Assembly (NCBI GenBank): GCA_039555135.1 | Contig: CP114179.1 | Span: 2,170,001 to 2,234,000, forward strand | Direction of reading: 5' to 3' | Origin: Phycisphaeraceae bacterium D3-23 | Lineage (GTDB): Bacteria > Planctomycetota > Phycisphaerae > Phycisphaerales > Phycisphaeraceae | Length of the DNA stretch: 64,000 nt | Part shown: in pieces, positions 1 to 64,000 of the stretch | Position numbering within the stretch: the stretch's first letter is position 1 | How the letters are laid out: the number at the start of each line of letters is the position of its first letter | Position numbers and translations under genes: made by a program | Notes under the pieces: generated by a model | Database searches by the model: none | The model's input: only the letters and a program-made list of their open reading frames with translations | Told to the model about the DNA's origin: nothing

Positions 1-1
1 C

Positions 2-961
2 CGCCGCTACCGGCCGGAGGAAGACTGGGAGCGCCGGGAGCTGGTACACCTGACAGAGTTCATCCGGGACAAAGAAGTCCGGGCCATGGCAGCGCGGTAT
101 CACGAAGAGGCACGCGAGCGACAACTCGGCAAGCGGCCCAAGCGGATCAAGTCCACCAAGCCCAAGCACCAGTCGAAGTTCTTCCTGACCGACCGACTCA
201 CCTGTGCCAAGACCGGCCTGAAGCTGCGCGGCTATGCGCCATCCAAAGGCAAGAGCTACAGGTACTACGGCGTTGGCAAGGGCCGTGCCTACCCCAAGAC
301 CGAGGCGATTGCGCCAACACAACTTCTCCCCGCCGCCCCAGTCGAGCTGCTGGTCCTGACCCAGCTCCGTAAAGTCTTACTGCACGCCCCCGCCCTTAGG
401 CAGGAGATCAGGTCTCAGGCACACCGGCTGTTCACCGAGCAAACTCCGGTCGATCTCGATGTTCAGAAACTGGAAGCCGAGCGGGATCAACTCGATCAAC
501 AGATGTCACTGCTGGTTGACATGATGCCATCGATGGGTCGCGAAGCCGCCGACGCCAAGGCCAAGGAACTCAGCACCAAACGGAAAGCCATCGAGCGGCA
601 ACTCCAGGCAGCAGCACCCAAGGCGACCCCCACCCCCGCCGATCTCGACCGCGCCGTCGAACACATCATCCAGACACTAACCGACAGCGAGGAATGGGTC
701 CGCCAGCACCACATGCCCGCCGTCAAGCAGCTGCTCGACCTTCTGCTCGCGCGCTGCGACGTCGATCTGGAGACAAGACTCGTCCAGATCGAGTTCCGCC
801 TCCCAAAATGGGTCCTGGAGAGCCCTGAACGCATCTGCCTGACCACCACCCGTGATTCCACGGGTTGGCGCGAGGCAGACTGGATGGACAGCATCCTGCT
901 GCGGCGCGGCATGGTTCTGATCGGTGCGGATAGCGCTCACGGCGTCATGAAGAAGGGTTAG
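2..961 (+). CDS. Serine recombinase, C-terminal part (5' end outside window)
   Basis: The frame is open from base 2, so the gene starts before the window; the ATG at 86 is internal. What remains is a basic linker, a segment starting FFLTDRLTCAKTGLKLRG that matches the position of the recombinase zinc-ribbon domain, then a long charged helical region (window residues about 140-210) typical of the coiled coil of large serine recombinases. Large serine recombinases integrate or excise mobile elements at att sites. Only one of the usual zinc-binding cysteines is visible, so the ribbon is degenerate. It reads toward a minus-strand defence operon, which fits a recombinase at the edge of an integrated island. 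The catalytic N-terminus is not in view, so the family call rests on C-terminal architecture only. Confidence 0.6.
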   Translation, partial: RRYRPEEDWERRELVHLTEFIRDKEVRAMAARYHEEARERQLGKRPKRIKSTKPKHQSKFFLTDRLTCAKTGLKLRGYAPSKGKSYRYYGVGKGRAYPKTEAIAPTQLLPAAPVELLVLTQLRKVLLHAPALRQEIRSQAHRLFTEQTPVDLDVQKLEAERDQLDQQMSLLVDMMPSMGREAADAKAKELSTKRKAIERQLQAAAPKATPTPADLDRAVEHIIQTLTDSEEWVRQHHMPAVKQLLDLLLARCDVDLETRLVQIEFRLPKWVLESPERICLTTTRDSTGWREADWMDSILLRRGMVLIGADSAHGVMKKG

Positions 962-964
962 CCC

Positions 965-1135
965 ATGATCTCTCCATACGAGGGCAAGGACCTGGCTGGT
1001 TTGGCTACAGGACCAAGTTCACCGTCATCAACTGAGTCCGAGAAACAAGCCGCCTCCCGAGCCCTGGCGCGGATCATCTGCGAGTACAGCATCCAGGCGA
1101 GCAAGGCCTGTTACCGCTGCCGAAGAGCAGCGTAA
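965..1135 (+). CDS. Possible small ORF after the recombinase
   Basis: A 56-codon ATG-to-TAA frame starts three bases after the recombinase stop and in the same frame. The product would begin MISPYEGKDLAGLATG and end in a Cys-Arg-rich tail (KACYRCRRAA). No family is recognised. It could be a translationally coupled small protein, or the remnant of a longer recombinase reading frame cut by the TAG at 959-961. There is no clear Shine-Dalgarno sequence. The call is weak. Confidence 0.25.
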   Translation: MISPYEGKDLAGLATGPSSPSSTESEKQAASRALARIICEYSIQASKACYRCRRAA

Positions 1136-1207
1136 TCTTGACGGCGATAGGGGATCGCATATGCAGGTAAAACCTGAGGTCGAGGCATCTTCCGAAGACA
1201 TCCTTGT

Positions 1208-2011
1208 TCAAGTGTCAAGAGCTGATCTACGAAAGAATGCCGCACGCTGTTGGTGCAGCTTGTCTCGGAATCGCCTGAGCTCATCGACATCACTAGCCAT
1301 GACCGGGCGTTTAAAGTGAAAAACGACATTGCGGATCGTGGCAACTCGATCGATCGTATCGATCATTGCATTGCGGTCACCTAGAAACATGGACTCAAAA
1401 TTTGGCCAGCGTTTCTTGCTGCACGCCAAGCTGCCGTACATGGAGAACGTGAGGTCTGTTAGTGCTGTCGGCTGCGTCTTCATGCCCGGCGGCACAGTCA
1501 TCTTCGAGATCATGTCCACCAGCACTTCATCACCTACTGCATCCGTCAACATATCACGTAGGAGATGCTCAACTTCATGGATGAGGAAGAAAGACTCGCC
1601 AAAATCCTGCAACCGCCCAACCACGTCATAGATAGCCAGTAGACCGATCATCTCCCCAGGGGAGCCTACAAGCACGCAATCTTGGTCTGTCCATTCGACC
1701 TCGGTATCAATGTATGCATCTGGCGGAAGGAATTTTGCCTTGGCGAGACACTCTACAACAGGCGTCGCCTTCAATGCGGATTCATCCATACGTTCGCCCG
1801 CGTAAATCCCAAATGAGCGCCACGAGAACAGACCAATGATCTCCCCGTTACGTTCAACGGGTACTTGTGAGTATTCGTTATCCGACATCCGTTCAATGGC
1901 GGCACCGACCGGTTCATTGTGTTGAACCTTCTCAATCCGCTGCTCCTTTGGGAGTAGATCGATCACTGGTCCAAAGGGCCCTGGTGTACGTCGTGTCGTA
2001 GGAGTTGTCAC
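1208..2011 (-). CDS. CBS-domain protein with C-terminal HEPN-like RNase domain
   Basis: 267 aa. The N-terminal 140 residues look like a CBS pair (VGAAIERMSDNEYSQVPV followed by GEIIGLFSWRSFG), a module that binds adenine nucleotides and controls an attached domain. The C-terminal part ends in an IRNVVFHF segment, giving the R-x4-H signature (R227, H232) of HEPN nucleases, the fold of many toxin-type RNases. Start is GTG at 2011, with a GAGG about 8 bases upstream and a 4-base GTGA overlap with the upstream nuclease gene, so the two are probably translationally coupled. It is the last gene of the defence operon. I infer a nucleotide-sensing RNase effector; the fold is inferred from motifs only. 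Confidence 0.6.
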   Translation of the reverse strand: MTTPTTRRTPGPFGPVIDLLPKEQRIEKVQHNEPVGAAIERMSDNEYSQVPVERNGEIIGLFSWRSFGIYAGERMDESALKATPVVECLAKAKFLPPDAYIDTEVEWTDQDCVLVGSPGEMIGLLAIYDVVGRLQDFGESFFLIHEVEHLLRDMLTDAVGDEVLVDMISKMTVPPGMKTQPTALTDLTFSMYGSLACSKKRWPNFESMFLGDRNAMIDTIDRVATIRNVVFHFKRPVMASDVDELRRFRDKLHQQRAAFFRRSALDT

Positions 2012-3090
2012 TTCTGATCCTCTTCCAGATCATTGATCCCGAACTCCTTGCGCAGAAAACTTATCGTCGCCGGGTCACGTAGTTTGCACACGATGTTTTG
2101 ATTCGCGAAAACTCCGGTGAACGTTTTCGCATCTGGACGAGCAAAAGTGTTTATCCAGCGAACACCGACGACATACTCTTCAGTGCCATCCATCGTTTGA
2201 TCCGCCGGGATCGGAGCATCTAGATGTAAGCCTGTCAGGGGAACGGACTCACCCTCCGGCGTGAACTCACCCGCAAGAATGCGCTCTTGTGTCACTTCCC
2301 CATAGCCGACATATCCCACACCCTTGATGTAGGCGAGGAGGCGATCACCCTGTTTCAGCTTTTTTAGTTTATCGCTATATATGTCTCCGCCTCCCGCACT
2401 GATGAATCCGTACTTCAGTCGATCAGGCCAGCTCCTGCCATGTTCTATGCCGAGGTTGACATACCATAGCCCGGTCCACGGAGCTCTCTTTCGTGGCTCC
2501 GACTTCTCCTCAACAACCTCCGGATCCATCAGCCAGGAACGAGCGACAAGTTCCTTACCCTCGTGCTCAAAGACATTGAAAAACACCACATTGATACTGA
2601 TCGAATGTCGATCGGCCAAGTATTGGGCGATCCGTTCGGTTGCGTCGTCTAGTTCGGCCGCCACTATCACCATCTGGTGTCGCCCGTTGATATTCTCTGG
2701 CAGCGGGATGTCGAATCGCTCCTGAAATTCTCCCGCAAACGTCTTTCCAAGATACTTGGTGGCGATGAGATCGATGTCTTCGTGGCCGAGATTATCGACG
2801 AATGAGGCATAGTCGAGCACCTGGGCAATGATGTCTCTTGGTGTTTTGTCTCGCTTCAGTTCAATCAGAGCGAGGTCGCCCTCCTGATCTATGCCAAGCA
2901 GGTCGATCCGACCGCCGAAGGTCGTCCGGACCTGTCGGCCGATCACCAAAACATCCAGGCCGATCAGGCTAGGGTCGTTGGCCACCCAATCTTCAAGTCG
3001 CTGCTCCTGGTCAAGCTTGTGTTTCGCGAGAAGCCGCAGACCCATTCCGTTGACTTCCCAGACTGTTGTGTTCATCCCCATAGATTGCAT
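2008..3090 (-). CDS. NucS/DUF91-like endonuclease with C-terminal EVE/PUA-like domain
   Basis: 360 aa. Residues about 25-180 match the NucS/DUF91 nuclease layout: a GGRIDLLGID strand (D63) followed by DLALIELKRDK (E77, K79), which is the PD-(D/E)xK active-site pattern. Residues about 205-350 contain a GLWYVNLGI start and a LKQGDRLLAYIKGVGYVGYG strand pair, suggesting an EVE/PUA-like fold; EVE domains read modified bases. The architecture suggests a nuclease that recognises modified or damaged DNA. It overlaps the downstream CBS-HEPN gene by 4 bases. Three candidate ATGs (3090, 3081, 3075) lie close together; GGGA upstream of 3081 makes that a fair alternative start. Confidence 0.65.
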   Translation of the reverse strand: MQSMGMNTTVWEVNGMGLRLLAKHKLDQEQRLEDWVANDPSLIGLDVLVIGRQVRTTFGGRIDLLGIDQEGDLALIELKRDKTPRDIIAQVLDYASFVDNLGHEDIDLIATKYLGKTFAGEFQERFDIPLPENINGRHQMVIVAAELDDATERIAQYLADRHSISINVVFFNVFEHEGKELVARSWLMDPEVVEEKSEPRKRAPWTGLWYVNLGIEHGRSWPDRLKYGFISAGGGDIYSDKLKKLKQGDRLLAYIKGVGYVGYGEVTQERILAGEFTPEGESVPLTGLHLDAPIPADQTMDGTEEYVVGVRWINTFARPDAKTFTGVFANQNIVCKLRDPATISFLRKEFGINDLEEDQK

Positions 3091-3144
3091 CCCAGTGTAA
3101 AAGACAGACCCGTCATCAGTGAATCCACTTTTTAGTCACAGGCA

Positions 3145-4287
3145 TCACTTCGCTTGCTCTTTCGAGATCGCCTGAATAATACGTTTTCTCGATTTTGCGC
3201 GATCACCCAAGTGAATCGCTTCGCCCGAGCGATTCAGCCAATCAAAGGCTCGCTGCACAGCATGTAGTGTTGCTGCTTCATCCCGGCAGTTTTTTAGTAG
3301 TAGTAGTTGAATCTTTTGAATTTTGTCTGCCACATAGATACCGAAGCTTGTCTCTACAAACAATGCATCTGGAAAGCCTAGCAGTTTCATCGCCTGTGAT
3401 TCTGTTACTGCCTTATGGCACGCAATGAGATGCACCGGACCAATCTGCCGGGTAGCCATGCTGCCAAGATGTTCATGATCCCGTAGAAATGGCATACCAA
3501 CCATCTCGCGCGCAGATGCGATTGTAAATGCGGCTGGGATCGCGTGACATAGAGTTAGTAGCTGATGTCCGCCTAGCTTGACATAGCATTTATCACCATC
3601 CCGTTTTGACTCTGATCTGCCGCTGACTGCATCACGGAGGACTGACTCCATTTTGGTCTTCCTCTCTTGAAATCCTAACCGGCTCCAATCGAGCGCCTCT
3701 CCTGAGTCATAGCGACCCGATCGCCCCTCGCTACTGCCAATACGTGTCATTTCGATAACACCGTCTGTTAGTGCCTCAACAGCGATTTCAATGAGCTCCT
3801 CGCCTGTAGTAAATTTCCTACCGCTTCTGAACAAGTTCTGACGGTCAACGTACTTCTTCATCTGCACATTAACCTTCGTCGCTGCCGCGCCTTCGGTTCT
3901 ATCAGTGAAATCGCTGGACCCATCTTGGATCAAGCGGAGTTTGACTGCTCCGGTACTCATGGCTGTCAGCAGCTCTGCATGGCAAACCCCAATGCCGCTC
4001 GTGCTCGTTGCCCACCCTGCATTGCCGTTGTAGATACAGAGAACGATATCGGCTTGCTTGACATGTTGCAGGCACTCATCCCATGCGTCCTGAGTCCCTT
4101 CTCGTGCGGCCTCCTGCTCATTGATCCAGCATGTGAACACACGCTTGTCTCCGATAAACCGTAGAGCCTCAATCTGTTTCTTGAGCGCTTGGCGTACCTC
4201 GGACAGTTCGACACGTTTCCCGCCGTACTCGATCTTGTCCCCACATCGGCTGGATATCATTACCTTGATGTATGTACCTGATGCCAT
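3145..4287 (-). CDS. DUF4062 domain-containing protein
   Basis: 380 aa. The first about 110 residues match the DUF4062 pattern: YIKVMISSRCGDK at the start, then CWINEQEAAREG, and QADIVLCIYNGNAGW. DUF4062 is a Rossmann-like domain related to TIR and is often fused to, or encoded beside, sensor modules in defence proteins. The remaining 270 residues contain a hydrophobic segment around LLTLCHAIPAAFTIASA and no recognised catalytic motif. It lies 30 bases downstream of the cyclase-like gene and 54 bases upstream of the NucS-like gene, all on one strand. A role as sensor or NAD-type effector in the island is inference. Confidence 0.6.
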   Translation of the reverse strand: MASGTYIKVMISSRCGDKIEYGGKRVELSEVRQALKKQIEALRFIGDKRVFTCWINEQEAAREGTQDAWDECLQHVKQADIVLCIYNGNAGWATSTSGIGVCHAELLTAMSTGAVKLRLIQDGSSDFTDRTEGAAATKVNVQMKKYVDRQNLFRSGRKFTTGEELIEIAVEALTDGVIEMTRIGSSEGRSGRYDSGEALDWSRLGFQERKTKMESVLRDAVSGRSESKRDGDKCYVKLGGHQLLTLCHAIPAAFTIASAREMVGMPFLRDHEHLGSMATRQIGPVHLIACHKAVTESQAMKLLGFPDALFVETSFGIYVADKIQKIQLLLLKNCRDEAATLHAVQRAFDWLNRSGEAIHLGDRAKSRKRIIQAISKEQAK

Positions 4288-4317
4288 GATTGATCTGACC
4301 TAAGTTAAAGTCGTGAG

Positions 4318-5211
4318 TTATCTTGTCGGGTCGTTTGCGTAGTCCTTCAGCCATTGGTACTTCCGTCGCACCTTATCGCTACCTTGCACCACCCCCAAGT
4401 ATGTGTCACAGAGTTCATTTACAAGAGCGAGAACAGACGCTTGATTACACTCATCTCGCTCCCATGTGACCGTGAACGATTGACCTTCTTGTAGCTGCAC
4501 AATCTTTTCGGTGTCGCGGCGCATGACATCTGGGTGTAGCAAGTCTAGATGGTGCAGGTCGTCATGGTCCTGACGAACGAAATCTGTCATCGGTCGATCT
4601 GGCGGCTGGTAGGGGCCGAGCGGGAGACATCGGACGTTCTCCCTTTTTAGGTAGTCCACTAGAGAATCACTCAGCAGCACCCGGGGATTGTCGGCCTGCT
4701 CGTTTTCCAAACGATATGCTTCGATCATACCAGGGCCGATCGTGATCGCCGAAGGCGGGCGTGCATGGCGATCGAAAAGTACCGAACCTTCGGGAACATC
4801 TGCCATTGGGGGCAGGTTGCCCCAGGCCTCGTCCCAATACATGCCGCCGATCGTGACCGCGCCTCGCATGCAGAGTTTTTGCTCTAGTAGTCGGTCATGA
4901 AGGTATCGAACCAGGAACAAGACCTGTGCGATGCTGCCGGTTTCAACCGGCATAAAGATCACGACGGAGTCTGAGAACGAACGAATCTGAATCTCCCATC
5001 GCTGTATCTCAACAGTGCCGTCGGGATTCTCTCGGCGGGATTCTTTGGTGGCCCCTGTCATGTTTGGGGCAAAGCTCGTTGCACTGACTAGCCGCTCAAG
5101 CAAACCGGGGTCGCCACAAGATTTTTCTACGGCGGCACTGAACCCCAGCACGTCAATAAATGCGACGAAGCATTCTGTGTACTCGAAACCTTGCCCTTCT
5201 CGACGAGTCAT
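4318..5211 (-). CDS. Putative class III nucleotide-cyclase-like protein
   Basis: 297 aa from ATG 5211, chosen over an upstream ATG at 5274 because GGAGG sits seven bases ahead of it. The N-terminus has a VAFIDVLGFS strand with Asp20, then IRSFSDSVVIF with Asp81, then CMRGAVTIGG and GPGMIEAYRLEN. This order (metal-binding Asp in a FxDxxGF strand, a second Asp after a central helix, then a conserved RGA strand) resembles class III adenylyl and guanylyl cyclases. The spacing between the two aspartates is longer than in canonical enzymes, so activity is not certain. The gene is 68 bases downstream of the methyltransferase. A second-messenger role beside a CBS-HEPN protein is inferred. Confidence 0.5.
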   Translation of the reverse strand: MTRREGQGFEYTECFVAFIDVLGFSAAVEKSCGDPGLLERLVSATSFAPNMTGATKESRRENPDGTVEIQRWEIQIRSFSDSVVIFMPVETGSIAQVLFLVRYLHDRLLEQKLCMRGAVTIGGMYWDEAWGNLPPMADVPEGSVLFDRHARPPSAITIGPGMIEAYRLENEQADNPRVLLSDSLVDYLKRENVRCLPLGPYQPPDRPMTDFVRQDHDDLHHLDLLHPDVMRRDTEKIVQLQEGQSFTVTWERDECNQASVLALVNELCDTYLGVVQGSDKVRRKYQWLKDYANDPTR

Positions 5212-5279
5212 TGGGAGTCCTCCGGGGTGACCTTGGCCTTCTGATTCAGTCCGGCAGGAACGATGCACTGCCATCGCAC

Positions 5280-8200
5280 CTAGATCGCCTCCTCAAGAAT
5301 GTTTAAGGGGGGCCGCTTCTCTTGCAGCATTCGGTACAGACCGACATTGGTGCTGCCCTGAAGTGATTGGCTTGTCAGGAAGCTGGCCTCGGTCGGTCGG
5401 CCGAGTCCCTGCCACAGCTTCGGATGGATCAACTCACCTTGCCCTACGAGTTCATGCCTGCTGATTTGGTCTTGAAGGTTTTTAGTGGCACTGATAAAGA
5501 GCGCCCCATCTGAATGATTAATACGATAAATACCCGCCCCGCCAGGGACATCCGGCATGAATAGATTGCCCTGGTGATTGAGGATTGATGTTGCTTCACG
5601 TTCCGCCCAGGACTTGTTGCGCTTGCGGACAAACAGCACCGCCCAGCGAAACTCTATCGGATCGAACTGCTCGATGTGGGCCGTTACCTCACTGGCCAGA
5701 TCATCGAAACGTGCCGCCCAACCCGGATTGCACAAGATCCTATCGATGGAGGGCTCCGTGCCCAACTCATTGTGCAAGCTGCGCTGCACGGCACGGAGCA
5801 CATTCTGGCTGACAAAAACGTAAGGCTTGTATCTTGCTGGGAGTGCAAATCGTTCGCTTGTCTCCTCTAGAGTCAGACGGCCGCGCTTCCGGGCATCCAG
5901 TAGCGCCAGGTTCACGGCCTCAGCATCGGCGCGGATACCAAGTTCGATGGCCGCCTTCTGCAATGAGCGATTGAGTGCCGGTTCGGCGATGATATAGTCC
6001 ACCGACCGGCCTTCTCGGACAGAACGAAACGCCTCTACCAGGCGCGCATGCTCGATCTCAGGCGACCGGATGAGTGTAGCAGGTGAACTGAAATCGGTTT
6101 CTAGACAAGAAGAAGGGACAAGAGTCGCTTGTTGCATAAGCTCGGAGTTGTCGTGCGACATTGTTGCCTCTACAGTAGTCCTGCGACTGTCATTTTCGAA
6201 CATTGACAGAATACGTTCCCGACTACGGAAACTTCCCCATCTAGCGATTTCGTATTTGGCTGTGGTTGGGAAGTCGTCGAGGACGTATTTCATATCAGTC
6301 GTGGTCAGACCAAGAATTTCCTTGGCTACAATCACGTCTATCTCTGCCCTGGCAGCCAGACGCGATTCTTCACTCACAAACTGACCATCACCATCCTCGA
6401 CCCAGCCCCTTTGTTGCAGATCTGCCCAAAGAGGCTGCATCTCGTCGCCGCAACACACCAGTTGTGCGGATAGTTGCACACAACGCCGCACGCCGGGAGT
6501 ATCCAGTGATGGGTTAGGAATCGGTATGCTGTCGAGAATTGAATAGTTGAGATGAAGGCTCACTTTTCGACGCACGATGTAATCTACCGCAAAGGAGTTG
6601 GCTGCGGCAACCCACCAAAGGTATTGCCACGGTTCTGCATCCTTGAGCACAATCGTCGGGACTGAGTGTCCAGATACGGATTCCGGAGGCAGTATGGTCG
6701 CGACTAGACTTCGCTCATTCGTCGGGCTTGCGACATCGCAGAAGCCGATGCGGTATTTAGAGATTCGGTCAAGTACTTTGGGAGGCAGTTTGTCCGATTC
6801 AATCCACCACTGTGGCTGGATACATTTGGCAGAACTACCGAACTTCAAGTCATCCCAGACAGCCGATCGGCCACGACCGGAGACATATCCCTTTGCACGA
6901 TGATCAAACTGCCCGACAAGTCGGCCTTCGTACACAGGTACGCCCATGCCCTCTGAGTTGAAAAGGTGCCGGTCGTTGCCCATGTCGATTTCGCGCATGT
7001 ACTCTCGAACTGGCCGCCATTTTTCTGTATCGCCAAACTTAGGCCATCGCCCATACGTCTTTATGGAAAGGTCGATAGCTTCCTGGGATTCAAGCTCTGG
7101 TATTGCCAAGGCAAGCGGTGAGAGTTCACGAATTAGAGTTACATCCATCTGGACGCGGTTGGAGTCAGTCGGCTTGAGGTCGTTGGTGCTGTCGAGTCGG
7201 AACGCAACCGGGAATCGGCTAGTCGCGCCACCGCGCCGCGAGACATAGAGGCAGAATTTTGCGGCCGTATGTACGTCCTTGAACCAAGCTTCATTTGTGT
7301 TAATAAATCCCAACAACTGGATAAGTCGCGTCTGTTCGTACAGGTGTTGTCGAATAGCGGCTGCGTTGGGTCCGTTCGAGAGGTTTTCCGGAACGAACTG
7401 TGCTGCAGTACCTTTACTGGCCACGGTAGTCAGAGCCGTTTCAACAAACATGCGGTAGATATTGAAGTCGCCTTTGCCTAAGTTGCCTTTGGCAAACATG
7501 TTGTATCGACCGCTGTTCTTAATGTAGTGAACGGAAGAGTATAAGTAGCGGCGGTGTGATTCCCAGCTTGACTTAATCTCCGCAGAGTCCAACAGCAGAT
7601 CGACAATCGCTTGCTGACCCGCCTTATCCTGAGAACGGATGTCGGGATCGAATGCAGAGAAAAACTCTTTCACATCCGGGCTCATCGTGTCCCACGGCGG
7701 GTTCCCCAGTATCACATCAAACCCACCGTTCCAGCCGCAGTCGGTGTTGTCTGCGTCGGCCCACTCATCCAGCTTGTTGGCCGCACGGCTCTGCTCGCGC
7801 TGCTCCCGGCTCAGCAGCCGGAAGATCTGTGGGAAGGCGAGGTGCCAATGGAAGAACTGGTACTCGCCCTCTAGGCGCTGGACCTCTTCCCGCAGCCATG
7901 GGGCTTGACTGTGGGGGTTGGCGGTGAGGTTGGCGAAGACCTCTTCGGTGATGGCGTCCCAGCCATCGGTATCTCGCTTGTCTTTCTTCCAGACAAAGGC
8001 GGCGCACCAGGCGTCTGCGGCGAGTCGCGCGTCTCGGTAAGACTGCGACTGGATCGCTTGGACGTAGCGTTCCGATAACGCGAGCACAGCCTCGACGGAG
8101 TCGGCGTCACCCTGGTCGAGATTAGCGATCGTCTGGGCCATGTTGCCCAGATCGACAGGGAACTGGTTGCGCAGTTCGGCCAGGAAGCTGGTCTGCCCCT

Positions 8201-10148
8201 TGCCTCCCTTCTTACGTTCCTGCTTGTTTCGCTTCTTGTACTCGGCGGCGATCTTCTTGTCGTCGCCCTCGATCGGCTTGAAGGCATCGTCTGGGATACC
8301 GCCTGCCATCAGTCGGGGCGTCGTCCCGAGCAGGGAGTTGCCAACCTGGATGTGGGCGTCGAGGAAGGTCAGCGGCTTGCCCGGTTCGAGCGACTCCATC
8401 CATAAGGCGACCTTGCAGAGCTCGGCAGCCATGGGATTGATGTCTACGCCAAAGACACAGCGACGGATGACATCGCGCAGGGCGTGCTGGTGGTCTTCGG
8501 GCGTCGGCTGGGTCTCCCCCGTGCGGGTGGAGGCGAGGCGATAGGCCAGGCGGTGGGCGGCGGCGATCAGGAAGTGGCCGCTACCGCAGGCGGGGTCGCA
8601 GACGGTGATGTTGAGGATGGCCTGCTCATGCGCTTCCTGGATAGAGGTGCCATCCGCACGTGCCGTTATTGTCGCTTCCTTGATCCGATCCTCTACCACG
8701 GGATCGAGGGCGGAATCGAGCAGGCATTGGACGAGTGAATCGGGCGTGTAGTACGAGCCGGTGGTTTTGCGCTCGTTGCCTGATGCGGAGCGGAGGGAGA
8801 AGGCCTTGGCTTGGAGGTCAATATCTGGGTTTAATTCGAGGAGCGACTCGTAGACCGAGCCGAGCTCTTCGGAGCCGAGGTTGCGGTAATCGACGGCCCG
8901 GAGGGTGTTGTCACGCTCAATAAAGGCGAGCTTGCGAACCGCATCGAGCAGGTCCATGTTGCGAATCAGTACAGGCTGCTGGCCTTCAACGGCTTGGGCC
9001 GGGCCGAGCAGGTCGGGGGTTGAGTTTCCAGACCAGAGGAAAGAGCCGAGGCCCGGGAGGCCGAGTTCCGGGCAGCCATTTGATTGAGCAAGTGATTGTG
9101 AGACGAGACTGAAGATATGCCAGAGGTCGGCGTGCTTGGAGCCACGGATGGTGTCCGCGAGATATCTGAAGTGGCGCGTCGAATAATTGGCGTCGTAGAG
9201 CGAGCAGGCACTCTCCTCGGCATCGGGAGAGTGGAGAAGATCGCGGTCCTCAGCCACAAACAAGAAGAGTAGGCGGTAGACAATACGTAATAGTTGGCGG
9301 TAGTAGTCTTGGGTTGAGAGCTCGCCGGATTCGAGTTTGCTGCGGAGTTGGTCGTTTTTCCGGTGAGCGATAAAGCCGGTGCCGAGGGCTTCGATCGATC
9401 GCGTTACCCCTACGCGGAGGTCGCTGAGTATTCGGGTGCCTTGCTCGCGTGCGACCTTGCTCCATTTTTCGAGCCAGCAGTCCTCGGGCATGTCTCCTTC
9501 GAGACGCGATTGGTGGCAGAGAACCCATAGGAGAGCAAAGTCCGCATAGACTTCGCCTTCGAGCATGGCTTCGAGATCGAATTCGACAAAAGACTGCCGG
9601 GAGAGAGCAAGGTTGTCACGAAGGATTCGAAGCTGCAGGCCGTTTGAGACGAACGCCCAGAGATGGTCGTCCGATCGGTTGAGATACTCCTGAACAAGAC
9701 TGTGCGGGCTGGCGGTTGCAGCACCTCGAACACCCTTAGCGCGGCGATCCATCGAGAGCTTGCAGCCAACGAGGTGGATGGGCACCTCCTGCCAGAATCG
9801 CTCGATGGGGTAGACCTTTCCGTCGATTTCAGGGGATTTCTGTGTGGTCAGGCGGCCGTAGCCGAGTTCCTGGAAGAGGGGCAGTAGCCAACGCTCACGA
9901 GTGATCAGCGCACCGGTCTCGTCATCGTCGGTGATCTTCTCTCTTGCTTCACTGAACGACTTCCAGAACGCAAGGATGCGAGACCACGACTGGCTGATCG
10001 CTTCGTTTAGCTTTACCGAAGGTGGGAGGTGGTAGTCCTCGGGTTTGAGTCCTTCAATTTCCAGTGCGGCGATACGTCGAAGCACGTCGGATGGGAGGAC
10101 GGACCCCTGCGACCGAATCGTCTGGAATTGCTCCTTACTTCGAGCCAT
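5280..10148 (-). CDS. Eco57I-type N6-adenine DNA methyltransferase, DISARM DrmMI-like
   Basis: 1622 aa from ATG 10148, which shares one base with the upstream stop (TGATG) and has GGGGGTG just ahead; an in-frame ATG at 10184 is less likely. SAM-binding motif I, CDPACGSGHFL, lies near residue 520 after a TTGSYYTPDSLV stretch, and the catalytic motif IV, ILGNPPWD, near residue 816. Large N- and C-terminal regions flank the Rossmann core and probably recognise DNA. Eco57I-family enzymes of this size occur either as fused restriction-modification proteins or as DISARM class 1 methylases. The two helicase genes immediately upstream favour DISARM. The protein would mark host DNA as self. No separate nuclease motif could be confirmed by eye. 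Confidence 0.8.
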   Translation of the reverse strand: MARSKEQFQTIRSQGSVLPSDVLRRIAALEIEGLKPEDYHLPPSVKLNEAISQSWSRILAFWKSFSEAREKITDDDETGALITRERWLLPLFQELGYGRLTTQKSPEIDGKVYPIERFWQEVPIHLVGCKLSMDRRAKGVRGAATASPHSLVQEYLNRSDDHLWAFVSNGLQLRILRDNLALSRQSFVEFDLEAMLEGEVYADFALLWVLCHQSRLEGDMPEDCWLEKWSKVAREQGTRILSDLRVGVTRSIEALGTGFIAHRKNDQLRSKLESGELSTQDYYRQLLRIVYRLLFLFVAEDRDLLHSPDAEESACSLYDANYSTRHFRYLADTIRGSKHADLWHIFSLVSQSLAQSNGCPELGLPGLGSFLWSGNSTPDLLGPAQAVEGQQPVLIRNMDLLDAVRKLAFIERDNTLRAVDYRNLGSEELGSVYESLLELNPDIDLQAKAFSLRSASGNERKTTGSYYTPDSLVQCLLDSALDPVVEDRIKEATITARADGTSIQEAHEQAILNITVCDPACGSGHFLIAAAHRLAYRLASTRTGETQPTPEDHQHALRDVIRRCVFGVDINPMAAELCKVALWMESLEPGKPLTFLDAHIQVGNSLLGTTPRLMAGGIPDDAFKPIEGDDKKIAAEYKKRNKQERKKGGKGQTSFLAELRNQFPVDLGNMAQTIANLDQGDADSVEAVLALSERYVQAIQSQSYRDARLAADAWCAAFVWKKDKRDTDGWDAITEEVFANLTANPHSQAPWLREEVQRLEGEYQFFHWHLAFPQIFRLLSREQREQSRAANKLDEWADADNTDCGWNGGFDVILGNPPWDTMSPDVKEFFSAFDPDIRSQDKAGQQAIVDLLLDSAEIKSSWESHRRYLYSSVHYIKNSGRYNMFAKGNLGKGDFNIYRMFVETALTTVASKGTAAQFVPENLSNGPNAAAIRQHLYEQTRLIQLLGFINTNEAWFKDVHTAAKFCLYVSRRGGATSRFPVAFRLDSTNDLKPTDSNRVQMDVTLIRELSPLALAIPELESQEAIDLSIKTYGRWPKFGDTEKWRPVREYMREIDMGNDRHLFNSEGMGVPVYEGRLVGQFDHRAKGYVSGRGRSAVWDDLKFGSSAKCIQPQWWIESDKLPPKVLDRISKYRIGFCDVASPTNERSLVATILPPESVSGHSVPTIVLKDAEPWQYLWWVAAANSFAVDYIVRRKVSLHLNYSILDSIPIPNPSLDTPGVRRCVQLSAQLVCCGDEMQPLWADLQQRGWVEDGDGQFVSEESRLAARAEIDVIVAKEILGLTTTDMKYVLDDFPTTAKYEIARWGSFRSRERILSMFENDSRRTTVEATMSHDNSELMQQATLVPSSCLETDFSSPATLIRSPEIEHARLVEAFRSVREGRSVDYIIAEPALNRSLQKAAIELGIRADAEAVNLALLDARKRGRLTLEETSERFALPARYKPYVFVSQNVLRAVQRSLHNELGTEPSIDRILCNPGWAARFDDLASEVTAHIEQFDPIEFRWAVLFVRKRNKSWAEREATSILNHQGNLFMPDVPGGAGIYRINHSDGALFISATKNLQDQISRHELVGQGELIHPKLWQGLGRPTEASFLTSQSLQGSTNVGLYRMLQEKRPPLNILEEAI

Positions 10149-13009
10149 CACGCACCCCCTTGGTGTGGGAGGAGGATAAAACATCCGAGCAGGTCGGCTG
10201 GGAGCATGGGTTCTACGACTGCCTTGCCCGTCATCTTTGCTTGCTCACGAATCCGGTTGTGGGCGTCTCCGAGAGCGGCGGCCCTCTGCGTGGCGATCTT
10301 GTTGAGTTCCGGATCTAGCGATGAGGCGATGGAGACAAGCCGTTCCAGCTGTGCCTTGGCGAGGGATGGGTTGGTATTCGCACTTGGCTTTGCGTCGAGG
10401 AGCGTCTTGGCGACTTCCTCATCAAGCCAAGCCGCTTTTTCCGGGGTCCCTGTGAATGCAGGCGCGATGATCTCCTCCGCCAAGAGGGTCTTCGCCTCGC
10501 CGCCTCGCTTCTTGACGTGCAGGTGGTAGCGGTAGCGGACGAGGAGCAGCGTTGTTTTCTCGTTGACGGCGTCTGTTGTGATAATGCCGCAGCGACTGGC
10601 GATGGGCTGTTCGTCTTCGGCGGCGATCTCGTCAAGCGCTGTCTCGATGACATAGGAAGCTAGCCCCTCAATCTCCGGACTAGTTCGGCAGAGGTACTTC
10701 TCCTTATCCTCGATCGGCAGGTCGAATCGGCCTCGCAAAGTGCCTTCATGGCCAATCGCGTTGCGGAGTGCACGACTTGACTCTTTGGTCAGTCGAATCT
10801 CGATGCGTCCATCATTCTTTTCGGAGAAGGGGACTTGCGCGAGATGAAGCACGTCAGTAAGAAACTCTTTGACAAGTGGACCTGCGCCGATTGCCGAACG
10901 TACTGCACCAAGCTCCTTAGAGACTTCTTCGGTACTAATCGTGTGCTGTGCGAAGCGGGAGCGAGACTTCTTTTCTTTCTCTCGTGCCTCCTCCCACTTT
11001 GCGTGAATCTCTTCTCTCTGTGGTTTAAGCCACTCCTCGAACTGTGGTAGGAAAGCTTGTGCTGGAGAGCCCGACGCGGCTTCACGCAGAAGAAGCCCTT
11101 CGAAAAGCGCTTCGGCGACATCTTCACTGTTTCCAGGAACTGCTATCGAGATACCGAGATCACTCTTAATTTGCTTGTGCTTTCGGAGAAGCACGTCGAG
11201 AACAACACCATCAATCTGATTGTCACGGCCGAAGTAGGTGACAACTCGTACTTCTGAGTTTGCCTGTCCGAAGCGATCTACTCGACCTTCACGCTGCTCA
11301 TGCCGGGTCGGATTCCACGACAGGTCGTAGTGGAAGACCGCGTCGAAAGATGCTTGAAGGTTCACGCCTTCGCTGAGACAGTCGGTGCAGACGAGCACTC
11401 TTGTTTCATACTCGCTAAGTTGTTCAATACGGGCCTCGCGATCTTTGGGAGGGAGCTGGCCAGTAATGGCGACAACTTCTGCCTTTTGCTTCTTGAGTGC
11501 GTCTCTGAGCTGCTCAGCGACATAGTTGGCAGTCTCGATGAACCGACAGAAGACGATGGGATTATGCCCCTTGTTCAGTAGGTCCTTTATGTGCTTGATA
11601 GCACCTTGGAGTTTTGCATCCTTTTTGCCTTCGAGCCCTTCGGCTTCTTTGGCGAGAACCCGAATCTTATCCTTTACCGAACGGTCAGCGTCCTTGGAGG
11701 CATCGCTTCCAGGCGTGAAATCGAGGGACTCTACTGAATCCGAGTCCTCTTGGTCGAGCACTACACGGCGGCCGAGATCATCAATCTCTTCAGCCGTCTC
11801 TGCATCCGCAGTAGCGGCTCTATTTTTCAGTGTAGCCGCTGCCGCTCGTGGGCTAGATGCGATAGCACGTAGCAATGCTACCGCAGACCACCATCGAACC
11901 CGCCGATGGCGCTCCTCACCTGGCTCCTCGGCTAGGATGCTACGTGCAAACTGGAACGCCTTCTCGACAAACGCCTTGTACTCTTTGTCGAGCAGATAGC
12001 TCTCCTCCTTGTCCTGGCGCACCGGGAACTCCGTTTTCGATCCGACGTACTCCTCGATGTCACGCCTTCGGCGTTGGACCAGGTGTTGCGCGAGGCCTTT
12101 GCGAACCGACTCTCGCTCTTTGGATTCTAGATTCTCTGGGAGATATGCAAACTTTTCATCTAACAAACTGAGTAGCGATCGAAACGCTGATTCATTACCG
12201 CTGTGAGGCGTAGCCGTGACGAGAATTACGTGGCGATCTTCGGACTCGGTTAGCCGCTTGACTAGTTCGTAACGAGCTTGTCGTCCCTTACCGGCCTTGT
12301 CTGCGAGCGTACATGTATGAGCTTCATCAACGATAACCAACTCAGGGCATGCCCTGACAAAATCGTCACGCCGTTGAGCTGATTTAATAAAATCGGTTGA
12401 AATGATAACGTTACTAAAGCGATCAAAAAGTGACTCGCCAGGGCGACAACGACGTTCAAGACGCCCCACTGTCGAGCTTAGCACGAGTTCAGCTTCAATA
12501 TGGAACTTTTGCGCAAGCTCACGTTGCCATTGCTCGGCGAGATGCGGAGGGCATAGGACGGCAATACGTTCGATCTCACCGCGATCAAGCAGTTCACGGG
12601 CGATAAGAGATGCCTCGATGGTCTTACCGATACCGACATCGTCCGCAATGAGCAGGCGAACGGGATCGAGCCGCATTGCCATCAGTAATGGGACGAGTTG
12701 GTAGGGGCGCGGCTCAACGGCGACTCGACCAAATGAACGAAACGGACCTGCCGCCGAGCGTGTTGAGAGTCGAGCAGCATCGCGAAGTAGGCGACAAGAG
12801 TTGAAGTTGCCGCTTCGGGCGGGATCCGGGAGATCGAACGTAGCCTCAAAGACAGGCTCAATGCTAGGACAGAGTCGCGTTACCTCGTCATCGAGTCCAC
12901 CAATAGGCCGCAGAACGAGAGACGTTTCATCAGAGTCCGGCAGAACGACCCACTCTCGATCACGAGCTCGTACCAGCGTGCCGGGAGGGTATGCTTGGAA
13001 GATCGTCAT
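10148..13009 (-). CDS. drmD: SNF2-family helicase, DISARM DrmD-like
   Basis: 953 aa. ATG 13009 overlaps the upstream stop by 4 bases (ATGA) and has GGAGGTG ahead of it, so it is preferred to the in-frame ATG at 13057. The N-terminus has a RARDREWVVLP strand found in SNF2 proteins of this type. Helicase motifs: ADDVGIGKT (Walker A variant, about residue 126), IVDEAH (about 228), a LVTATPHSGN motif III, and REGRVDRFGQ (motif VI, about 573). The order and the adjacent Eco57I methylase and DUF1998 helicase match class 1 DISARM, where DrmD translocates on DNA and excludes phage. The symbol is assigned by architecture and context, not by alignment. Confidence 0.75.
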   Translation of the reverse strand: MTIFQAYPPGTLVRARDREWVVLPDSDETSLVLRPIGGLDDEVTRLCPSIEPVFEATFDLPDPARSGNFNSCRLLRDAARLSTRSAAGPFRSFGRVAVEPRPYQLVPLLMAMRLDPVRLLIADDVGIGKTIEASLIARELLDRGEIERIAVLCPPHLAEQWQRELAQKFHIEAELVLSSTVGRLERRCRPGESLFDRFSNVIISTDFIKSAQRRDDFVRACPELVIVDEAHTCTLADKAGKGRQARYELVKRLTESEDRHVILVTATPHSGNESAFRSLLSLLDEKFAYLPENLESKERESVRKGLAQHLVQRRRRDIEEYVGSKTEFPVRQDKEESYLLDKEYKAFVEKAFQFARSILAEEPGEERHRRVRWWSAVALLRAIASSPRAAAATLKNRAATADAETAEEIDDLGRRVVLDQEDSDSVESLDFTPGSDASKDADRSVKDKIRVLAKEAEGLEGKKDAKLQGAIKHIKDLLNKGHNPIVFCRFIETANYVAEQLRDALKKQKAEVVAITGQLPPKDREARIEQLSEYETRVLVCTDCLSEGVNLQASFDAVFHYDLSWNPTRHEQREGRVDRFGQANSEVRVVTYFGRDNQIDGVVLDVLLRKHKQIKSDLGISIAVPGNSEDVAEALFEGLLLREAASGSPAQAFLPQFEEWLKPQREEIHAKWEEAREKEKKSRSRFAQHTISTEEVSKELGAVRSAIGAGPLVKEFLTDVLHLAQVPFSEKNDGRIEIRLTKESSRALRNAIGHEGTLRGRFDLPIEDKEKYLCRTSPEIEGLASYVIETALDEIAAEDEQPIASRCGIITTDAVNEKTTLLLVRYRYHLHVKKRGGEAKTLLAEEIIAPAFTGTPEKAAWLDEEVAKTLLDAKPSANTNPSLAKAQLERLVSIASSLDPELNKIATQRAAALGDAHNRIREQAKMTGKAVVEPMLPADLLGCFILLPHQGGA

Positions 13010-16000
13010 TCGACACCTCCGAAAATATCCGGATGCCGCTTGAAGATGTCGTCCCAAATATCTTGATGATGAAAACGTATCACCAGGTACCCCCTATCAA
13101 GTAACTCGCCACTCATTCGCTCATCTACTTTCTTTTGCTCCGCCGTGTCATGGGGTGGGCCATCGATGTAGATTACGGCTCGGGCTCGGTCGTAGTAGAA
13201 GTCTGGCCGAGTCTTTGGATTCTCGATCAAGTGCTGCGCATGCGTTGGGATCGCCAAATGGCGTTCTTCAACCGCCTTGAGCCATCGCCGCTCAAGTTCA
13301 GAATCACATGCTTGGTAGAACAGCGCGATCCGCTCAGCTCTCGGTAGAGCCCCTGAACTAGACTCAACCCTGGCTGAGACTAGTTGCTTTAAAACCTCGA
13401 CTGCAATCTTACGATCAAGAAGTAGGTGGTCAGGTTGATTGAAGTAATCGAGGAGACAGTCATAGCAAGCCGCCTCACAACCTGCGCCGTCGCCCATCTC
13501 ATACCCCTTGTCTTCATACGTCTCCGAATCGAAATGGCAGATTTCAATGGCCTGCCTTGCAACTCGGGCTAGTGCCATTGGATCTTCGACGAGTTGCCGT
13601 AAAACACCTGCCCCGCCCTCTGAAGCCTCATAAAAGAAGAGTGATCGTCTGTCATCTTTCGAGGGCAATGGTTCGGCAGCGAGTTCTGAGGGTTCAAGTT
13701 GATACAAGTGCTGTATCGCTTGCTTTAAAGCCGATTGTATCGAAGCCATCGTTTCGAGGGTAAGCTGTTCATCGAAACGTAAAACTAGAACGTTTCGGCG
13801 ATCCTCGACAAAAGGCACAACCCTGTCTAGGCGTCTCGACATCGGATCTGAAGGGTCGTTGTCCTCAGCCGTCTTGTTCGATTCCCAATACCCACGCTCC
13901 ACATCTAGGACGAATCCTCGCTGTCGCTGATCCTCCCTTCGGAGCCAGCCGAGATTGATGCGCCATATATGTGCTGCATCGCCGTAAGTCATTCTGCCTA
14001 CTGGTTGCTCGCCATCACGAATCTCCGCAGTTTGCACGTCCAGGTCACCGTCTTGTTCGCTGAAGCGAAACGTGGTCTTTAGTTCATATCCAATGCGTTG
14101 TCGCTCCTCTTCATCGGAGGTGATACGCTCCCAGCGCTTTGCTGTCACATTCTGAAGCTGAACCAGCTCTCTAACTTCATCTGTTGCCTGTAGAGGAGTG
14201 TTGCAACTCTCGCAAAGATCGGGCAGTGATCCGTTCATCTGCTGATGGCAATACCCGCATGCCGAGCACGACCGCATTACGAACTTCGTCAACTCCTCGC
14301 TATCGGTATCGAAAGCAAGATTGACCTTATTTATAATGTAGCGAGCGCCTTCGTGATAGATGACCGCCCGTGGTCCGAACTCTGATACGGCCAAAAACCG
14401 AGGCCGTGAAATGAACTCGTCACGCCCTCGTCGGCCCCGGCGGCCAGGTATAAATGCTGAGAGGGGAAGCCTTGGAAAATTATATCCAGGCAGAAATCCT
14501 TCACTTGCAAAATAGCGATAGCTATAGAAATCCCCCTCGAACGCATTCCTAGCGTGCGTTAGTATCTGGATCTGCGACTCGGCCTGTGCTCGCAATCGCT
14601 TGGCTCGATCTCGGTCCGGTGCGTTACGGGTGTGATCTCCAATGATACGGTTCTGAACAGTCCGTTGTTGTACTGCGGAGCGGTAGAGACTTCGCCAGCG
14701 GTTGCATGCGGCGTTGAAGGATTGAGGTACTTGCGCAAGAATCTCCTCGATACATTCTTCGCGATACCAAGGAGCTTCTTCGAGATGGACGCTTGTCAAT
14801 AGCCGCTTAGCTGTTGTCAGGGCCTTGAGTTGAGTGGGGGCATGATGAAGTTTTGTCACGACCTCTTCTCTAAGCGGGAGCGATGGGTCATCTTCCGAGA
14901 CCAATAACAACTCAGTCAACGTTGATCCAAGATTTAGTTCCGCTTCCGCAAGCCAGATGGCATGTACGTGTGCTCTGATCAAATCTCGATTCAGTAAATC
15001 AATACGCGGCTCAGTGACCACTCCGGAAACCATCTGACTCGGTCGCTTGAAGTAGTATTGATCATGCGGGCTATAGCCTGAGCAATAGGTGTAGACAAAG
15101 GCAGGCTGACCGCTTCGTCCCGCCCGGCCGCTACGTTGCGCATAGTTCGCTGGGCTCGGCGGAACGTTGCGCATGTTAACGACGTTGAGCTGCTTGATGT
15201 CAATTCCAAGCTCCATCGTCGGCGAGCAGAACAGAATCGGCAGTACGCCTTCTTTAAACCGCGCTTCTCGCTCTTGACGATCTTGGCTATCAACCTGCGC
15301 TGTATGCTCGCGAGCTTCTAGGCCAGTGCCGAAATCTACGAATGTTTTATAAAACGCAACGAAGTATTCATTCGCTGCTGAGAGTGCCGCCGATGCCTCA
15401 GTCACCTTCAATGGATCGATCATCGGCTTACTCCCGTCACCGGGGGTCCAGCGCATGATCGAGGAGGGGACTTGATAGCCTGAGATGCTATCTCCGCTAC
15501 TATCCGTACGAACCTCCTCAACGAGTCCCCATATCCTGAGCCCATCGAGTAGGTCTCGAATGATCTTTGTACGGTCGTCTAGAGAAAGACTCCCATTGAG
15601 CAGTGGCAAAACATCCCTGCGACTTAGAAACATCCCGTAGTTACTTTGAGCGGAAAGAAAGAGGTCCTCTGAATGAGCCTTCGGTGTCCTACTCCTTGGC
15701 CAGGCAATACCAGCCCGCACCATATTGTTTGGATCGTCCACGCGCCAAGGACTTTGTTCTTTCAGTCGCTGGCGACTTTGTTCAGAGATCCTCTCCTGAT
15801 GAATAGGTGTGAGCGAATCCTCCTTGATTATCAAATTCCGTCGGAGATGGTCAAGAAGGACGGTTATGATCCTCTTCCGCTGATCAGCGCTCGCTGCGAC
15901 AAGCTCGCCATGAGCACCGCGCTCTGCCCAGAAAGATTCATCTATGGCGTCTTCAAGACCGATGTACTCAAACTTCAGAAGTCCGCACTGTTCGAGGTTG

Positions 16001-18201
16001 GGTGAGGTCACTCGCCAACCCGCTTCCATATCTCGGTATAGGAAGTACTGAAGAACGGACCGAAGCGCCCGCTTGGTCATCTCTACCGCTTGGCCACGAA
16101 GCTCGGGGTCTTCGGCGTACAAGTCGATGGGCAGATTCATTGCCTGTTCGACTCGCTGCACCAACTCGTCGTAATCCAGCCCCTCACCCTTTGGCATCAT
16201 GGCCCTGTATAGTGCAGAGCGAATCAAGCCGACCTCAACAAAGTCATTGAAGTGCCCAGCCTGGAGCGACGCATCCTGCCGATTATCTGTAAAGCTCAGC
16301 AGTTTCCGTGCTATGCGATCGAGACCATCGTCGGCTCTGAGCCTGAGTATTGCTGCGAGTGCAAGAATGGTTGTGGCCGTGCTACGACCATCGACGCCGA
16401 TAGTTGCGAGTTTGATCGAGTCCCCACGCTGGCGGAATCCATATGACACACGACAATTTGGATTTAAGCAGAATCGAAATGGTGCAGGAAGATAGGTGGC
16501 CGCAATACCTTCGTCATCCAACTTCCCTTTGGTCCCCAGCTTAACATTCTGTGGGACCCACTTCTCCCGAGCCTTTCGAATCCTAAGCGACCCGTCATCA
16601 CGCTCCTCTACCCAATCGTTTGGGACTCTCTGGATAATCTCCTCATCGTTTTCTGGCCAGGCATGTTCTTCAGAGATGTAGACGTACCCTGCCTCATATC
16701 CCTCATCACAAATCGTGCTGAATCTCTCCCTCGGGCGGAGGGGCTCGGCGTCCAGATCCTCGGGCTTCTCGACTCGGTAGTACTCTTGCCCACACCCACG
16801 ACAGAAGACAAAGGGTAGAAGGACCTTGGCTCTATCGCCAGGGACGAACTGTTGCCCCCTAAGCGTAAGGTGAGGCGCACGCTCGACCGGGGAGGCAATT
16901 GGACCCCAGACAGTGTCACCTCGGGTAATGAACTGGTGAAGCCGAAATGCAAACAATGGGAAGCCGTTGTCGGGGTTCTGTGCTGCGACGGCGGTTCCGG
17001 CTTGTAGGTAGCGTTGGATTGCAGATATTGCGAGTACCTCTTCGCAACCGGTAAGCCTAGCGAGTGCCTCAGCGGCCTCACCTTCACCCTCTATTTTCCG
17101 AGGCCGCTGCCGAACTAGCTTACCTGTTGATGCCTCGCGATCTATTCCGAATGTACTCTCGATCCAGCTAGCGAGAACATTCGACTGTAGCGATGTAAAA
17201 TCACATGGTACCTCGCCTGACTCCACCGCTTCTCGGAGCTGAACATTGACAGACTCTTCGCTATAGTCGAACTCTTCTGTCGTTCGTCGAAGTGACTCCC
17301 CAATGATGTTTGCCTCAGGGACTTCCGTACCAAAGACTTTCGTTGCTACTTCAGCAACTGTTTTCATCTGCGCATCTGAGTCACCCTTCGAGACCATCGT
17401 GGCCGAAGTCCCAACACAGATCATCTTCTCGCCGCTGAACGTCTCACGACAACGCCTGACAAGCATGGCGACATCGGCTCCCTGTCGTCCCCGGTACGTA
17501 TGCAATTCATCGAGAACTAGGAACCGGAGGTTCTTGGCGCGTCGGATCAGCCGCTGCTCGTTGATACGGGTGAGAATCAGTTCGAGCATTACATAATTGG
17601 TAAGCAGGATGTCAGGCGGATTGTTAAGTAACCGCTCACGAATCTCTCCGCCTTCTTGACCGGTGTACCGGTGGAACGTCACAGGCGAGGAGCCTTCGTC
17701 GTATCCGAGATCAAGGAACTTGGATAGCTCATCGTGTTGGCTGTTGGCCAGCGCATTCATGGGGTAAACGACAATGGCTTTGATGCCATCCCCGGATCCC
17801 GTTCGCAGAACGTGATCGACGGCGGGAATAATGTATGAGAGGCTTTTACCTGAGCCGGTGCCAGTTGTCAGCACATACGGCTCACCTCTTGCAGCAATAC
17901 GAATTGACTCACTTTGGTGCCGGTGCAGTCGGAGTGGCTTCCCGACTTGATCTTGGTCCGTCTTGATACGAAAAATCTGACCACATTCTTCGTCTAAAAC
18001 ACCTTCTCGTACTAGGTCGTCGATTGTGTCGCCATGTTCGAACGCGGGATTGAGTTGCAGCAGTGGATCGGGCCAAAGCAGTCCGTGATCGACTGCCTCA
18101 TCCACAGCTTTCTTAATCCGGTCGTCACGGATCCGGATAAAACTCTTCGTGTAGTCTGAGTAGTCTGTGATTACCTGCTTATGAAGGTCAAAGACGTCCA
18201 T
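13006..18201 (-). CDS. DEAD/DEAH helicase with DUF1998 and C-terminal nuclease-like domain
   Basis: 1731 aa; start ATG 18201 with GAGG seven bases upstream, preferred to ATG 18234. Helicase motifs: TTGTGSGKSLSY (about residue 117), VLDELHTYRGRQGAD (about 232), CVGTSATM, and AQRSGRAGRSG (about 1029). A cysteine cluster CSACGYCHQQ (about 1313) and CEAACYDCLLDYFNQ (about 1580) mark a DUF1998 module as in MrfA and DrmB. The last about 65 residues contain DFYYDRARAVIYIDG and a final GYLVIRFHHQDI, resembling Vsr/DUF559 endonuclease-fold domains. In DISARM, helicase (DrmA) and DUF1998 (DrmB) functions are separate genes; here they seem to be on one chain. First gene of the operon. Confidence 0.8.
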   Translation of the reverse strand: MDVFDLHKQVITDYSDYTKSFIRIRDDRIKKAVDEAVDHGLLWPDPLLQLNPAFEHGDTIDDLVREGVLDEECGQIFRIKTDQDQVGKPLRLHRHQSESIRIAARGEPYVLTTGTGSGKSLSYIIPAVDHVLRTGSGDGIKAIVVYPMNALANSQHDELSKFLDLGYDEGSSPVTFHRYTGQEGGEIRERLLNNPPDILLTNYVMLELILTRINEQRLIRRAKNLRFLVLDELHTYRGRQGADVAMLVRRCRETFSGEKMICVGTSATMVSKGDSDAQMKTVAEVATKVFGTEVPEANIIGESLRRTTEEFDYSEESVNVQLREAVESGEVPCDFTSLQSNVLASWIESTFGIDREASTGKLVRQRPRKIEGEGEAAEALARLTGCEEVLAISAIQRYLQAGTAVAAQNPDNGFPLFAFRLHQFITRGDTVWGPIASPVERAPHLTLRGQQFVPGDRAKVLLPFVFCRGCGQEYYRVEKPEDLDAEPLRPRERFSTICDEGYEAGYVYISEEHAWPENDEEIIQRVPNDWVEERDDGSLRIRKAREKWVPQNVKLGTKGKLDDEGIAATYLPAPFRFCLNPNCRVSYGFRQRGDSIKLATIGVDGRSTATTILALAAILRLRADDGLDRIARKLLSFTDNRQDASLQAGHFNDFVEVGLIRSALYRAMMPKGEGLDYDELVQRVEQAMNLPIDLYAEDPELRGQAVEMTKRALRSVLQYFLYRDMEAGWRVTSPNLEQCGLLKFEYIGLEDAIDESFWAERGAHGELVAASADQRKRIITVLLDHLRRNLIIKEDSLTPIHQERISEQSRQRLKEQSPWRVDDPNNMVRAGIAWPRSRTPKAHSEDLFLSAQSNYGMFLSRRDVLPLLNGSLSLDDRTKIIRDLLDGLRIWGLVEEVRTDSSGDSISGYQVPSSIMRWTPGDGSKPMIDPLKVTEASAALSAANEYFVAFYKTFVDFGTGLEAREHTAQVDSQDRQEREARFKEGVLPILFCSPTMELGIDIKQLNVVNMRNVPPSPANYAQRSGRAGRSGQPAFVYTYCSGYSPHDQYYFKRPSQMVSGVVTEPRIDLLNRDLIRAHVHAIWLAEAELNLGSTLTELLLVSEDDPSLPLREEVVTKLHHAPTQLKALTTAKRLLTSVHLEEAPWYREECIEEILAQVPQSFNAACNRWRSLYRSAVQQRTVQNRIIGDHTRNAPDRDRAKRLRAQAESQIQILTHARNAFEGDFYSYRYFASEGFLPGYNFPRLPLSAFIPGRRGRRGRDEFISRPRFLAVSEFGPRAVIYHEGARYIINKVNLAFDTDSEELTKFVMRSCSACGYCHQQMNGSLPDLCESCNTPLQATDEVRELVQLQNVTAKRWERITSDEEERQRIGYELKTTFRFSEQDGDLDVQTAEIRDGEQPVGRMTYGDAAHIWRINLGWLRREDQRQRGFVLDVERGYWESNKTAEDNDPSDPMSRRLDRVVPFVEDRRNVLVLRFDEQLTLETMASIQSALKQAIQHLYQLEPSELAAEPLPSKDDRRSLFFYEASEGGAGVLRQLVEDPMALARVARQAIEICHFDSETYEDKGYEMGDGAGCEAACYDCLLDYFNQPDHLLLDRKIAVEVLKQLVSARVESSSGALPRAERIALFYQACDSELERRWLKAVEERHLAIPTHAQHLIENPKTRPDFYYDRARAVIYIDGPPHDTAEQKKVDERMSGELLDRGYLVIRFHHQDIWDDIFKRHPDIFGGVE

Positions 18202-19141
18202 GAAAATCCTCACCTTCTTGTGAACGCGGAGCAATCAAGGATACGTACAGCTCCGGCACAGTCGTGGAGTCTGTATTCGATTGCGTCTCTGCCGTGCGGC
18301 TTTGTGGTTGTGGGGAAGGAACACCACGAATCGAGCGTCAAATCAGCAACTCCTTGACCGGCTTGGACGAGCACTTTTTGCATTGGTGCTCCAAATCCCA
18401 GGGTAGATGGATTCATGAGCCTAGTTTAGCGGAAACGCCCTATTTCAGTCCTTCCCGATGCGGTTCCGGGGTTTTGATTCCATTTTGCCAAGCAGAGTAC
18501 TTGCCTCGCACCATTTTCACCAGCCTTTCTCCGGCCGCGCCACGCCGGACGACCTAGGCCCATGGCACTGGGGTCGCCGCCTACCTCGCCCGAGCATTCA
18601 AACGGCCATGGCGAAGCCATCGGTCTAATGTGTGATCCGTCGAATTGGTGCGAGTCGCGACTTCAACTCGGCTTCAAGAGGTTCTTCTACCTCAGCTGAC
18701 TTCCGCGCCCACGGTCGGAAGGCCAAGCTAGTTGGGCGACTCATCGCCGATCGATCATCGCTGACCGTACAGTAGCAGCCATTGTGTTTGGATCACCGAA
18801 GATGGGTTAGATTCGGGCGGAGATTGCCACCCTCTCCGCTCCCGCCCGCCGGTTCTTCCCAACATCTTCCCAGTGGCGAGGAACTTTCTGTGTCGGTGCG
18901 AAGTGACGAGCCGTGAGGGTCAGAGCCGTAAACTGATTTATGCAATGCATTTATCGCATCGTGGTGGTGCTGGCAGCGGCGTTGAAGGGGTATTCTTCTC
19001 AATCCCGCCCTCTCCGCTTAGCTCACCGCCCGTCAGGGCATTTGCGCCCTAAATCGTGCCTTCTATGGTGCTAAATCGGCGTCCCGTACATCCAGACGGG
19101 CCCTTTTTGATTGGGGCCTGCCCTTCGGGCTTGGCTTTCAT
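18202..19141. other. Gene-free region between the defence operon and the IS
   Basis: About 940 bases with no convincing coding frame on either strand; the short ORFs here lack ribosome sites and recognisable composition. It must hold the promoter of the seven-gene minus-strand operon, but I could not pick out a clear -35/-10 pair. It also holds a weak hairpin followed by five T at 19083-19108, and a stretch near 18996-19020 that loosely resembles the 3' end of a tRNA. The right boundary of the island may lie here. Confidence 0.5.
19083..19108 (+). terminator. Weak rho-independent terminator-like hairpin
   Basis: A CCCGT/ACGGG stem with an eight-base loop is followed by CCC and TTTTT. It is just upstream of the IS left end. 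No plus-strand gene is recognised upstream, so its role is unclear. Confidence 0.35.
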
Positions 19142-20095
19142 TTTGCCCTGTTGACACCATCCCCGCCGCACCCGCTTCCTACCGCCGGATCGCATAGGTC
19201 AGCACCTTCAGCGCCGCGTCGGTCATCAGCCCTGCTCGGTCCACGCGTTGAGCACGCTGCCCATCGTCCGCTTCATCCCGCTCATGAACGACTCGACCTG
19301 CCAACGTGTCCCGTAGCCCAGGTCTTTCTGCGACTGCTCGGTCATCTGCGAACGGTACAGCCCGCCCGGCGGGCCCTCCGCCTTGTGCTTCACCGGCTTG
19401 ATCGCACCCATCACGCCCCAATCCGCGCAGTGCGCATGCACCCACTCCGCGTCATAGCCCGCGTCGGCGTACAGCAGCTCCGGCCGAACCTACAACGCCG
19501 CCTTCTCCATCAACGCCTTCGCCTCGACCTTGTCGTTGCTCGGGCCCCAATCGATCACCATCGACGCCGGGATCAGCGACCCGCACAGCACCAGCACCAG
19601 CACCTTCACGAACTTCTTGCGACGTTTGCCGCTGCGGCTGACGAAGTGCGCCGACGCGGCGCTGCTCTACAAACCCGTCGCGTCCATCGCCGCCTCGACA
19701 TACGACACAGGCTCGGCCTCCGCCTGCGCCAAGGTCGCGAGCATCCCGTCCATCGCCTCCTGCACGCCTTCACGCTGGGCGAACTTCTTCAGCGTCGAGT
19801 CGTGCGGCAGCTTCTTCAATCCGACCGCCTCCCGCAGCTCCGACGCCACCGCCAGCAACTCGATCACCCCGCGGTAGGTCGTCTTGAGGTCGGTGCGCAG
19901 GACCAGACAGGCCATCAGCTACGGCTGGGTGAAGTCCTTACGGCTCTTGTCGCTGCCGTAGGGCGCCAGGTGCCGACGCCCCAACGCCATCGCGATCCCC
20001 ACGACCTTCAACAAACGATCCGGCTGCGCATCCGTGCTCATGCACGACATTTCAGCGCGCAATGCACCGGTGTCAAATGGAATCAACAGGGCAAA
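19142..20095. mobile_element. Insertion sequence, IS5/IS4-like, decayed
   Basis: The element is bounded by a perfect 13-bp inverted repeat, TTTGCCCTGTTGA, at 19142-19154 and as its complement at 20083-20095. Immediately outside both ends is CAT (19139-19141 and 20096-20098), a 3-bp target duplication. The 954-bp length and a DDE-type transposase with a YADAGYD strand and RWQVESFMSGMKR helix fit small IS5/IS4-type elements. The transposase gene inside is disrupted, so the copy is not autonomous. Confidence 0.8.
19179..20041 (-). pseudogene. Transposase pseudogene with three in-frame TAG codons and a 3' frameshift
   Basis: Reading from ATG 20041, one frame runs through the whole element and is interrupted by TAG at 19919-19921, 19667-19669 and 19490-19492. 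Between stops it encodes transposase-like sequence: LGRRHLAPYGSDKSRKDF at the N-terminus, then LPHDSTLKKFAQREG, ELLYADAGYDAEWVH and YGTRWQVESFMSGMKRTM. It meets TGA at 19226-19228, but the expected C-terminus MTDAALKVLTYAIRR continues in another frame to 19179, so one base has been lost near 19229. In this family each TAG position could plausibly have been a glutamine codon (CAG). The protein would be about 287 aa if intact. A plus-strand 356-codon frame over the same region is a shadow. Confidence 0.75.
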
Positions 20096-20321
20096 CATCA
20101 TCCCAACACTTGGACAAGCCGGTTGCGCGATTGGCCGACATGGCGATGCTTCACGGGTGGGGTCGATGGGCCGTCGAACGATATGGGGCGAGTACATCAT
20201 GGAACTCTGCGAGCGCGGTGATGATTGATGGCTTGTATTACGGCCGCGGCACCCCCCGTCGACGACGATGAACGGCGAGCCGATACGCGATTTCGTCGTG
20301 GATCGTATGTTTATCACACGC

Positions 20322-23147
20322 TCAGTACCGCGCGCCGGGCGGCGGCGTGACGGCGTACCAGCGGAGCGTGCCATCGGCGAAGAGGACGGCGAAGTCGTCG
20401 CCCCGGCCTAGCGGCACGACCGAGACCGGGCGAGACTGGTGACGACCAGGCCAGATGATGCGGTCGATGGCGCTGAGTTTGCCGCTGTGTGTGCTGAGGA
20501 TACGGCAACTGTCGGCGTCTGCCGCGACGAGGAGACCGGCGTTGTTCGTGAACGCGATGATCGGCCCATCTACATCCTGCAGCGCACGCTGCGCGTGGTG
20601 CGTCCCGGCGTGGTTCCACACGACGGTGACGCCGGTGATGTGCGCCAGGGCGTAGCGCGACCGGGCGAACGCGGCCGCACCGGCGATCTGCACGATGGGC
20701 CCGCCCATGATTTCTTCATCGACCTGCTTCCCGTTGGCGAAGCGCAGCACGACGCGACCGATCGCAAGGATGACTTCTTCACGCCGGGCGTGCAGGCCGA
20801 TGAGCGGTTCGTCCGGCATGTCCGAAAAACTGAGGATGGCCTGAGGCGAGAGCGCTACGTTGATCGATTGGATCAGCGCACCCTCGTTGTTGTAGGCATT
20901 GAGCACATACTCCGGGGCGTCGGCCTGTGTCCCGACCAAGGCCCATAGCAGGCGCGGCGCATCACCCGATAAGGCGAGGGTCTGGCTGGGCAGGAACGCC
21001 GGCGTCTCGACACTGACCGCGGGGCCCGATTCGATGGGCCGCCACTGCATGCGCTTGACACCCGGCCGCCCCCTCAGGAAGACGGCCAACCCAACGCCAT
21101 TGGGTTCGGGCCGGGCCGCGGCGTGTACGGTGCGTGCATAGGTGTACGGGTCTTCGCAGGCCGTTTCGTCGAGCCAGTCGTAGTCACAGCACAACGATTC
21201 GGTCGCACGCGCGACCCACAGCTTGGGCGCGGGGTCGTGCGCTTCTTTCTCGTCGATCTGCCCGATCGCGAGGACCTGGCCTTCTGCGGCGAAGGCCGCG
21301 TGCCAGTCGCCATCCGGCAGCGCGAGGGTTTGGGTGAGGGCCATGCATTCCGACCGATCGGCGGGCCGGGCCGGCAACATGGGTTTGGAGCGCCGGCTCA
21401 GCTGCGTGATGTAGCGCTGCGCGTCTCGGCCCAGGAGCCGGTCGTCGGGCGCGAGGTGGCGGACGGCGTCGGTGAAGATGCGGGCCTGCGACTCGGAGCG
21501 CTCGCGCGGCAGGTGCAAGCCCGCGAGCCCGAGGGTCGCATCTTCAAGCTGTTGGCGGACGGCCGGCTCGGGGTAGCTCCGGTGTGCCTCGGCGAGGGAG
21601 CGTGCGAGGCGTCCCGCGACGGGCGTCTGCTCGGCGTCGGCGGTGAGCTCTTCGATAATGTCGCTCGCCGGGGCGTGCCGCCCGGTCCGGCCCGCGAAAT
21701 CGAATAGCGCCGCGAGGCAGCCCGCGTCGCGCAACGGCGCGACCGCACCCCGGCGCAGGGCCTGCTCGGTGGCTTCGAGGTCGTGGAGTTTCTGCTCGTA
21801 GAGCTTCGCGGCCGCGAGGTACTGCCGGGCCTCGGCGTGTCGATCGGCGGCGTGGCGGTACCAGCGCTCGGCCTGTTCGTGTTGTTCGAGGCGTTCGTAA
21901 AGCGACGCCGCCTCGATCCAGCGGTCGCGGTCGAGGTAGAGCGCGATGGCGTCGGCGAACAGCCCGCCTCGCTCGAGGCAGCGCGCCGCGGCGACGGGCT
22001 GGCGCAGCTTGTCGCGCAGGATCACCGCCGCCTCGCGGTAGTGCCCGCCTTCTTCAAGCACGCGCGCCGCCGCGTCCGCGTCGCCCAGTAGCTTGCCGTA
22101 TATGTAAGCCGCCCGCCGATACCGCCCGGCCGCAGCCTCATTCACCGCCATTTCGCGGTACCGCTTGCTCAGCTCACGGCGCTGTTCCTCGGCGATCTCC
22201 CACGGGTCGGCCGGCCCGCCGCCGTACATCCCGCCCAGCGAGAAGCCTGTGTTTTGCCGTGTCAGTTCGTTGCCCGCCTGCCCCATCCCGCGCGCCTGCG
22301 ATAGACCCGACAGCGGGATCGCATACGACAACGCCTCGGCCGACTTCTTGCCCAGCATGTCGAGCAGCCGGTTGATCTCCTGGTTGCGCTTGCGCTGGTC
22401 GGCGCGCTGCGGCGTGTTCTGCCGAGCGTTCGCCCACGCGCCGAGCTTGTCGATCCATGTCGGCCGACCGCTGGTGGCCGGGGCCTTCGACGCGAGCCAG
22501 CCGAGCACGCCCGCCAGCCCGCCGACCATGCCTTGGCCCGCCTTGTTGATCGTGCCGGGCTCGCCCTCGTCATCCGTCGGCGGCAGCTCGCTCAACGGTT
22601 TGTCGCCCAGCCCCACGCCGAGTTGCGCATCAAGCTCCTCCAGCGTCATCACCTGCGTCGGCTCGATCGCCACAAGCCGAGACCCCACGCCCGCGCCGGG
22701 CTCGGGCATCGACCACGCCGTTGCGCGCAGCGCACTGCCCGACAGCAGGTCCATCAAGCGCAGCACTTCGCCGGGCTCGTAACCCACCAGCCCGACGCTC
22801 GGGTGGAACACTGCGCTGGGCGTGGCGAGCAGCGTCGCGAGCTCGGCGTCGGTCACCGCCGGGTCGAGCCGGGCGTGTGTCGGGACGAACAATCGCTCGG
22901 CGACGAGCGCGTAGGGCTGCGCCTGCGGCGTCGGCCGCGTGTACAGCGTTGGGCCTGTGAGCAGCGCGGCGATCGGCGTGCGGTCATGCGCCGAACGCGG
23001 GATCAGGCGGAGCTCCAGCTGGCTCAGCGCAACGCCGGTCTGCGCCGCAGCGGACAGCCACGCTGCCGCCTCGCCGCCCGGGACCAGCCAGGCGGTCGGC
23101 TCACGCATCGCATGCGCACATAGAACTAGGCGGAGTTCGCAGTTCAC
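20322..23147 (-). CDS. TPR-like and beta-propeller protein of a MoxR-vWA-bpX ternary system (bpX6-like)
   Basis: 941 aa; GTG start at 23147 overlaps the preceding stop by 4 bases (GTGA). The N-terminal third is mixed, followed by a low-complexity linker. Residues about 310-480 are helical repeats with recurring AAAYIYGKLLGD and AARCLERGGLFADA patterns, like TPR or clathrin-type repeats. The C-terminal 350 residues are beta-rich and look like propeller blades. The gene is the last of a minus-strand operon with MoxR and vWA genes, which matches the MoxR-vWA-bpX conflict systems; large last genes of this kind carry bpX domains. The exact bpX class is from memory and unverified. Confidence 0.6.
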   Translation of the reverse strand: MNCELRLVLCAHAMREPTAWLVPGGEAAAWLSAAAQTGVALSQLELRLIPRSAHDRTPIAALLTGPTLYTRPTPQAQPYALVAERLFVPTHARLDPAVTDAELATLLATPSAVFHPSVGLVGYEPGEVLRLMDLLSGSALRATAWSMPEPGAGVGSRLVAIEPTQVMTLEELDAQLGVGLGDKPLSELPPTDDEGEPGTINKAGQGMVGGLAGVLGWLASKAPATSGRPTWIDKLGAWANARQNTPQRADQRKRNQEINRLLDMLGKKSAEALSYAIPLSGLSQARGMGQAGNELTRQNTGFSLGGMYGGGPADPWEIAEEQRRELSKRYREMAVNEAAAGRYRRAAYIYGKLLGDADAAARVLEEGGHYREAAVILRDKLRQPVAAARCLERGGLFADAIALYLDRDRWIEAASLYERLEQHEQAERWYRHAADRHAEARQYLAAAKLYEQKLHDLEATEQALRRGAVAPLRDAGCLAALFDFAGRTGRHAPASDIIEELTADAEQTPVAGRLARSLAEAHRSYPEPAVRQQLEDATLGLAGLHLPRERSESQARIFTDAVRHLAPDDRLLGRDAQRYITQLSRRSKPMLPARPADRSECMALTQTLALPDGDWHAAFAAEGQVLAIGQIDEKEAHDPAPKLWVARATESLCCDYDWLDETACEDPYTYARTVHAAARPEPNGVGLAVFLRGRPGVKRMQWRPIESGPAVSVETPAFLPSQTLALSGDAPRLLWALVGTQADAPEYVLNAYNNEGALIQSINVALSPQAILSFSDMPDEPLIGLHARREEVILAIGRVVLRFANGKQVDEEIMGGPIVQIAGAAAFARSRYALAHITGVTVVWNHAGTHHAQRALQDVDGPIIAFTNNAGLLVAADADSCRILSTHSGKLSAIDRIIWPGRHQSRPVSVVPLGRGDDFAVLFADGTLRWYAVTPPPGARY

Positions 23148-25998
23148 ATCATCCGTTTCAGGATCGGCAGAATCAGTTCGCGGTAGGCCTCGGCCCCCGT
23201 GAGCTGCAAGGCCTCGGGGTTGGGGAAGTAGTATCGGTCACCGAACACACGGCCGTCGGAGAACCAGCCGGACACATTGTTCTGCTCGAAGACCAGCGTC
23301 ACCTCGCCCAGCGCCTTGTCGTCGGGCTGGAGGTGGAGCATGCCTCGGCTGTCCAGCACGATACGCCCTGTCTTGACGGCGGGCGCTTCGGTGGTTGGCA
23401 GGTGCAGTGTGCCGTGTTGGTCGAGTTTGACACTGCTATACACGCCGCTGTAGTTGATCGCCGAGAGCTTGTAGCGCGTCCCGGCGGGTGAAGCGATGGT
23501 ACGGAACGGCTGATACCCGATGTGTTTATCTTCGCCGTGCTGCGGGCGTAGGTAGAGGCCGTCGCCCCGAACCTCGAGCTGCGAGATATCCTTGCGCGAG
23601 ACGAGCTCAAGGATCGGCTCGCCGCCGTCGTAGGTCTGGAACTGCGCCCCGGTGAATTTCACGCGCGGCGACCGGCGGATACACATCTTCGCGATGTCGG
23701 GCTCGAGCCAGGTGTCGCTGAGCGTTCCTGGGGCAACCTTCTTGACTTGGATGCCCTGATCGCCGACCACAACCTGCCGGGAGACGGCCACCTGTTTTTT
23801 CGACAATGTGTAAAGCTGGATGCGTTTGGCGTCGCGCGAGACATTGACCCGCGCGTCGCGGCCAATCGGTTCCAGCAGGCAGTCAGGTGTGTTACGCGGC
23901 GGGTCGAAATCGCGGTAAACCGCGCCGTCTTTACTGACTACGGTCGGGGTATCGCTGCCTTCGTGCTCAACGATCTTTAGGACGCTGTAGGGCTTGATCT
24001 TCGGGTTGAACCGATCAATCTGTATCTGATTCGCGTCGTACTGGAGTCGCGACCACACATGGTTTTTGTCAAACAGGTATCGCCCGTCCATCCGAAAACT
24101 TCGCATGCCGCCGCGCGGAAAGTCAAGCTGAGCCAACACCTGCCCGGTGAGTGGATCGATCGCGCAGATGTAGCCCCGGCTGGCGGCCAGCACGACACCG
24201 CGTTGACACGTGACGCCGATCACCATGCTCTCGCCGGGCAGCTCAATCGGGCGGACTTCGGCGGTGTTGTTTTCGAGGTCGATGGTGAGCGTGTGAAGCT
24301 CCGCGTTTTTGCCCAGCCGGCCGATGATCGCGTCGATCGGTGCGGGCTGTGTGCCGGCCGCGCACCAGAGCAGCTTGTTCGATGGCAGCGTGTCGCCCAG
24401 CTGGATCGGCCCGAACGCGCGCTGGTCCCACATCGTCAGCCGATGGTCGCCCGTGAGGACGTATGCGCGGTGCCCCTTCGTCGGGCTGAACCAGGCGGAC
24501 TTCATATCGAACTGGTGCGGGATGCGCAGCGGGAGTGTGTTTTGACGGATCGCGGCGGGGAAGCCACCCTCTTTGGCGTGGTCGATGAGCGGCTGCGTCT
24601 TCTTGGATTTTTCGAGCAGGTCGTTGGGGTCGACGGTGGTGTGTGCGAGCTGGCGCATCCCCCGCGGCGCTGCGCATGAGCAGCATAACGCGGCCGTTGG
24701 CGTCGACCGTGACGATGTACAGCGCAGCGCTGCGCTGGTCACTCAGCATGCGTATGACGGCGGGGTCTTTCAGCGAGCGGGCATGGGTGACGATGACGAG
24801 TTCGCCGGCGTCTTGCTTGGCGATACGTTCGGCAGCGAGCTCGATCGCGGCGGCGGGCGTAAGGTTAAGTTCCAGCTTGCCCAGCAGCGTTTCGAGCCCG
24901 GCCGGCGTCAGCGGGTCGGCGGGGGCCGAGCCCGCGTAGGTCGTGTGGTGGCAGGCGAGTTCTACCCCCGCGTCGCCGCCCGCGCACAGCGCGAGCGCGG
25001 CCGCGACCGCGATCAGCCGGGGCACGCCCCACTGCCGCAGCCCGACGTCGATGATGAGTTCCCGGCTGATCGGCGGCTGGGCCTTGCCCTCCTCGCGCCG
25101 CAAGGTACAGCGCCTGATTGTTCGCGACACGCACCGCGAGAGTGAGGTCGTCCTGCGCGAGCTCGCTCAAGAGCAGCCGGTCGAGCCGGCCGCGGTTGGT
25201 AATATCGCTCAGCCCGCCCAGCGGCATGTCGCGTGGTTGGCCCAGCCCGCGCGGCAGCCGGAGCGCGGCCAGCAGGTCGCGCGTCACTTTGCCCAGCGCG
25301 GCATATTGTTCATCGGCGCACAGGTGCTCGATCATCGACCGCGCTGCGTCACAGGCCGGCGGTAGCTCATCGAGTGCTTCGATGGGCTGGGCTTCGGCCT
25401 CCAGCCCCGTATTAGCAAAGCGGCGAAGCGACTCGGGCGTCACACGGTCAAGCCCGTCGTCAAGCGTGCGCAGGTCCAATAGCAGCCGATCGAATCCGTC
25501 CCGCGACGCGCTGCCCGCGAGCATCTCAATCGACGGCCCGGCACGCAGCACCTCGATCACAGGACCCGCCTGGTCTGCCGGGACCTCGGTGATGCAGCTG
25601 TCGAAGACAAGCTGGAGGGCGGCGCGGCGCTGCGCCGGGTCGTCCACCGCCGTGACGACCTGGTGGAAGTCGGCGAGCTTCCCGGTGACGCGCTCATGCA
25701 GTCCGGCGGGCAGGTAGCGGCCAGCATTCTCATAGATCGAGACGCAGGTGGTCTGCAAACGGTCGAGCGCCGCGCGGTTCTCCCACCCACGCTTCATCGC
25801 GTCCAGCACCAGCAGCAACGCGCCGAGCGGCGGCAGACCGCCCTCATCAAACGTGGACAGCGCATCGGCCAGCTCCGGGCGGAACGCGAGCAGCTCGCGC
25901 GTCGGAAGCGTCAATGCGCTGCCGTCCTGCTCCCACTGCCAGAACGTGGGCAGCGAAGGTGCAAGATACTTCTTTGCGACCAGCATGTCGGTCAGCAT
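23144..25998 (-). CDS. vWA and beta-propeller protein of the MoxR ternary system, two apparent frameshifts
   Basis: Start ATG 25998 overlaps the upstream stop by seven bases. The N-terminal about 300 residues (MLTDMLVAKKYLAPSL onward) are helical. The frame then shifts in 25092-25103, where an extra base in a GCG/GCG stretch must be skipped to read REEGKAQPPISRELIIDVG, the start of a vWA domain with MIDAS-like IIDVGLRQWGVPR. A second shift lies in the run of five C at 24659-24663; skipping one base restores RSAAGMRQLAHTTVDPND, leading into a C-terminal propeller (ending LPILKRMM). The rejoined protein is about 950 aa. Conservation on both sides of each break suggests either very recent damage or sequencing indels. 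MoxR AAA+ proteins act on vWA partners, so these two genes are functionally linked. Confidence 0.65.
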
Positions 25999-26741
25999 AG
26001 GGCGTCCTTCTCGGGCGAAACACCTCGCGTCGGCCGACCGATCTGTCGAAGCGTCGCGCGCGTCGCGGCGACGAAGCAGTCCTCGGGCAGCAGCGACCAA
26101 CCGCCGTCGGGGCCGAAGACCGCGAGCTGCTCGGGCTTCAATCCGACCACACCCGCCACTTCCGTGCATGTCAGCGGTAGCGCAAACCCAAAACCCGCAG
26201 GCACCGCGACGCCCGCCTCCACGGCGTAGCGGTCCCCCGGCAGCGGCGGCAGCGGTTCCCCCCGCAGCGCGACACACTGCTGCTCCCGATCGACCGCGAC
26301 GGACAACGGCGACAGCCGGAGCTGCGACGCACCTTCGGCCCATTGCCGGACTGCGCGATACGTTGTGAGCAGCAGGTTTGCACGGCGCTCATCCGCGCTA
26401 CGCACCAACGAAAGTGCGATGCGCTGCCCGGTCTGCCCCGCAAACTGCGCCTTAGGTGCCTTCAACTGCATCCATTGTGACAGCCCTACCCACGCCCCTT
26501 CAGGCACCACACCGACCGGGAGTGCATGGTCCACCGGGATCAGCCCGCCGTCGGCACGCACGGTGTAGCGCCCCTCCGTCGGCAGCCGACGCACCGCCAG
26601 CGTATCGAGCGCCGCGTGGTCTTCCCCGCGCAGCCAGAGGGACGGCCCATCGGCCAGGACCGACAGGCCTTCTTTACACCGCAGCGGCCCAAGCAGCGCC
26701 GCGTGCTGTGTCGAGATGCGCAGCGCCCACGCCGTCGTCAT
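25992..26741 (-). CDS. Small accessory protein of the MoxR-vWA system (bpX5-like)
   Basis: 249 aa; ATG 26741 overlaps the MoxR stop by 4 bases. The sequence is beta-rich with repeated aromatic and proline turns (RLPTEGRYTVRADGG, EPLPPLPGDRYAVEAG, VAVPAGFGFALPL) and no catalytic motif that I recognise. Its fixed place between the AAA+ gene and the vWA gene is typical of the MoxR-vWA-bpX ternary systems, in which small bpX proteins are encoded there. I infer a structural adaptor. The bpX5 label is from memory of domain order, not from a search. Confidence 0.5.
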   Translation of the reverse strand: MTTAWALRISTQHAALLGPLRCKEGLSVLADGPSLWLRGEDHAALDTLAVRRLPTEGRYTVRADGGLIPVDHALPVGVVPEGAWVGLSQWMQLKAPKAQFAGQTGQRIALSLVRSADERRANLLLTTYRAVRQWAEGASQLRLSPLSVAVDREQQCVALRGEPLPPLPGDRYAVEAGVAVPAGFGFALPLTCTEVAGVVGLKPEQLAVFGPDGGWSLLPEDCFVAATRATLRQIGRPTRGVSPEKDALC

Positions 26742-27901
26742 TGCTTAACTCCGAGCCGTTGCCACAGCCCCGCGAGCGTCGCCTCGAGCGCCTCACGCTG
26801 CGCGCCGTTGTCGACCCACTGCACACGGCCCGCCAACACACCCACACGGTCCTGCAAGTGCGCACGCCCGGCATCATTCAGGTCCGCATCGTCCAGCGCA
26901 TCCCCGATCACCGCCAGGTCACGCGCGAGCGCCTCCGCGTCGGGCCGGGTGTTCTCGACCGATCGGCCGTGACGCGCGCCCGCCTCGTCGCCGGCCTGCC
27001 CGATGACCTGGTCGACCATCTCACGGATCAACTCACGCTGCTCCATCACGTCCCAGATGTAACGCATCACCCACAGGTCGCTGGGCTGTGCAACTTCACG
27101 CCCGCAAAGCAACGCGCTCGCCGCAACCACACGCTGAAGCTTCACCGCCCGTCGGTCGGACACCGCGATCCCTGCACGCCGAAGCCGGGCAACCAGCTCC
27201 AGGTACGGCTCGCGCACGGATGAGAGGTCCACGTTTGGGACCACCGCCTGCAACGTGCGGATCGACTCGACGGTCGCGCCCTCCCCGGCCACGCCCGTCG
27301 CCGAGTCGCGTTCGATCTGCCAGCCCGCGTTGAGCACATCACGCAGCCGCTCCGACTCGACGTTTTCACAAAGCACACGCAACAGAAACCTGTCGAACAG
27401 TGCGCCCAAGGTTTCGTCCTCAGGCAGCCGGTTGCTCGCGCCGATGAACATCAGCGCGGGTAGCTTTCGGGTCTCACGCCCCCGGCGGAAGACGCGTTCG
27501 TTGAGTGCCATCAGCAAGCTGTTGAGGATCGCGCTGTTCGCGTTGAGCAGCTCATCGAGGAATACGAACTCCGCCTCGGCGAGCATGCCCTCGGTGTTGG
27601 TGACCAGCTCGCCCTCGCGCAGCTTGCGGATGTCGAACGGACCAAAGAGTTCGTTGGGCTCGGTGAAACGGGTGAGCAGGTAGTCGAACACCCGGCCGTC
27701 GAAGCGTCGGCTGAGGTCCTGGACCAGCGCGCTCTTGGCCGTGCCGGGGGGCCCGAGGATGAAGAGATTTTCTCCGCCGACGAGGCAGACGCCCAGCAGG
27801 TCGATGACCTCGTCTTTGCCGACGAATCGGCGCTTCATCGGTTCGAGGACGTCCCGGGCCAGGGCCGGGCCCATTGTCGCAGTGTCGTTGGTTGCGGTCA
27901 T
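26738..27901 (-). CDS. MoxR-family AAA+ ATPase
   Basis: 387 aa. Walker A is GPPGTAKS (residues 50-57), Walker B is FVFLDELLNAN, and sensor region FIGASNRLPEDE is followed by an arginine-finger stretch FDRFLLRV. This is the MoxR/RavA layout. MoxR ATPases work as chaperones for vWA-domain proteins. ATG 27901 overlaps the upstream stop by 4 bases and the next gene overlaps in turn, so the operon is tightly coupled. C-terminal about 90 residues are helical and specific to this subgroup. Confidence 0.9.
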   Translation of the reverse strand: MTATNDTATMGPALARDVLEPMKRRFVGKDEVIDLLGVCLVGGENLFILGPPGTAKSALVQDLSRRFDGRVFDYLLTRFTEPNELFGPFDIRKLREGELVTNTEGMLAEAEFVFLDELLNANSAILNSLLMALNERVFRRGRETRKLPALMFIGASNRLPEDETLGALFDRFLLRVLCENVESERLRDVLNAGWQIERDSATGVAGEGATVESIRTLQAVVPNVDLSSVREPYLELVARLRRAGIAVSDRRAVKLQRVVAASALLCGREVAQPSDLWVMRYIWDVMEQRELIREMVDQVIGQAGDEAGARHGRSVENTRPDAEALARDLAVIGDALDDADLNDAGRAHLQDRVGVLAGRVQWVDNGAQREALEATLAGLWQRLGVKQ

Positions 27902-28629
27902 GGATTCGTTTCCGTCGGTCGTGGATTCGGTGCGGGGGTCGGTCGGGTCGAAACGGGTTCGGGCCAGAGCACGCCGCGCAGCTTGGCGCTTACCAGTTCA
28001 CGGTGCGGCCCTACGGCCGACCGCGCGGCCTTGGCCACGGCAGGGTCCTCAAGCCGGCCTGCGTCGCCCAGCCGGAGCACGCGGTCGACATACGCCGAGC
28101 GCAGCGCGGGGGTGTTCAGGAGACCGGCCAGCCGTTCGGGTTCGGTTGTGACACCCGGCACGCCGACGGACGACAGCGGCCAGTCGTAGGCGAAACGCAT
28201 GAGCCGAGCCACGAGCGGGTCGTCGCTCAGCGCACCCCCGGCCAGGCGGACCAGGTCCGGCAAGAACCGGCCCACAAGATCGACGGCGTAGTGTGACCCT
28301 GGCCGGACGTCCTGCGTGACGGGCCCGTCGAGCAGTTGTTCGACGACCTCGGCCGGGACGTGTCGGCTGATCACCAGCCGCGCGGCGATGTAGAAGTACA
28401 CGGCCGTCTTCAGCGCGGTGTCAATCTCCAAGCCAGGCGGCGACAGCGGCCAGTCAACCCGCACGATCTGTTCGTATTGCGCAAGCACGCGCACCCCTTC
28501 GGCACGCTCCTCGGGCGCTACCATCGCCAACACGTCCGGCGACGCCGGCAGCCCCTCGGGCCCATCGATCGGCGGGACGCGCACGGCCCCGGCCTCAATC
28601 AGCTCACGGATAAAATCTGGGAATGACAT
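27898..28629 (-). CDS. First gene of the MoxR-vWA ternary operon (bpX4-like helical protein)
   Basis: 243 aa, start ATG 28629 with AAGGA about ten bases upstream. It opens MSFPDFIRELIEAGAVRVP, is predominantly helical, and ends in a Pro/Thr-rich tail (TRPTPAPNPRPTETNP). I do not recognise a catalytic motif. First-gene position upstream of MoxR and the N-terminal pattern fit small bpX-type adaptors in the MoxR-vWA-bpX systems. It is divergent from the STM4015 gene across 136 bases. Confidence 0.5.
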   Translation of the reverse strand: MSFPDFIRELIEAGAVRVPPIDGPEGLPASPDVLAMVAPEERAEGVRVLAQYEQIVRVDWPLSPPGLEIDTALKTAVYFYIAARLVISRHVPAEVVEQLLDGPVTQDVRPGSHYAVDLVGRFLPDLVRLAGGALSDDPLVARLMRFAYDWPLSSVGVPGVTTEPERLAGLLNTPALRSAYVDRVLRLGDAGRLEDPAVAKAARSAVGPHRELVSAKLRGVLWPEPVSTRPTPAPNPRPTETNP

Positions 28630-28765
28630 CGCCCGAAATCCTTAGGAAGACGGACGATCATACCGCCGACCTATGGGTTTGGCCGGGCCGACCGACCCAC
28701 GAAACTACAAGAATTGCGCGATCGGGTAAGCTAATCGCCACGCCATCCACCCCGGGAGCACGACG

Positions 28766-29701
28766 ATGATTCTCGACAACCTCAAGACGTTTTTCGGCCT
28801 GCCTGTGAGCGATTTCAAGCCGGGCGATACGCTTGAGCAGCCCGGGGCTGCCGCGGTCCGGGTTCGGCTGGACTGGGACGATTACGACGCGAAGAAGTCG
28901 ATCGCCGACGCGCTTCAGGCCCTATTCGAGCAGCCCGGGGCCGACCAGGTTTCTGCGCTGGTCGTCGGGGACTGGGGCGGCGCGGGCGAGGGCAACGGCA
29001 TCGAGCCGGTGATCGAGATCCTGGTCGGCGCGGCCGACAAACTACCCAACCTCAAGGCCCTGTTCCTCGCCGACATGACCTCCGAAGAGTGCGAGGTGTC
29101 GTGGATCACGCAGGGCGACCTGTCGCCGTTGTGGTCCGCGTACCCGGCGCTTGAAGAACTCGGCGTGCGTGGGTCGCAGGACCTGACGCTGGGCCGATGC
29201 GACATGCCTCAACTCAAGAAACTCGTCATCGAGACCGGCGGGCTCCCGCCGGAGGTCGTTGGCGAGGTCGCGCAGGCCAACCTGCCTGCGCTCGAGCACC
29301 TCGAGCTCTGGCTGGGCACGCCGGACTACGGGGGCGACACGACGGTCGCGGACCTGCTGCCGATCCTCAACGGCGGACGTTTCCCGAACGTCCGCTACCT
29401 CGGCTTGCGCAACGCGGAGCTCGCGGACGAGATCGCGAAGGTCGTCGGCGACAGCGCGATCACCCCGCAGCTCGAATTGCTCGACCTCTCGCTGGGCACC
29501 CTCCGCGACGAGGGCGCACTAGCGCTCGCGGCGTCGAATAACCTGGGCCATCTGACCAAGCTCGATGTGCACCACCACTTCATGACGGACGCGGGAATCG
29601 AGGCGCTGCGCGGGCTCGGCGTCGCGCTGGACGCGAGCGATCAGCAAGAGCCCGAGAAGTACCGCGACGAGACGTACTACTACGTCAGCGTTTCCGAATA
29701 G
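28766..29701 (+). CDS. STM4015 family leucine-rich-repeat protein
   Basis: 311 aa with GGGAG eight bases ahead of ATG. After a leader domain (KTFFGLPVSDF, then QVSALVVGDWG) it has leucine-rich repeats such as LPNLKALFLADM, YPALEELGVRGS, LPALEHLELWLG, FPNVRYLGLRN and QLELLDLSLG. This is the pattern of the STM4015 family, first seen in Salmonella beside STM4011-4014. The next four genes are the other members in reverse numerical order, which makes the identity secure. The role is unknown; LRR solenoids usually bind other proteins. Confidence 0.8.
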   Translation: MILDNLKTFFGLPVSDFKPGDTLEQPGAAAVRVRLDWDDYDAKKSIADALQALFEQPGADQVSALVVGDWGGAGEGNGIEPVIEILVGAADKLPNLKALFLADMTSEECEVSWITQGDLSPLWSAYPALEELGVRGSQDLTLGRCDMPQLKKLVIETGGLPPEVVGEVAQANLPALEHLELWLGTPDYGGDTTVADLLPILNGGRFPNVRYLGLRNAELADEIAKVVGDSAITPQLELLDLSLGTLRDEGALALAASNNLGHLTKLDVHHHFMTDAGIEALRGLGVALDASDQQEPEKYRDETYYYVSVSE

Positions 29702-29711
29702 GCGGTGCGGC

Positions 29712-30893
29712 TTGACGCTTTCGCCCGCGACAAAGTTCTTGATGATCGGCACGCCGGACGAGGTGCGCACCAGGGGGTTCAATGAAGCGCTGGCCGACGC
29801 GGGGTTGGGGCCGGCGGAGGTATTGAGCTACCCGGAGTTGCTGCGTCTCGAGACCGGGCCGCTTGAGGCGATGATCAACGAGGTCGACTGGGTGCGCATC
29901 GAGTCGCCCGGACGCGACCGCGCGGTAGTCGATGTGGTCCGTGCGTACGCGGGGTCCGCATGGTTTCACGCAGCGGAGTATCCGGGGCTTGCCGTCCAGG
30001 CCGCCCAGCCCGTCACCCCCAAAGGTGTGATTGATCGGCCCCGGCTGTTCTCGCGTGGGCTGTGCCAGGCGATGGTTCGGATTGAACACGCGCGGCGTGC
30101 CGGCGGTGATACACCCTTTCTCAACGCGCCCGAAGGGATCGCACTGGCCTGCGATAAGCCGGGGGCCTGTGCGCATTTAGCGCAGCATGGCATCGGTATC
30201 CCGGGCCCGATTTCGGATGCCGACCACGAGTGCCGTAGCTACGACGATGTCCGCAATACGATGGCGGATGTCGGCTGTCGTCGCGCATTCATCAAACTGT
30301 CGCACGGCTCGGGTGCCTCTGGCGTCGTCGCGTATCAGTTCAACGCGACGCACGAGTTGGCGACGACGACGGTCGCACTCCATCACGGCCCCGACGGCGT
30401 ACAGCTTTGCAACACCCGCAAGATCCAGCGTTATGACGATTCGGCCGACATCCGTATGTTACTAGACAATCTGTGCCCGATGGGGGTGTACGTCGAGCGG
30501 TGGGTGCCCAAGGCCGGGGTCAATGGGCGCACGACCGACCTGCGCGTTGTGACGATCGCGGGTGAACCCAGGCATACGGTGCTCCGGCTGAGCCGCTCGC
30601 CGATCACGAACCTGCACCTTCTGAATGAACGGGCCGACCCGGCGCTGCTGCGTGGACAGATGCGGCCGACGGATTGGGACGCGGTGATGGAGACATCTCG
30701 GCAGGTTGCGCGCTGCTTCCCGCAGATGCTTTACCTCGGGATCGACCTCGCGGTTCACGCCGACCTGCGCGGGCACACGGTGTTCGAGGTCAACGCGTTT
30801 GGCGACCTGCTGCACGGCGTTACGCATCGCGGACAGAGCACCTACGCCGCACAGCTCGAAGCGCTTGAACAATGGGGCCCGCACCATGCCTGA
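29712..30893 (+). CDS. STM4014 family ATP-grasp protein
   Basis: 393 aa if it starts at TTG 29712; the next in-frame ATG (29742) would cut into the first strand of the fold (KFLMIGTPDE). ATP-grasp features include the ERWVPKAG strand near the middle, DLRVVTIAGEPRH, and FEVNAFGDLLHG near the end with the metal-binding Glu and Asn. ATP-grasp enzymes ligate a carboxylate to an amine or thiol through an acyl phosphate. It lies ten bases after STM4015 and overlaps STM4013 by eight. The substrate is unknown. Confidence 0.8.
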   Translation: MTLSPATKFLMIGTPDEVRTRGFNEALADAGLGPAEVLSYPELLRLETGPLEAMINEVDWVRIESPGRDRAVVDVVRAYAGSAWFHAAEYPGLAVQAAQPVTPKGVIDRPRLFSRGLCQAMVRIEHARRAGGDTPFLNAPEGIALACDKPGACAHLAQHGIGIPGPISDADHECRSYDDVRNTMADVGCRRAFIKLSHGSGASGVVAYQFNATHELATTTVALHHGPDGVQLCNTRKIQRYDDSADIRMLLDNLCPMGVYVERWVPKAGVNGRTTDLRVVTIAGEPRHTVLRLSRSPITNLHLLNERADPALLRGQMRPTDWDAVMETSRQVARCFPQMLYLGIDLAVHADLRGHTVFEVNAFGDLLHGVTHRGQSTYAAQLEALEQWGPHHA

Positions 30894-31713
30894 TGGTAAC
30901 GCTGACATGCTCGACGCGGCTTCACTAATCGGCCGGTGTGACGTGCTGTTCATCACCCTGGACACGCTGCGCTTCGACGTCGCGGACGACGCGATGCGTG
31001 CCGGGCGGACGCCGACGCTGCAGGCGCTGCTGCCGGGCGGCGTTTGGGAGCGTCGTCACAGCCCGGCCTCGTTTACATATGCCGCGCATCAGGCGTTTTT
31101 TGCGGGATTTTTGCCAACCCCCGCCGAGCCGGGCCCGCACCCGCGTCTCTTCGCCGCACGCTTCGCGGGGAGCGAGACGACCACGCCCAAGACCGCAGTG
31201 TTTGATGCGCCCGACATTGTGACGGGTTTCGCGGCAAAGGGCTACGCGACGGTCTGCGTGGGTGGCGTTGGTTTTTTTAGCCGCCTGACGCCGCTTGGGT
31301 CGGTGTTGCCAGACCTTTTTGAGGAGGCTCACTGGTCGCCCGAGCTCGGCGTCACCAGCGCAACTTCGACGCAGGCGCAAGTCGATCTCGCGCGGGCCCG
31401 GCTCGATGCGATCGGCGAGGATCGGCGCGTTTTCCTCTTCATCAACGTCTCCGCACTTCACCAGCCCAACTGCATCTTCTCCTCCGAGGCAACGAACGAC
31501 TCCCCCAAGACGCAGGCCGATGCGCTGGCCTATGTGGATGAGCAGCTCTCGCCATTGTTTGAGGCGCTGCGCCAGCGCGGTGACACGCTGTGCATCCTCA
31601 CCTCCGACCACGGCACCTGCTACGGCGAAGACGGCTACCATGGGCACCGGATCGGGCACCGCGCCGTCTGGGAGGTGCCCTACACCGAGATTCTGCTGGA
31701 AGGGGAACGCTAG
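30886..31713 (+). CDS. STM4013/SEN3800 family sulfatase-like hydrolase
   Basis: 275 aa; ATG 30886 with GGGG about eight bases upstream is preferred to an upstream ATG at 30706 that lies in a shadow frame. Alkaline-phosphatase-superfamily metal sites are visible: LFITLDTLRFDV at the N-terminus and ILTSDHGTCYGEDGYHGHR at the C-terminus. There is no C-x-P-S/T-R sulfatase motif, so the nucleophile is not formylglycine; it may be a phosphodiesterase or phosphotransferase rather than a sulfatase. It is the third gene of the five-gene cluster. Confidence 0.8.
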   Translation: MPDGNADMLDAASLIGRCDVLFITLDTLRFDVADDAMRAGRTPTLQALLPGGVWERRHSPASFTYAAHQAFFAGFLPTPAEPGPHPRLFAARFAGSETTTPKTAVFDAPDIVTGFAAKGYATVCVGGVGFFSRLTPLGSVLPDLFEEAHWSPELGVTSATSTQAQVDLARARLDAIGEDRRVFLFINVSALHQPNCIFSSEATNDSPKTQADALAYVDEQLSPLFEALRQRGDTLCILTSDHGTCYGEDGYHGHRIGHRAVWEVPYTEILLEGER

Positions 31714-31717
31714 CAAC

Positions 31718-33061
31718 ATGCCGACGACGCAGACCGACCGCGCCCACCCGCTACTCAGCGACACGCCCTATGCGTCGTATGTCTATGGCTATCCGCACAA
31801 AACCGCGTACCGACCGTTCGACTCGCCCAAGCCGCTCGATGCGCTCTGGAACGGCGAAGACCGCGGCTCGCTATTTCTGTACGTGCATATCCCGTTCTGC
31901 GAGATGCGGTGTGGGTTCTGCAATCTATTCACGACGGTCGATCACCGTGCGCGAAGCACGGATAGTTATCTGGATGCGTTGGGGCGTGAGGTCGATCAGG
32001 TCGCGGCCCGGCTCGGCGATGCGCGCTTCGCGCGGATGGCGGTCGGGGGCGGGACGCCGACGTTTTTGGCGGTGGAGCAGCTCGCGCGTGTCTTCGACCT
32101 GATGCAGGACCGGTTCGGTGCCGACTGCGGCGCGATGCCGACGAGTGTCGAGACGTCGCCCGCCACGGCGTCGGGGGAGAAGCTTGCGCTGCTGCGCGAG
32201 CGCGGCGTGAGTCGGGTGAGTATCGGCGTGCAGTCGTTTGACGAGGAAGACGCGCGGCGGATCGGCCGGCCGATGCGAAGAGCGGAGATGCTCCCCGCGC
32301 TCGGGCGCATCCGCGACGCCGGCTTCCCGCTGTTCAACATCGACCTGATCTACGGCGGCGAGGGCCAGACCACCGCGAAGTGGATGGCGAGTGTTGTGGA
32401 AGCGGTGTCGTTTGACCCCGAGGAGCTGTATCTCTACCCGCTCTACGTTCGGCCGTTGACAACCCTGGGTAAGCTCGACCATTCGTGGGACGACCAGCGG
32501 CTCGAGGCCTACCGCGCTGCGCGCGACTACCTCGTTAACGCGGGCTACCGGCAGGTCTCGATGCGGATGTTCCAGAAGCACGGCGCGGGCGAGCCCGCGT
32601 CGTCGAGCGCGCCGCACTACTGCTGCCAGAGCGACGGGATGGTCGGCGTCGGCTGCGGCGCGCGGTCGTATACGTCGGCGGTGCATTTTTCGAGTGAGTA
32701 TGCGGTGGGCCGGTCGGGGGTCCGCGCGATCCTCGACGACTACTGCGCGCGGCCGGCCGCCTCGTTTGCGACGGCGGGCCACGGCGTTGAGCTCGACCGA
32801 GACGAACAGGCGCGGCGGGGCCTGATCATGTCGCTGCTGCAGTGCGACGGGCTCGATACCGCCTTGTTTGAACTCCGATTTGGCGAGCATCCTGCTGCGC
32901 GATTCCCCGAGCTCAGTGAGTTGGAGGCGCTTGGCTTGATGGTGCGCGAGCCCGGCCGTCTGCGGCTGACGCCGATGGGGATTGAGCGGTCGGATTCGGT
33001 CGGGCCCTGGCTATACTCGTCGGCGATACGTCGGCGGATGGAGGCGTACCGCCTACGATGA
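31718..33061 (+). CDS. STM4012 family radical SAM protein (HemN-like)
   Basis: 447 aa from ATG 31718, the first ATG after the STM4013 stop; a longer upstream frame from 31295 is a shadow. VHIPFCEMRCGFCNLF gives the C-x3-C-x2-C iron-sulfur motif (C61, C65, C68), followed by a GGGTPTFL SAM-binding strand and a SIGVQSFDEEDARRIGRP segment as in coproporphyrinogen III dehydrogenase. The C-terminal HemN-like extension is present. In this family the heme function is not assumed. It overlaps STM4011 by 4 bases. Confidence 0.88.
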   Translation: MPTTQTDRAHPLLSDTPYASYVYGYPHKTAYRPFDSPKPLDALWNGEDRGSLFLYVHIPFCEMRCGFCNLFTTVDHRARSTDSYLDALGREVDQVAARLGDARFARMAVGGGTPTFLAVEQLARVFDLMQDRFGADCGAMPTSVETSPATASGEKLALLRERGVSRVSIGVQSFDEEDARRIGRPMRRAEMLPALGRIRDAGFPLFNIDLIYGGEGQTTAKWMASVVEAVSFDPEELYLYPLYVRPLTTLGKLDHSWDDQRLEAYRAARDYLVNAGYRQVSMRMFQKHGAGEPASSSAPHYCCQSDGMVGVGCGARSYTSAVHFSSEYAVGRSGVRAILDDYCARPAASFATAGHGVELDRDEQARRGLIMSLLQCDGLDTALFELRFGEHPAARFPELSELEALGLMVREPGRLRLTPMGIERSDSVGPWLYSSAIRRRMEAYRLR

Positions 33062-34017
33062 CGCTGTCGATCCTCTACCGCGGCGAGCTGTCGGGCTGCA
33101 ACTACGGCTGCCCGTACTGCCCGTTCGCCAAGCGCGTCGATCGGCCCGAGCACCTGACGAAAGACCGGGCGCAGGTCGAGCGGTTTGTCGATTGGGCCCA
33201 GCGACAGGCGGATCGGCAACTGGGTGTGTTCTTTACGCCGTGGGGCGAGGCGCTGGTTCGGCCGTGGTATCAGGAGGCGTTGGCGCGCCTGAGCCGGATG
33301 CCGCATGTTGTGTCGGCGGCGATTCAGACCAACCTGTCGTGTACGCTGCGCTGGCTCGAGCGGTGCGACCTCTCGGCGCTCGGGCTGTGGTGTACCTACC
33401 ACCCCGGCGAGGTCAGCCGTGACACATTTCTTAAGCAGTGCCGAGCGTTGGACGCGGCCGGGGCACGCTACAGCGTCGGCGTGGTGGGTTTGCGTGAACA
33501 CTTCGACGAGGTCCGCGCACTGCGTGCGGGGCTTGAGGATTCGGTGTACCTCTGGGTGAACGCTTACAAGCGTGAGCCGGGCTACTACAGCGATGCGGAT
33601 GTCGATCTACTCGCAGAGATCGATCCGTTGTTTGAGTTGAACAACCGCTACTACCCGACGCGTGGCCGGGCGTGTCACGCGGGTCACTCGGCGGTGTCGG
33701 TGGATGGCGAGGGTACGGTTCGCCGGTGCCACTTCATCAAAGCGCCGATTGCGAACATCTATGAACGCGGCTGGGCGAAGGCGCTTGAGTCGCGCGGGTG
33801 TACGAACAATCAATGCGGGTGCCACATCGGCTACGTCCACCTTGAGGCGCTGGAGCTGGACACGGTATACGGCCAGGGGCTGCTCGACCGCATCCCCGAG
33901 CGCCCCCTGTCGCGCGGGGAAACACGCGACCGCATCGAGCGCTTCTATGCGGGCAATCGCGGCGCGCCTGTTGGCGTATCGCTAACGCTGCAGGGCGAAG
34001 TGATTGCACCGCAATAG
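33058..34017 (+). CDS. STM4011 family radical SAM protein
   Basis: 319 aa; ATG overlaps the STM4012 stop by 4 bases. SGCNYGCPYCPFAK supplies the C-x3-C-x2-C motif (C14, C18, C21). Further cysteines occur in GRACHAGHSAVSVDG, RRCHFIK and CTNNQCGCHIGY, which look like ligands for an auxiliary cluster as in SPASM-type enzymes. Two radical SAM enzymes with one ATP-grasp enzyme suggest synthesis of a modified small molecule or peptide. Last gene of the cluster. Confidence 0.85.
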   Translation: MTLSILYRGELSGCNYGCPYCPFAKRVDRPEHLTKDRAQVERFVDWAQRQADRQLGVFFTPWGEALVRPWYQEALARLSRMPHVVSAAIQTNLSCTLRWLERCDLSALGLWCTYHPGEVSRDTFLKQCRALDAAGARYSVGVVGLREHFDEVRALRAGLEDSVYLWVNAYKREPGYYSDADVDLLAEIDPLFELNNRYYPTRGRACHAGHSAVSVDGEGTVRRCHFIKAPIANIYERGWAKALESRGCTNNQCGCHIGYVHLEALELDTVYGQGLLDRIPERPLSRGETRDRIERFYAGNRGAPVGVSLTLQGEVIAPQ

Positions 34018-34131
34018 GTGCCTTGCCTGCAGTATTCTCCCCGGGGTCATGGGGCAGGCGAGCTTCAGCATCTGGGTGTTAGCATGTTGGTGCTCGTTTT
34101 CAGTCGATCTTGACACAAGTTAGGGGTGTTC

Positions 34132-35871
34132 ATGGATACGGACCGACAAGTAATCAGTTGCCCGCACTGCGCGAAGCGTTACGCCGTACGGCCGCTGACC
34201 AAGAGCAAGCAGGTGCAGTGCCCGGGGTGTCAGCAGGGCTTCATCGCTTCACCCGCCGAGCCGCCGCAGGCCGCGCCGCCCACGACGGGCGATGCGGAGA
34301 TCGTCTGGTCGGACGACGCAGGCGGAGAAGAAGCGGAGGCGGGCGGGTTGCCGGTGTTGCCGATTGTTGTGGGTGCCGTGTTTGTTGTGCTACTTTCGGG
34401 TGGCGTCCTTTGGTACTTCACGCAGCCGGACGAGAGCGCGTCGGATTTAGCTGTGGACGATACGCCGCTCCCCACGATGCAGTTGGGCGGCGATCCGTCT
34501 GATACCTCACCTCGCCGGGATCGTGCGGGTACCGCGCCCGATGGTGTTGACGCGCCGACGCCGCTCGGCGATGGCGAGGTCGTTGAAGTGCCGATCCGCC
34601 TGACCGAAGCCGACCTCGGGAATGAAACACGCCTCCTCGCGTTCATCAATGCGCGTTACCCCAGCGGCCGTGTGCCCGGCGACCTGCGCAGCGGGATCGT
34701 CGACGCGGCGATCGCGAACCACCGCGCGGGCGACGATGCGCGCTACCGTGAGTTGCTCGATTACTACCGCGGCTTCACGGTCGGCCGAGACGGCGGCAAG
34801 ATCGATACCGCACGTCGGCTGGTCCGTGCGGGGCTGGTCGATGATGGCTTGGCTTTTGCGCGCGAGATCGAGCACCCGACGGTGTATGTCAACTTCTACG
34901 CGTCGTTGATGGACACCCTCGGGGCGGAGCCGGGCGACCCGGCGTTTGAGCAGTACGCGGAGGAGGCCTGGCTCTATGTGCGCGACCGCAACCCGTCGGC
35001 GGCAGAGGTCTTGGCGCGTGCGCTGATCCGGCGTGGCGATATCGCGATGACGCTGGCGCGGCTCGAAGTCCTGGGGGACCGTGACAACCTGAACAACGCG
35101 TACAACGTACAGGCGCTCGCGCACCACCCCGAGGCGCTGGACCGCGCGATGGCGATGGTTGCGGAGATCGAGCTTCGAAGCGGGCGGGACCGGTCGCGGA
35201 TCTGGCTGATCGACCCGCTGGCCGAGGCGGGCCGGTGGTCAGATGCCTCGGCGGTGGCATCGCAGGTCGAGGACGAGATTGTCCGTCGCCGGTCGGCGAT
35301 CGTGCTGCATCTGGCGGAGCGTCGGCGGGGTCGGCCTCTCTCGCAGCCGTGGGATGCGTTGGCCGAGGCGGCTTGGGTGGGCTTTGAACGAGTGAGTACC
35401 GAGTCGTGGCACGAGCTGGCGCTCGCGGTCATAGAGGGCCACCTCGCGGCCGGCCAGGCCGAGGACGCCCAGGCGTTTTTCGATACGTATTTTGCGGCGC
35501 TGGGCGAGGTGTACCGCGAATCGACCGCGATCGAGGTGGCGGATTTGTTCCACCGGGCGGATGAGCCCGACCGCGCCCGCGCGATCTATATCCAGAGCGG
35601 CAAGGAACCATACTTCTACAGTCAGTCGGGGCTGGACGAGTATCTCAAGGATGGCCGGCTGACGCGCGAGACGCTAGGCGATGCGCTGGCGTACGCCAAG
35701 GACCTCAAGTATTGGCCCGATGAGTTGATGTATCGGTTGGGCTTCGAGATCTATGCGCAGGGGCTGGGCGACGAGCCGGCGTGGATCGCGTACGCCACGG
35801 GCGATCTGCCCGAGCACTACCTGCTGCATCTGTCGCTGGGGATGGTCGAGCACGCTCAGTCGCCGCGGTAG
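34132..35871 (+). CDS. Zinc-ribbon single-pass membrane protein with helical repeats
   Basis: 579 aa from ATG 34132, with AGGGGTG just upstream; a GTG two codons earlier is possible. The N-terminus has a MJ0042-type zinc ribbon (ISCPHCAKRY then QCPGCQQGF; C10, C13, C30, C33), an acidic Gly-rich linker, and one membrane segment at about 73-97. The rest is helical with TPR-like stretches (ARRLVRAGLVDDGLAFARE, DRALAMVAEIELRSGR-type repeats). Such zinc-ribbon TM proteins are common and poorly known in planctomycetes. It follows the STM cluster by 114 bases and may be independently transcribed. Its 3' end overlaps the convergent sulfatase gene by 16 bases. Confidence 0.75.
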   Translation: MDTDRQVISCPHCAKRYAVRPLTKSKQVQCPGCQQGFIASPAEPPQAAPPTTGDAEIVWSDDAGGEEAEAGGLPVLPIVVGAVFVVLLSGGVLWYFTQPDESASDLAVDDTPLPTMQLGGDPSDTSPRRDRAGTAPDGVDAPTPLGDGEVVEVPIRLTEADLGNETRLLAFINARYPSGRVPGDLRSGIVDAAIANHRAGDDARYRELLDYYRGFTVGRDGGKIDTARRLVRAGLVDDGLAFAREIEHPTVYVNFYASLMDTLGAEPGDPAFEQYAEEAWLYVRDRNPSAAEVLARALIRRGDIAMTLARLEVLGDRDNLNNAYNVQALAHHPEALDRAMAMVAEIELRSGRDRSRIWLIDPLAEAGRWSDASAVASQVEDEIVRRRSAIVLHLAERRRGRPLSQPWDALAEAAWVGFERVSTESWHELALAVIEGHLAAGQAEDAQAFFDTYFAALGEVYRESTAIEVADLFHRADEPDRARAIYIQSGKEPYFYSQSGLDEYLKDGRLTRETLGDALAYAKDLKYWPDELMYRLGFEIYAQGLGDEPAWIAYATGDLPEHYLLHLSLGMVEHAQSPR

Positions 35872-37304
35872 TCGGGGTTAGGCTCGGTGGGGATGGGGGC
35901 GTCGAGTTCCTCAAGCCAGGCGTCGAGCAGCGCGGCGAGTTCGTCGCGTTTGTCGGGGTGGCGCTGCGCGAGGTCTTGGGTTTCGCCGAGATCGCGGTCG
36001 AGGTGGTAGAGCGTGTCGGTGTTGGTTTCGTAGTCGCGGATGAGTTTCCAGTCGCCGGCCCGGACGACGCTGCAGGGTGTTGCGCGCCAGCTCGCGCGGT
36101 GGCTTTCTTCCTGCATGCCGCGGTAGCCGTGGAGGTAGGCGGGGAAGTGCCAGTAGAGCGCTTCGCGGCCGAGCGTCGCGCGGGCGTCACGGAAGAGCGG
36201 GAGGAGCGATTCGCCGTCGGCGGGCTGGCTGTCGGGCATCGTGCCGCGGGCGGCATCAACGAGGGTCGGGTAGAAGTCGAGTGTGATAACGGGCTCGTCG
36301 CAGCGCGAGCTGGGGTCGACCACGCCGGGCCAGCACACGATCAGCGGGACGCGGACGCCGCCCTCGTAGACCATGCCCTTCGAGCCGCGCAGCGGGGCCA
36401 TGTCGGTCTGTGGGCTCATCCCGCCGTTGTCGGAGGTGAAGACGACGAGGGTGTTGTCGTCGAGGCCGAGTTGTTCGAGGGCGTGGAGGAGTCGGCCGAC
36501 GTTTTCGTCGAGCGCGCCGACCATCGCGGCGTAGCGCGGGTGGCTGTGCAGCTCGCCGGGTTCGCGGCTTTGCGCCTCGGCGAGCAGGTCTTCGCGCGGC
36601 TGGAGCGGGGTGTGGACGGTGTAGTACGGCAGGTAGAGGAAGAACGGGCCGTGCGCGTTGTCGCGCATGAACGCGATCGCTTCGTCGGTGAGGCGGTCGG
36701 TGAGGTACTCGCCTTCAGGGCCGTCGTCGAGCGCGGGGTTGTTGTAGGGGCTGTGGTAGGACGGCGGGTGGCCGCGGTGGTTGCCGGCGATGTTGAGGTC
36801 AAACCCCTGCGCGAGCGGCCCGGTGTTGCCCGCGCCCAGGTGCCACTTGCCGACGTGGCAGGTGGTGTAGCCGGCTTCGCGCAGCGACTCGGCGAGGGTG
36901 ACGATCTCGGGGGCGAGCGTCGTGGTGTTGGGCGTCGGGACAAGCACACGCTGTGCAGCGGGCCCACGCTCCGAGCTGTTGACGGTGTAGACGCCGGTGC
37001 GTGGGGCGTACATGCCGGACATGAGCGCCGCGCGGGTCGGGGCGCAGTTGGCGCAGTTCGCGTAGGCGTCGGTGAAGAGCATCCCCTGCGCCGCGAGGCG
37101 GTCGAGGTTGGGGGTCTGGTGGTAGTCGCTGCCGGTGCAGGAGAGGTCGCGCAGGCCTAAGTCGTCGGCAAGGATGAAGACGATGTTTGGGGGGGCGGCA
37201 ATGGGCGGTGAACCGCCCTCCGCCCGCGGCACAGCGGCGGCGGCGCATCCTGTGCTCGACACGAAGCATGCGGCGAAGAACAACACGAGCGATCGGTACG
37301 TCAT
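35856..37304 (-). CDS. Arylsulfatase-type sulfatase, lipoprotein
   Basis: 482 aa. A signal peptide ends in a lipobox with Cys20 (FVSSTGCAA). Metal ligands are in FILADDLGLRD (D47, D48), and NCAPTRAALMSG holds C-x-P-T-R with Cys87, the residue converted to formylglycine. Further sulfatase signatures: HVGKWHLGAGN and VFTSDNGGMSPQ. It likely removes sulfate esters from polysaccharides outside the cytoplasm. Start is three bases after the stop of the upstream sulfatase, so the two form an operon. The specific substrate cannot be read from the sequence. Confidence 0.9.
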   Translation of the reverse strand: MTYRSLVLFFAACFVSSTGCAAAAVPRAEGGSPPIAAPPNIVFILADDLGLRDLSCTGSDYHQTPNLDRLAAQGMLFTDAYANCANCAPTRAALMSGMYAPRTGVYTVNSSERGPAAQRVLVPTPNTTTLAPEIVTLAESLREAGYTTCHVGKWHLGAGNTGPLAQGFDLNIAGNHRGHPPSYHSPYNNPALDDGPEGEYLTDRLTDEAIAFMRDNAHGPFFLYLPYYTVHTPLQPREDLLAEAQSREPGELHSHPRYAAMVGALDENVGRLLHALEQLGLDDNTLVVFTSDNGGMSPQTDMAPLRGSKGMVYEGGVRVPLIVCWPGVVDPSSRCDEPVITLDFYPTLVDAARGTMPDSQPADGESLLPLFRDARATLGREALYWHFPAYLHGYRGMQEESHRASWRATPCSVVRAGDWKLIRDYETNTDTLYHLDRDLGETQDLAQRHPDKRDELAALLDAWLEELDAPIPTEPNPDYRGD

Positions 37305-37306
37305 GC

Positions 37307-38773
37307 TTACGGGTCCGTGGGGTGCTCGAAAATCTCGGAAGGCGTGCGCGCCTCGGCGAAGATCGCGCGGATCTCACGCATGACGTCGGGGTGGTCGGCC
37401 GCGATGTCGTTCTGCTCCGCGATGTCATCCGCCAGGTTGTAGAGCTGGATCGGCGCATCGGGGTCACGGTTCAGGTTCATGCGGACGGCTTTCCACGGGC
37501 CGACGCGGATCGCCTGGCTGCTGCCGTTTTCCCAGTACATGTACCGCCGAACGATTCGGCTGCGATCGCCCATCAGGTCGGGCACGAGCGAGACGCCGTC
37601 GAGCCCGTCGGGCGTTTCGCCACCGGCCAACTCGACGCAGGTGGGTAAGACGTCGGCGAAGTAGCTGGGCTGGTCGGACACGCTGCCGGGGGCGATGTGG
37701 CCGGGCCAGCTCGCGATCATGGGCACGCGGATGCCGCCCTCCCAGAGCTGGGTCTTCATCCCGCGGAGGGGCGCGTTGCTCTCGAAGAACTCTCGGTCGC
37801 ACCCGCCGTTGAACGAGGCGCCGTTGTCGCTGCTGAAGATGATGAGGGTGTCGCCTTCGAGGCCGAGCTCTTCGATGAGCGCGACGATGCGGCCGACCTC
37901 GGCGTCGAGGTGGGTGATCATCCCGGCATAAGCGGCGCGGGGTGTGGGGTGCGGGAGGTAGCCGCGCTCGCCGAGGTAGGGCCCATCGTCCCAGCCCAGG
38001 TCGGCGTAGCGGTCGGTCCAGGTGTCGGGTACCTGCAGCGAGACGTGCGGGATCGGCGAGGTGTACCAGAGGAAGAACGGTCCGTCCTTTTGATCGCGGA
38101 TGAAGTCGAGTGCCTCGGCGAGCATCAGGTCGGGCGTGTAGTCGTTGCCGGTGTAGCGGTCGTAGTTGTCGGGCGTTTCGGTGAGGCGTTCGTGGCCCAG
38201 GAACATCGGGTTGTCGAGCTCGACCTTGTCTCCGTTGCGCCAGACGTGCACGGGGTAGTAGTCGTGGGCCTGCTTCTGGCACATGTATCCGAAGAAGTGG
38301 TCGAAGCCCTGGTTGAGCGGCGCGCCGGTCGTGCCGGGCCCGCCCAGCCCCCACTTGCCGATACAGGCGTTGGTGTAGCCGCGGTCTTGGAGAAGCCGGG
38401 CGAGCGTGAGGGTGTCGGCGGGGAGGGGTTCTTGGCCTTCGCCGTGCGGGTTTTGGCCCGAGGCCCAGGGCGAGTTGCCGCGGATGTAGCTGTGCCCGGT
38501 GTGGAGCCCGGTCATCAGGACGCAGCGCGACGGGGCGCACACGGCGTGCCCGGAGTAGTGGTCGGTAAACCGCATGCCGTTCGCGGCGAGCGCGTCGAGG
38601 TGCGGCGTCTGGATTTTTTTCTGGCCGTAGCAACCCAGCTCGCCGTAGCCCAGGTCGTCGGCGAGGATGTAGATGATGTTGGGCGGGCGGTCGTCCTGCT
38701 GCGCGGCGGCGGGCTGGGCGGCGCAGCCGAAGAAGGCGGTCAGGGCGAACAACAGCGTCATGGTGGTTTTCAT
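37307..38773 (-). CDS. Arylsulfatase-type sulfatase, lipoprotein
   Basis: 488 aa. MKTTMTLLFALTAFFGCAAQ is a lipoprotein signal peptide with Cys17. Core motifs are YILADDLGYGELGCYG (metal ligands), HAVCAPSRCVLMTG with formylglycine precursor Cys79, CIGKWGLGGPG, and IFSSDNGASFNG. First gene of a two-sulfatase operon. The two proteins share architecture but differ in length and in the loops after the active site, so they probably act on different sulfate positions. An anaerobic or aerobic maturase is not in the window. Confidence 0.9.
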   Translation of the reverse strand: MKTTMTLLFALTAFFGCAAQPAAAQQDDRPPNIIYILADDLGYGELGCYGQKKIQTPHLDALAANGMRFTDHYSGHAVCAPSRCVLMTGLHTGHSYIRGNSPWASGQNPHGEGQEPLPADTLTLARLLQDRGYTNACIGKWGLGGPGTTGAPLNQGFDHFFGYMCQKQAHDYYPVHVWRNGDKVELDNPMFLGHERLTETPDNYDRYTGNDYTPDLMLAEALDFIRDQKDGPFFLWYTSPIPHVSLQVPDTWTDRYADLGWDDGPYLGERGYLPHPTPRAAYAGMITHLDAEVGRIVALIEELGLEGDTLIIFSSDNGASFNGGCDREFFESNAPLRGMKTQLWEGGIRVPMIASWPGHIAPGSVSDQPSYFADVLPTCVELAGGETPDGLDGVSLVPDLMGDRSRIVRRYMYWENGSSQAIRVGPWKAVRMNLNRDPDAPIQLYNLADDIAEQNDIAADHPDVMREIRAIFAEARTPSEIFEHPTDP

Positions 38774-38828
38774 AAGCGTCTCCAGACAGGACTCGCTCGG
38801 GGCCTCGGATTGCTTACAGCGGATCGGG

Positions 38829-40010
38829 CTATTCGCACCGTTCGACGATCATCGCGACGGCGTTCCCGCCGCCCAGGCACAGGGACACGCAGCCGAGCTT
38901 GGCGTTGCGGGCGGCCATCGCGTGGAGCAGGGTCACCAGGCATCGCGCCCCGCTGCCGCCGATGGGGTGGCCCAGCGCGATCGCCCCGCCGTTGACGTTG
39001 ACGTTGTCGCCGTCGAGGTTGAGCCGGCGCATGCACGCCAGCGACTGCGACGCGAACGCCTCGTTGAGCTCGAACAGGTCGATATCGCTGACCTGGACGC
39101 CTGCTTTCTCGCAAACCTGCTCCACCGCGAATGCCGGGGCGATGAAGAGGTCTTTGGGCTCGGTCCCGGCCGTGGCGCTGGCGATGATTTTCGCCATCGG
39201 CCTGAGCCCTTTGCCCTCGGCGTAGCTTGCCGAGCTGACGACGACCGCGGCCGCGCCGTCGTTCAATGTCGATGCGTTGCCCGCCGTGACCGAGCCGTCC
39301 TTGGTAAACGCGGGGCGCAGGTTGCCCAGTGACTCGGCGGTGGTGTCGGCGCGGATGCCTTCGTCGGCTTCAATCATGCCGACGCGCTTGCCGCCGTCGA
39401 CGGGCTCGATCTCGTTGGCGAATGCGCCGGCTTTCTGCGCTGCTGCGGCTTTCTGCTGCGACTGTGCGGCGAACGCGTCCTGGTCTTCGCGCGAGATGTT
39501 GTCGGTGTTGGCGGTGTGCTCGGCGTGCAGGCCCATGTGGCAACTCTCGAACGCGCAGGTCAATCCGTCCTGCAGCATCGCGTCGATAAATTTCTGGTCG
39601 CCGAACTTGATGCCTTGGCGTACGCCCTCGACGAGGAACGGCGCACGGCTCATATTCTCCTGCCCCCCCGCAACGACGACGTCTGCGTCACCTAGCCGCA
39701 CGCCCTGCGACGCGAGCATCGCCGCCTTGAGCCCCGACCCGCAGACCTTGTTCACCGTCAGCGCTGCAACCGTCGGGGGGATGCCCGCCTTCAGCGCCGC
39801 CTGCCGCGCAGGGGCCTGGCCCAGACCGGCCGTGATCACGTTGCCCATGATGACTTCGTCCACGTCGCCTGCATCGACCCTCGCGTGTTGGAGCGCCGAC
39901 TTGATTGCCGCCGCGCCGAGCTCGGGTGCCGAGACACCTGCGAGCCCGCCTAGGTAACGGCCGATTGGTGTGCGGCGGGCAGACAAGATCACGGCATCGT
40001 GCAGGGTCAT
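38829..40010 (-). CDS. Acetyl-CoA C-acetyltransferase (thiolase)
   Basis: 393 aa from ATG 40010, with AGGAG seven bases upstream, rather than ATG 40040. Catalytic Cys90 lies in [10 protein letters not shown], His348 in [10 protein letters not shown], and Cys378 in [20 protein letters not shown] is also present. Thiolases condense or cleave acetyl-CoA with an acyl-CoA. Given the acyl-CoA dehydrogenase, hydratases, dehydrogenase and methylcitrate genes that follow, a degradative role yielding acetyl-CoA and propionyl-CoA is plausible, but biosynthetic thiolases look the same. Confidence 0.93.
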
Positions 40011-40081
40011 CGCGGGGCTCCTTCGGGGTGGGTAGGTCACGCATTCTATGCCGACCGCCCAACGGGTGGCGCTGCGACGAT

Positions 40082-40184
40082 GTTTAGCCCTACGCCCAAC
40101 GGGCGTGGCGTCCCGCGACGCATGGACGCCCGGGGTCCGCTTGCGCGTGATTGGTCGCCGGCCCCGTGGGGGCTCGGGCTAAAC
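40082..40184. repeat. Intergenic palindromic element
   Basis: GTTTAGCCC at 40082-40090 pairs with GGGCTAAAC at 40176-40184. Inside are a CGCCCAACGGGCG hairpin and a GCCCCGTGGGGGC hairpin. The element fills the gap between divergent genes, the thiolase and the metallo-hydrolase. Confidence 0.5.
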
Positions 40185-40223
40185 GATGCCCATGCCCACC
40201 GGGTTCACCGATACACTGCACCG

Positions 40224-41114
40224 ATGCCTCAACACCCCACACTCCAACTCGGCCGATACACCGTGGACGTCGTCGCGGGCGGCAGGATGCATATCGATGG
40301 CGGCAACATGTTCGGCGTCGTGCCCAGGTCCCTCTGGTCCCGCGAACGCACGCCCGACGACCAGAACCGCGTTGAATGCTGCTGCAACTGCCTGCTCATC
40401 CGCGGCGAGGTCGATGGCAAAACGCGCACCGTGCTCGTCGATACCGGCAACGGCGGGAAGTGGAACGACAAGATGCGGTCGTACACGAACATGCAGCCGG
40501 GCAACCCGATCCTTGAATCGCTCGACGCGAAGGGGATAGCGCCGGAAGCCATCGACACCGTGATCCTGACGCACCTGCACAACGACCACGCCGGCGGCGC
40601 GACGCGACTTGCTCCCGGAAGCGAGGGCAAGCCCGTGCCCGCCTTCCCGAATGCCAGGCATTTCATCCAACAGCGCGAGTGGGACGACGCGACCGGCCGG
40701 CGCCCCGAGCTGGCGGGTATGTACTTCGAGGACGACTTCGTGCCGCTGGACGACGCGGGCGGAGTGGATCTGGTGGATGGCGAGACGGAGGTGCTGCCGG
40801 GGATCAAGGTCGTCCCGACGGGCGGGCACACCCTGGGGCATCAGATGGTCGTGATTGAGGGCGCTGAGGGCGACGCCTGGCCGCGCGCTGTATATGCCTG
40901 TGATTTGTGCCCGACCGCGTCGCACCTGCACACGAGCTGGTGCCTCGCCTACGACCAGCACCTGCGCGAGACCCGGCGGGTGAAGCCGGGGGTGCTTGGG
41001 GAGCTCGCGGACCACGGCGGTTTACTGCTTTTCGCGCATGACCCCGAGCACTATGCGGTGACGCTGGCGCGCGATGAGCGGAAGCATTTTGTAATCAAAG
41101 AAGAGATCAGGTAA
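40224..41114 (+). CDS. MBL-fold metallo-hydrolase
   Basis: 296 aa from ATG 40224; the open frame extends upstream to 39999 over the divergent thiolase start but that part is not protein-like. LTHLHNDHAGG carries the H-x-H-x-D-H zinc site (H117, H119, D121, H122), and GGHTLGHQMVVIEG supplies the next histidine. A CCCNC stretch at 52-56 is unusual. The layout resembles lactonase-like and quorum-quenching MBL enzymes. No clear ribosome site. The substrate is unknown. Confidence 0.8.
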   Translation: MPQHPTLQLGRYTVDVVAGGRMHIDGGNMFGVVPRSLWSRERTPDDQNRVECCCNCLLIRGEVDGKTRTVLVDTGNGGKWNDKMRSYTNMQPGNPILESLDAKGIAPEAIDTVILTHLHNDHAGGATRLAPGSEGKPVPAFPNARHFIQQREWDDATGRRPELAGMYFEDDFVPLDDAGGVDLVDGETEVLPGIKVVPTGGHTLGHQMVVIEGAEGDAWPRAVYACDLCPTASHLHTSWCLAYDQHLRETRRVKPGVLGELADHGGLLLFAHDPEHYAVTLARDERKHFVIKEEIR

Positions 41115-41160
41115 CTGGGCGCTCGAACTGGTTGCTTAAGCAACCAGTCCAACCCAACTC

Positions 41161-42615
41161 CTACTTCACCATCGCATCCATCAACCCACTCACCGGCATC
41201 GCGTCCAGCTTCGCGGGGTCTTCGAACAACGCACGGATCGACTTCGCCTGCTCCGGATCGAACCAGTCATTGAGCGAGCGGGTGAACTTCTCCCACAGGA
41301 CGGGGCGCGACTCGTCCCGGCGTCGGCGGTGGCCCAGCGGGTAGTGGATTTCGACGGGCTCGGTCTGTGTGCCGTCGTTGAAGAAGACCTGCACGCGGTT
41401 GGCGATCGAGCGTTTCTCGGGGTCGAGGTAGTCCTTTGAATAACCCGTGTCTTCTTCAACCACCATTTTTGCACGCAGCGCGTCGATGCGCGGGTCGTTG
41501 GCGATGTCGTCCTCGTAGTGCCCGGCGCGAAGGTCGCCGTGGATCAAAGCGATCGCGATCATGTACTGCAGGCAGTGGTCGCGGTCGGCGGGGTTGCGCA
41601 GCTCGCCGGTCTTGTTGATGATCCGCATGCCCGGCTCCTGCGTGTGCATGCGTACTTCCTTGATGTCGTCCAGCCGGTCTTTGACTTCCGGGTGCAGCGC
41701 GACGCCGGCCTCGACCGCGGTCTGCGCGTGGAACTCGGCGGGGAACGAGACCTTGAACAGGATGTGGTCCATGACGTAGCTGGCCAGCGGGCGGGCGAGC
41801 GTCACGTCATTGCCACGAAAGAGCACGTCCCGGAAGCCCCAGGTCTTAGCGGTCATCGCCGAGGCGTATCCCATCTCGCCCTTCATCACGAGCAGTGCGA
41901 GCCGCACGGCCCGCGCGGTCGCGTCCCCCGCCGCCCAGCTCTTGCGTGAGCCGGTGTTGGGCGCGTGGCGATACGTCCGAAGCGCGCAGCCGTCGATCCA
42001 AGCGTGCGAGAGCGTATCAATGACCTGCTGGCGAGTGCCGCCGAGCATCTTGGTGACGACGCCCGCCGAGGCGATGCGGACGAGCATGACGTGGTCGAGC
42101 CCGACACGGTTGAACGCGTTGTCAAGCGCGATCACGCCCTGCACCTCGAACGCAAGAATCCCGGCCTCCAACGCTTCGCGCACGGTCACTTTGCGCCCGC
42201 CCTCTTCTGCGGGGCGGCGACAGAGGTAGTCCGCGACCGCGAGGATGCCGCCGAAGTTGTCCGACGGGTGGCCCCATTCTGCGGCGAGCCAGGTGTCGTT
42301 GAAGTCGAGCCAGCGGATCATCGCGCCCAGCGACAGCGCCGCCTGCACCGGGTCGAGCTCGAACGATGTCCCCGGCACCCGCGCCCCGCCGGGCATCTCC
42401 GCGCCGGGCACCACGGGGCCAACCAGCCGGTGGCACGCGGGGTAGCTCAGCGCCTGCATCGCGCAGCCCAGCGCGTCCATCATCGTCAGCCGGGCCGTGT
42501 CCCACGTCAGGTCGGACGCGCCGGCCGCCCGGGCCCCGCCCATGATGAAGTCGGCCAGCTTCGAGAGTAGCGCATCGGTCGGCGCGGCGGTGTTGTCGGT
42601 CATCGTTGCGGGCAT
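41161..42615 (-). CDS. prpD: 2-methylcitrate dehydratase (MmgE/PrpD family)
   Basis: 484 aa from ATG 42615, preceded by AAGGAAA; the in-frame ATG at 42690 falls in a palindromic intergenic element and is unlikely. Family features: MDALGCAMQALSYPACHRL, LDFNDTWLAAEWGHPSDN, and RIASAGVVTKMLGGTRQQV near the middle. PrpD dehydrates 2-methylcitrate to 2-methyl-cis-aconitate. prpC and prpB lie directly upstream on the same strand, separated from prpD by 193 bases that hold a long inverted repeat. Confidence 0.88.
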   Translation of the reverse strand: MPATMTDNTAAPTDALLSKLADFIMGGARAAGASDLTWDTARLTMMDALGCAMQALSYPACHRLVGPVVPGAEMPGGARVPGTSFELDPVQAALSLGAMIRWLDFNDTWLAAEWGHPSDNFGGILAVADYLCRRPAEEGGRKVTVREALEAGILAFEVQGVIALDNAFNRVGLDHVMLVRIASAGVVTKMLGGTRQQVIDTLSHAWIDGCALRTYRHAPNTGSRKSWAAGDATARAVRLALLVMKGEMGYASAMTAKTWGFRDVLFRGNDVTLARPLASYVMDHILFKVSFPAEFHAQTAVEAGVALHPEVKDRLDDIKEVRMHTQEPGMRIINKTGELRNPADRDHCLQYMIAIALIHGDLRAGHYEDDIANDPRIDALRAKMVVEEDTGYSKDYLDPEKRSIANRVQVFFNDGTQTEPVEIHYPLGHRRRRDESRPVLWEKFTRSLNDWFDPEQAKSIRALFEDPAKLDAMPVSGLMDAMVK

Positions 42616-42637
42616 GCTTGTTTCCTTGGGGAGAATC

Positions 42638-42797
42638 AACCACAGAGACACGAAGAAGAAATCTAACGCCAAGAAGCCAAGGTGTGTCAAGATAGCGGAG
42701 GGTCGCCTGCGACACTTGTAAACGCTTGGCTGACTTGGCCCTCCTTGGCTACTTGGCGTTTAGCTCCGATCTCCGTGCTCTCCGTGTCTCTGTGGTT
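42638..42797. repeat. Long imperfect intergenic inverted repeat between prpC and prpD
   Basis: AACCACAGAGACACG (42638-42652) is perfectly complementary to 42783-42797, and the 18 bases at 42665-42682 pair with 42743-42760 with one mismatch. The transcript of either strand would fold into a long hairpin of about 160 bases. It may reduce or stabilise readthrough between the two genes. Confidence 0.8.
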
Positions 42798-42808
42798 CGA
42801 GTGAGTGC

Positions 42809-43939
42809 CTAGCGCTTCTTAACCGGGACCCACGCGCGCTCGTCCGGCCCGGTGTACACCGCGCTCGGGCGGATCAGGCGGTTGTCGGCGCGCTGCTCGA
42901 AGACATGCGCGAGCCAGCCCGCCACGCGGGACAGGACAAAGATCGGCGTGAACAGCGGCGTCGGGATGTCGAGGAAGTGGTACGCGCTCGCGCTGAAGAA
43001 GTCGAGGTTCGGGAACAGGTTTTTCTCACGGCGCATGACCTGCTCGATGCGTTCGCTGACCGGATACAGCCGGGTGTCGCCCGTCGCGTCGGCGAGCTTC
43101 TTGGCCCACTCTTTGATGACGTCCGACCGCGGGTCGCTGATGCGGTAGACGCGGTGGCCAAAGCCCATGATTTTGTCCTTGCGGGCCAGCGCGCACAAGA
43201 TGTATTCCTCGGCCTCGTCCGCGTTTTGCAGCGGCTCGATGAGCGCCATCGCCGCCTCGTTCGCGCCGCCGTGCAGGGGCCCTCGCAGCGTGCCGATCGC
43301 GCCGGTGATGGTCGAATAGACATCGGAGAGCGTCGAGGTCGTGATACGTGCGGTGAAGGTTGAGGCGTTGAACTCGTGCTCGGCGTAGAGGATGAGCGAG
43401 ACATCGACCGCCCGCTGCTGGGTGTCGTTGGGCATGTGGCCGTAGAGCAGGTGGAGGAAGTGTCCGGCGACGGAGTGGTCTTCGACCTCGGTGTCGATCT
43501 TCGTGCCGTGATGCGCGAACTGGTGCCAGTACATCAGCATCGACGGCAGCGTGGCGATCAGGCGTTCGGCGATCCGGTCTTGGTCCTCGGCGGTGGGCTG
43601 CTCGGGCTCGGGCTCCAGACAGCCCAGCGTCGAGACGCCGGTGCGGAGCACGTCCATCGGGTGCGCGGTCTTGGGGAGCTGCTCGAGCACATGCCGAAGC
43701 TCCGGCGGTAGCGCCCGCGCGGCGAGCAGCCGCGACTTGAACCCCGCTAACTCGTCATCTGTCGGGAGTTCACCCTTGAGCAAGAGCCAAGCGACTTCCT
43801 CGAACGTCGCGTGCTCGGCGAGTTCGAAGATCGAGTACCCGCGATAGGTCAGGCCGTGGCCTTCCTGGCCGACGGTGGCGATCGCGGTTTCGCCGGCGAT
43901 GACGCCCGCCATGCCGCGTGCGTAGGGGGTTTCAGCCAT
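42809..43939 (-). CDS. prpC: 2-methylcitrate synthase / citrate synthase family
   Basis: 376 aa. Citrate-synthase signatures are GHGLTYRGYSIFELA at the N-terminus, GPLHGGANEAAMALI with a catalytic His, and MGFGHRVYRISDPRS with the second His. The short form (about 375 aa) and the location between prpB and prpD favour 2-methylcitrate synthase, which joins propionyl-CoA and oxaloacetate. Its start overlaps the prpB stop by eight bases. A citrate synthase role cannot be excluded by sequence alone. Confidence 0.9.
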   Translation of the reverse strand: MAETPYARGMAGVIAGETAIATVGQEGHGLTYRGYSIFELAEHATFEEVAWLLLKGELPTDDELAGFKSRLLAARALPPELRHVLEQLPKTAHPMDVLRTGVSTLGCLEPEPEQPTAEDQDRIAERLIATLPSMLMYWHQFAHHGTKIDTEVEDHSVAGHFLHLLYGHMPNDTQQRAVDVSLILYAEHEFNASTFTARITTSTLSDVYSTITGAIGTLRGPLHGGANEAAMALIEPLQNADEAEEYILCALARKDKIMGFGHRVYRISDPRSDVIKEWAKKLADATGDTRLYPVSERIEQVMRREKNLFPNLDFFSASAYHFLDIPTPLFTPIFVLSRVAGWLAHVFEQRADNRLIRPSAVYTGPDERAWVPVKKR

Positions 43940-44840
43940 CGGTGTCTGCTTTCGGGGTGAGTTGTTCGTCGAGCTTTAGTTCGTGCTCGTGGTAGCGGAG
44001 GATGTCGTAGAGCTGCTCGCGCGTCTGCATCTTGTCGATCATGGCCCGCTGTGTGCCGTCGCGTCGCAGCGTGGTGTAGGTCTGCTCTGCGGCGAAGTTC
44101 ATCGCGCGGAAGGCGGTGAGCGGGTAGAGCGCGAGCGAGACGCCGGTGCTGCGCAGTTCGTCGATGGTGAAGCCCGGCGTCTTGCCGAACTCGGTGATGT
44201 TGGCGAGGACGGGCACGTTGACGGCAGCAACAAACCGCCGAAACTCCTCCAGCGTCGCTAGCGCCTCGGCGAAGATCATGTCCGCGCCGGCCTCGACGTA
44301 AGCTGTCGCACGCTCGATCGCGGCGTCGAGCCCTTCGACTGCGTGCGCATCGGTTCGGGCCATGACAACGAAGGCGGCGTTCTTGCGCGCTCGTACCGCG
44401 GTGCGGACGCGCTGGCACATAACCTCTGCGGGGACGAGTTGCTTGCCCGGCCGATGGCCGCAGCGTTTTTGTTCGACCTGGTCTTCGAGGTGCATGCCCG
44501 CGACGCCGGCGTCGATGAACGTGTTGGCGGTTTCGCCCGGGTCGTCGAACCCCGTGTCGGCATCGACCAGCAGCGGGAGGTCGGTCGCCTGCGTAATCCG
44601 CCGGGCGTCCTCCGCGACGTGGTCGAGGGTGGTGTAGCCCAGGTCCGGCCAGCCGAAGGAGGCATTGGCCACACCGGCGCCCGAGAGGTACAGCGCGGTG
44701 AACCCGGCCCGCTCGGCGAGGAGGGCGCAGTAGGCGTTGATGACGCCGGGCACCTGGAGGGGCTGCTCGTTGGTGAGCGCGTCGCGCAGGCGTTGGCCGG
44801 GGCTTGTTTCAGTGGCCGTGTTGTCGTCGCGTTGTGGCAT
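43932..44840 (-). CDS. prpB: Methylisocitrate lyase
   Basis: 302 aa. The isocitrate lyase superfamily core is visible: LLVDADTGFDDPGE (metal-binding Asp), GMHLEDQVEQKRCGHRPGK with catalytic Cys127 in KRCGH, and VVMARTDAHAVEG. PrpB splits 2-methylisocitrate into pyruvate and succinate, the last step of the methylcitrate cycle. First gene of the prp operon, divergent from the SDR gene across 95 bases. Length and motif place it with PrpB rather than the longer AceA. Confidence 0.92.
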   Translation of the reverse strand: MPQRDDNTATETSPGQRLRDALTNEQPLQVPGVINAYCALLAERAGFTALYLSGAGVANASFGWPDLGYTTLDHVAEDARRITQATDLPLLVDADTGFDDPGETANTFIDAGVAGMHLEDQVEQKRCGHRPGKQLVPAEVMCQRVRTAVRARKNAAFVVMARTDAHAVEGLDAAIERATAYVEAGADMIFAEALATLEEFRRFVAAVNVPVLANITEFGKTPGFTIDELRSTGVSLALYPLTAFRAMNFAAEQTYTTLRRDGTQRAMIDKMQTREQLYDILRYHEHELKLDEQLTPKADTDG

Positions 44841-44935
44841 AGGGGTGGGCCGTGCTACAGTTTAGCGGTGCGGCGGGCGTGTCCAGTGTGGCGCGTGGAT
44901 TCTGCGCTGAAAACACCAGAAATCGAGGGAGCGGT

Positions 44936-45709
44936 ATGCAGACACTGACCGGCAGCTACATCGTCACCGGCGGCGCGTCGGGGCTGGGCGCGGCGTGTAC
45001 CCAATCGCTCGCCGGGTTCGGCGCGAAGGTCGTGATCGCCGACCTGAACGAAGACGCAGGCACGGCCTTGGCCGACTCGCTCGAAGGCATGGCCCGGTTT
45101 GTGAAGGTCGATGTCACCGATGAAGTGCAGTGCCAGCACGCGGTTGACACAGCGGTTGAACTTTCTGACGGTGAAGGGCTGCGCGGGCTCGTCGGCTGCG
45201 CGGGGGTTGCGCCGTCGATGAAGGTCGTCGGCCGGGAGGGCCCGCACGACCTGGGTGTGTTCAGCAAGGCCGTGGGCGTCAACCTCATTGGGCTTTTCAA
45301 CATGCTCCGCCTGTGCGCCGCTGCGATGGTCGAGAATGAGCCCGACGCGCACGGCCAGCGCGGCGTCTTGATCAACACCGCCTCGATCGCCGCGCAGGAC
45401 GGGCAGATCGGCCAGTGCGCCTACGCCGCGAGCAAGGCGGGGGTCATCGGCCTCACGCTCCCCGCCGCGCGGGAGATGGCCCGGCACGGCGTCCGCGTCG
45501 TGACCATCGCCCCCGGCATTTTTGATACGGCCATGATGGCGGGCTTCTCCGACGAAGTCCGCGACGGGCTGGCGAAGCTCGTCCCCTTCCCGCCGCGGCT
45601 GGGCTCTCCCGAAGAGTTTGCGTCGCTGGTGCTGCATATCGTGGATAACCCGATGCTCAACGGCGAGACGATCCGATTGGATGGCGCGCTGCGGATGAGT
45701 GCGCGGTAG
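44936..45709 (+). CDS. SDR dehydrogenase, 3-hydroxyacyl-CoA dehydrogenase type 2-like
   Basis: 257 aa from ATG 44936, with GAGGGAG five bases ahead. TGGASGLG (11-18) binds NAD(P), and the catalytic Ser150, Tyr163 and Lys167 are in INTASIAAQDGQIGQCAYAA and the following SKAG. The INTASIAA and DGQIGQ(C/A)AY pattern and the tail MLNGETIRLDGALRM are typical of the HSD17B10-like enzymes that oxidise 2-methyl-3-hydroxybutyryl-CoA in isoleucine breakdown. Its placement next to prp genes and beside acyl-CoA dehydrogenase fits that pathway. Confidence 0.85.
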   Translation: MQTLTGSYIVTGGASGLGAACTQSLAGFGAKVVIADLNEDAGTALADSLEGMARFVKVDVTDEVQCQHAVDTAVELSDGEGLRGLVGCAGVAPSMKVVGREGPHDLGVFSKAVGVNLIGLFNMLRLCAAAMVENEPDAHGQRGVLINTASIAAQDGQIGQCAYAASKAGVIGLTLPAAREMARHGVRVVTIAPGIFDTAMMAGFSDEVRDGLAKLVPFPPRLGSPEEFASLVLHIVDNPMLNGETIRLDGALRMSAR

Positions 45710-45760
45710 GGATTGACGGACCACGAAGCGTAAGCGAGTGACCACGAAGTTCTTCGCGCG

Positions 45761-45867
45761 GGTGCCACACAACTGCCCGGTCCGCCGGGCTGCTGTGTGC
45801 GTAGCATCCAACCGCCTTGTTCCAATCGCACACAGCAGACCCACGGACGGGCCAGTTGTGTGGCGCC
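45761..45867. repeat. Intergenic cruciform element between convergent genes
   Basis: Two nested arms: 45761-45778 pairs with 45849-45867 (near perfect, with a one-base bulge), and CTGCTGTGTGCG (45790-45801) pairs perfectly with 45827-45838. It sits between the convergent SDR and acyl-CoA dehydrogenase genes, where it could act as a two-way terminator, although no T-tract follows. Confidence 0.75.
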
Positions 45868-45891
45868 TGCCACATGGCCGTAATCGCCGCC

Positions 45892-47754
45892 CTACTTCTT
45901 CTCATGCCCCAGCGCGTCCCGCGCCGCGGCGAGGCAGTTGTCGTCATCGTTGTCCGTCAGCCCGGCGAACAACTGGGCACAGCGCCGCTGCGACGCGTCG
46001 AGGAAGTACCGCGCCGCCGGGTTGAACTTCGCGACCGAGCCCGCGCCGCTGCCCGCCATCTCGCTGTCGAGTCGGCTGAGCACACACGCTTGGGCGAGCA
46101 GCTCCATGCTCAGGTCGGCGATCCGGCCGAGGACGAGCTGGCGGTCGAGGATGTCCTCGCCGTGCTTGACCATCATGTGCTTGGTCTTGCGGTCGAACTT
46201 CGCGATGAGTCGCGAGAGCTTGCTCGCGTCCCGCGCCAGCGCGCCGTGCTTCACCGGCACTTCCGGCGGCGCGACAAAGCCCTTGAGCCGGCCGCCGGTG
46301 AAGGCGATGCCTTTGCCCACGCCGGAGAAGACGTTCTTCTTGAGCCCGGCCAAAATCGCGAGCATGTCCTCGCCCGGGCCGCGCATCCCGACCAGGGCGA
46401 TGAACGCGCGGAGCACGTCGTTCGCGCCTTCGCCGATCTGGTTGATGCGGGCGTCGCGGAACATGCGCTCGATGGGGATGTCGCAGAAGTAGGCCGCCCC
46501 GCCGTAGATCTGGAACGTGTCGTGGATCATGTTCCACAAGAGCTCGGTCGAGTAGACCTTGAGCATCGCGGTCTCGAGCATGTAGTCCTCGAGCCCGCGG
46601 TCGATGAGTCCGGCCGTGACGTAGGTCATGGCCTCCATCGCGTAGGCGTGGGCGGTCATGTACGCGATTTTTTCCTGGACCAGCTCGAACTCGCCGAGCG
46701 TCTGCTTGAACTGGACGCGCTTGTTGGCGTGCTCGGTCGCGAGTTTGATGCAGGTCTTGGCCGCGCCGGTGCATGACGCGCCGAAAGTCGTTCGGCCAAA
46801 GTCGAGTACGGTGAGCGCGACGCGGAGCCCCTTGTTGTACGGGCCGAGGATGTTTTCCTTGGGCACCTTCACACCGTTGAGTTTGAAGTGGCCGGTGGCG
46901 GTGCCGCGGATGCCCATCTTTTCCATGCGTGCGTCGACGACTTCGAAGCCCTCCATGTCGGGCGTGACGAGGAAGGCGCTGATCTTGGTTTCTTCCTTGC
47001 CGGGGACCGGCGTGCGGGCCATGACCATGAGGACCTGCGCGATGCCGCCGTTGGTGATGTAGTGCTTCTCGCCGGTGAGTGTATAGTGGCTGCCGTCCTC
47101 GGACGGCACGGCCATGGTCTGCACACCGCCGGCGTCCGACCCGGCGCAGGGCTCGGTGAGCGCAAACGCGGCGAGCGCCTCGCCCGTCATCAGCGGCGGG
47201 ATCCACTTGGCTTTTTGCTCGTCGGTGCCGAAGAGCAGCAGCCCGCGGATGCCGATGGAGTGGTGGGCGTTGACGAACACGGCCGTGGACGAGCACGCCC
47301 CGCCGAGCACTTCGAGGATCTGGCAATACTGGCGCTGGTTGAACGCCTGGCCGCCGAGTTCTTTGGGCGCGGTCTGGCCGAGCACGCCGAGTTCGGCCAG
47401 CCGCTTGATGGTTTCCGTGGGGATGTCGGCGTTGCGGTCGATCGCGTCGGGGTCGAGCTCGTTCTCGACAAAGTCGCGCAGCTCGGCGACGGACTTGTCG
47501 GCCTCTTGCTGCTGGTCCTCGGGCAGCTTGGGGTACGGGAACACCCAGTCGTGCACGAGCTGGCCGAAGAACAGCCCTTTGGCGAGGCCGAGCTTCTCGG
47601 GGCCTTCGGACAGCAGCTCCTCGGCCTCCTTCTTCTGCTGCTCGCGGTCGGCGGCTTTCTCCTCGACGGTGGTCGAGGCGACCTGCTCGGGCGCGTCGGC
47701 GGCCTGGGTCTTCTCGTCGGGGGATTCGGGGGTCTTGGTGTCGGTGGTGGTCAT
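45892..47754 (-). CDS. Acyl-CoA dehydrogenase, VLCAD/ACAD9-like
   Basis: 620 aa; ATG 47754 with AAGGAA upstream. A charged N-terminal extension of about 60 residues precedes the FAD-dependent core: FALTEPCAGSDAGG, GEKHYITNGGIAQVLM, and QIYGGAAYFCDIPIERMFRD. The catalytic Glu is in INQIGEGANDVLRAF (about residue 443), the position used by VLCAD and ACAD9. The C-terminal 170-residue extension also matches that subgroup. It oxidises acyl-CoA to enoyl-CoA. Chain-length preference is uncertain; the subgroup suggests long-chain, while neighbours suggest branched-chain. Confidence 0.9.
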   Translation of the reverse strand: MTTTDTKTPESPDEKTQAADAPEQVASTTVEEKAADREQQKKEAEELLSEGPEKLGLAKGLFFGQLVHDWVFPYPKLPEDQQQEADKSVAELRDFVENELDPDAIDRNADIPTETIKRLAELGVLGQTAPKELGGQAFNQRQYCQILEVLGGACSSTAVFVNAHHSIGIRGLLLFGTDEQKAKWIPPLMTGEALAAFALTEPCAGSDAGGVQTMAVPSEDGSHYTLTGEKHYITNGGIAQVLMVMARTPVPGKEETKISAFLVTPDMEGFEVVDARMEKMGIRGTATGHFKLNGVKVPKENILGPYNKGLRVALTVLDFGRTTFGASCTGAAKTCIKLATEHANKRVQFKQTLGEFELVQEKIAYMTAHAYAMEAMTYVTAGLIDRGLEDYMLETAMLKVYSTELLWNMIHDTFQIYGGAAYFCDIPIERMFRDARINQIGEGANDVLRAFIALVGMRGPGEDMLAILAGLKKNVFSGVGKGIAFTGGRLKGFVAPPEVPVKHGALARDASKLSRLIAKFDRKTKHMMVKHGEDILDRQLVLGRIADLSMELLAQACVLSRLDSEMAGSGAGSVAKFNPAARYFLDASQRRCAQLFAGLTDNDDDNCLAAARDALGHEKK

Positions 47755-47778
47755 GGGAGTTCCTTCTTCTTGGGTGGC

Positions 47779-48552
47779 TTATTGAGTCCGCCAGCTGGGT
47801 TCGCGTTTTTCGAGGAACGCCGCGAGCCCTTCCGCGGCTTCGGGGGATTGTCGGGCCTGCATGTGGTCCGCCAGCGCCGCGTCGAGGTCGGCGTCGAGGT
47901 CGCCGGGCGCGGTGCGGTCGATGACACGCTTGGTGCGCTGCTGCGCGCCTGGCGCGGCCTGGAGCAGGTCGGTGAGCAGGACGGTCATCTCGGCGTCGAG
48001 TTCGATGGGCGAGACGGCACGGTTGACGAGGTGGAGTGACATCGCGCGCTTCGCGTCGATCAGGTTGCCGGTGAGCATGAGCTCGGAGACCGCACGAACG
48101 GGGGCCTGGCGGACGACGAAGTGCATGATGAGCCCGGCGACGAGCCCGCGGTGGACCTCGGGGTAGCCGACTTTCGCGTCCTCGGCGGCGACGATGAGGT
48201 CGCACGCGGCCATGAGCCCCGCGCCGCCCGCGATCGCCGCGCCGTGGACCCGGGCGACCGTGACCAGCCGGGAGCGTGCCACTGTCTTCAGCGCGTCGGC
48301 GACCGCGTGGGCGGATCGGTGGGCGCGATCGGCGTCGGTCGCCTCGGCCAGGTCCATCCCGGCGCAGAACACCTTGCCCGCGCCGCGGATCACGAGCACG
48401 CGGTTGTCGGCTTCTGCCTCGGCTGCGCGCACCTGCGCGATGAGTTCTTCGAGCAGCGGCACGTTCAGCGCGTTGCGCTTGTCGGGGCGGTTGAGCGTGA
48501 GCTCGACGACACCGGGCCGGGGGTTTTCAACGAGCACGAGCGGTTCGCTCAC
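47779..48552 (-). CDS. Enoyl-CoA hydratase/isomerase
   Basis: 257 aa from GTG 48552, with GGAG nine bases upstream; the longer frame from ATG 48705 runs through an inverted repeat and is not protein-like. LTLNRPDKRNALNVPLLEEL, GAGKVFCAGMDLAEA (oxyanion hole) and GAAIAGGAGLMAACDLI are standard crotonase motifs, and YPEVHRGLVAGLI includes one catalytic Glu. It hydrates enoyl-CoA during beta-oxidation. It lies 24 bases upstream of the acyl-CoA dehydrogenase gene, same strand. Confidence 0.88.
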   Translation of the reverse strand: MSEPLVLVENPRPGVVELTLNRPDKRNALNVPLLEELIAQVRAAEAEADNRVLVIRGAGKVFCAGMDLAEATDADRAHRSAHAVADALKTVARSRLVTVARVHGAAIAGGAGLMAACDLIVAAEDAKVGYPEVHRGLVAGLIMHFVVRQAPVRAVSELMLTGNLIDAKRAMSLHLVNRAVSPIELDAEMTVLLTDLLQAAPGAQQRTKRVIDRTAPGDLDADLDAALADHMQARQSPEAAEGLAAFLEKREPSWRTQ

Positions 48553-48574
48553 GACGCGGGCTCCGGGGAGGGGG

Positions 48575-48699
48575 AAGTGGCCAAGCGGTCCAGTGGCCAG
48601 GTGATCTAGTGCCGGGAAGGCGGGCGTGCCGGGGGTCATGCTAGGAACGGGAAGCCGGTTGGTCTCACAACGCTTGGCCACTGGACCACTCGGCCACTC
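48575..48699. repeat. Intergenic inverted repeat between hydratase and carboxylase genes
   Basis: The 25 bases at 48575-48599 pair with 48675-48699 at 22 of 25 positions. Both arms are built from the word TGGCCA(C/A). The loop is 75 bases. The element lies between co-directional genes, close to the hydratase ribosome site. Confidence 0.75.
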
Positions 48700-48711
48700 G
48701 ACCACATCCCC

Positions 48712-50445
48712 CTACGTCTGCAGCACCCCTGCGCGGAACCCGCCGGCGGGCGCGGGCCGAGTGACAGTCGCGAGGGCCTGGATCAACACATCGCGGGTCG
48801 TGTGCGGGGCGATGATGCCGTCCACCCAGCCGCGGGCGGCGCCGTAGCGGATGTCGGTCTTGTGTTCGTAGGCGGCTTCGATCTTTTCGCGCAGCTCGTT
48901 CTGTGCTTTTTCATCAAGCTCTTCGCCGCGGCGTGCCGCCTGTCGCGACTCGATCTGGAGGATCACCTTCGCCGCCTGCGCCCCGCCCATCACCGCGTAC
49001 TGCGCGTTGGGCCAGGCGAAGATCATGCGTGGGTCAAAGCCCTTGCCGCACATCGCGTAGTTGCCCGCGCCGAACGAGCCGTTGGTGATGACCGTGATCT
49101 TGGGCGACTCGGTATTGCTCACCGCGCTGACGAGCTTCGCGCCGCTGCGGATGATGCCGGACTGCTCGGCATCGCGCCCGACCATGAATCCGCGCACGTC
49201 CTGGAAGAAGATCAGCGGCAGCTTGGTCTGTCCGCAGTCCATGATGAACCGCGCGGCCTTGTCGGCCGAGTCCGCGTAGATCACCCCGCCCATCTGCACT
49301 GGGCCGCGCGCGGGCTTCACCTGCACCCGCTGGTTCGCGACAATGCCGACGGGTCGCCCGCCGATGTCGGCATAGGCACACACGATTGTCTTGCCGAAGT
49401 CCGGCCGATACTCATCGACCGACCCGGCATCGACGACACACGCCAAGAGGTCGTGGACGTCGTACAGCTTGTGCCCGGCCACATCGACTAGGTCGTAGAG
49501 TGCTTCGGGGTCTTTCGACGGGCCGACGGACTGCTTCTTCCTGCCGCCCGCAGTCTTCGTCGCTTTCTTCGCGGGCGCGGTGGAGGTCTCTTCGGGCAGC
49601 GCGGCGGGCGGGTCTTCGGGCAAGCGTTTGACCAGCGAGCGCAGGCGTTTGAGACAGGACGGGTCGTCCTTCTCGTGGAAGTCGATCGAGCCGGAGATCG
49701 TGGCGTGCATCGTCGCGCCGCCGAGCTCTTCTTCGCCCAGGTCCTGGCCGATCGCGGCCTTGACCAGCGCGGGCCCGGCGAGGTAGAGCGAGCTGCCTTC
49801 GGTCATCAAGATCTTGTCGCACAGCATCGGCAGGTAGGCACCGCCAGCGATGCAAGCGCCCATGATCGCGGCGATCTGTGGCAAGCCCGACGCACTGAAC
49901 ACCGCGTTGTTGCGGAAGATCGCGCCGAAGTCGTCGTCGTCCGGAAAGATCTCGTCTTGCAGCGGGAGGAACACGCCCGACGAGTCGACGAGGTACAGCA
50001 GCGGCAGCCCGTTCTGGAACGCGATCCGCTGCGCCCGCAAAACCTTCTTCACCGTCTGCGGGAAGAACGCCCCGGCCTTTACTGTCGCGTCGTTCGCGAC
50101 AATCATGCACCGCCGGCCCGACACGATGCCGATCCCCGTCAAAACGCCGGCCGCGGGGACCTTGCCCCACTCCTCGTACATCTCGTAACCCGCCCAGAGC
50201 CCGATCTCCAGCCAGGGCGAATCTTCATCGAGCAGCTTTTCGATCCGGTCGCGAGCGACCAGGCGGCCTAGTCTTTCTTGACGTGCTCGGCCCGACGCGC
50301 CGCCGCCCTCGCGCAGCACGGCCTCCTGCGCCTGGACCTGCACCGTGAGGTCGCGGAGACTGTCTGTCGATGCGGCGGATCGGGCGGCCATGGCGGGGTT
50401 CCGAGCGGATGGGCCGACCCCGCGAACGCTGCGGGGGGATTGCAT
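48712..50445 (-). CDS. Acyl-CoA carboxylase beta subunit (carboxyltransferase)
   Basis: 577 aa if it starts at ATG 50445; ATG 50391 (MAARSAASTDSL) is as likely. Carboxyltransferase features: LPLLYLVDSSGVFLPLQDE, QIAAIMGACIAGGAYLP, LYLAGPALVKAAIGQDLGEE and FGAGNYAMCGKGFDPR. These match methylcrotonyl-CoA carboxylase beta chains well, propionyl-CoA carboxylase less so. An insertion rich in Lys and Ala (about residues 300-325) separates the two halves and is not usual. The biotin-carboxylase alpha chain is absent from the window. Same strand as the hydratase and dehydrogenase genes. Confidence 0.85.
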   Translation of the reverse strand: MQSPRSVRGVGPSARNPAMAARSAASTDSLRDLTVQVQAQEAVLREGGGASGRARQERLGRLVARDRIEKLLDEDSPWLEIGLWAGYEMYEEWGKVPAAGVLTGIGIVSGRRCMIVANDATVKAGAFFPQTVKKVLRAQRIAFQNGLPLLYLVDSSGVFLPLQDEIFPDDDDFGAIFRNNAVFSASGLPQIAAIMGACIAGGAYLPMLCDKILMTEGSSLYLAGPALVKAAIGQDLGEEELGGATMHATISGSIDFHEKDDPSCLKRLRSLVKRLPEDPPAALPEETSTAPAKKATKTAGGRKKQSVGPSKDPEALYDLVDVAGHKLYDVHDLLACVVDAGSVDEYRPDFGKTIVCAYADIGGRPVGIVANQRVQVKPARGPVQMGGVIYADSADKAARFIMDCGQTKLPLIFFQDVRGFMVGRDAEQSGIIRSGAKLVSAVSNTESPKITVITNGSFGAGNYAMCGKGFDPRMIFAWPNAQYAVMGGAQAAKVILQIESRQAARRGEELDEKAQNELREKIEAAYEHKTDIRYGAARGWVDGIIAPHTTRDVLIQALATVTRPAPAGGFRAGVLQT

Positions 50446-50503
50446 TACGATAGCGGAAATCCCTTAGCGATGGTGGCCTTGGGCCCCGAAGATGGAGTGT
50501 GCG

Positions 50504-51352
50504 ATGAGCGACAAGTTAGTGACATGGCGGCGGGCCGAGGACGGCGCGGCCGAGGTGGTGTTCGATGCCCCGGGTCGGCCGGTGAACGTGCTGCGGGCCG
50601 AGGTGTTTGCACAGGTCGATGCGGCGCTGGACGCGATTGAATCACTCGCGGATTCCGTGTCCCAAATCAGGTTCGTGTCGGGCAAGCCCGGGACGTTTAT
50701 CGCAGGGGCGGACCTTAAAGTGATCCGCGACGCGTCGGACGAAGAACTGGATGCGGTCTTGAAGCAGGGGCAAGTGTTGCTCGACCGTGTGGCCGGGCTG
50801 TCGGTGCAGACGTTCGCGCTGGTGAACGGCGCGGCGTTGGGTGGCGGGCTGGAGGTCGCGCTGGCGTGTGATGCACGGGTGGTTGCGGCGGGTGAGAAGC
50901 CGATCATCGGGCTGCCGGAGATCGGGCTGGGCCTGGTACCTGGCTGGGGCGGGACGGTCCGGCTGGTGGAGCGGCTGGGTGTGCATACGGCGCTGCCGAT
51001 GCTCCTGGCGGGCAAGGTCGTGACACCCTCCGAGGCGATGGAGCTGGGTTTGGCGGATGCTGTGGTGCCCGAGCCCGTGCTGGCCCAGGCGGGGGCATCG
51101 GTCGTGCCTGCGTCGCCGGTCGAATCGGACGGCTGGGCGGCAGTGTTGGAGCACGCGCGCGGCGGGCTGTCTTCGCTGGACCCGCTCCAACAGCCCGCGG
51201 GGTCTGCGATGCTCGACACGGTCGAGGCCGGGCTGCGCGACGGCCGACAGGCGGGGCTCGATATGGAACGCCGGTCGCTTGTTGCGCTGCGCAACACGGA
51301 CGAGGGGCGGGAACTCATCGGCCGGTTCTTCAATCGCAAGAAAAAGGCGTAG
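50504..51352 (+). CDS. Enoyl-CoA hydratase (FadJ N-terminal-like)
   Basis: 282 aa from ATG 50504, with GGAG six bases ahead; ATG 50492 lacks a ribosome site. GKPGTFIAGADLKVI and NGAALGGGLEVALACDARV are crotonase oxyanion-hole motifs, and LPEIGLGLVPGWGGTVRL carries the catalytic Glu and matches the hydratase half of multifunctional FadB/FadJ. The C-terminal dehydrogenase half is missing, so it is a stand-alone hydratase. Divergent from the carboxylase, and two bases upstream of the RNA methyltransferase gene. Confidence 0.85.
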   Translation: MSDKLVTWRRAEDGAAEVVFDAPGRPVNVLRAEVFAQVDAALDAIESLADSVSQIRFVSGKPGTFIAGADLKVIRDASDEELDAVLKQGQVLLDRVAGLSVQTFALVNGAALGGGLEVALACDARVVAAGEKPIIGLPEIGLGLVPGWGGTVRLVERLGVHTALPMLLAGKVVTPSEAMELGLADAVVPEPVLAQAGASVVPASPVESDGWAAVLEHARGGLSSLDPLQQPAGSAMLDTVEAGLRDGRQAGLDMERRSLVALRNTDEGRELIGRFFNRKKKA

Positions 51353-51354
51353 CG

Positions 51355-52314
51355 GTGGTCGAGCACGCTTGTGAACCGGGGCTTCCTGTGGCGTTTGTCG
51401 ATCGGCTGCGTGAGACGCTGCCGGCCGCGCTGTTCGACGCGGCGCTGGCGAGCTTCGATGTCGAGAAGCCCACGGCCTTCCGGGTGAATACCCTCAAGAC
51501 ACGGCCGGGCGAAGCCGCCGCCTTGCTGCGTGACGCGGGCCTGACGCCGAGGTCGGTGCCGGGGATCGACACGGCGTTTACCGTGCCGCCCGAGCAGCGC
51601 GGCGCGTTGACGTCGTCTCCGCTGGCGACGGACGGGCGCATCTATATCCAGGGCATCGCGAGCATGCTCGCCCCGCTGGCGCTCGATGCGCAGCCGGGCG
51701 AATCGGTGCTGGACCTGTGCGCTGCGCCTGGCGGTAAAACGCTGATGTTGGCGGCGATGATGCAGAACACCGGCACACTCAACGCTGTCGAGCCGGGTAA
51801 GACGCGGTTCTTCAAGCTGCGTGCGAACCTGGAACGCGGCGGCGCGGCGATGGTCAAGACCTACCACACCGACGGCCGATCGGTCGGCCGGAAAACACCC
51901 GACCGCTTTGACCGCATCCTTGTCGATGCGCCGTGCGCCGGTGAGGCGATGTTCACGACGCGTGACCCGGCGAGCTATGCGGACTGGAGCGAGAAAAAGG
52001 TTCAGCGGTGCGCGCGGCTTCAGAAGTCGTTGCTGCGCTCGGCGCTGTCGGCGGTGAGGCCCGGGGGGGTGGTGTTGTACTGCACCTGCTCGATGTCGGT
52101 CGCTGAGAACGAGCAGGTCGTCGCACACACGTTGGGCAAACTGGGCGATACGGTGGTCGTTGGGGCGCTGTCCGAGTTACCGGCGACGACGATGCCGGCA
52201 TTGACGCGGTGGCGCGGCAAGGCGATGCCGGAGGCGGTCGGCCGCGCGGTGCGCGTGTTGCCAACGGCGACGCACGATGCGTTTTTTCTGGCGCTGCTAC
52301 GTCGGGTTGCTTGA
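51355..52314 (+). CDS. RsmB/NOP-family RNA m5C methyltransferase
   Basis: 319 aa with GTG start two bases after the hydratase stop. VLDLCAAPGGKT is the SAM-binding motif, ILVDAPCAGEAMF has the motif IV Cys, and VLYCTCSMSVAENE has the catalytic motif VI Cys, the two-cysteine arrangement of m5C RNA methyltransferases. No N-terminal NusB-like domain is present, so it is closer to short archaeal-type and RsmF-like proteins. The target, rRNA or tRNA, is not evident. A metabolic link to the hydratase is unlikely; they may simply share a transcript. Confidence 0.88.
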   Translation: MVEHACEPGLPVAFVDRLRETLPAALFDAALASFDVEKPTAFRVNTLKTRPGEAAALLRDAGLTPRSVPGIDTAFTVPPEQRGALTSSPLATDGRIYIQGIASMLAPLALDAQPGESVLDLCAAPGGKTLMLAAMMQNTGTLNAVEPGKTRFFKLRANLERGGAAMVKTYHTDGRSVGRKTPDRFDRILVDAPCAGEAMFTTRDPASYADWSEKKVQRCARLQKSLLRSALSAVRPGGVVLYCTCSMSVAENEQVVAHTLGKLGDTVVVGALSELPATTMPALTRWRGKAMPEAVGRAVRVLPTATHDAFFLALLRRVA

Positions 52315-52339
52315 GAGATCAATCGTGACACGTTGGCGG

Positions 52340-53236
52340 TTACGGCGCAGCGTCGGCCGCAAGACGCGCCGCGCCGATCGCCCCGGCATGAAATCCGGTC
52401 GTACCGACGGCGATTGTCCAATCGGCCGGCGCGACCGTTGTGAGCCCATCGCGGATGTGATTGGTTAGCCGATCAAGCACAACATCAAACACCGGCGATA
52501 CCCCGCCCAGCAGCACGATGTGGTCCATCCGGTAGATCGCGAACATAATACGCAGCCCGCGTGCGAGTGCGTCGATGATATCGGGCATCGCGGGGTGGCT
52601 CGCACACGCGGCGGGTTCTTCCAGGGGCATCGCCAATGACCGCAACGACGGCGCGCCAAGGTAGGCCTCCAGCGCGCCCCGCCCCGCGGCTTCGGTGGCG
52701 GGCGCATCGGGGTCGCCGCCGGAGATGTCGATGTGGCCCAGGTGGCCGGGCGTGCCGCGCGTAAATATCAAGGGTTGGCCGTCGTCGAGTACCGCCCCAC
52801 CGACGCCGGTGCCCAGCGCGAGGAAGAGCGTTCGGCCGGGCAATGGGTTCGCCGTGAACTCTGCGAACGCCGCCGCGTACTGGTCGGTTGCCACGCGGAC
52901 GGCTACATCCATTCCGACCACGTCGCGCATCCATAGGGTCGCATCGGTCCCTTCCAGCGCCGGCAGGTTGCCGCAGCGCGGGAGGGTGGTGCCCCCGGCC
53001 TCGACGGGACCAGGCACCGCGAGCCCGACGCCGGCGAGGTGCGCGGCGTTCCGGGTCGCGTGATCGAGCATCCGACACAGCGCATCGCGTATCGCATCCG
53101 TCAACGCTTTTAGCTCGGGTTGCTCGTATGCGGCCGACTGCGCCGTGGCGGCCACGGCCCCTTCGCCATCGACGAGCGCGAGCTTCGTCGAACTCGCGCC
53201 GATATCGATCCCCAGCCATGCGGTGTCTGTCGCCAT
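52340..53236 (-). CDS. ROK-family sugar kinase
   Basis: 298 aa from ATG 53236. GIDIGASSTKLALVD is the phosphate-1 motif, LALGTGVGGAVLDDG is phosphate 2, and FTRGTPGHLGHIDI replaces the usual ROK EaGH(x)xx metal region. The four-cysteine zinc motif (CxCGxxGCxE) is not present; GGDPDAPATEAAGRG stands in its place. Some ROK and glucokinase-like kinases also lack it. The gene is probably a sugar kinase. Next to it, divergently, is a sodium:solute symporter, suggesting uptake and phosphorylation of a sugar. Confidence 0.75.
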   Translation of the reverse strand: MATDTAWLGIDIGASSTKLALVDGEGAVAATAQSAAYEQPELKALTDAIRDALCRMLDHATRNAAHLAGVGLAVPGPVEAGGTTLPRCGNLPALEGTDATLWMRDVVGMDVAVRVATDQYAAAFAEFTANPLPGRTLFLALGTGVGGAVLDDGQPLIFTRGTPGHLGHIDISGGDPDAPATEAAGRGALEAYLGAPSLRSLAMPLEEPAACASHPAMPDIIDALARGLRIMFAIYRMDHIVLLGGVSPVFDVVLDRLTNHIRDGLTTVAPADWTIAVGTTGFHAGAIGAARLAADAAP

Positions 53237-53314
53237 GCCGACGAGTGTACGCCGATTGCCCCGCGCCGGCGCTTTGCCCTGCATCGCCGCCCGCAATGTG
53301 ATAGAACGGCGCTT

Positions 53315-55213
53315 ATGCACGACGCCCCACTTCTACTCGCCGACCAAGCCGGCAGTCTGTCTGGTCGCTTCTCGGGATGGGACTGGGCTGTGCTGGTTGT
53401 TTATTTACTGGTGGTCAGTGTGCTGGGCGTCATGCTGGCGGGCCGGCAGAAGGACATGGACGACTTTTTTCGGGGCGGCAACAAGCTGCCGTGGTACGCG
53501 GTGTCGGGCTCGATGATCGCGACGATCATCTCGGCCGTGACCTTCATCGCAGTACCCTCGGTCGCCTACCGCGCGGACGGGAACTTTACTTACCTGCAAC
53601 TCGGGCTGATCGCCGGCTTGCTGGCCCGGCTCGTCGTTGCTTTTGTCATGGTGCCGGCCTACTACAAGCATAAGGTGTACAGCCCCTACGACTACATGGG
53701 CCAGCGCCTGGGCGAGTCGGCCAGGTCCGTGACCACGGCGCTCTTCTCGCTCATGGGCCTGCTCGCGCAGGCGTCGCGGGTCTACCTCACCGCGATCATC
53801 CTCGAACTAGTGCTGCTCGACGAATTGGCCTGGCTCGAAGCGCTGACCGGTATCGGCACGCTGGTGTGGGCCGTCGGGCTCGTCGGTGTCATCGCGATCG
53901 CGTGGACAATGCTCGGCGGGATCGCCACGGTCATCTGGACCGACGTGATGCTATTCCTGGTGTTTGTCTGCGGCGGGTTGATCGCGCTGTTTGTTATTGG
54001 CTCGCAGATGCCCGGCGGGCTGGGGCAGGTCTTCGCCGAGGGCTGGGACGCGAGCAAGTTCAAGGTGTTCTCGCTCTCGGCAGGCAGCGACAATGCCGAA
54101 CTCTCGGTCGCGGCACGCATCCTCACCGAGCCCTACACAGCGTTTGCCGCGTTCATCGCCGTGACCTTCGGCAACATCGGGTCTTACGGCACGGACCAAC
54201 TCACCGCCCAGCGGATCTTCTGTTGCAAGAACCAAAACCACGCCAAGGCCGCTGTCCTCTCCAGCTATGCCGCCGAACTCATCGCCGGGCTCATGCTCCT
54301 GGTGGGCGTCGGGCTGTGGGCCTTCTACAACCAGCATCCCGAGCTTCTGACGGGCGATGCCGCCGCCGCCGTCGCCGAGTCGAACGACAACATCTTCCCA
54401 GTGTTTATCCTGACGCAGGTGCCCGTCGGGCTCAAGGGGCTGATCGTCGCGGGCATCTTCGCTGCGGCCATCTCGTCGATGACCTCGATCCTCGCCGCGC
54501 TGTCGCAGACCTCGATCTCGGCGGTCTACCTGCCGCTGACAGGCATCGACCCCGACGCGCCGGGCAGCGAGGCGCAGAACAAAAAACTGGTCATGCTGTC
54601 GCGCGGTCTGATCGTGTTCTGGGGCGTCGCGCTGTGCTTCATGGCATTTGCGATCGACGCTTACGTCGAGTCGATGAAGGCCGACGGGAAAGACGTGCCG
54701 CTGCTGGACCTCGCGCTCGGCCTGGCGAGCTATGTCATCGGGGCGCTGACCGCCGCATTCCTCCTCGCCTGGCTGCCGCTGAAGAAGAACGCCTATGGGC
54801 TGATCTGGTCGGCGCCGATGGCGGTATTCATGGTTGTGGGCGCGCGTTTTCACGCGCCGTGGGCCATCCAGCTCAACGCCATCGTCGCGGGTGTCATGCT
54901 GGCGACATGGGTCGCCGCTGCGCTGATCTTTGCGAAGCCGGAGCGACGCGGTGTGCTGCTCGCTAAGACCGGCGTGCTGCTGGTCGGGGCGCTGCTACTG
55001 GTCGTCTGCGCGAAGTGGTTCTGGTTCTTCGGCGGGCATGTCGTCGATGCCGACGGCAACATAACCGAGGAAGTGGTCAAGCTCTCCATCGCATGGCCCT
55101 GGTACGCCGTGATCGGCGGGCTCACCGCGTTTATCTTCGGCTACCTGCTCGGCGAGCCGAACCCGCATCAGGGCAAAGACACCGGGCATGGGCAAGAAGT
55201 CTTGACGGCTTAG
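53315..55213 (+). CDS. Sodium:solute symporter (SSS family)
   Basis: 632 aa from ATG 53315 (a longer upstream frame overlaps the kinase gene and is a shadow). Hydrophobic segments suggest about 13-14 membrane spans. FFRGGNKLPWYAVSGSMIA is the classic SSS signature, and YGTDQLTAQRIFCCKN lies in the loop typical of the sugar and sialate subgroup (SGLT/NanT-like). It imports a small solute with sodium. It is divergent from the ROK kinase, and its TAG overlaps the convergent amylase stop (shared TTAG at 55210-55213). Confidence 0.92.
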   Translation: MHDAPLLLADQAGSLSGRFSGWDWAVLVVYLLVVSVLGVMLAGRQKDMDDFFRGGNKLPWYAVSGSMIATIISAVTFIAVPSVAYRADGNFTYLQLGLIAGLLARLVVAFVMVPAYYKHKVYSPYDYMGQRLGESARSVTTALFSLMGLLAQASRVYLTAIILELVLLDELAWLEALTGIGTLVWAVGLVGVIAIAWTMLGGIATVIWTDVMLFLVFVCGGLIALFVIGSQMPGGLGQVFAEGWDASKFKVFSLSAGSDNAELSVAARILTEPYTAFAAFIAVTFGNIGSYGTDQLTAQRIFCCKNQNHAKAAVLSSYAAELIAGLMLLVGVGLWAFYNQHPELLTGDAAAAVAESNDNIFPVFILTQVPVGLKGLIVAGIFAAAISSMTSILAALSQTSISAVYLPLTGIDPDAPGSEAQNKKLVMLSRGLIVFWGVALCFMAFAIDAYVESMKADGKDVPLLDLALGLASYVIGALTAAFLLAWLPLKKNAYGLIWSAPMAVFMVVGARFHAPWAIQLNAIVAGVMLATWVAAALIFAKPERRGVLLAKTGVLLVGALLLVVCAKWFWFFGGHVVDADGNITEEVVKLSIAWPWYAVIGGLTAFIFGYLLGEPNPHQGKDTGHGQEVLTA

Positions 55214-58200
55214 CGCCGCCGCCGCGACAGGCAAACCGCTGAGAGAACCAGCAGCGACAGCGTCCCCGGCTCGGGGATGTTGACGTCGGGCGGTGTCCCC
55301 TCGCCCCAGCGGCTCAGCACGACCTGCAGGTCGGCGTTGCCCACGAGCCCGTCGCCCGTGAGGTCGCCGCGCGACAGGTTGAACGTCTCGACCGCGTCGC
55401 CCCAGTGCGCGAGGATCACGTCGAGGTCGGCCGCGCCGACAAAGCCGTCGCCCGTAAGATCGCCGACGTTCACGACGCCCGCTTGCTCGGCCGCATCAAG
55501 GAAGTCGCCCGCCCCCTGCCAGTGTGTCCCGATCAACGCGAGGTCGAGCCATTCAGCTTCGTCGTCGCCCGTAAAGTCCCCGCCGGCCCAGCCGGTGGTC
55601 TGCATCCAGTTCGCGTCGAGGATGTTGAGGTCCTGTTCATCGACCGTGCCGTCGAGGTTCGCGTCGCCGTAATCGCTGCCGAGGATGATGCGGACGAGGG
55701 TATCGACGTCGCCCTGATCGGTTGTGCCGTCCACATTGAGGTCGTCGAACCAGTCGGTGGAGCCGAAGTTGTCATAGAGCGCGTCGATGTCGAAGGCGTC
55801 GGCGCCAAACTCGCCGTTGATATTGCCGCGCCGCTCAAGGATGTTGCCGTAGGCGGTTAGTGTTGCGCTGTCGGCCCCGGCGGTCTGCAGCACAGCGCGC
55901 AGCGCGTAGAGGTCGAGGTTGGTGATGCGGCCGTCGGCATCGACATCGGCGGCGGGGTTGAACTGGGCGTCCTGGCTGTAGAGAAAGCTCTCGAAGTTGC
56001 CCGGCGTGTTTTCGAGGTCGGCCGCGGTAAGGGAGCCGTCGAAGTTGATATCGCCTACGCCCAGCCCATTGCCGTTGTCGATCCCGATGCCCGCGAGCCG
56101 CTGCACGTTCAGGTTGCCGGTGATCTCGAACGTCACGACCGTGAGCACGTTGTTGCCGGCCTTCACATCGAAGTACCCCCGCTGGAACAGGTCGCGGTCG
56201 ATGCGGTCGGCCTGGTTGTTGCCATCCACCAGCGCGAGGATCTCCGCGTCGGTGAGGTCGGCCGCGAGGTTGAGGAAGAAGTGCATCGCGTCGGCCGTGC
56301 CGTCGCTGCTGCGCGCGCGGAAGTCGAGGTCGTGGCCGCTCGGGTTGAACGCGACCGCCGTGTCGTACTCGGCTTCGGGCGCCAAGGCGGTCGATGTAGA
56401 CCACCTCGCGGAAGTCGCTGAACACAGCCGGCCCGCCATCATCGCGGTGGCGGAACGCGCGGACGGTGATGAAGTTGACGCCCTCGGGCAGCGCGGTCGT
56501 GTCGATGGTCTGCGAGTAGAGCCCGTCGCCGTCGGCGTTGAAGAAGCCCGGGTCGTGCGTATCGGTGAACTGCTCGAAGCCGTAGGCGACGCTGCCGGGC
56601 GCGGTGAAGTCCACGCCGCCGCTGTCGTTGAGGTCGATCCCGCCGTTGATGCGGATGAGTGCGTTGTCGCCATCTGCGCTTGGGTCGCGCAGCGAGCCGA
56701 GCAGGTTGACCTGCTGGGTTGCGAGCGAGACATCGAACGTGTCGGCGGTGACCACGTGCAGGTCGGTGAGCCGGGTGGTCCCGTTCTCGAACGTGCTGCC
56801 CGGGTCGGGCGTCCCGCCGGCGAGGATTTGCGACACGTTGGTGAGCTCGATGCCGTTGGTGGATTGCGGGGTCGCGAGGCCGTAGATCAGGTAGCCCTGG
56901 TCCTGCCCGTTGTTGCGGAGGAAGCGGACGTTGACCTTGTTGTTGCCGTTGTCGCTGAAGACCTGGACGACCTCCGGGATGTCGGCACTACCGACCTGAG
57001 CGTTCCACCGCGCCGCGTTACCGGTGAGTTCAACGAGGTAGGTGCCCGGGGCCTGGTCGACGAGCAGCGTGCGGGAATCGAAGCCGCTGTCGTTTCGGTT
57101 GCTGAGCAGGACGAGGGCCGAGCCGCTGCGTTCGTAGGCGTAGTTTTCTTTTTCGAGCCAGCGTTCGCGGTAGTCGCCTCGGCCGTGCGTGTTGCGGATC
57201 TGGGTGAGGGTGGTGATCGAGTCGCCGTAGTTGCCCAGCGCGTCGCCTCGGCCCTGCTTGGGGAAGTCGCGTCCCTCGCCGTGTTCGAGGGCGTTGTAGT
57301 AGACGACCGCGTTGCCCGGGCGCATGAGCAGGAACGCGTGTGCGACGTTGCCCATATCTGGGCCGAAGTCGTCGTGGCTCTGCGCGAAGGTGACGCCGGC
57401 GCTGCCGTTAACCAGCCCGTCGTCGTAGACATCCATCCCGGCGTTGACGACATCGCGCCAGTCGTTGCCAAACGCATTGCTGTTGAGGTTGTCGCGGAGC
57501 GTGAAGTACTGGGCGAAGTCGAGCGCATCGCGGTTGCCGCCGATCCGGCCGGGGTCGTTGTCGTCGATGGTCTTGACGACGTAGGTCATCAGCAGGTCGC
57601 GGTTGCCGTCGAAGACTTCGGAGTAGCTGAAGACGTGCTGGGTCGAGCCGTCGAGCAGCGTGCGGGGGTTGGCGCGGTAGATGGCCCGGTCGAGGAAGTC
57701 GAAGGTAAAGCCCTCGACGTGCTTGGCCGCGTCGATGCGGAAGCCGTCCACGCCGTTGACCTGCACCATCCACTGGGCGTAGCGCATGAGCAGGCCCGTC
57801 GCGTTCTCGGGCACCGCGTCGCCGGCCATGGGGTTGTCGAGGTTGAACGGGTAGATCGCGATGTTCTGCTCGCCCGTTACGGGATCGAACACCATGATCG
57901 GGTCGAGGTCACGGTCGGGGTAGAACTGCGCGTTGAGCGGGTTGGCTTGGTTGGCGAGCCGGCCTGCCCCGTCGGGGGTGGTCCCGGCCGGGAGATTGCG
58001 TGAATCGTTGGGGTCGACGGGGTGGCGGATAAGGGAGTGGTTGGTGGCGTGGTCGATATCGACGAGCCCGGCGAGTCGGCCGCGGAGGTCGCCGTATTCG
58101 AACGCCGAGTTGAAGTCGCCGTCGGTGCCGGGCACGCCGAAGGGGTCGCTCCCGCCGTCGGGGTTCTGGAGGACGAAGCCGGGGTAGCCGCCGGCCTCGA

Positions 58201-58609
58201 CGAAGCCGGGCGTGCCGGCGTCGGAGAATCCGTTGTGGTTGATGATGAGGTCGACGTGGACGGACCCGCCCATGCGGTGGGTCATGTCGGTGAAGGACTG
58301 GAAGCCGGTCTGTGTGCCATAGAGCGTCGGGCGTTCGGGTGTGCCCAGGTCGAAGCGGTCGTAGACGTCGTAGCCGACGGAGAAGTCAGAGAGGTCCGCG
58401 CGTCCCGGGGGCGGGAGCCAGACCGTGCCGTAGCCCGCCATGAAGACATCGGGGAGGCGGGCTTCCTGCGTTTCGTAGGTGGACTCGAACCACTGGAGGA
58501 TGGGCGCGGCCGAGGCGTCCTGTGCCTTTGTCGTCGGCGATGGAACGCACGCGATCACGCCGAGCGTTGCGAGCAGGAGGGTCGTGTTGGGCCGTGGGAT
58601 CAGTCGCAT
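55210..58609 (-). CDS. GH13 alpha-amylase with dockerin-like repeats and PEP-CTERM tail, one apparent frameshift
   Basis: Start ATG 58609 begins a signal peptide (MRLIPRPNTTLLLATLG). The GH13 domain has VDLIINHNGF, GVDGFRIDAAKH (nucleophile Asp, about 291), FSYSEVFDG (acid/base Glu, about 331) and FAQSHDD (about 413). After a C-terminal beta domain the frame breaks near 56384-56388, where one extra base turns DRLAPEAEYD into another frame; skipping it restores FNPSGHDLDFRARSSDG. The tail has about seven EF-hand-like dockerin repeats (GDLTGDGFVGAADLDVILAHW type) and ends IPEPGTLSLLVLS plus RRRR. The rejoined protein is about 1130 aa. It should hydrolyse starch-like glucans at the surface. Confidence 0.82.
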
Positions 58610-58625
58610 GGCGGTATCGATATGC

Positions 58626-58666
58626 AAACAAAAAGCGGGGCAGGCGGGCGAACCCACCCACCCCGC
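58626..58666 (-). terminator. Rho-independent terminator after the PEP-CTERM gene
   Basis: On the minus strand a GCGGGG...CCCCGC stem (58635-58666) with inner GGGCG pairing is followed by TTTTTGTTTG (58634-58625 region). It lies between the 58725-59624 gene and the amylase ATG at 58609, so it could insulate the amylase from upstream transcription or act as an attenuator. Confidence 0.75.
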
Positions 58667-58724
58667 ATCCGGGGGTCATGATTGGGTCCGGCATCAAACG
58701 GATGTGCCGGGTGGGGTCGGTGTC

Positions 58725-59624
58725 TTAGCGACGCCGACGCAGCAGCGCGAGGCCGCCGAGACCAAGCAGCGCGAGCGAGCCGGGCTCGGGGACCTGGACG
58801 GTGAAGAACTGGTCGCCTGCGATGGCGGAGAAGTCGACATCGCCGGTGCCGGTGAAGTTGCCTGCCCCGTCGCCACCGAGGTTGCCGCCGGGTGTGCCCA
58901 GGCCGCCGAGGAACTGGTTGGACCAGAAGTTGTGGTCCTGGTTGTTGACGCCGACCATGACGTTGACGTCGTCGGTGCCGTTCCAGCCCAGGTCGGACAG
59001 GTTGATGGCGATTTCGATGCCGGTCGTGACGGCGAGTGCGTCGGCCGTGTTGGCCGCAGCGGTACCGCCCAAGACACCCGCAGCGTTGCTGTCGTCGTAG
59101 GCCACTTGAATACCGTTCGCGTTGACGCCGGTGCCGGTCGTGCCCGAGCCGGTCTGGGAGCCGCCGAACACGTCGCCGTAGTTGCTGAACGTCCCGGCCG
59201 AGAGGTCGGCGAAGTCAACATCGAAGATGTCGGTGCCCGCGTTGCCGCGGCGGAGGATCATGTGGTAGTCGGCGGTGAAGCCGCTGTCGAAGATCATGCC
59301 GTTCATGTTGCCTGCGTTGTCGTTGCCGGAAGAGATGAACGAGTTCTGGCCACCGGCCGCCGAGTCGATGAAGATATTGAGCTTGTTGAAGTTGTTTTCA
59401 ATGTTGCCGGTCAGCATGAGGTACAGCACGCCGCTGTCGATGACGCCGTAGGCCGCGTTGAGTTCGCTCAGGTTGTCGCCGAACTGGGTCTCGGTGGTCT
59501 GGACGGTGATCGCCGAGCCGTAGCCGTCGCCGACATTGGAGCCGTCGATGACTGGGGCTGCGGCGGCGGGCATCGCGGCGACAAGTGCCGCGGTGCCGAT
59601 CAGGGTTGGGAGAATCTTCTGCAT
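58725..59624 (-). CDS. PEP-CTERM exported protein, family of unknown function (copy 1)
   Basis: 299 aa; ATG 59624 has AGGAGG eight bases ahead. A signal peptide ends at about MPAAAAPV. The body is Gly/Asn/Asp-rich, with LTGNIENNFNKLNIFIDS, DSGFTADYHMILRRG and GIEIAINLSDLGWNG, and the C-terminus VPEPGSLALLGLGGLALL plus RRRR is a PEP-CTERM sorting signal. It shares several blocks with the next protein upstream, so the two are paralogs. Proteins of this kind are exported and processed by an exosortase. Function unknown. Terminator follows at 58626-58666. Confidence 0.82.
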   Translation of the reverse strand: MQKILPTLIGTAALVAAMPAAAAPVIDGSNVGDGYGSAITVQTTETQFGDNLSELNAAYGVIDSGVLYLMLTGNIENNFNKLNIFIDSAAGGQNSFISSGNDNAGNMNGMIFDSGFTADYHMILRRGNAGTDIFDVDFADLSAGTFSNYGDVFGGSQTGSGTTGTGVNANGIQVAYDDSNAAGVLGGTAAANTADALAVTTGIEIAINLSDLGWNGTDDVNVMVGVNNQDHNFWSNQFLGGLGTPGGNLGGDGAGNFTGTGDVDFSAIAGDQFFTVQVPEPGSLALLGLGGLALLRRRR

Positions 59625-59730
59625 GTTTTCGCCTCCTCAGGCATTAGGGAAAGGGGGTCTTTTCTTACAGGGTGTGCCCGGACGGGCAGTCCAAACTATA
59701 GACCGGCACACGCGGCCGGCCAATCTATTT

Positions 59731-61227
59731 TCAAGCGCGGCGTCGCCGGCGGACCAGCGCCAGCCCGCCCAGCCCAAGTAGTACGAGCGAGGTCGGCTCG
59801 GGCACCACGCCGCCGGGCAGGTTGCCGCTGCCGAAGTTGCCTTGAACGATCGCGAGGTCGAGTGCATCGACCACGCCGTCGCTGTTCGCGTCGCCGTCGG
59901 CCAGCGAGCCGATAGTGACGCTGTCGCCCCAGTTGGCGAGCAGGATGTCGAGGTCGGCCGCGCCGACGAAGCCGTCGCCGTTGAGGTCGCCGTCGATGGG
60001 CGTCCCGATCTGGCTGATGGTGACGAACTGGTTGCCCGCGATCATCGACAGGTCGAGGTTGGCAAGCGTGCCGGAGAACTCGCCCGATCCGTCGCCGAGG
60101 TTGCCCTGAAGGATGCCGTCGCCGGCGAACTGGTTGGAGGCGAAGTCGTGCCCGCCGCCGTTGATGAAGGCGACGATGCTGATATCGCCCGTCGGGTTGC
60201 CCAGGTCGGCGAGCGGGATGGCGAACTCGATGCCGGTGACCGCTGCGGAGACGTCCTCAGTCGTGGCGTCGGTGTAATCTCCACTAACGCCGGCATCACC
60301 CGAGACGCCACCGATGTTGCTCGCGTTGATGGCCATCATCATGTTGATGAAGTTGTCCATCGCGCGGTGGTCGCTGAGGTTCTCGAGGCCTGGGATGCCG
60401 GTCTCGTTGGGATCGACATTGAGCGCGAACTCGAGTTCAGGCGCGATGAGATTGTCGCCGCTGTCGTCGGTCGCACCACCGTTGGCGAAGACGTAGTCGC
60501 GGTCGATGAGCTCGGCCTGCGATAGGCCGGGCAGCGCGGGGCCGATCATTGTCGTGCCGGGCACATTGGGGGCGTCGGTGAGTGTGTCGCCAGGGGCGCG
60601 AAGGACGTTGGCCATGCCCTGGGGTGCGAGTTGCATGCCCAGTGCGCCAGCCATGCCGCTGGTACCGTTTGTGAGGTCGGCATAGTGTGCGCTGAGGGCC
60701 CAGAACTGGGTCGGCGGACTGCCGGGCCCGGTGTCTTCCGTACCGTTGGCGAAGGTGAGATAATGGTTGGCGGTGAAGCCGGTGTCGAAGGTCAAACCAT
60801 CCATGCGCTGTAGGGCGCCGATGCCGTCGGTGTTCTGGCCGTGAGGTGGTGCAAACCCGCCGGCGCTAAAGGGGTCAACCAGTCCGGGCAGTGCGCTGCC
60901 GACGATGCTGTTGACGCCGCCTGCCCCTGTGTCGATGAAGACTTCGAGTTTATTGAAGTTGTTTTCGAGGTTGCCGGTGATCAGGACATGGAGCATGCCG
61001 CCGCTGATGGTGCCGAAGACCTGGTTGATCTCGGAGCCGCCGTTGGAGACGGTCAGGTCGCCGTTGGTGGCGTTGCCGAACTGGGTGTTGGTGTTCTGGA
61101 CGGAGAGCGCACTGCCATAGAACGACTCATCGCCGGTGAGTGTGCCATCGATTCCCTGGGCGAGCGACGGTGCCGCAACGCAGAGCGAGGCGAGCAGGCA
61201 GGCGGTCGTGCATTTGAAAGTCGTCAT
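59731..61227 (-). CDS. PEP-CTERM exported protein with dockerin-like repeats (copy 2)
   Basis: 498 aa; ATG 61227 with GGAGGAG eight bases upstream. Signal peptide ends near LCVAAPSLAQG. It repeats blocks of copy 1: LITGNLENNFNKLEVFID, DTGFTANHYLTF, GIEFAIPLADLGNPTG and DLSMIAGNQFVTIS, with long insertions. Two EF-hand dockerin-like repeats (GDLNGDGFVGAADLDILLANW, DANSDGVVDALDLAIV) precede VPEPTSLVLLGLGGLAL and a run of arginines. It lies 106 bases upstream of copy 1. The dockerin motif links it to the amylase tail, hinting at a common surface assembly. Confidence 0.82.
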   Translation of the reverse strand: MTTFKCTTACLLASLCVAAPSLAQGIDGTLTGDESFYGSALSVQNTNTQFGNATNGDLTVSNGGSEINQVFGTISGGMLHVLITGNLENNFNKLEVFIDTGAGGVNSIVGSALPGLVDPFSAGGFAPPHGQNTDGIGALQRMDGLTFDTGFTANHYLTFANGTEDTGPGSPPTQFWALSAHYADLTNGTSGMAGALGMQLAPQGMANVLRAPGDTLTDAPNVPGTTMIGPALPGLSQAELIDRDYVFANGGATDDSGDNLIAPELEFALNVDPNETGIPGLENLSDHRAMDNFINMMMAINASNIGGVSGDAGVSGDYTDATTEDVSAAVTGIEFAIPLADLGNPTGDISIVAFINGGGHDFASNQFAGDGILQGNLGDGSGEFSGTLANLDLSMIAGNQFVTISQIGTPIDGDLNGDGFVGAADLDILLANWGDSVTIGSLADGDANSDGVVDALDLAIVQGNFGSGNLPGGVVPEPTSLVLLGLGGLALVRRRRRA

Positions 61228-61278
61228 CGTGATTCTCCTCCGAGGTCGGTGGGTCGTGGGGTACTGAACTAATTGTGC

Positions 61279-62190
61279 TTACTGTTTGCCGTGAGGGGTG
61301 ACCAAGACATCTTCCCATTCGCTATCGCTGGTGCTTGATGCGTGGCCGTCGAGGAAGGCGATGTTGACACGGCTGCCGTGCCGGTCGCCGCCGTCGTGTT
61401 TTTCGAGCGGGACGCGGAGCCCGAGGATCGCGTGGTCGGCGATGTCGGCGAAGGTGCCACTGCCGATCGGGGCCGAGTAGAACATCACGTCGCTGCCGCC
61501 GATGAGCGACGACCCGCCGCCCGACGCGCGGGTCCCTGCCTCGGCGTAGATCATGACGCTCGACGCGTCTTCAACGCGGTCCAGGTCGCCCTCGGCGACA
61601 GACCCGCCCACCGGCGTGATCGGCTGGCTGGCGGTCCACCGGCCCGAGCCGTTCCAGAAGATCGAGTTCACATCCGCGTTGACCGCGTACGAGATCGGCT
61701 GGTTCAGCGACGAGTCGGTGATGTTGTTGTAGATGCGGTAGCCCGGGCCTTGGGCCTCGCCGTCAGACTGGCCCGGGTCGTTGGGGCAGGTGTAGATCTT
61801 CGACACAGCAGGGTCGGCGTCGTTGAACGTGTCGCTGTCGCTCGAGCCCAGGTACGGCGCGATCGCGCTGGCCCAGTCCTTGTAGCGGTTGCCCTGGGCG
61901 TCGTTGAAGCGGGCGTTGAACTTGCGGACCCACGCCGGCGGCGAGCCGGGGATCCAGAGCGTGTCCGAGCTGGAGGTCTGAACGTGTTGGCCGTGGTCGG
62001 CGGCGAAGGCAGCGGTGCTCTGCGACATACTGCGCACGTTGGCCAAGCATTGCGCATTGCGGGCGGAGTTGCGTGCCGCGCCCAGCGCGGGCAGCAGGAT
62101 GCCGATCAGCAGCGCGATGATGGAGATCACGACCAGCAACTCGATGAGCGTGAAGGCGCGGGGTCGGGGTGTGGCTCGGCGGTACATCAT
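61279..62190 (-). CDS. Prepilin-like protein with N-terminal methylation site and H-x9-DG motif
   Basis: 303 aa from ATG 62190 (a second ATG follows at 62187). [20 protein letters not shown] is a type IV prepilin cleavage and methylation site with Glu at mature position 5 and a hydrophobic helix. The C-terminus has [13 protein letters not shown], the H-x9-DG motif of the large DUF1559-like prepilin family of planctomycetes. It is the first gene of a run with two PEP-CTERM proteins. Its role in this operon is unknown. An operator-like site lies 44 bases upstream of its start. Confidence 0.88.
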
Positions 62191-62233
62191 GACTTCAGCT
62201 TCTTCATTCCAAGAGGTGACGGTTGCTGGGCGG

Positions 62234-62247
62234 CTAAAACGGTTCAC
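62234..62247. promoter_or_regulatory. Operator-like site A
   Basis: The minus-strand reading GTGAACCGTTTTAG matches sites B and C (shared pattern GTRAACYGTTTWAN). It is in the leader of the prepilin gene, 44-57 bases from ATG 62190. The half-palindromic form with a central CG fits LacI-family operators. Confidence 0.55.
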
Positions 62248-62356
62248 TTTGCCCGCCGCTTCGGAGTGCCGACTCCCCCACGTTTGAGGGGTTGGTGTGG
62301 CCCTGTTGCCTACGGCGATTCCTCTCCGGCCTCATGGCTCACTCATTCTCCAGTTG

Positions 62357-62370
62357 GTGAACCGTTTAAT
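62357..62370. promoter_or_regulatory. Operator-like site B
   Basis: GTGAACCGTTTAAT, 12 of 14 identical to site A. It lies midway between the prepilin gene and lacI, next to an AT-rich TATAAAAACAT stretch that could be a promoter element. Confidence 0.5.
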
Positions 62371-62407
62371 AAGTATAAAAACATATCCTACCGGGTCAAC
62401 CCTCATG

Positions 62408-62432
62408 CTGTAAACTTGTGCAATTTTTACAG
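62408..62432. promoter_or_regulatory. Inverted repeat in the divergent promoter region
   Basis: CTGTAAA (62408-62414) pairs with TTTACAG (62426-62432) across 11 bases. It may be a further regulator site or a promoter-associated hairpin. Confidence 0.4.
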
Positions 62433-62541
62433 ATCGACGATTTTTTGCATGCCAGGCAGGCAGTGCGGCGTTGATGGGGGCGATCCCATAAATTTTTGCG
62501 ATTGCCAGGGAGGATGCCGCTTGCGGCTGTTCAATAGTCTG

Positions 62542-62555
62542 GTAAACTGTTTTAC
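62542..62555. promoter_or_regulatory. Operator-like site C, just upstream of lacI
   Basis: GTAAACTGTTTTAC lies inside the near-palindrome GGTAAACTGTTTTACC (62541-62556) and matches site A at 11 of 14 positions. It ends 20 bases before the lacI ATG, suggesting autoregulation. Confidence 0.6.
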
Positions 62556-62575
62556 CGGCATCTTTGTCGGCCGCG

Positions 62576-63699
62576 ATGCCCGCCATGCCCAAAGAGACAC
62601 CCCCCAGCCCAGTCACGCCCGGCCCGTCGCCCAAACAGCGGTCGAAACCCGCCAACGGGGCCGCCAAACGCGTCGGTATCCGTGAGATCGCCAGCAAGGC
62701 CGAGGTCTCCGCCGCGACCGTCTCGATGGTACTCAACAACAACCCCAAGATCACTGCCCAGACCCGGCGGAAGGTCAACCGCGTCGTGAAGGAACTGGGC
62801 TACCGGCCTAACCGGATCGCCCAGTCGCTATCGAGCAAGTACACCAACATGCTCGCGGTCTTGATGCCGACCCTCCGCCACACCATGGCCGACCCGTACT
62901 TTGGCGAGCTCATCTCCGGGATCTGCGACAAGGCTGCCCGGCTTGGCCACAAAGTGATGCTCGAACACGCCAAGCCCGACTTCATCCGCGAGAAAAAACA
63001 CCTCGACCTGTTCGACCGCAGGTTCATCGACGGTGTCCTGTGCATCGGCTTTAGCGATATCCACACCTTCCTCAGCGACTTCGCCGAGGGCGGCTACCGC
63101 GCGATGATGGTCAACAACGTCGCCACCGACCTCGGCCTCGACTACGTCGTGTGCGACTACGACTCGGCCGCGCAGCAGGTCATGACCTATCTGTTCCAAC
63201 TCGGCCACCGCAAAGTCGGCATGATCCACGGCGCGCCCGATGTCTACACCATGCGGCAGATGATGGGCGTCTACCGCACACGCATGAAGGAACACACCGG
63301 CAGTGCAGGCGTAGAGCTTATGGTCGACGGACGATTCACCGAGGAGCACGGCTACGCCGCGGCGACGCGCCTGCTCGACGCACACCCGGACGTCACCGCG
63401 ATCTTTGCGGGCAACGACAAGATGGCGTTGGGCGCGCTCTACACTGCGCCAGCCAGCGTGGGCTCAACGTGCCCCAGGACCTCTCGGTCATCGGTTGCGA
63501 CGACATCCAGTACGCCGCTTTTGTGAACCCGACGCTGACCACAATTAACACCCCACTCTACGATGCCGGGGCCATCGCCTGCGAGCGCCTAATCGACCGG
63601 ATCCACGGCAGCAAAGAACCCGTAGGCGAACAGCTCGCGACCCACCTCGTCCTGCGCCAGTCCACCGCGATCAACCGGCAGGCCAACGGGCTTGGCTAG
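62576..63699 (+). CDS. LacI-family transcriptional regulator, one apparent frameshift
   Basis: ATG 62576 is preferred to TTG 62564. After a Pro/Lys-rich leader comes the HTH: VGIREIASKAEVSAATVS, MVLNNNPKITAQTRRKV and LGYRPNRIAQSL. The sugar-binding core runs through FQLGHRKVGMIHGAP and AIFAGNDKMALGALYTA; near 63446-63456 the frame must shift by one base to continue QRGLNVPQDLSVIGCDD and TTINTPLYDAG to the stop at 63699. The rejoined protein is about 370 aa. Effector is likely a maltose-type sugar given the amylase locus, but this is inference. If the shift is real the protein loses its effector-binding lobe. Confidence 0.82.
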
Positions 63700-63719
63700 C
63701 ACCAACACCGAGGTTACGC

Positions 63720-64000
63720 ATGTGTGAAGGCAAGACCGCGCGATCCACCGAGTCTGCACCACCCACGGATAGCCGGCGGCCTACGGGCGTTGGACGATTC
63801 GCGCTAAGGCGAGCGAGCGCGTCTGGCGTACGTAGGCCGCCGGCTATTACATTGGTGGTCGCTTTGCTGGCGTTAATGTTTGCATGTGCGGCCCAGCCGA
63901 ACAAGCACGCGATCGCGCAGGGCGATGCGTCGGGCCATACCTTCACTTACGCGCCAGCTCCTGGGCGCCCGGACGCGCGAACCGTTCATGTGGCCGGCTC
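63720..64000 (+). CDS. Lipoprotein, probable glycan-active enzyme (3' end outside window)
   Basis: An open frame starts at ATG 63720 and runs off the window. The first 43 codons cross a palindrome and are unlike protein, so the true start is probably TTG 63852 or GTG 63855, giving LVVALLALMFACAAQ, a lipoprotein signal with Cys. After it, HTFTYAPAPGRPDARTVHVAG resembles the first strand of a carbohydrate-binding E-set domain (CBM48-like) that begins many GH13 enzymes. It lies 20 bases after lacI and fits a starch-degradation locus. The fold call rests on about 20 residues. Confidence 0.45.
   Translation, partial: MCEGKTARSTESAPPTDSRRPTGVGRFALRRASASGVRRPPAITLVVALLALMFACAAQPNKHAIAQGDASGHTFTYAPAPGRPDARTVHVAG
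63769..63847. repeat. Intergenic inverted repeat with 17-bp perfect arms
   Basis: ATAGCCGGCGGCCTACG at 63769-63785 pairs perfectly with 63831-63847. The 45-base loop contains a GCGCTAAGGCGAGCG hairpin. It lies inside the nominal 5' part of the next reading frame, so that part is probably not translated. Confidence 0.75.

Follow-up and report, generated by a model that had tools for sequence, protein, structure and literature searches.

RimK extends a folded protein, ribosomal protein S6, by adding Glu at its C-terminus; this system is not known to include radical SAM enzymes or a leucine-rich-repeat (LRR) protein. In the pearlins, the residue is added by a peptide aminoacyl-tRNA ligase rather than by an ATP-grasp enzyme. 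According to PMC9303977, a small molecule is built on a carrier peptide in the pearlins, with a radical SAM step. LysW is a carrier protein with Zn-binding cysteines which ends in the motif EDWGE. LysX charges it by linking the gamma-carboxyl of its C-terminal Glu to an amino group (PMC10433800); this crucial Glu lies in an acidic, aromatic-containing tail, and once charged the carrier becomes the substrate of further enzymes (PMC10433800, PMC9303977). The operons found to adjoin STM4011-4015 genes are those of the MoxR-vWA FtsH and beta-propeller ternary systems (Kaur et al. 2020, PMC7159879). According to that paper, a radical SAM domain present beside simple FtsH systems is thought to modify a separately encoded peptide effector, and no conventional effector is reported for the beta-propeller ternary class; the terms leucine-rich, ATP-grasp and STM40 do not occur in its main text. 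A literature search on the STM4011-4015 cluster or the tail described below yielded no paper on their function or product, single genes appearing in tables of two papers.

The locus analyzed here lies in a stretch of 64,000 nucleotides (the window) from the planctomycete Phycisphaeraceae bacterium D3-23. As the sequence-only reading had proposed, all five STM4011-4015 members are present, in order and on one strand, and each of them scores above its NCBIfam curated cut-off. The order along positions 28766-34017 of the plus strand, STM4015-4014-4013-4012-4011, is also that of a Salmonella record. The first gene encodes an LRR protein of the STM4015 family, the proposed carrier or substrate (28766..29701; NF038076, 345.5 bits, cut-off 275), and is followed by those encoding STM4014, an ATP-grasp ligase of the RimK/LysX type with a TTG start (29712..30893; NF038074, 325.3 bits, cut-off 175), STM4013, a hydrolase of the alkaline-phosphatase/sulfatase superfamily (30886..31713; NF038075, 402.4 bits, cut-off 250), STM4012, a HemN-like radical SAM protein (31718..33061; NF006067, 567.4 bits, cut-off 380), and STM4011, a radical SAM protein with SPASM/twitch-like cysteines (33058..34017; NF038073, 394.6 bits, cut-off 200). 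Overlaps of 4-8 bases had been claimed for the junctions: they occur at two of the four, STM4014/4013 (8 bases) and STM4012/4011 (4 bases), the other two being gaps of 10 bases (STM4015/4014, taking 29712 as the earliest possible STM4014 start) and 4 bases (STM4013/4012, with the ATG at 31718 as the STM4012 start).

The cluster does stand head to head with a MoxR system. The divergent partner, on the minus strand, consists of bpX4 (27898..28629; PF19920, 136.6 bits), the AAA+ ATPase bpMoxR with the P-loop GPPGTAKS (26738..27901; PF20030, 321.3 bits), bpX2 (25992..26741; PF19918, 166.6 bits), bpX0 (24865..26001, the start being assumed at an internal Met of the mechanical ORF 24865-26343; PF19915, 42.9 bits, cut-off 27), bpX1 (23144..24742; PF19917, 47.9 bits, cut-off 27) and bpX3, which has a weak SNAP/TPR-like region (20322..23147; PF19919, 111.2 bits), all of which score above the Pfam cut-offs. 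No vWA or beta-propeller domain was matched at Pfam E<=1 in the three large proteins of this operon; such vWA domains are described as divergent in PMC7159879. The two first ORFs are separated by a divergent intergenic region (28630..28765), which has the length of 136 bases originally given. The co-regulation at which this region had been thought to hint did not find the same backing: the related genome G022 has kept the neighborhood but not the divergent arrangement, and no sigma-70-like promoter was recognized in a scan of positions 28500-34150. DruE-like, DpdE-like and methyltransferase genes are also carried by the window.

The set had been read as biosynthetic with no product assigned, and this description fits the enzymes, whose putative cofactor- and metal-binding residues are retained. 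In STM4014, K149, K195, D345, E359 and N361 are invariant in the 40 sequences aligned, and the protein is present in 15/15 of the STM4011 genomes checked. When its profile was compared with the PDB, LysX came top (1uc8, 1uc9 and 3vpd) and RimK after it. Foldseek ranked PsnB (a ligase with its precursor) first, along with ArgX-LysW, and the fold ranking by VIA gave a tie among RimK, RimK-RpsF, ArgX-LysW, LysX-LysW and glutathione synthetase, the matching RimK and RimK-RpsF structures being 7qys, 5zct and 5zk6. Since glutathione synthetase shares this tie and the identity between STM4014 and LysX or RimK amounts to 14-21%, the fold leaves the acceptor unfixed. STM4014 is most akin to the ATP-grasp ligases that use a protein C-terminal Glu (LysX/ArgX and RimK), a kinship of type rather than of identity. 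In STM4013, T64, H68 and H192 are retained in 74/74 aligned sequences, and D26, D241, H242 and H254 in 73/74. The three cysteines C61, C65 and C68 of STM4012 are invariant (78/78 aligned). STM4011 resembles the SPASM/twitch radical SAM enzymes in having a CX3CX2C motif (C14, C18, C21) together with auxiliary-cluster cysteines (C206, C224, C248, C253, C255), all eight of which are invariant in the 38 sequences aligned; the member from Bacteroides shows a weak SPASM match, under the cut-off. The sole PDB match of the STM4011 profile at E<=0.1 was SkfB (E 0.003), a peptide-modifying enzyme.

We describe here a conserved heptapeptide closing STM4015, with the consensus R-[YF]-x-A-V-[GS]-E. In the window it reads YYVSVSE and is encoded by the final seven codons of the gene (29678..29698, plus strand), Glu311 being the proposed attachment site. 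The last residue is Glu in 83/89 STM4015-family matches, window included; the six others are three paralogues from Herpetosiphon and one from Pyxidicoccus, two of these four ending in Asp, and two weak matches (134 and 154 bits). In an alignment of 43 sequences, from which near-duplicates, the tail-less Herpetosiphon paralogues, weak matches and length outliers had been removed beforehand, the final column is Glu throughout. The LRR proteins of seven plasmid records, including those of Salmonella, Bacteroides and Paenibacillus, which form part of the 13 plasmid records carrying STM4011, end in Glu in 9/9 cases, as do 11/11 further full-length members from Planctomycetota (10 above the cut-off and one at 269.5 bits vs 275); two distant LRR homologues from Planctomycetota (101.6 and 139.6 bits) do not end in Glu. 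The motif was matched 75 times among 6882 ORFs, every time in the STM4015 LRR family, so that a general tag borne by other neighboring genes was rejected.

Other positions of the tail are nearly as conserved as the Glu, with R at -7 and Y/F at -6 in 78/89 sequences each and V at -3 in 75/89, while -2 is Gly in 42/89 and Ser or Thr in 34/89; many STM4015 proteins also show an acidic stretch ahead of the tail. The synonymous codons of the tail are free to vary: three stop codons are used, each of the four codons for Val occurs at -3 and the Glu is encoded by either of its two. Selection therefore acts on the peptide. That the tail might be a by-product of translational coupling to the next gene, as could be thought from the same-strand gene usually lying close behind STM4015, is extremely improbable and was largely ruled out by this codon use together with locus L085, where the tail is intact though the following gene, 596 bases away, is convergent. 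The tail is not the most conserved part of STM4015, its window ranking 25 of 298. Paralogues of STM4015 occur in 2-4 copies in 14/64 loci, and in a test of all 36 paralogue pairs from 14 loci the tails, expected to exceed the LRR bodies in conservation, only equaled them (means of 0.54 and 0.55, respectively), because the three Herpetosiphon and one Pyxidicoccus paralogues have divergent tails; taken as a whole, the paralogue comparison thus gives the expectation no support. The AlphaFold model of STM4015, the closest solved structure to which is 2ra8, has a pLDDT of 94.9; the mean is 94 for residues 301-310 and the value 80 for residue 311, and on this model the tail may be a structural cap instead of a free acceptor.

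The gene content, the terminal Glu, the kinship of the ligase, the intact catalytic residues and the repeated MoxR linkage are observed, and we consider that there is about an even chance that STM4011-4015 forms a biosynthetic module acting post-translationally on the terminal Glu of the LRR protein, with MoxR-vWA linked to it in some lineages. What we infer beyond these observations is the chemistry at every step, what becomes of the product and the part played in conflict. The Glu closing the conserved heptapeptide would be the attachment point; STM4014 would phosphorylate a carboxylate of this residue using ATP and couple it to an amine that is probably an amino acid; and STM4011, STM4012, the metal phosphohydrolase STM4013 and a HAD phosphohydrolase, at those loci that have one, would then work further on the tail or on the group attached to it. 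The resulting product might be kept on the LRR protein, making that protein a sensor or effector armed with a built-on warhead, or it might be released, as with the amino-group carrier protein. Such a scheme shares with LysW and LysX/ArgX a ligase of the same type and a partner protein with a C-terminal Glu (83/89 here), with RimK and ribosomal protein S6 the ligase fold, and with the pearlins the assembly of a small molecule on a carrier and the involvement of radical SAM chemistry. It differs from the LysW systems in that the partner is an LRR protein with the tail R-Y-x-A-V-[GS]-E and a nearest structure of 2ra8, accompanied by two radical SAM enzymes and phosphohydrolases, with carrier paralogues at some loci (2-4 copies in 14/64), and from the pearlins, where the carrier is a peptide. 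The likely site of the chemistry is pinned to one terminal residue, which makes the claim testable; if it is true, biosynthesis on carrier proteins would not be confined to small dedicated carriers but would include an LRR recognition protein.

The same tail could instead be a structural cap or a tag for docking: STM4015 would then offer a separate, diffusible substrate to the four enzymes, as their scaffold or specificity subunit, and the Glu would be bound but unmodified. The predicted order of the tail, the near-equal conservation of R-7, Y/F-6 and V-3, as in a recognized peptide, and the presence in the LRR core of blocks more conserved than the tail are all consistent with this reading, which we nevertheless regard as rather unlikely: modification better explains why the very last residue is Glu without any extension and why the adjacent ligase has closest solved relatives that use a C-terminal Glu. 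It is also conceivable that STM4014 forms a side-chain ester or amide ring in the acidic STM4015 tail, with the radical SAM enzymes adding crosslinks, as in a graspetide-like system. STM4014 has the ATP-grasp peptide-ligase fold of the graspetide systems, its top Foldseek match, PsnB with precursor, being a graspetide enzyme; the acidic stretch before many tails and the SkfB match of STM4011 point the same way. This we judge distinctly improbable, however, since position -2 offers no fixed Ser/Thr or Lys ring partner, and the candidate substrate, at about 280 residues or more, is a whole folded LRR protein and not a short leader precursor with the graspetide ring pattern of Thr/Ser/Lys and Asp/Glu.

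If the terminal Glu is indeed modified, the LRR protein carrying the modification would probably be remodeled or deployed by the MoxR-vWA ternary conflict machines to which the module is linked in Myxococcaceae, in one Thermoanaerobaculia genome and in the family of the window itself. It would then be a candidate effector for ternary systems described as having no conventional one. The MoxR and STM4011-4015 systems, the co-occurrence of which the sequence-only reading had proposed to survey, were found to recur together outside the genome of the window. Since the Pfam cut-off for bpMoxR is also met by ordinary MoxR proteins (in 51/51 genomes and 12/14 controls), stricter limits were used, namely at least 160 bits in a survey of 51 genomes and E<=1e-35 in samples of 61 genomes and of 392 Planctomycetota; at E<=1e-35, bpMoxR still matched 4/14 controls, E. 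coli among them, and the label is thus not fully specific. Among the 61 genomes, window's own included, STM4011 occurs in two, bpMoxR in three and both in two (hypergeometric 0.0016). Among the 392 Planctomycetota, the figures are 13, 49 and 9 (Fisher 1.8e-6, uncorrected for relatedness), the only adjacent pair being that of the window. A bpMoxR gene lies at most 30 kb from STM4011 in 9/51 other STM4011 genomes, vs 0.43 expected, and seven of these nine belong to one lineage, Myxococcaceae.

That the two systems are neighbors merely as mobile conflict genes gathering in the same islands is an explanation we hold to be possible, if somewhat unlikely. It is favored by the DruE-like, DpdE-like and methyltransferase genes of the window, by the sporadic and plasmid-borne occurrence of STM4011 (2/61 genomes and 13 plasmid records) and by the 42/51 STM4011 genomes in which no strong bpMoxR turned up at 30 kb or less from STM4011, though short contigs may hide some. 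Several arrangements are tighter than co-residence would give: in seven Myxococcaceae-type genomes, the LRR, STM4014, fvmX7, bpMoxR and ivWA genes are all on the same strand, and in locus L075 the STM4011 and bpMoxR frames abut or overlap on one strand. In Myxococcaceae, an FtsH-type MoxR-vWA system shares a single same-strand run with STM4014 and the LRR gene or genes, and a Thermoanaerobaculia contig carries STM4015 through STM4011, then directly bpMoxR, again in a same-strand run. Strong bpMoxR is absent from 11/51 STM4011 genomes, so that the cluster would also work alone; taken with the 42/51 above, this means that the role of MoxR is not a general one. A bolder version of the modification reading, which we consider quite unlikely, is that the STM4015 proteins are LRR recognition proteins with diverged LRR faces and a shared tail bearing an enzyme-built, non-ribosomal group on the Glu, which MoxR-vWA loads or releases in a conflict response, the protein-conjugated natural product serving as an immune effector or signal.

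A phage origin of the cluster was rejected, with no matches in viral contigs and two Salmonella records in the phage collection. The Bacteroides copy was also considered as a minimal three-gene system and this was set aside: STM4013 is a fragment there and STM4012 is missing from the stretch, and the copy therefore looks degraded. The cluster is widespread: the titles of the records carrying it include Planctomycetota, myxobacteria, Herpetosiphon, Rhodococcus, Flammeovirga, Deinococcus, Bacteroides, Salmonella and others.

STM4015, STM4014, STM4013, STM4012, and STM4011 follow each other in one direction at positions 28766-34017 of the window and encode an LRR protein, an ATP-grasp ligase, an alkaline-phosphatase-superfamily hydrolase, a HemN-like radical SAM protein, and a second radical SAM protein, respectively. 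The sequence-only reading of a complete and ordered five-gene set is borne out, each of the five proteins passing its NCBIfam cut-off; the overlaps of 4-8 bases it described occur at two of the four junctions, which measure +10, -8, +4, and -4 bases from STM4015 to STM4011. A divergent run of six genes, bpX4, bpMoxR, bpX2, bpX0, bpX1, and bpX3, is located 136 bases upstream of the cluster; these names denote domains of the MoxR-vWA-beta-propeller ternary systems. The P-loop of this operon, GPPGTAKS, agrees with the GXXXTAKS variant described by Kaur et al. (2020; PMC7159879). No vWA domain was identified in its three large proteins (Pfam, E ≤ 1).

The profile of STM4014 (46 proteins) matched, among the solved structures, LysX (1uc8, 1uc9, and 3vpd; E about 1e-6) and then RimK, which acts on S6. 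The predicted STM4014 structure (pLDDT 91.3) gave PsnB and ArgX-LysW as its top Foldseek matches, and RimK, ArgX-LysW, glutathione synthetase, and LysX-LysW, tied at Z 22.4-23.3, as its top VIA matches. According to PMC10433800, LysX acts on LysW, coupling an amine to its terminal Glu through the side-chain carboxyl. Because of this likeness, the sequence and the predicted fold of STM4014 suggest that this ligase acts on a C-terminal Glu; the fold alone is no proof of it, since glutathione synthetase is also in the tie. The STM4014 gene adjoins that of STM4015, in which a C-terminal Glu is nearly invariant. Most likely, the module would charge, then elaborate, the terminal Glu of this LRR protein. 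The product might be released, as from LysW, or retained as part of the LRR protein; as two to four LRR paralogues are present in 14 of 64 loci, a retained group on proteins of putatively differing specificity would be suited to such an arrangement.

Comparison of the LRR protein C-termini yielded the common ending R-[YF]-x-A-V-[GS]-E. Among 89 matches, including that of the window, the last residue is Glu in 83, and Arg at -7, Tyr/Phe at -6, and Val at -3 (counted back from the C-terminus) are found in 78, 78, and 75, respectively; the window protein ends in YYVSVSE and therefore departs from the consensus at -7. The six matches without a terminal Glu comprise four paralogues (three from Herpetosiphon and one from Pyxidicoccus) and two weak matches (134 and 154 bits); each of the three Herpetosiphon genomes (L038, L040, and L053) has four LRR paralogues in tandem, and in the first of these the Glu end has been lost or overrun. 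In a 43-member alignment including Salmonella, Deinococcus, Streptomyces, Methylobacterium, Paenibacillus, and Bacteroides, the final column, one of 17 invariant columns, is Glu in 43/43, but since near-duplicates, the tail-less Herpetosiphon paralogues, weak matches, and length outliers had been excluded, 83/89 is the fairer figure. The Glu end was also present in 11/11 further full-length Planctomycetota STM4015 proteins (10 above the cut-off, one at 269.5 vs 275 bits). A Planctomycetota genome with a full-length STM4011 match (G285, locus L148) has a truncated STM4015 that keeps the tail, and at locus L151 a stop shortens STM4015, leaving it without the tail, which is also absent from two distant LRR homologues (101.6 and 139.6 bits). 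Codon use indicates that the constraint acts on the tail peptide. The tail as a whole ranks just 25 of 298 windows of STM4015 by conservation. Some caution is called for, as it occupies an ordered position in the AlphaFold model; in paralogues within loci, tails are on average kept no better than bodies.

The other enzymes show well-conserved residues. STM4011 carries CX3CX2C and five further invariant cysteines in 38/38 aligned sequences, and SkfB was the sole PDB match of its profile at E ≤ 0.1 (E 0.003). With sequences below 85% of full length excluded, three cysteines are kept in 78/78 STM4012 sequences, while T64, H68, and H192 are present in 74/74 and D26, D241, H242, and H254 in 73/74 STM4013 sequences. 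HAD phosphohydrolases are often present as a sixth member: one family lies upstream of STM4013 in 12/81 loci (three identified by Pfam), in eight of them between STM4014 and STM4013, and HAD proteins of another type occur after STM4011 in Salmonella and fused to STM4011 in Bacteroides. HAD genes are located at L073:7218-7889, L022:7235-7882, L071:7163-7882, L105:9834-10568, and L111:8965-10530. A DUF6745 protein with weak LRR-like repeats (four scanned) was found in 15/81 loci, with a partner of about 100 aa in 11/81 (L013:5223-6625, L022:10891-12207, L091:8880-10261, and others); the pair also occurs in 4/7 plasmid stretches examined, and was not seen beside the cluster of the window.

In a sample of 61 genomes including the window's own, STM4011 was present only in the latter and its relative G022, and bpMoxR (E ≤ 1e-35) in three, both STM4011 genomes among them (hypergeometric chance 0.0016). 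Among 392 Planctomycetota genomes, 13 carry STM4011 (11 above the cut-off), 49 bpMoxR, and nine both (Fisher 1.8e-6, uncorrected for relatedness). A distance of about 119 kb or more, or placement on separate contigs, parts the two genes in eight of these nine, the exception being the window's own genome. STM4015 was found in 13 of the 392 (10 above the cut-off), 12 of which also carry STM4011, so that the LRR protein travels with the cluster; STM4014 was present in 15/15 STM4011 genomes checked, at times far from STM4011.

The proposed association with MoxR systems holds outside the window's genome. In 51 other STM4011 genomes (50 from a set of 80 STM4011 loci, plus G022), bpMoxR matches of at least 160 bits occur in 40, and within 30 kb of STM4011 in nine, vs 0.43 expected. 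Since Myxococcaceae-type genomes make up seven of the nine (titled Myxococcus or Pyxidicoccus in six cases and Comamonas in one), the linked lineages are three: the family of the window and G022, a Thermoanaerobaculia contig (L075), and Myxococcaceae. On L075, one strand carries, in succession, STM4015 through STM4011, bpMoxR, and the genes for a bpX5 protein, a protein of 661 aa, and a bpX6 protein. Seven Myxococcaceae-type genomes (L063, L127-L130, L135, and L136) share the same-strand order fvmX7, bpMoxR, ivWA, one to four LRR genes, and STM4014, and in an eighth (G089) the set is divided between contigs; the STM4013-4011 half is placed elsewhere, up to 28 kb off. Their MoxR system belongs to the FtsH rather than the beta-propeller class (ivWA, ivWA-helical_N, and fvmX7; two members scanned). 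G022 departs from the divergent layout of the window: its MoxR operon is found downstream of STM4011 and runs in the same direction, the two being separated by a DUF6745 gene pair on the other strand, and its STM4015 and STM4014 sit on another contig. On a Verrucomicrobia contig (L067), a bpX3 protein is encoded beside the cluster and a strong bpMoxR on a different contig. The radical SAM domain noted beside simple FtsH systems by Kaur et al. (PMC7159879) probably corresponds to these STM genes. It is the gene order that suggests a role for the cluster with MoxR machines.

The MoxR operon of the window is flanked by a defence island (5280-18234, minus strand) consisting of two helicases, one DruE-like and ending in DUF559 (13006-18234), the other DpdE/DrmD-like (10148-13057; 845 bits to DpdE), and a methyltransferase of DrmMI/type IIG-like kind (5280-10184), with a DUF4062 protein (3145-4287, minus strand) beside these genes. 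Some database records call for comment. The L054 contig (BNCN01000003.1), titled Comamonas sp., encodes MoxR, vWA, LRR, and STM4014 proteins that share 82-99% identity with their Myxococcus xanthus counterparts, and its title therefore looks wrong. On the Salmonella replicon L105 (NZ_LN868945.1), labelled a plasmid, typA, glnA-glnL-glnG, and hemN adjoin STM4011-4015, so either the label or the assembly is odd. Two STM4011-bearing phage-collection records (OR850900.1 and AFYI01000005.1), judged from their labels, resemble Salmonella DNA, not phage.
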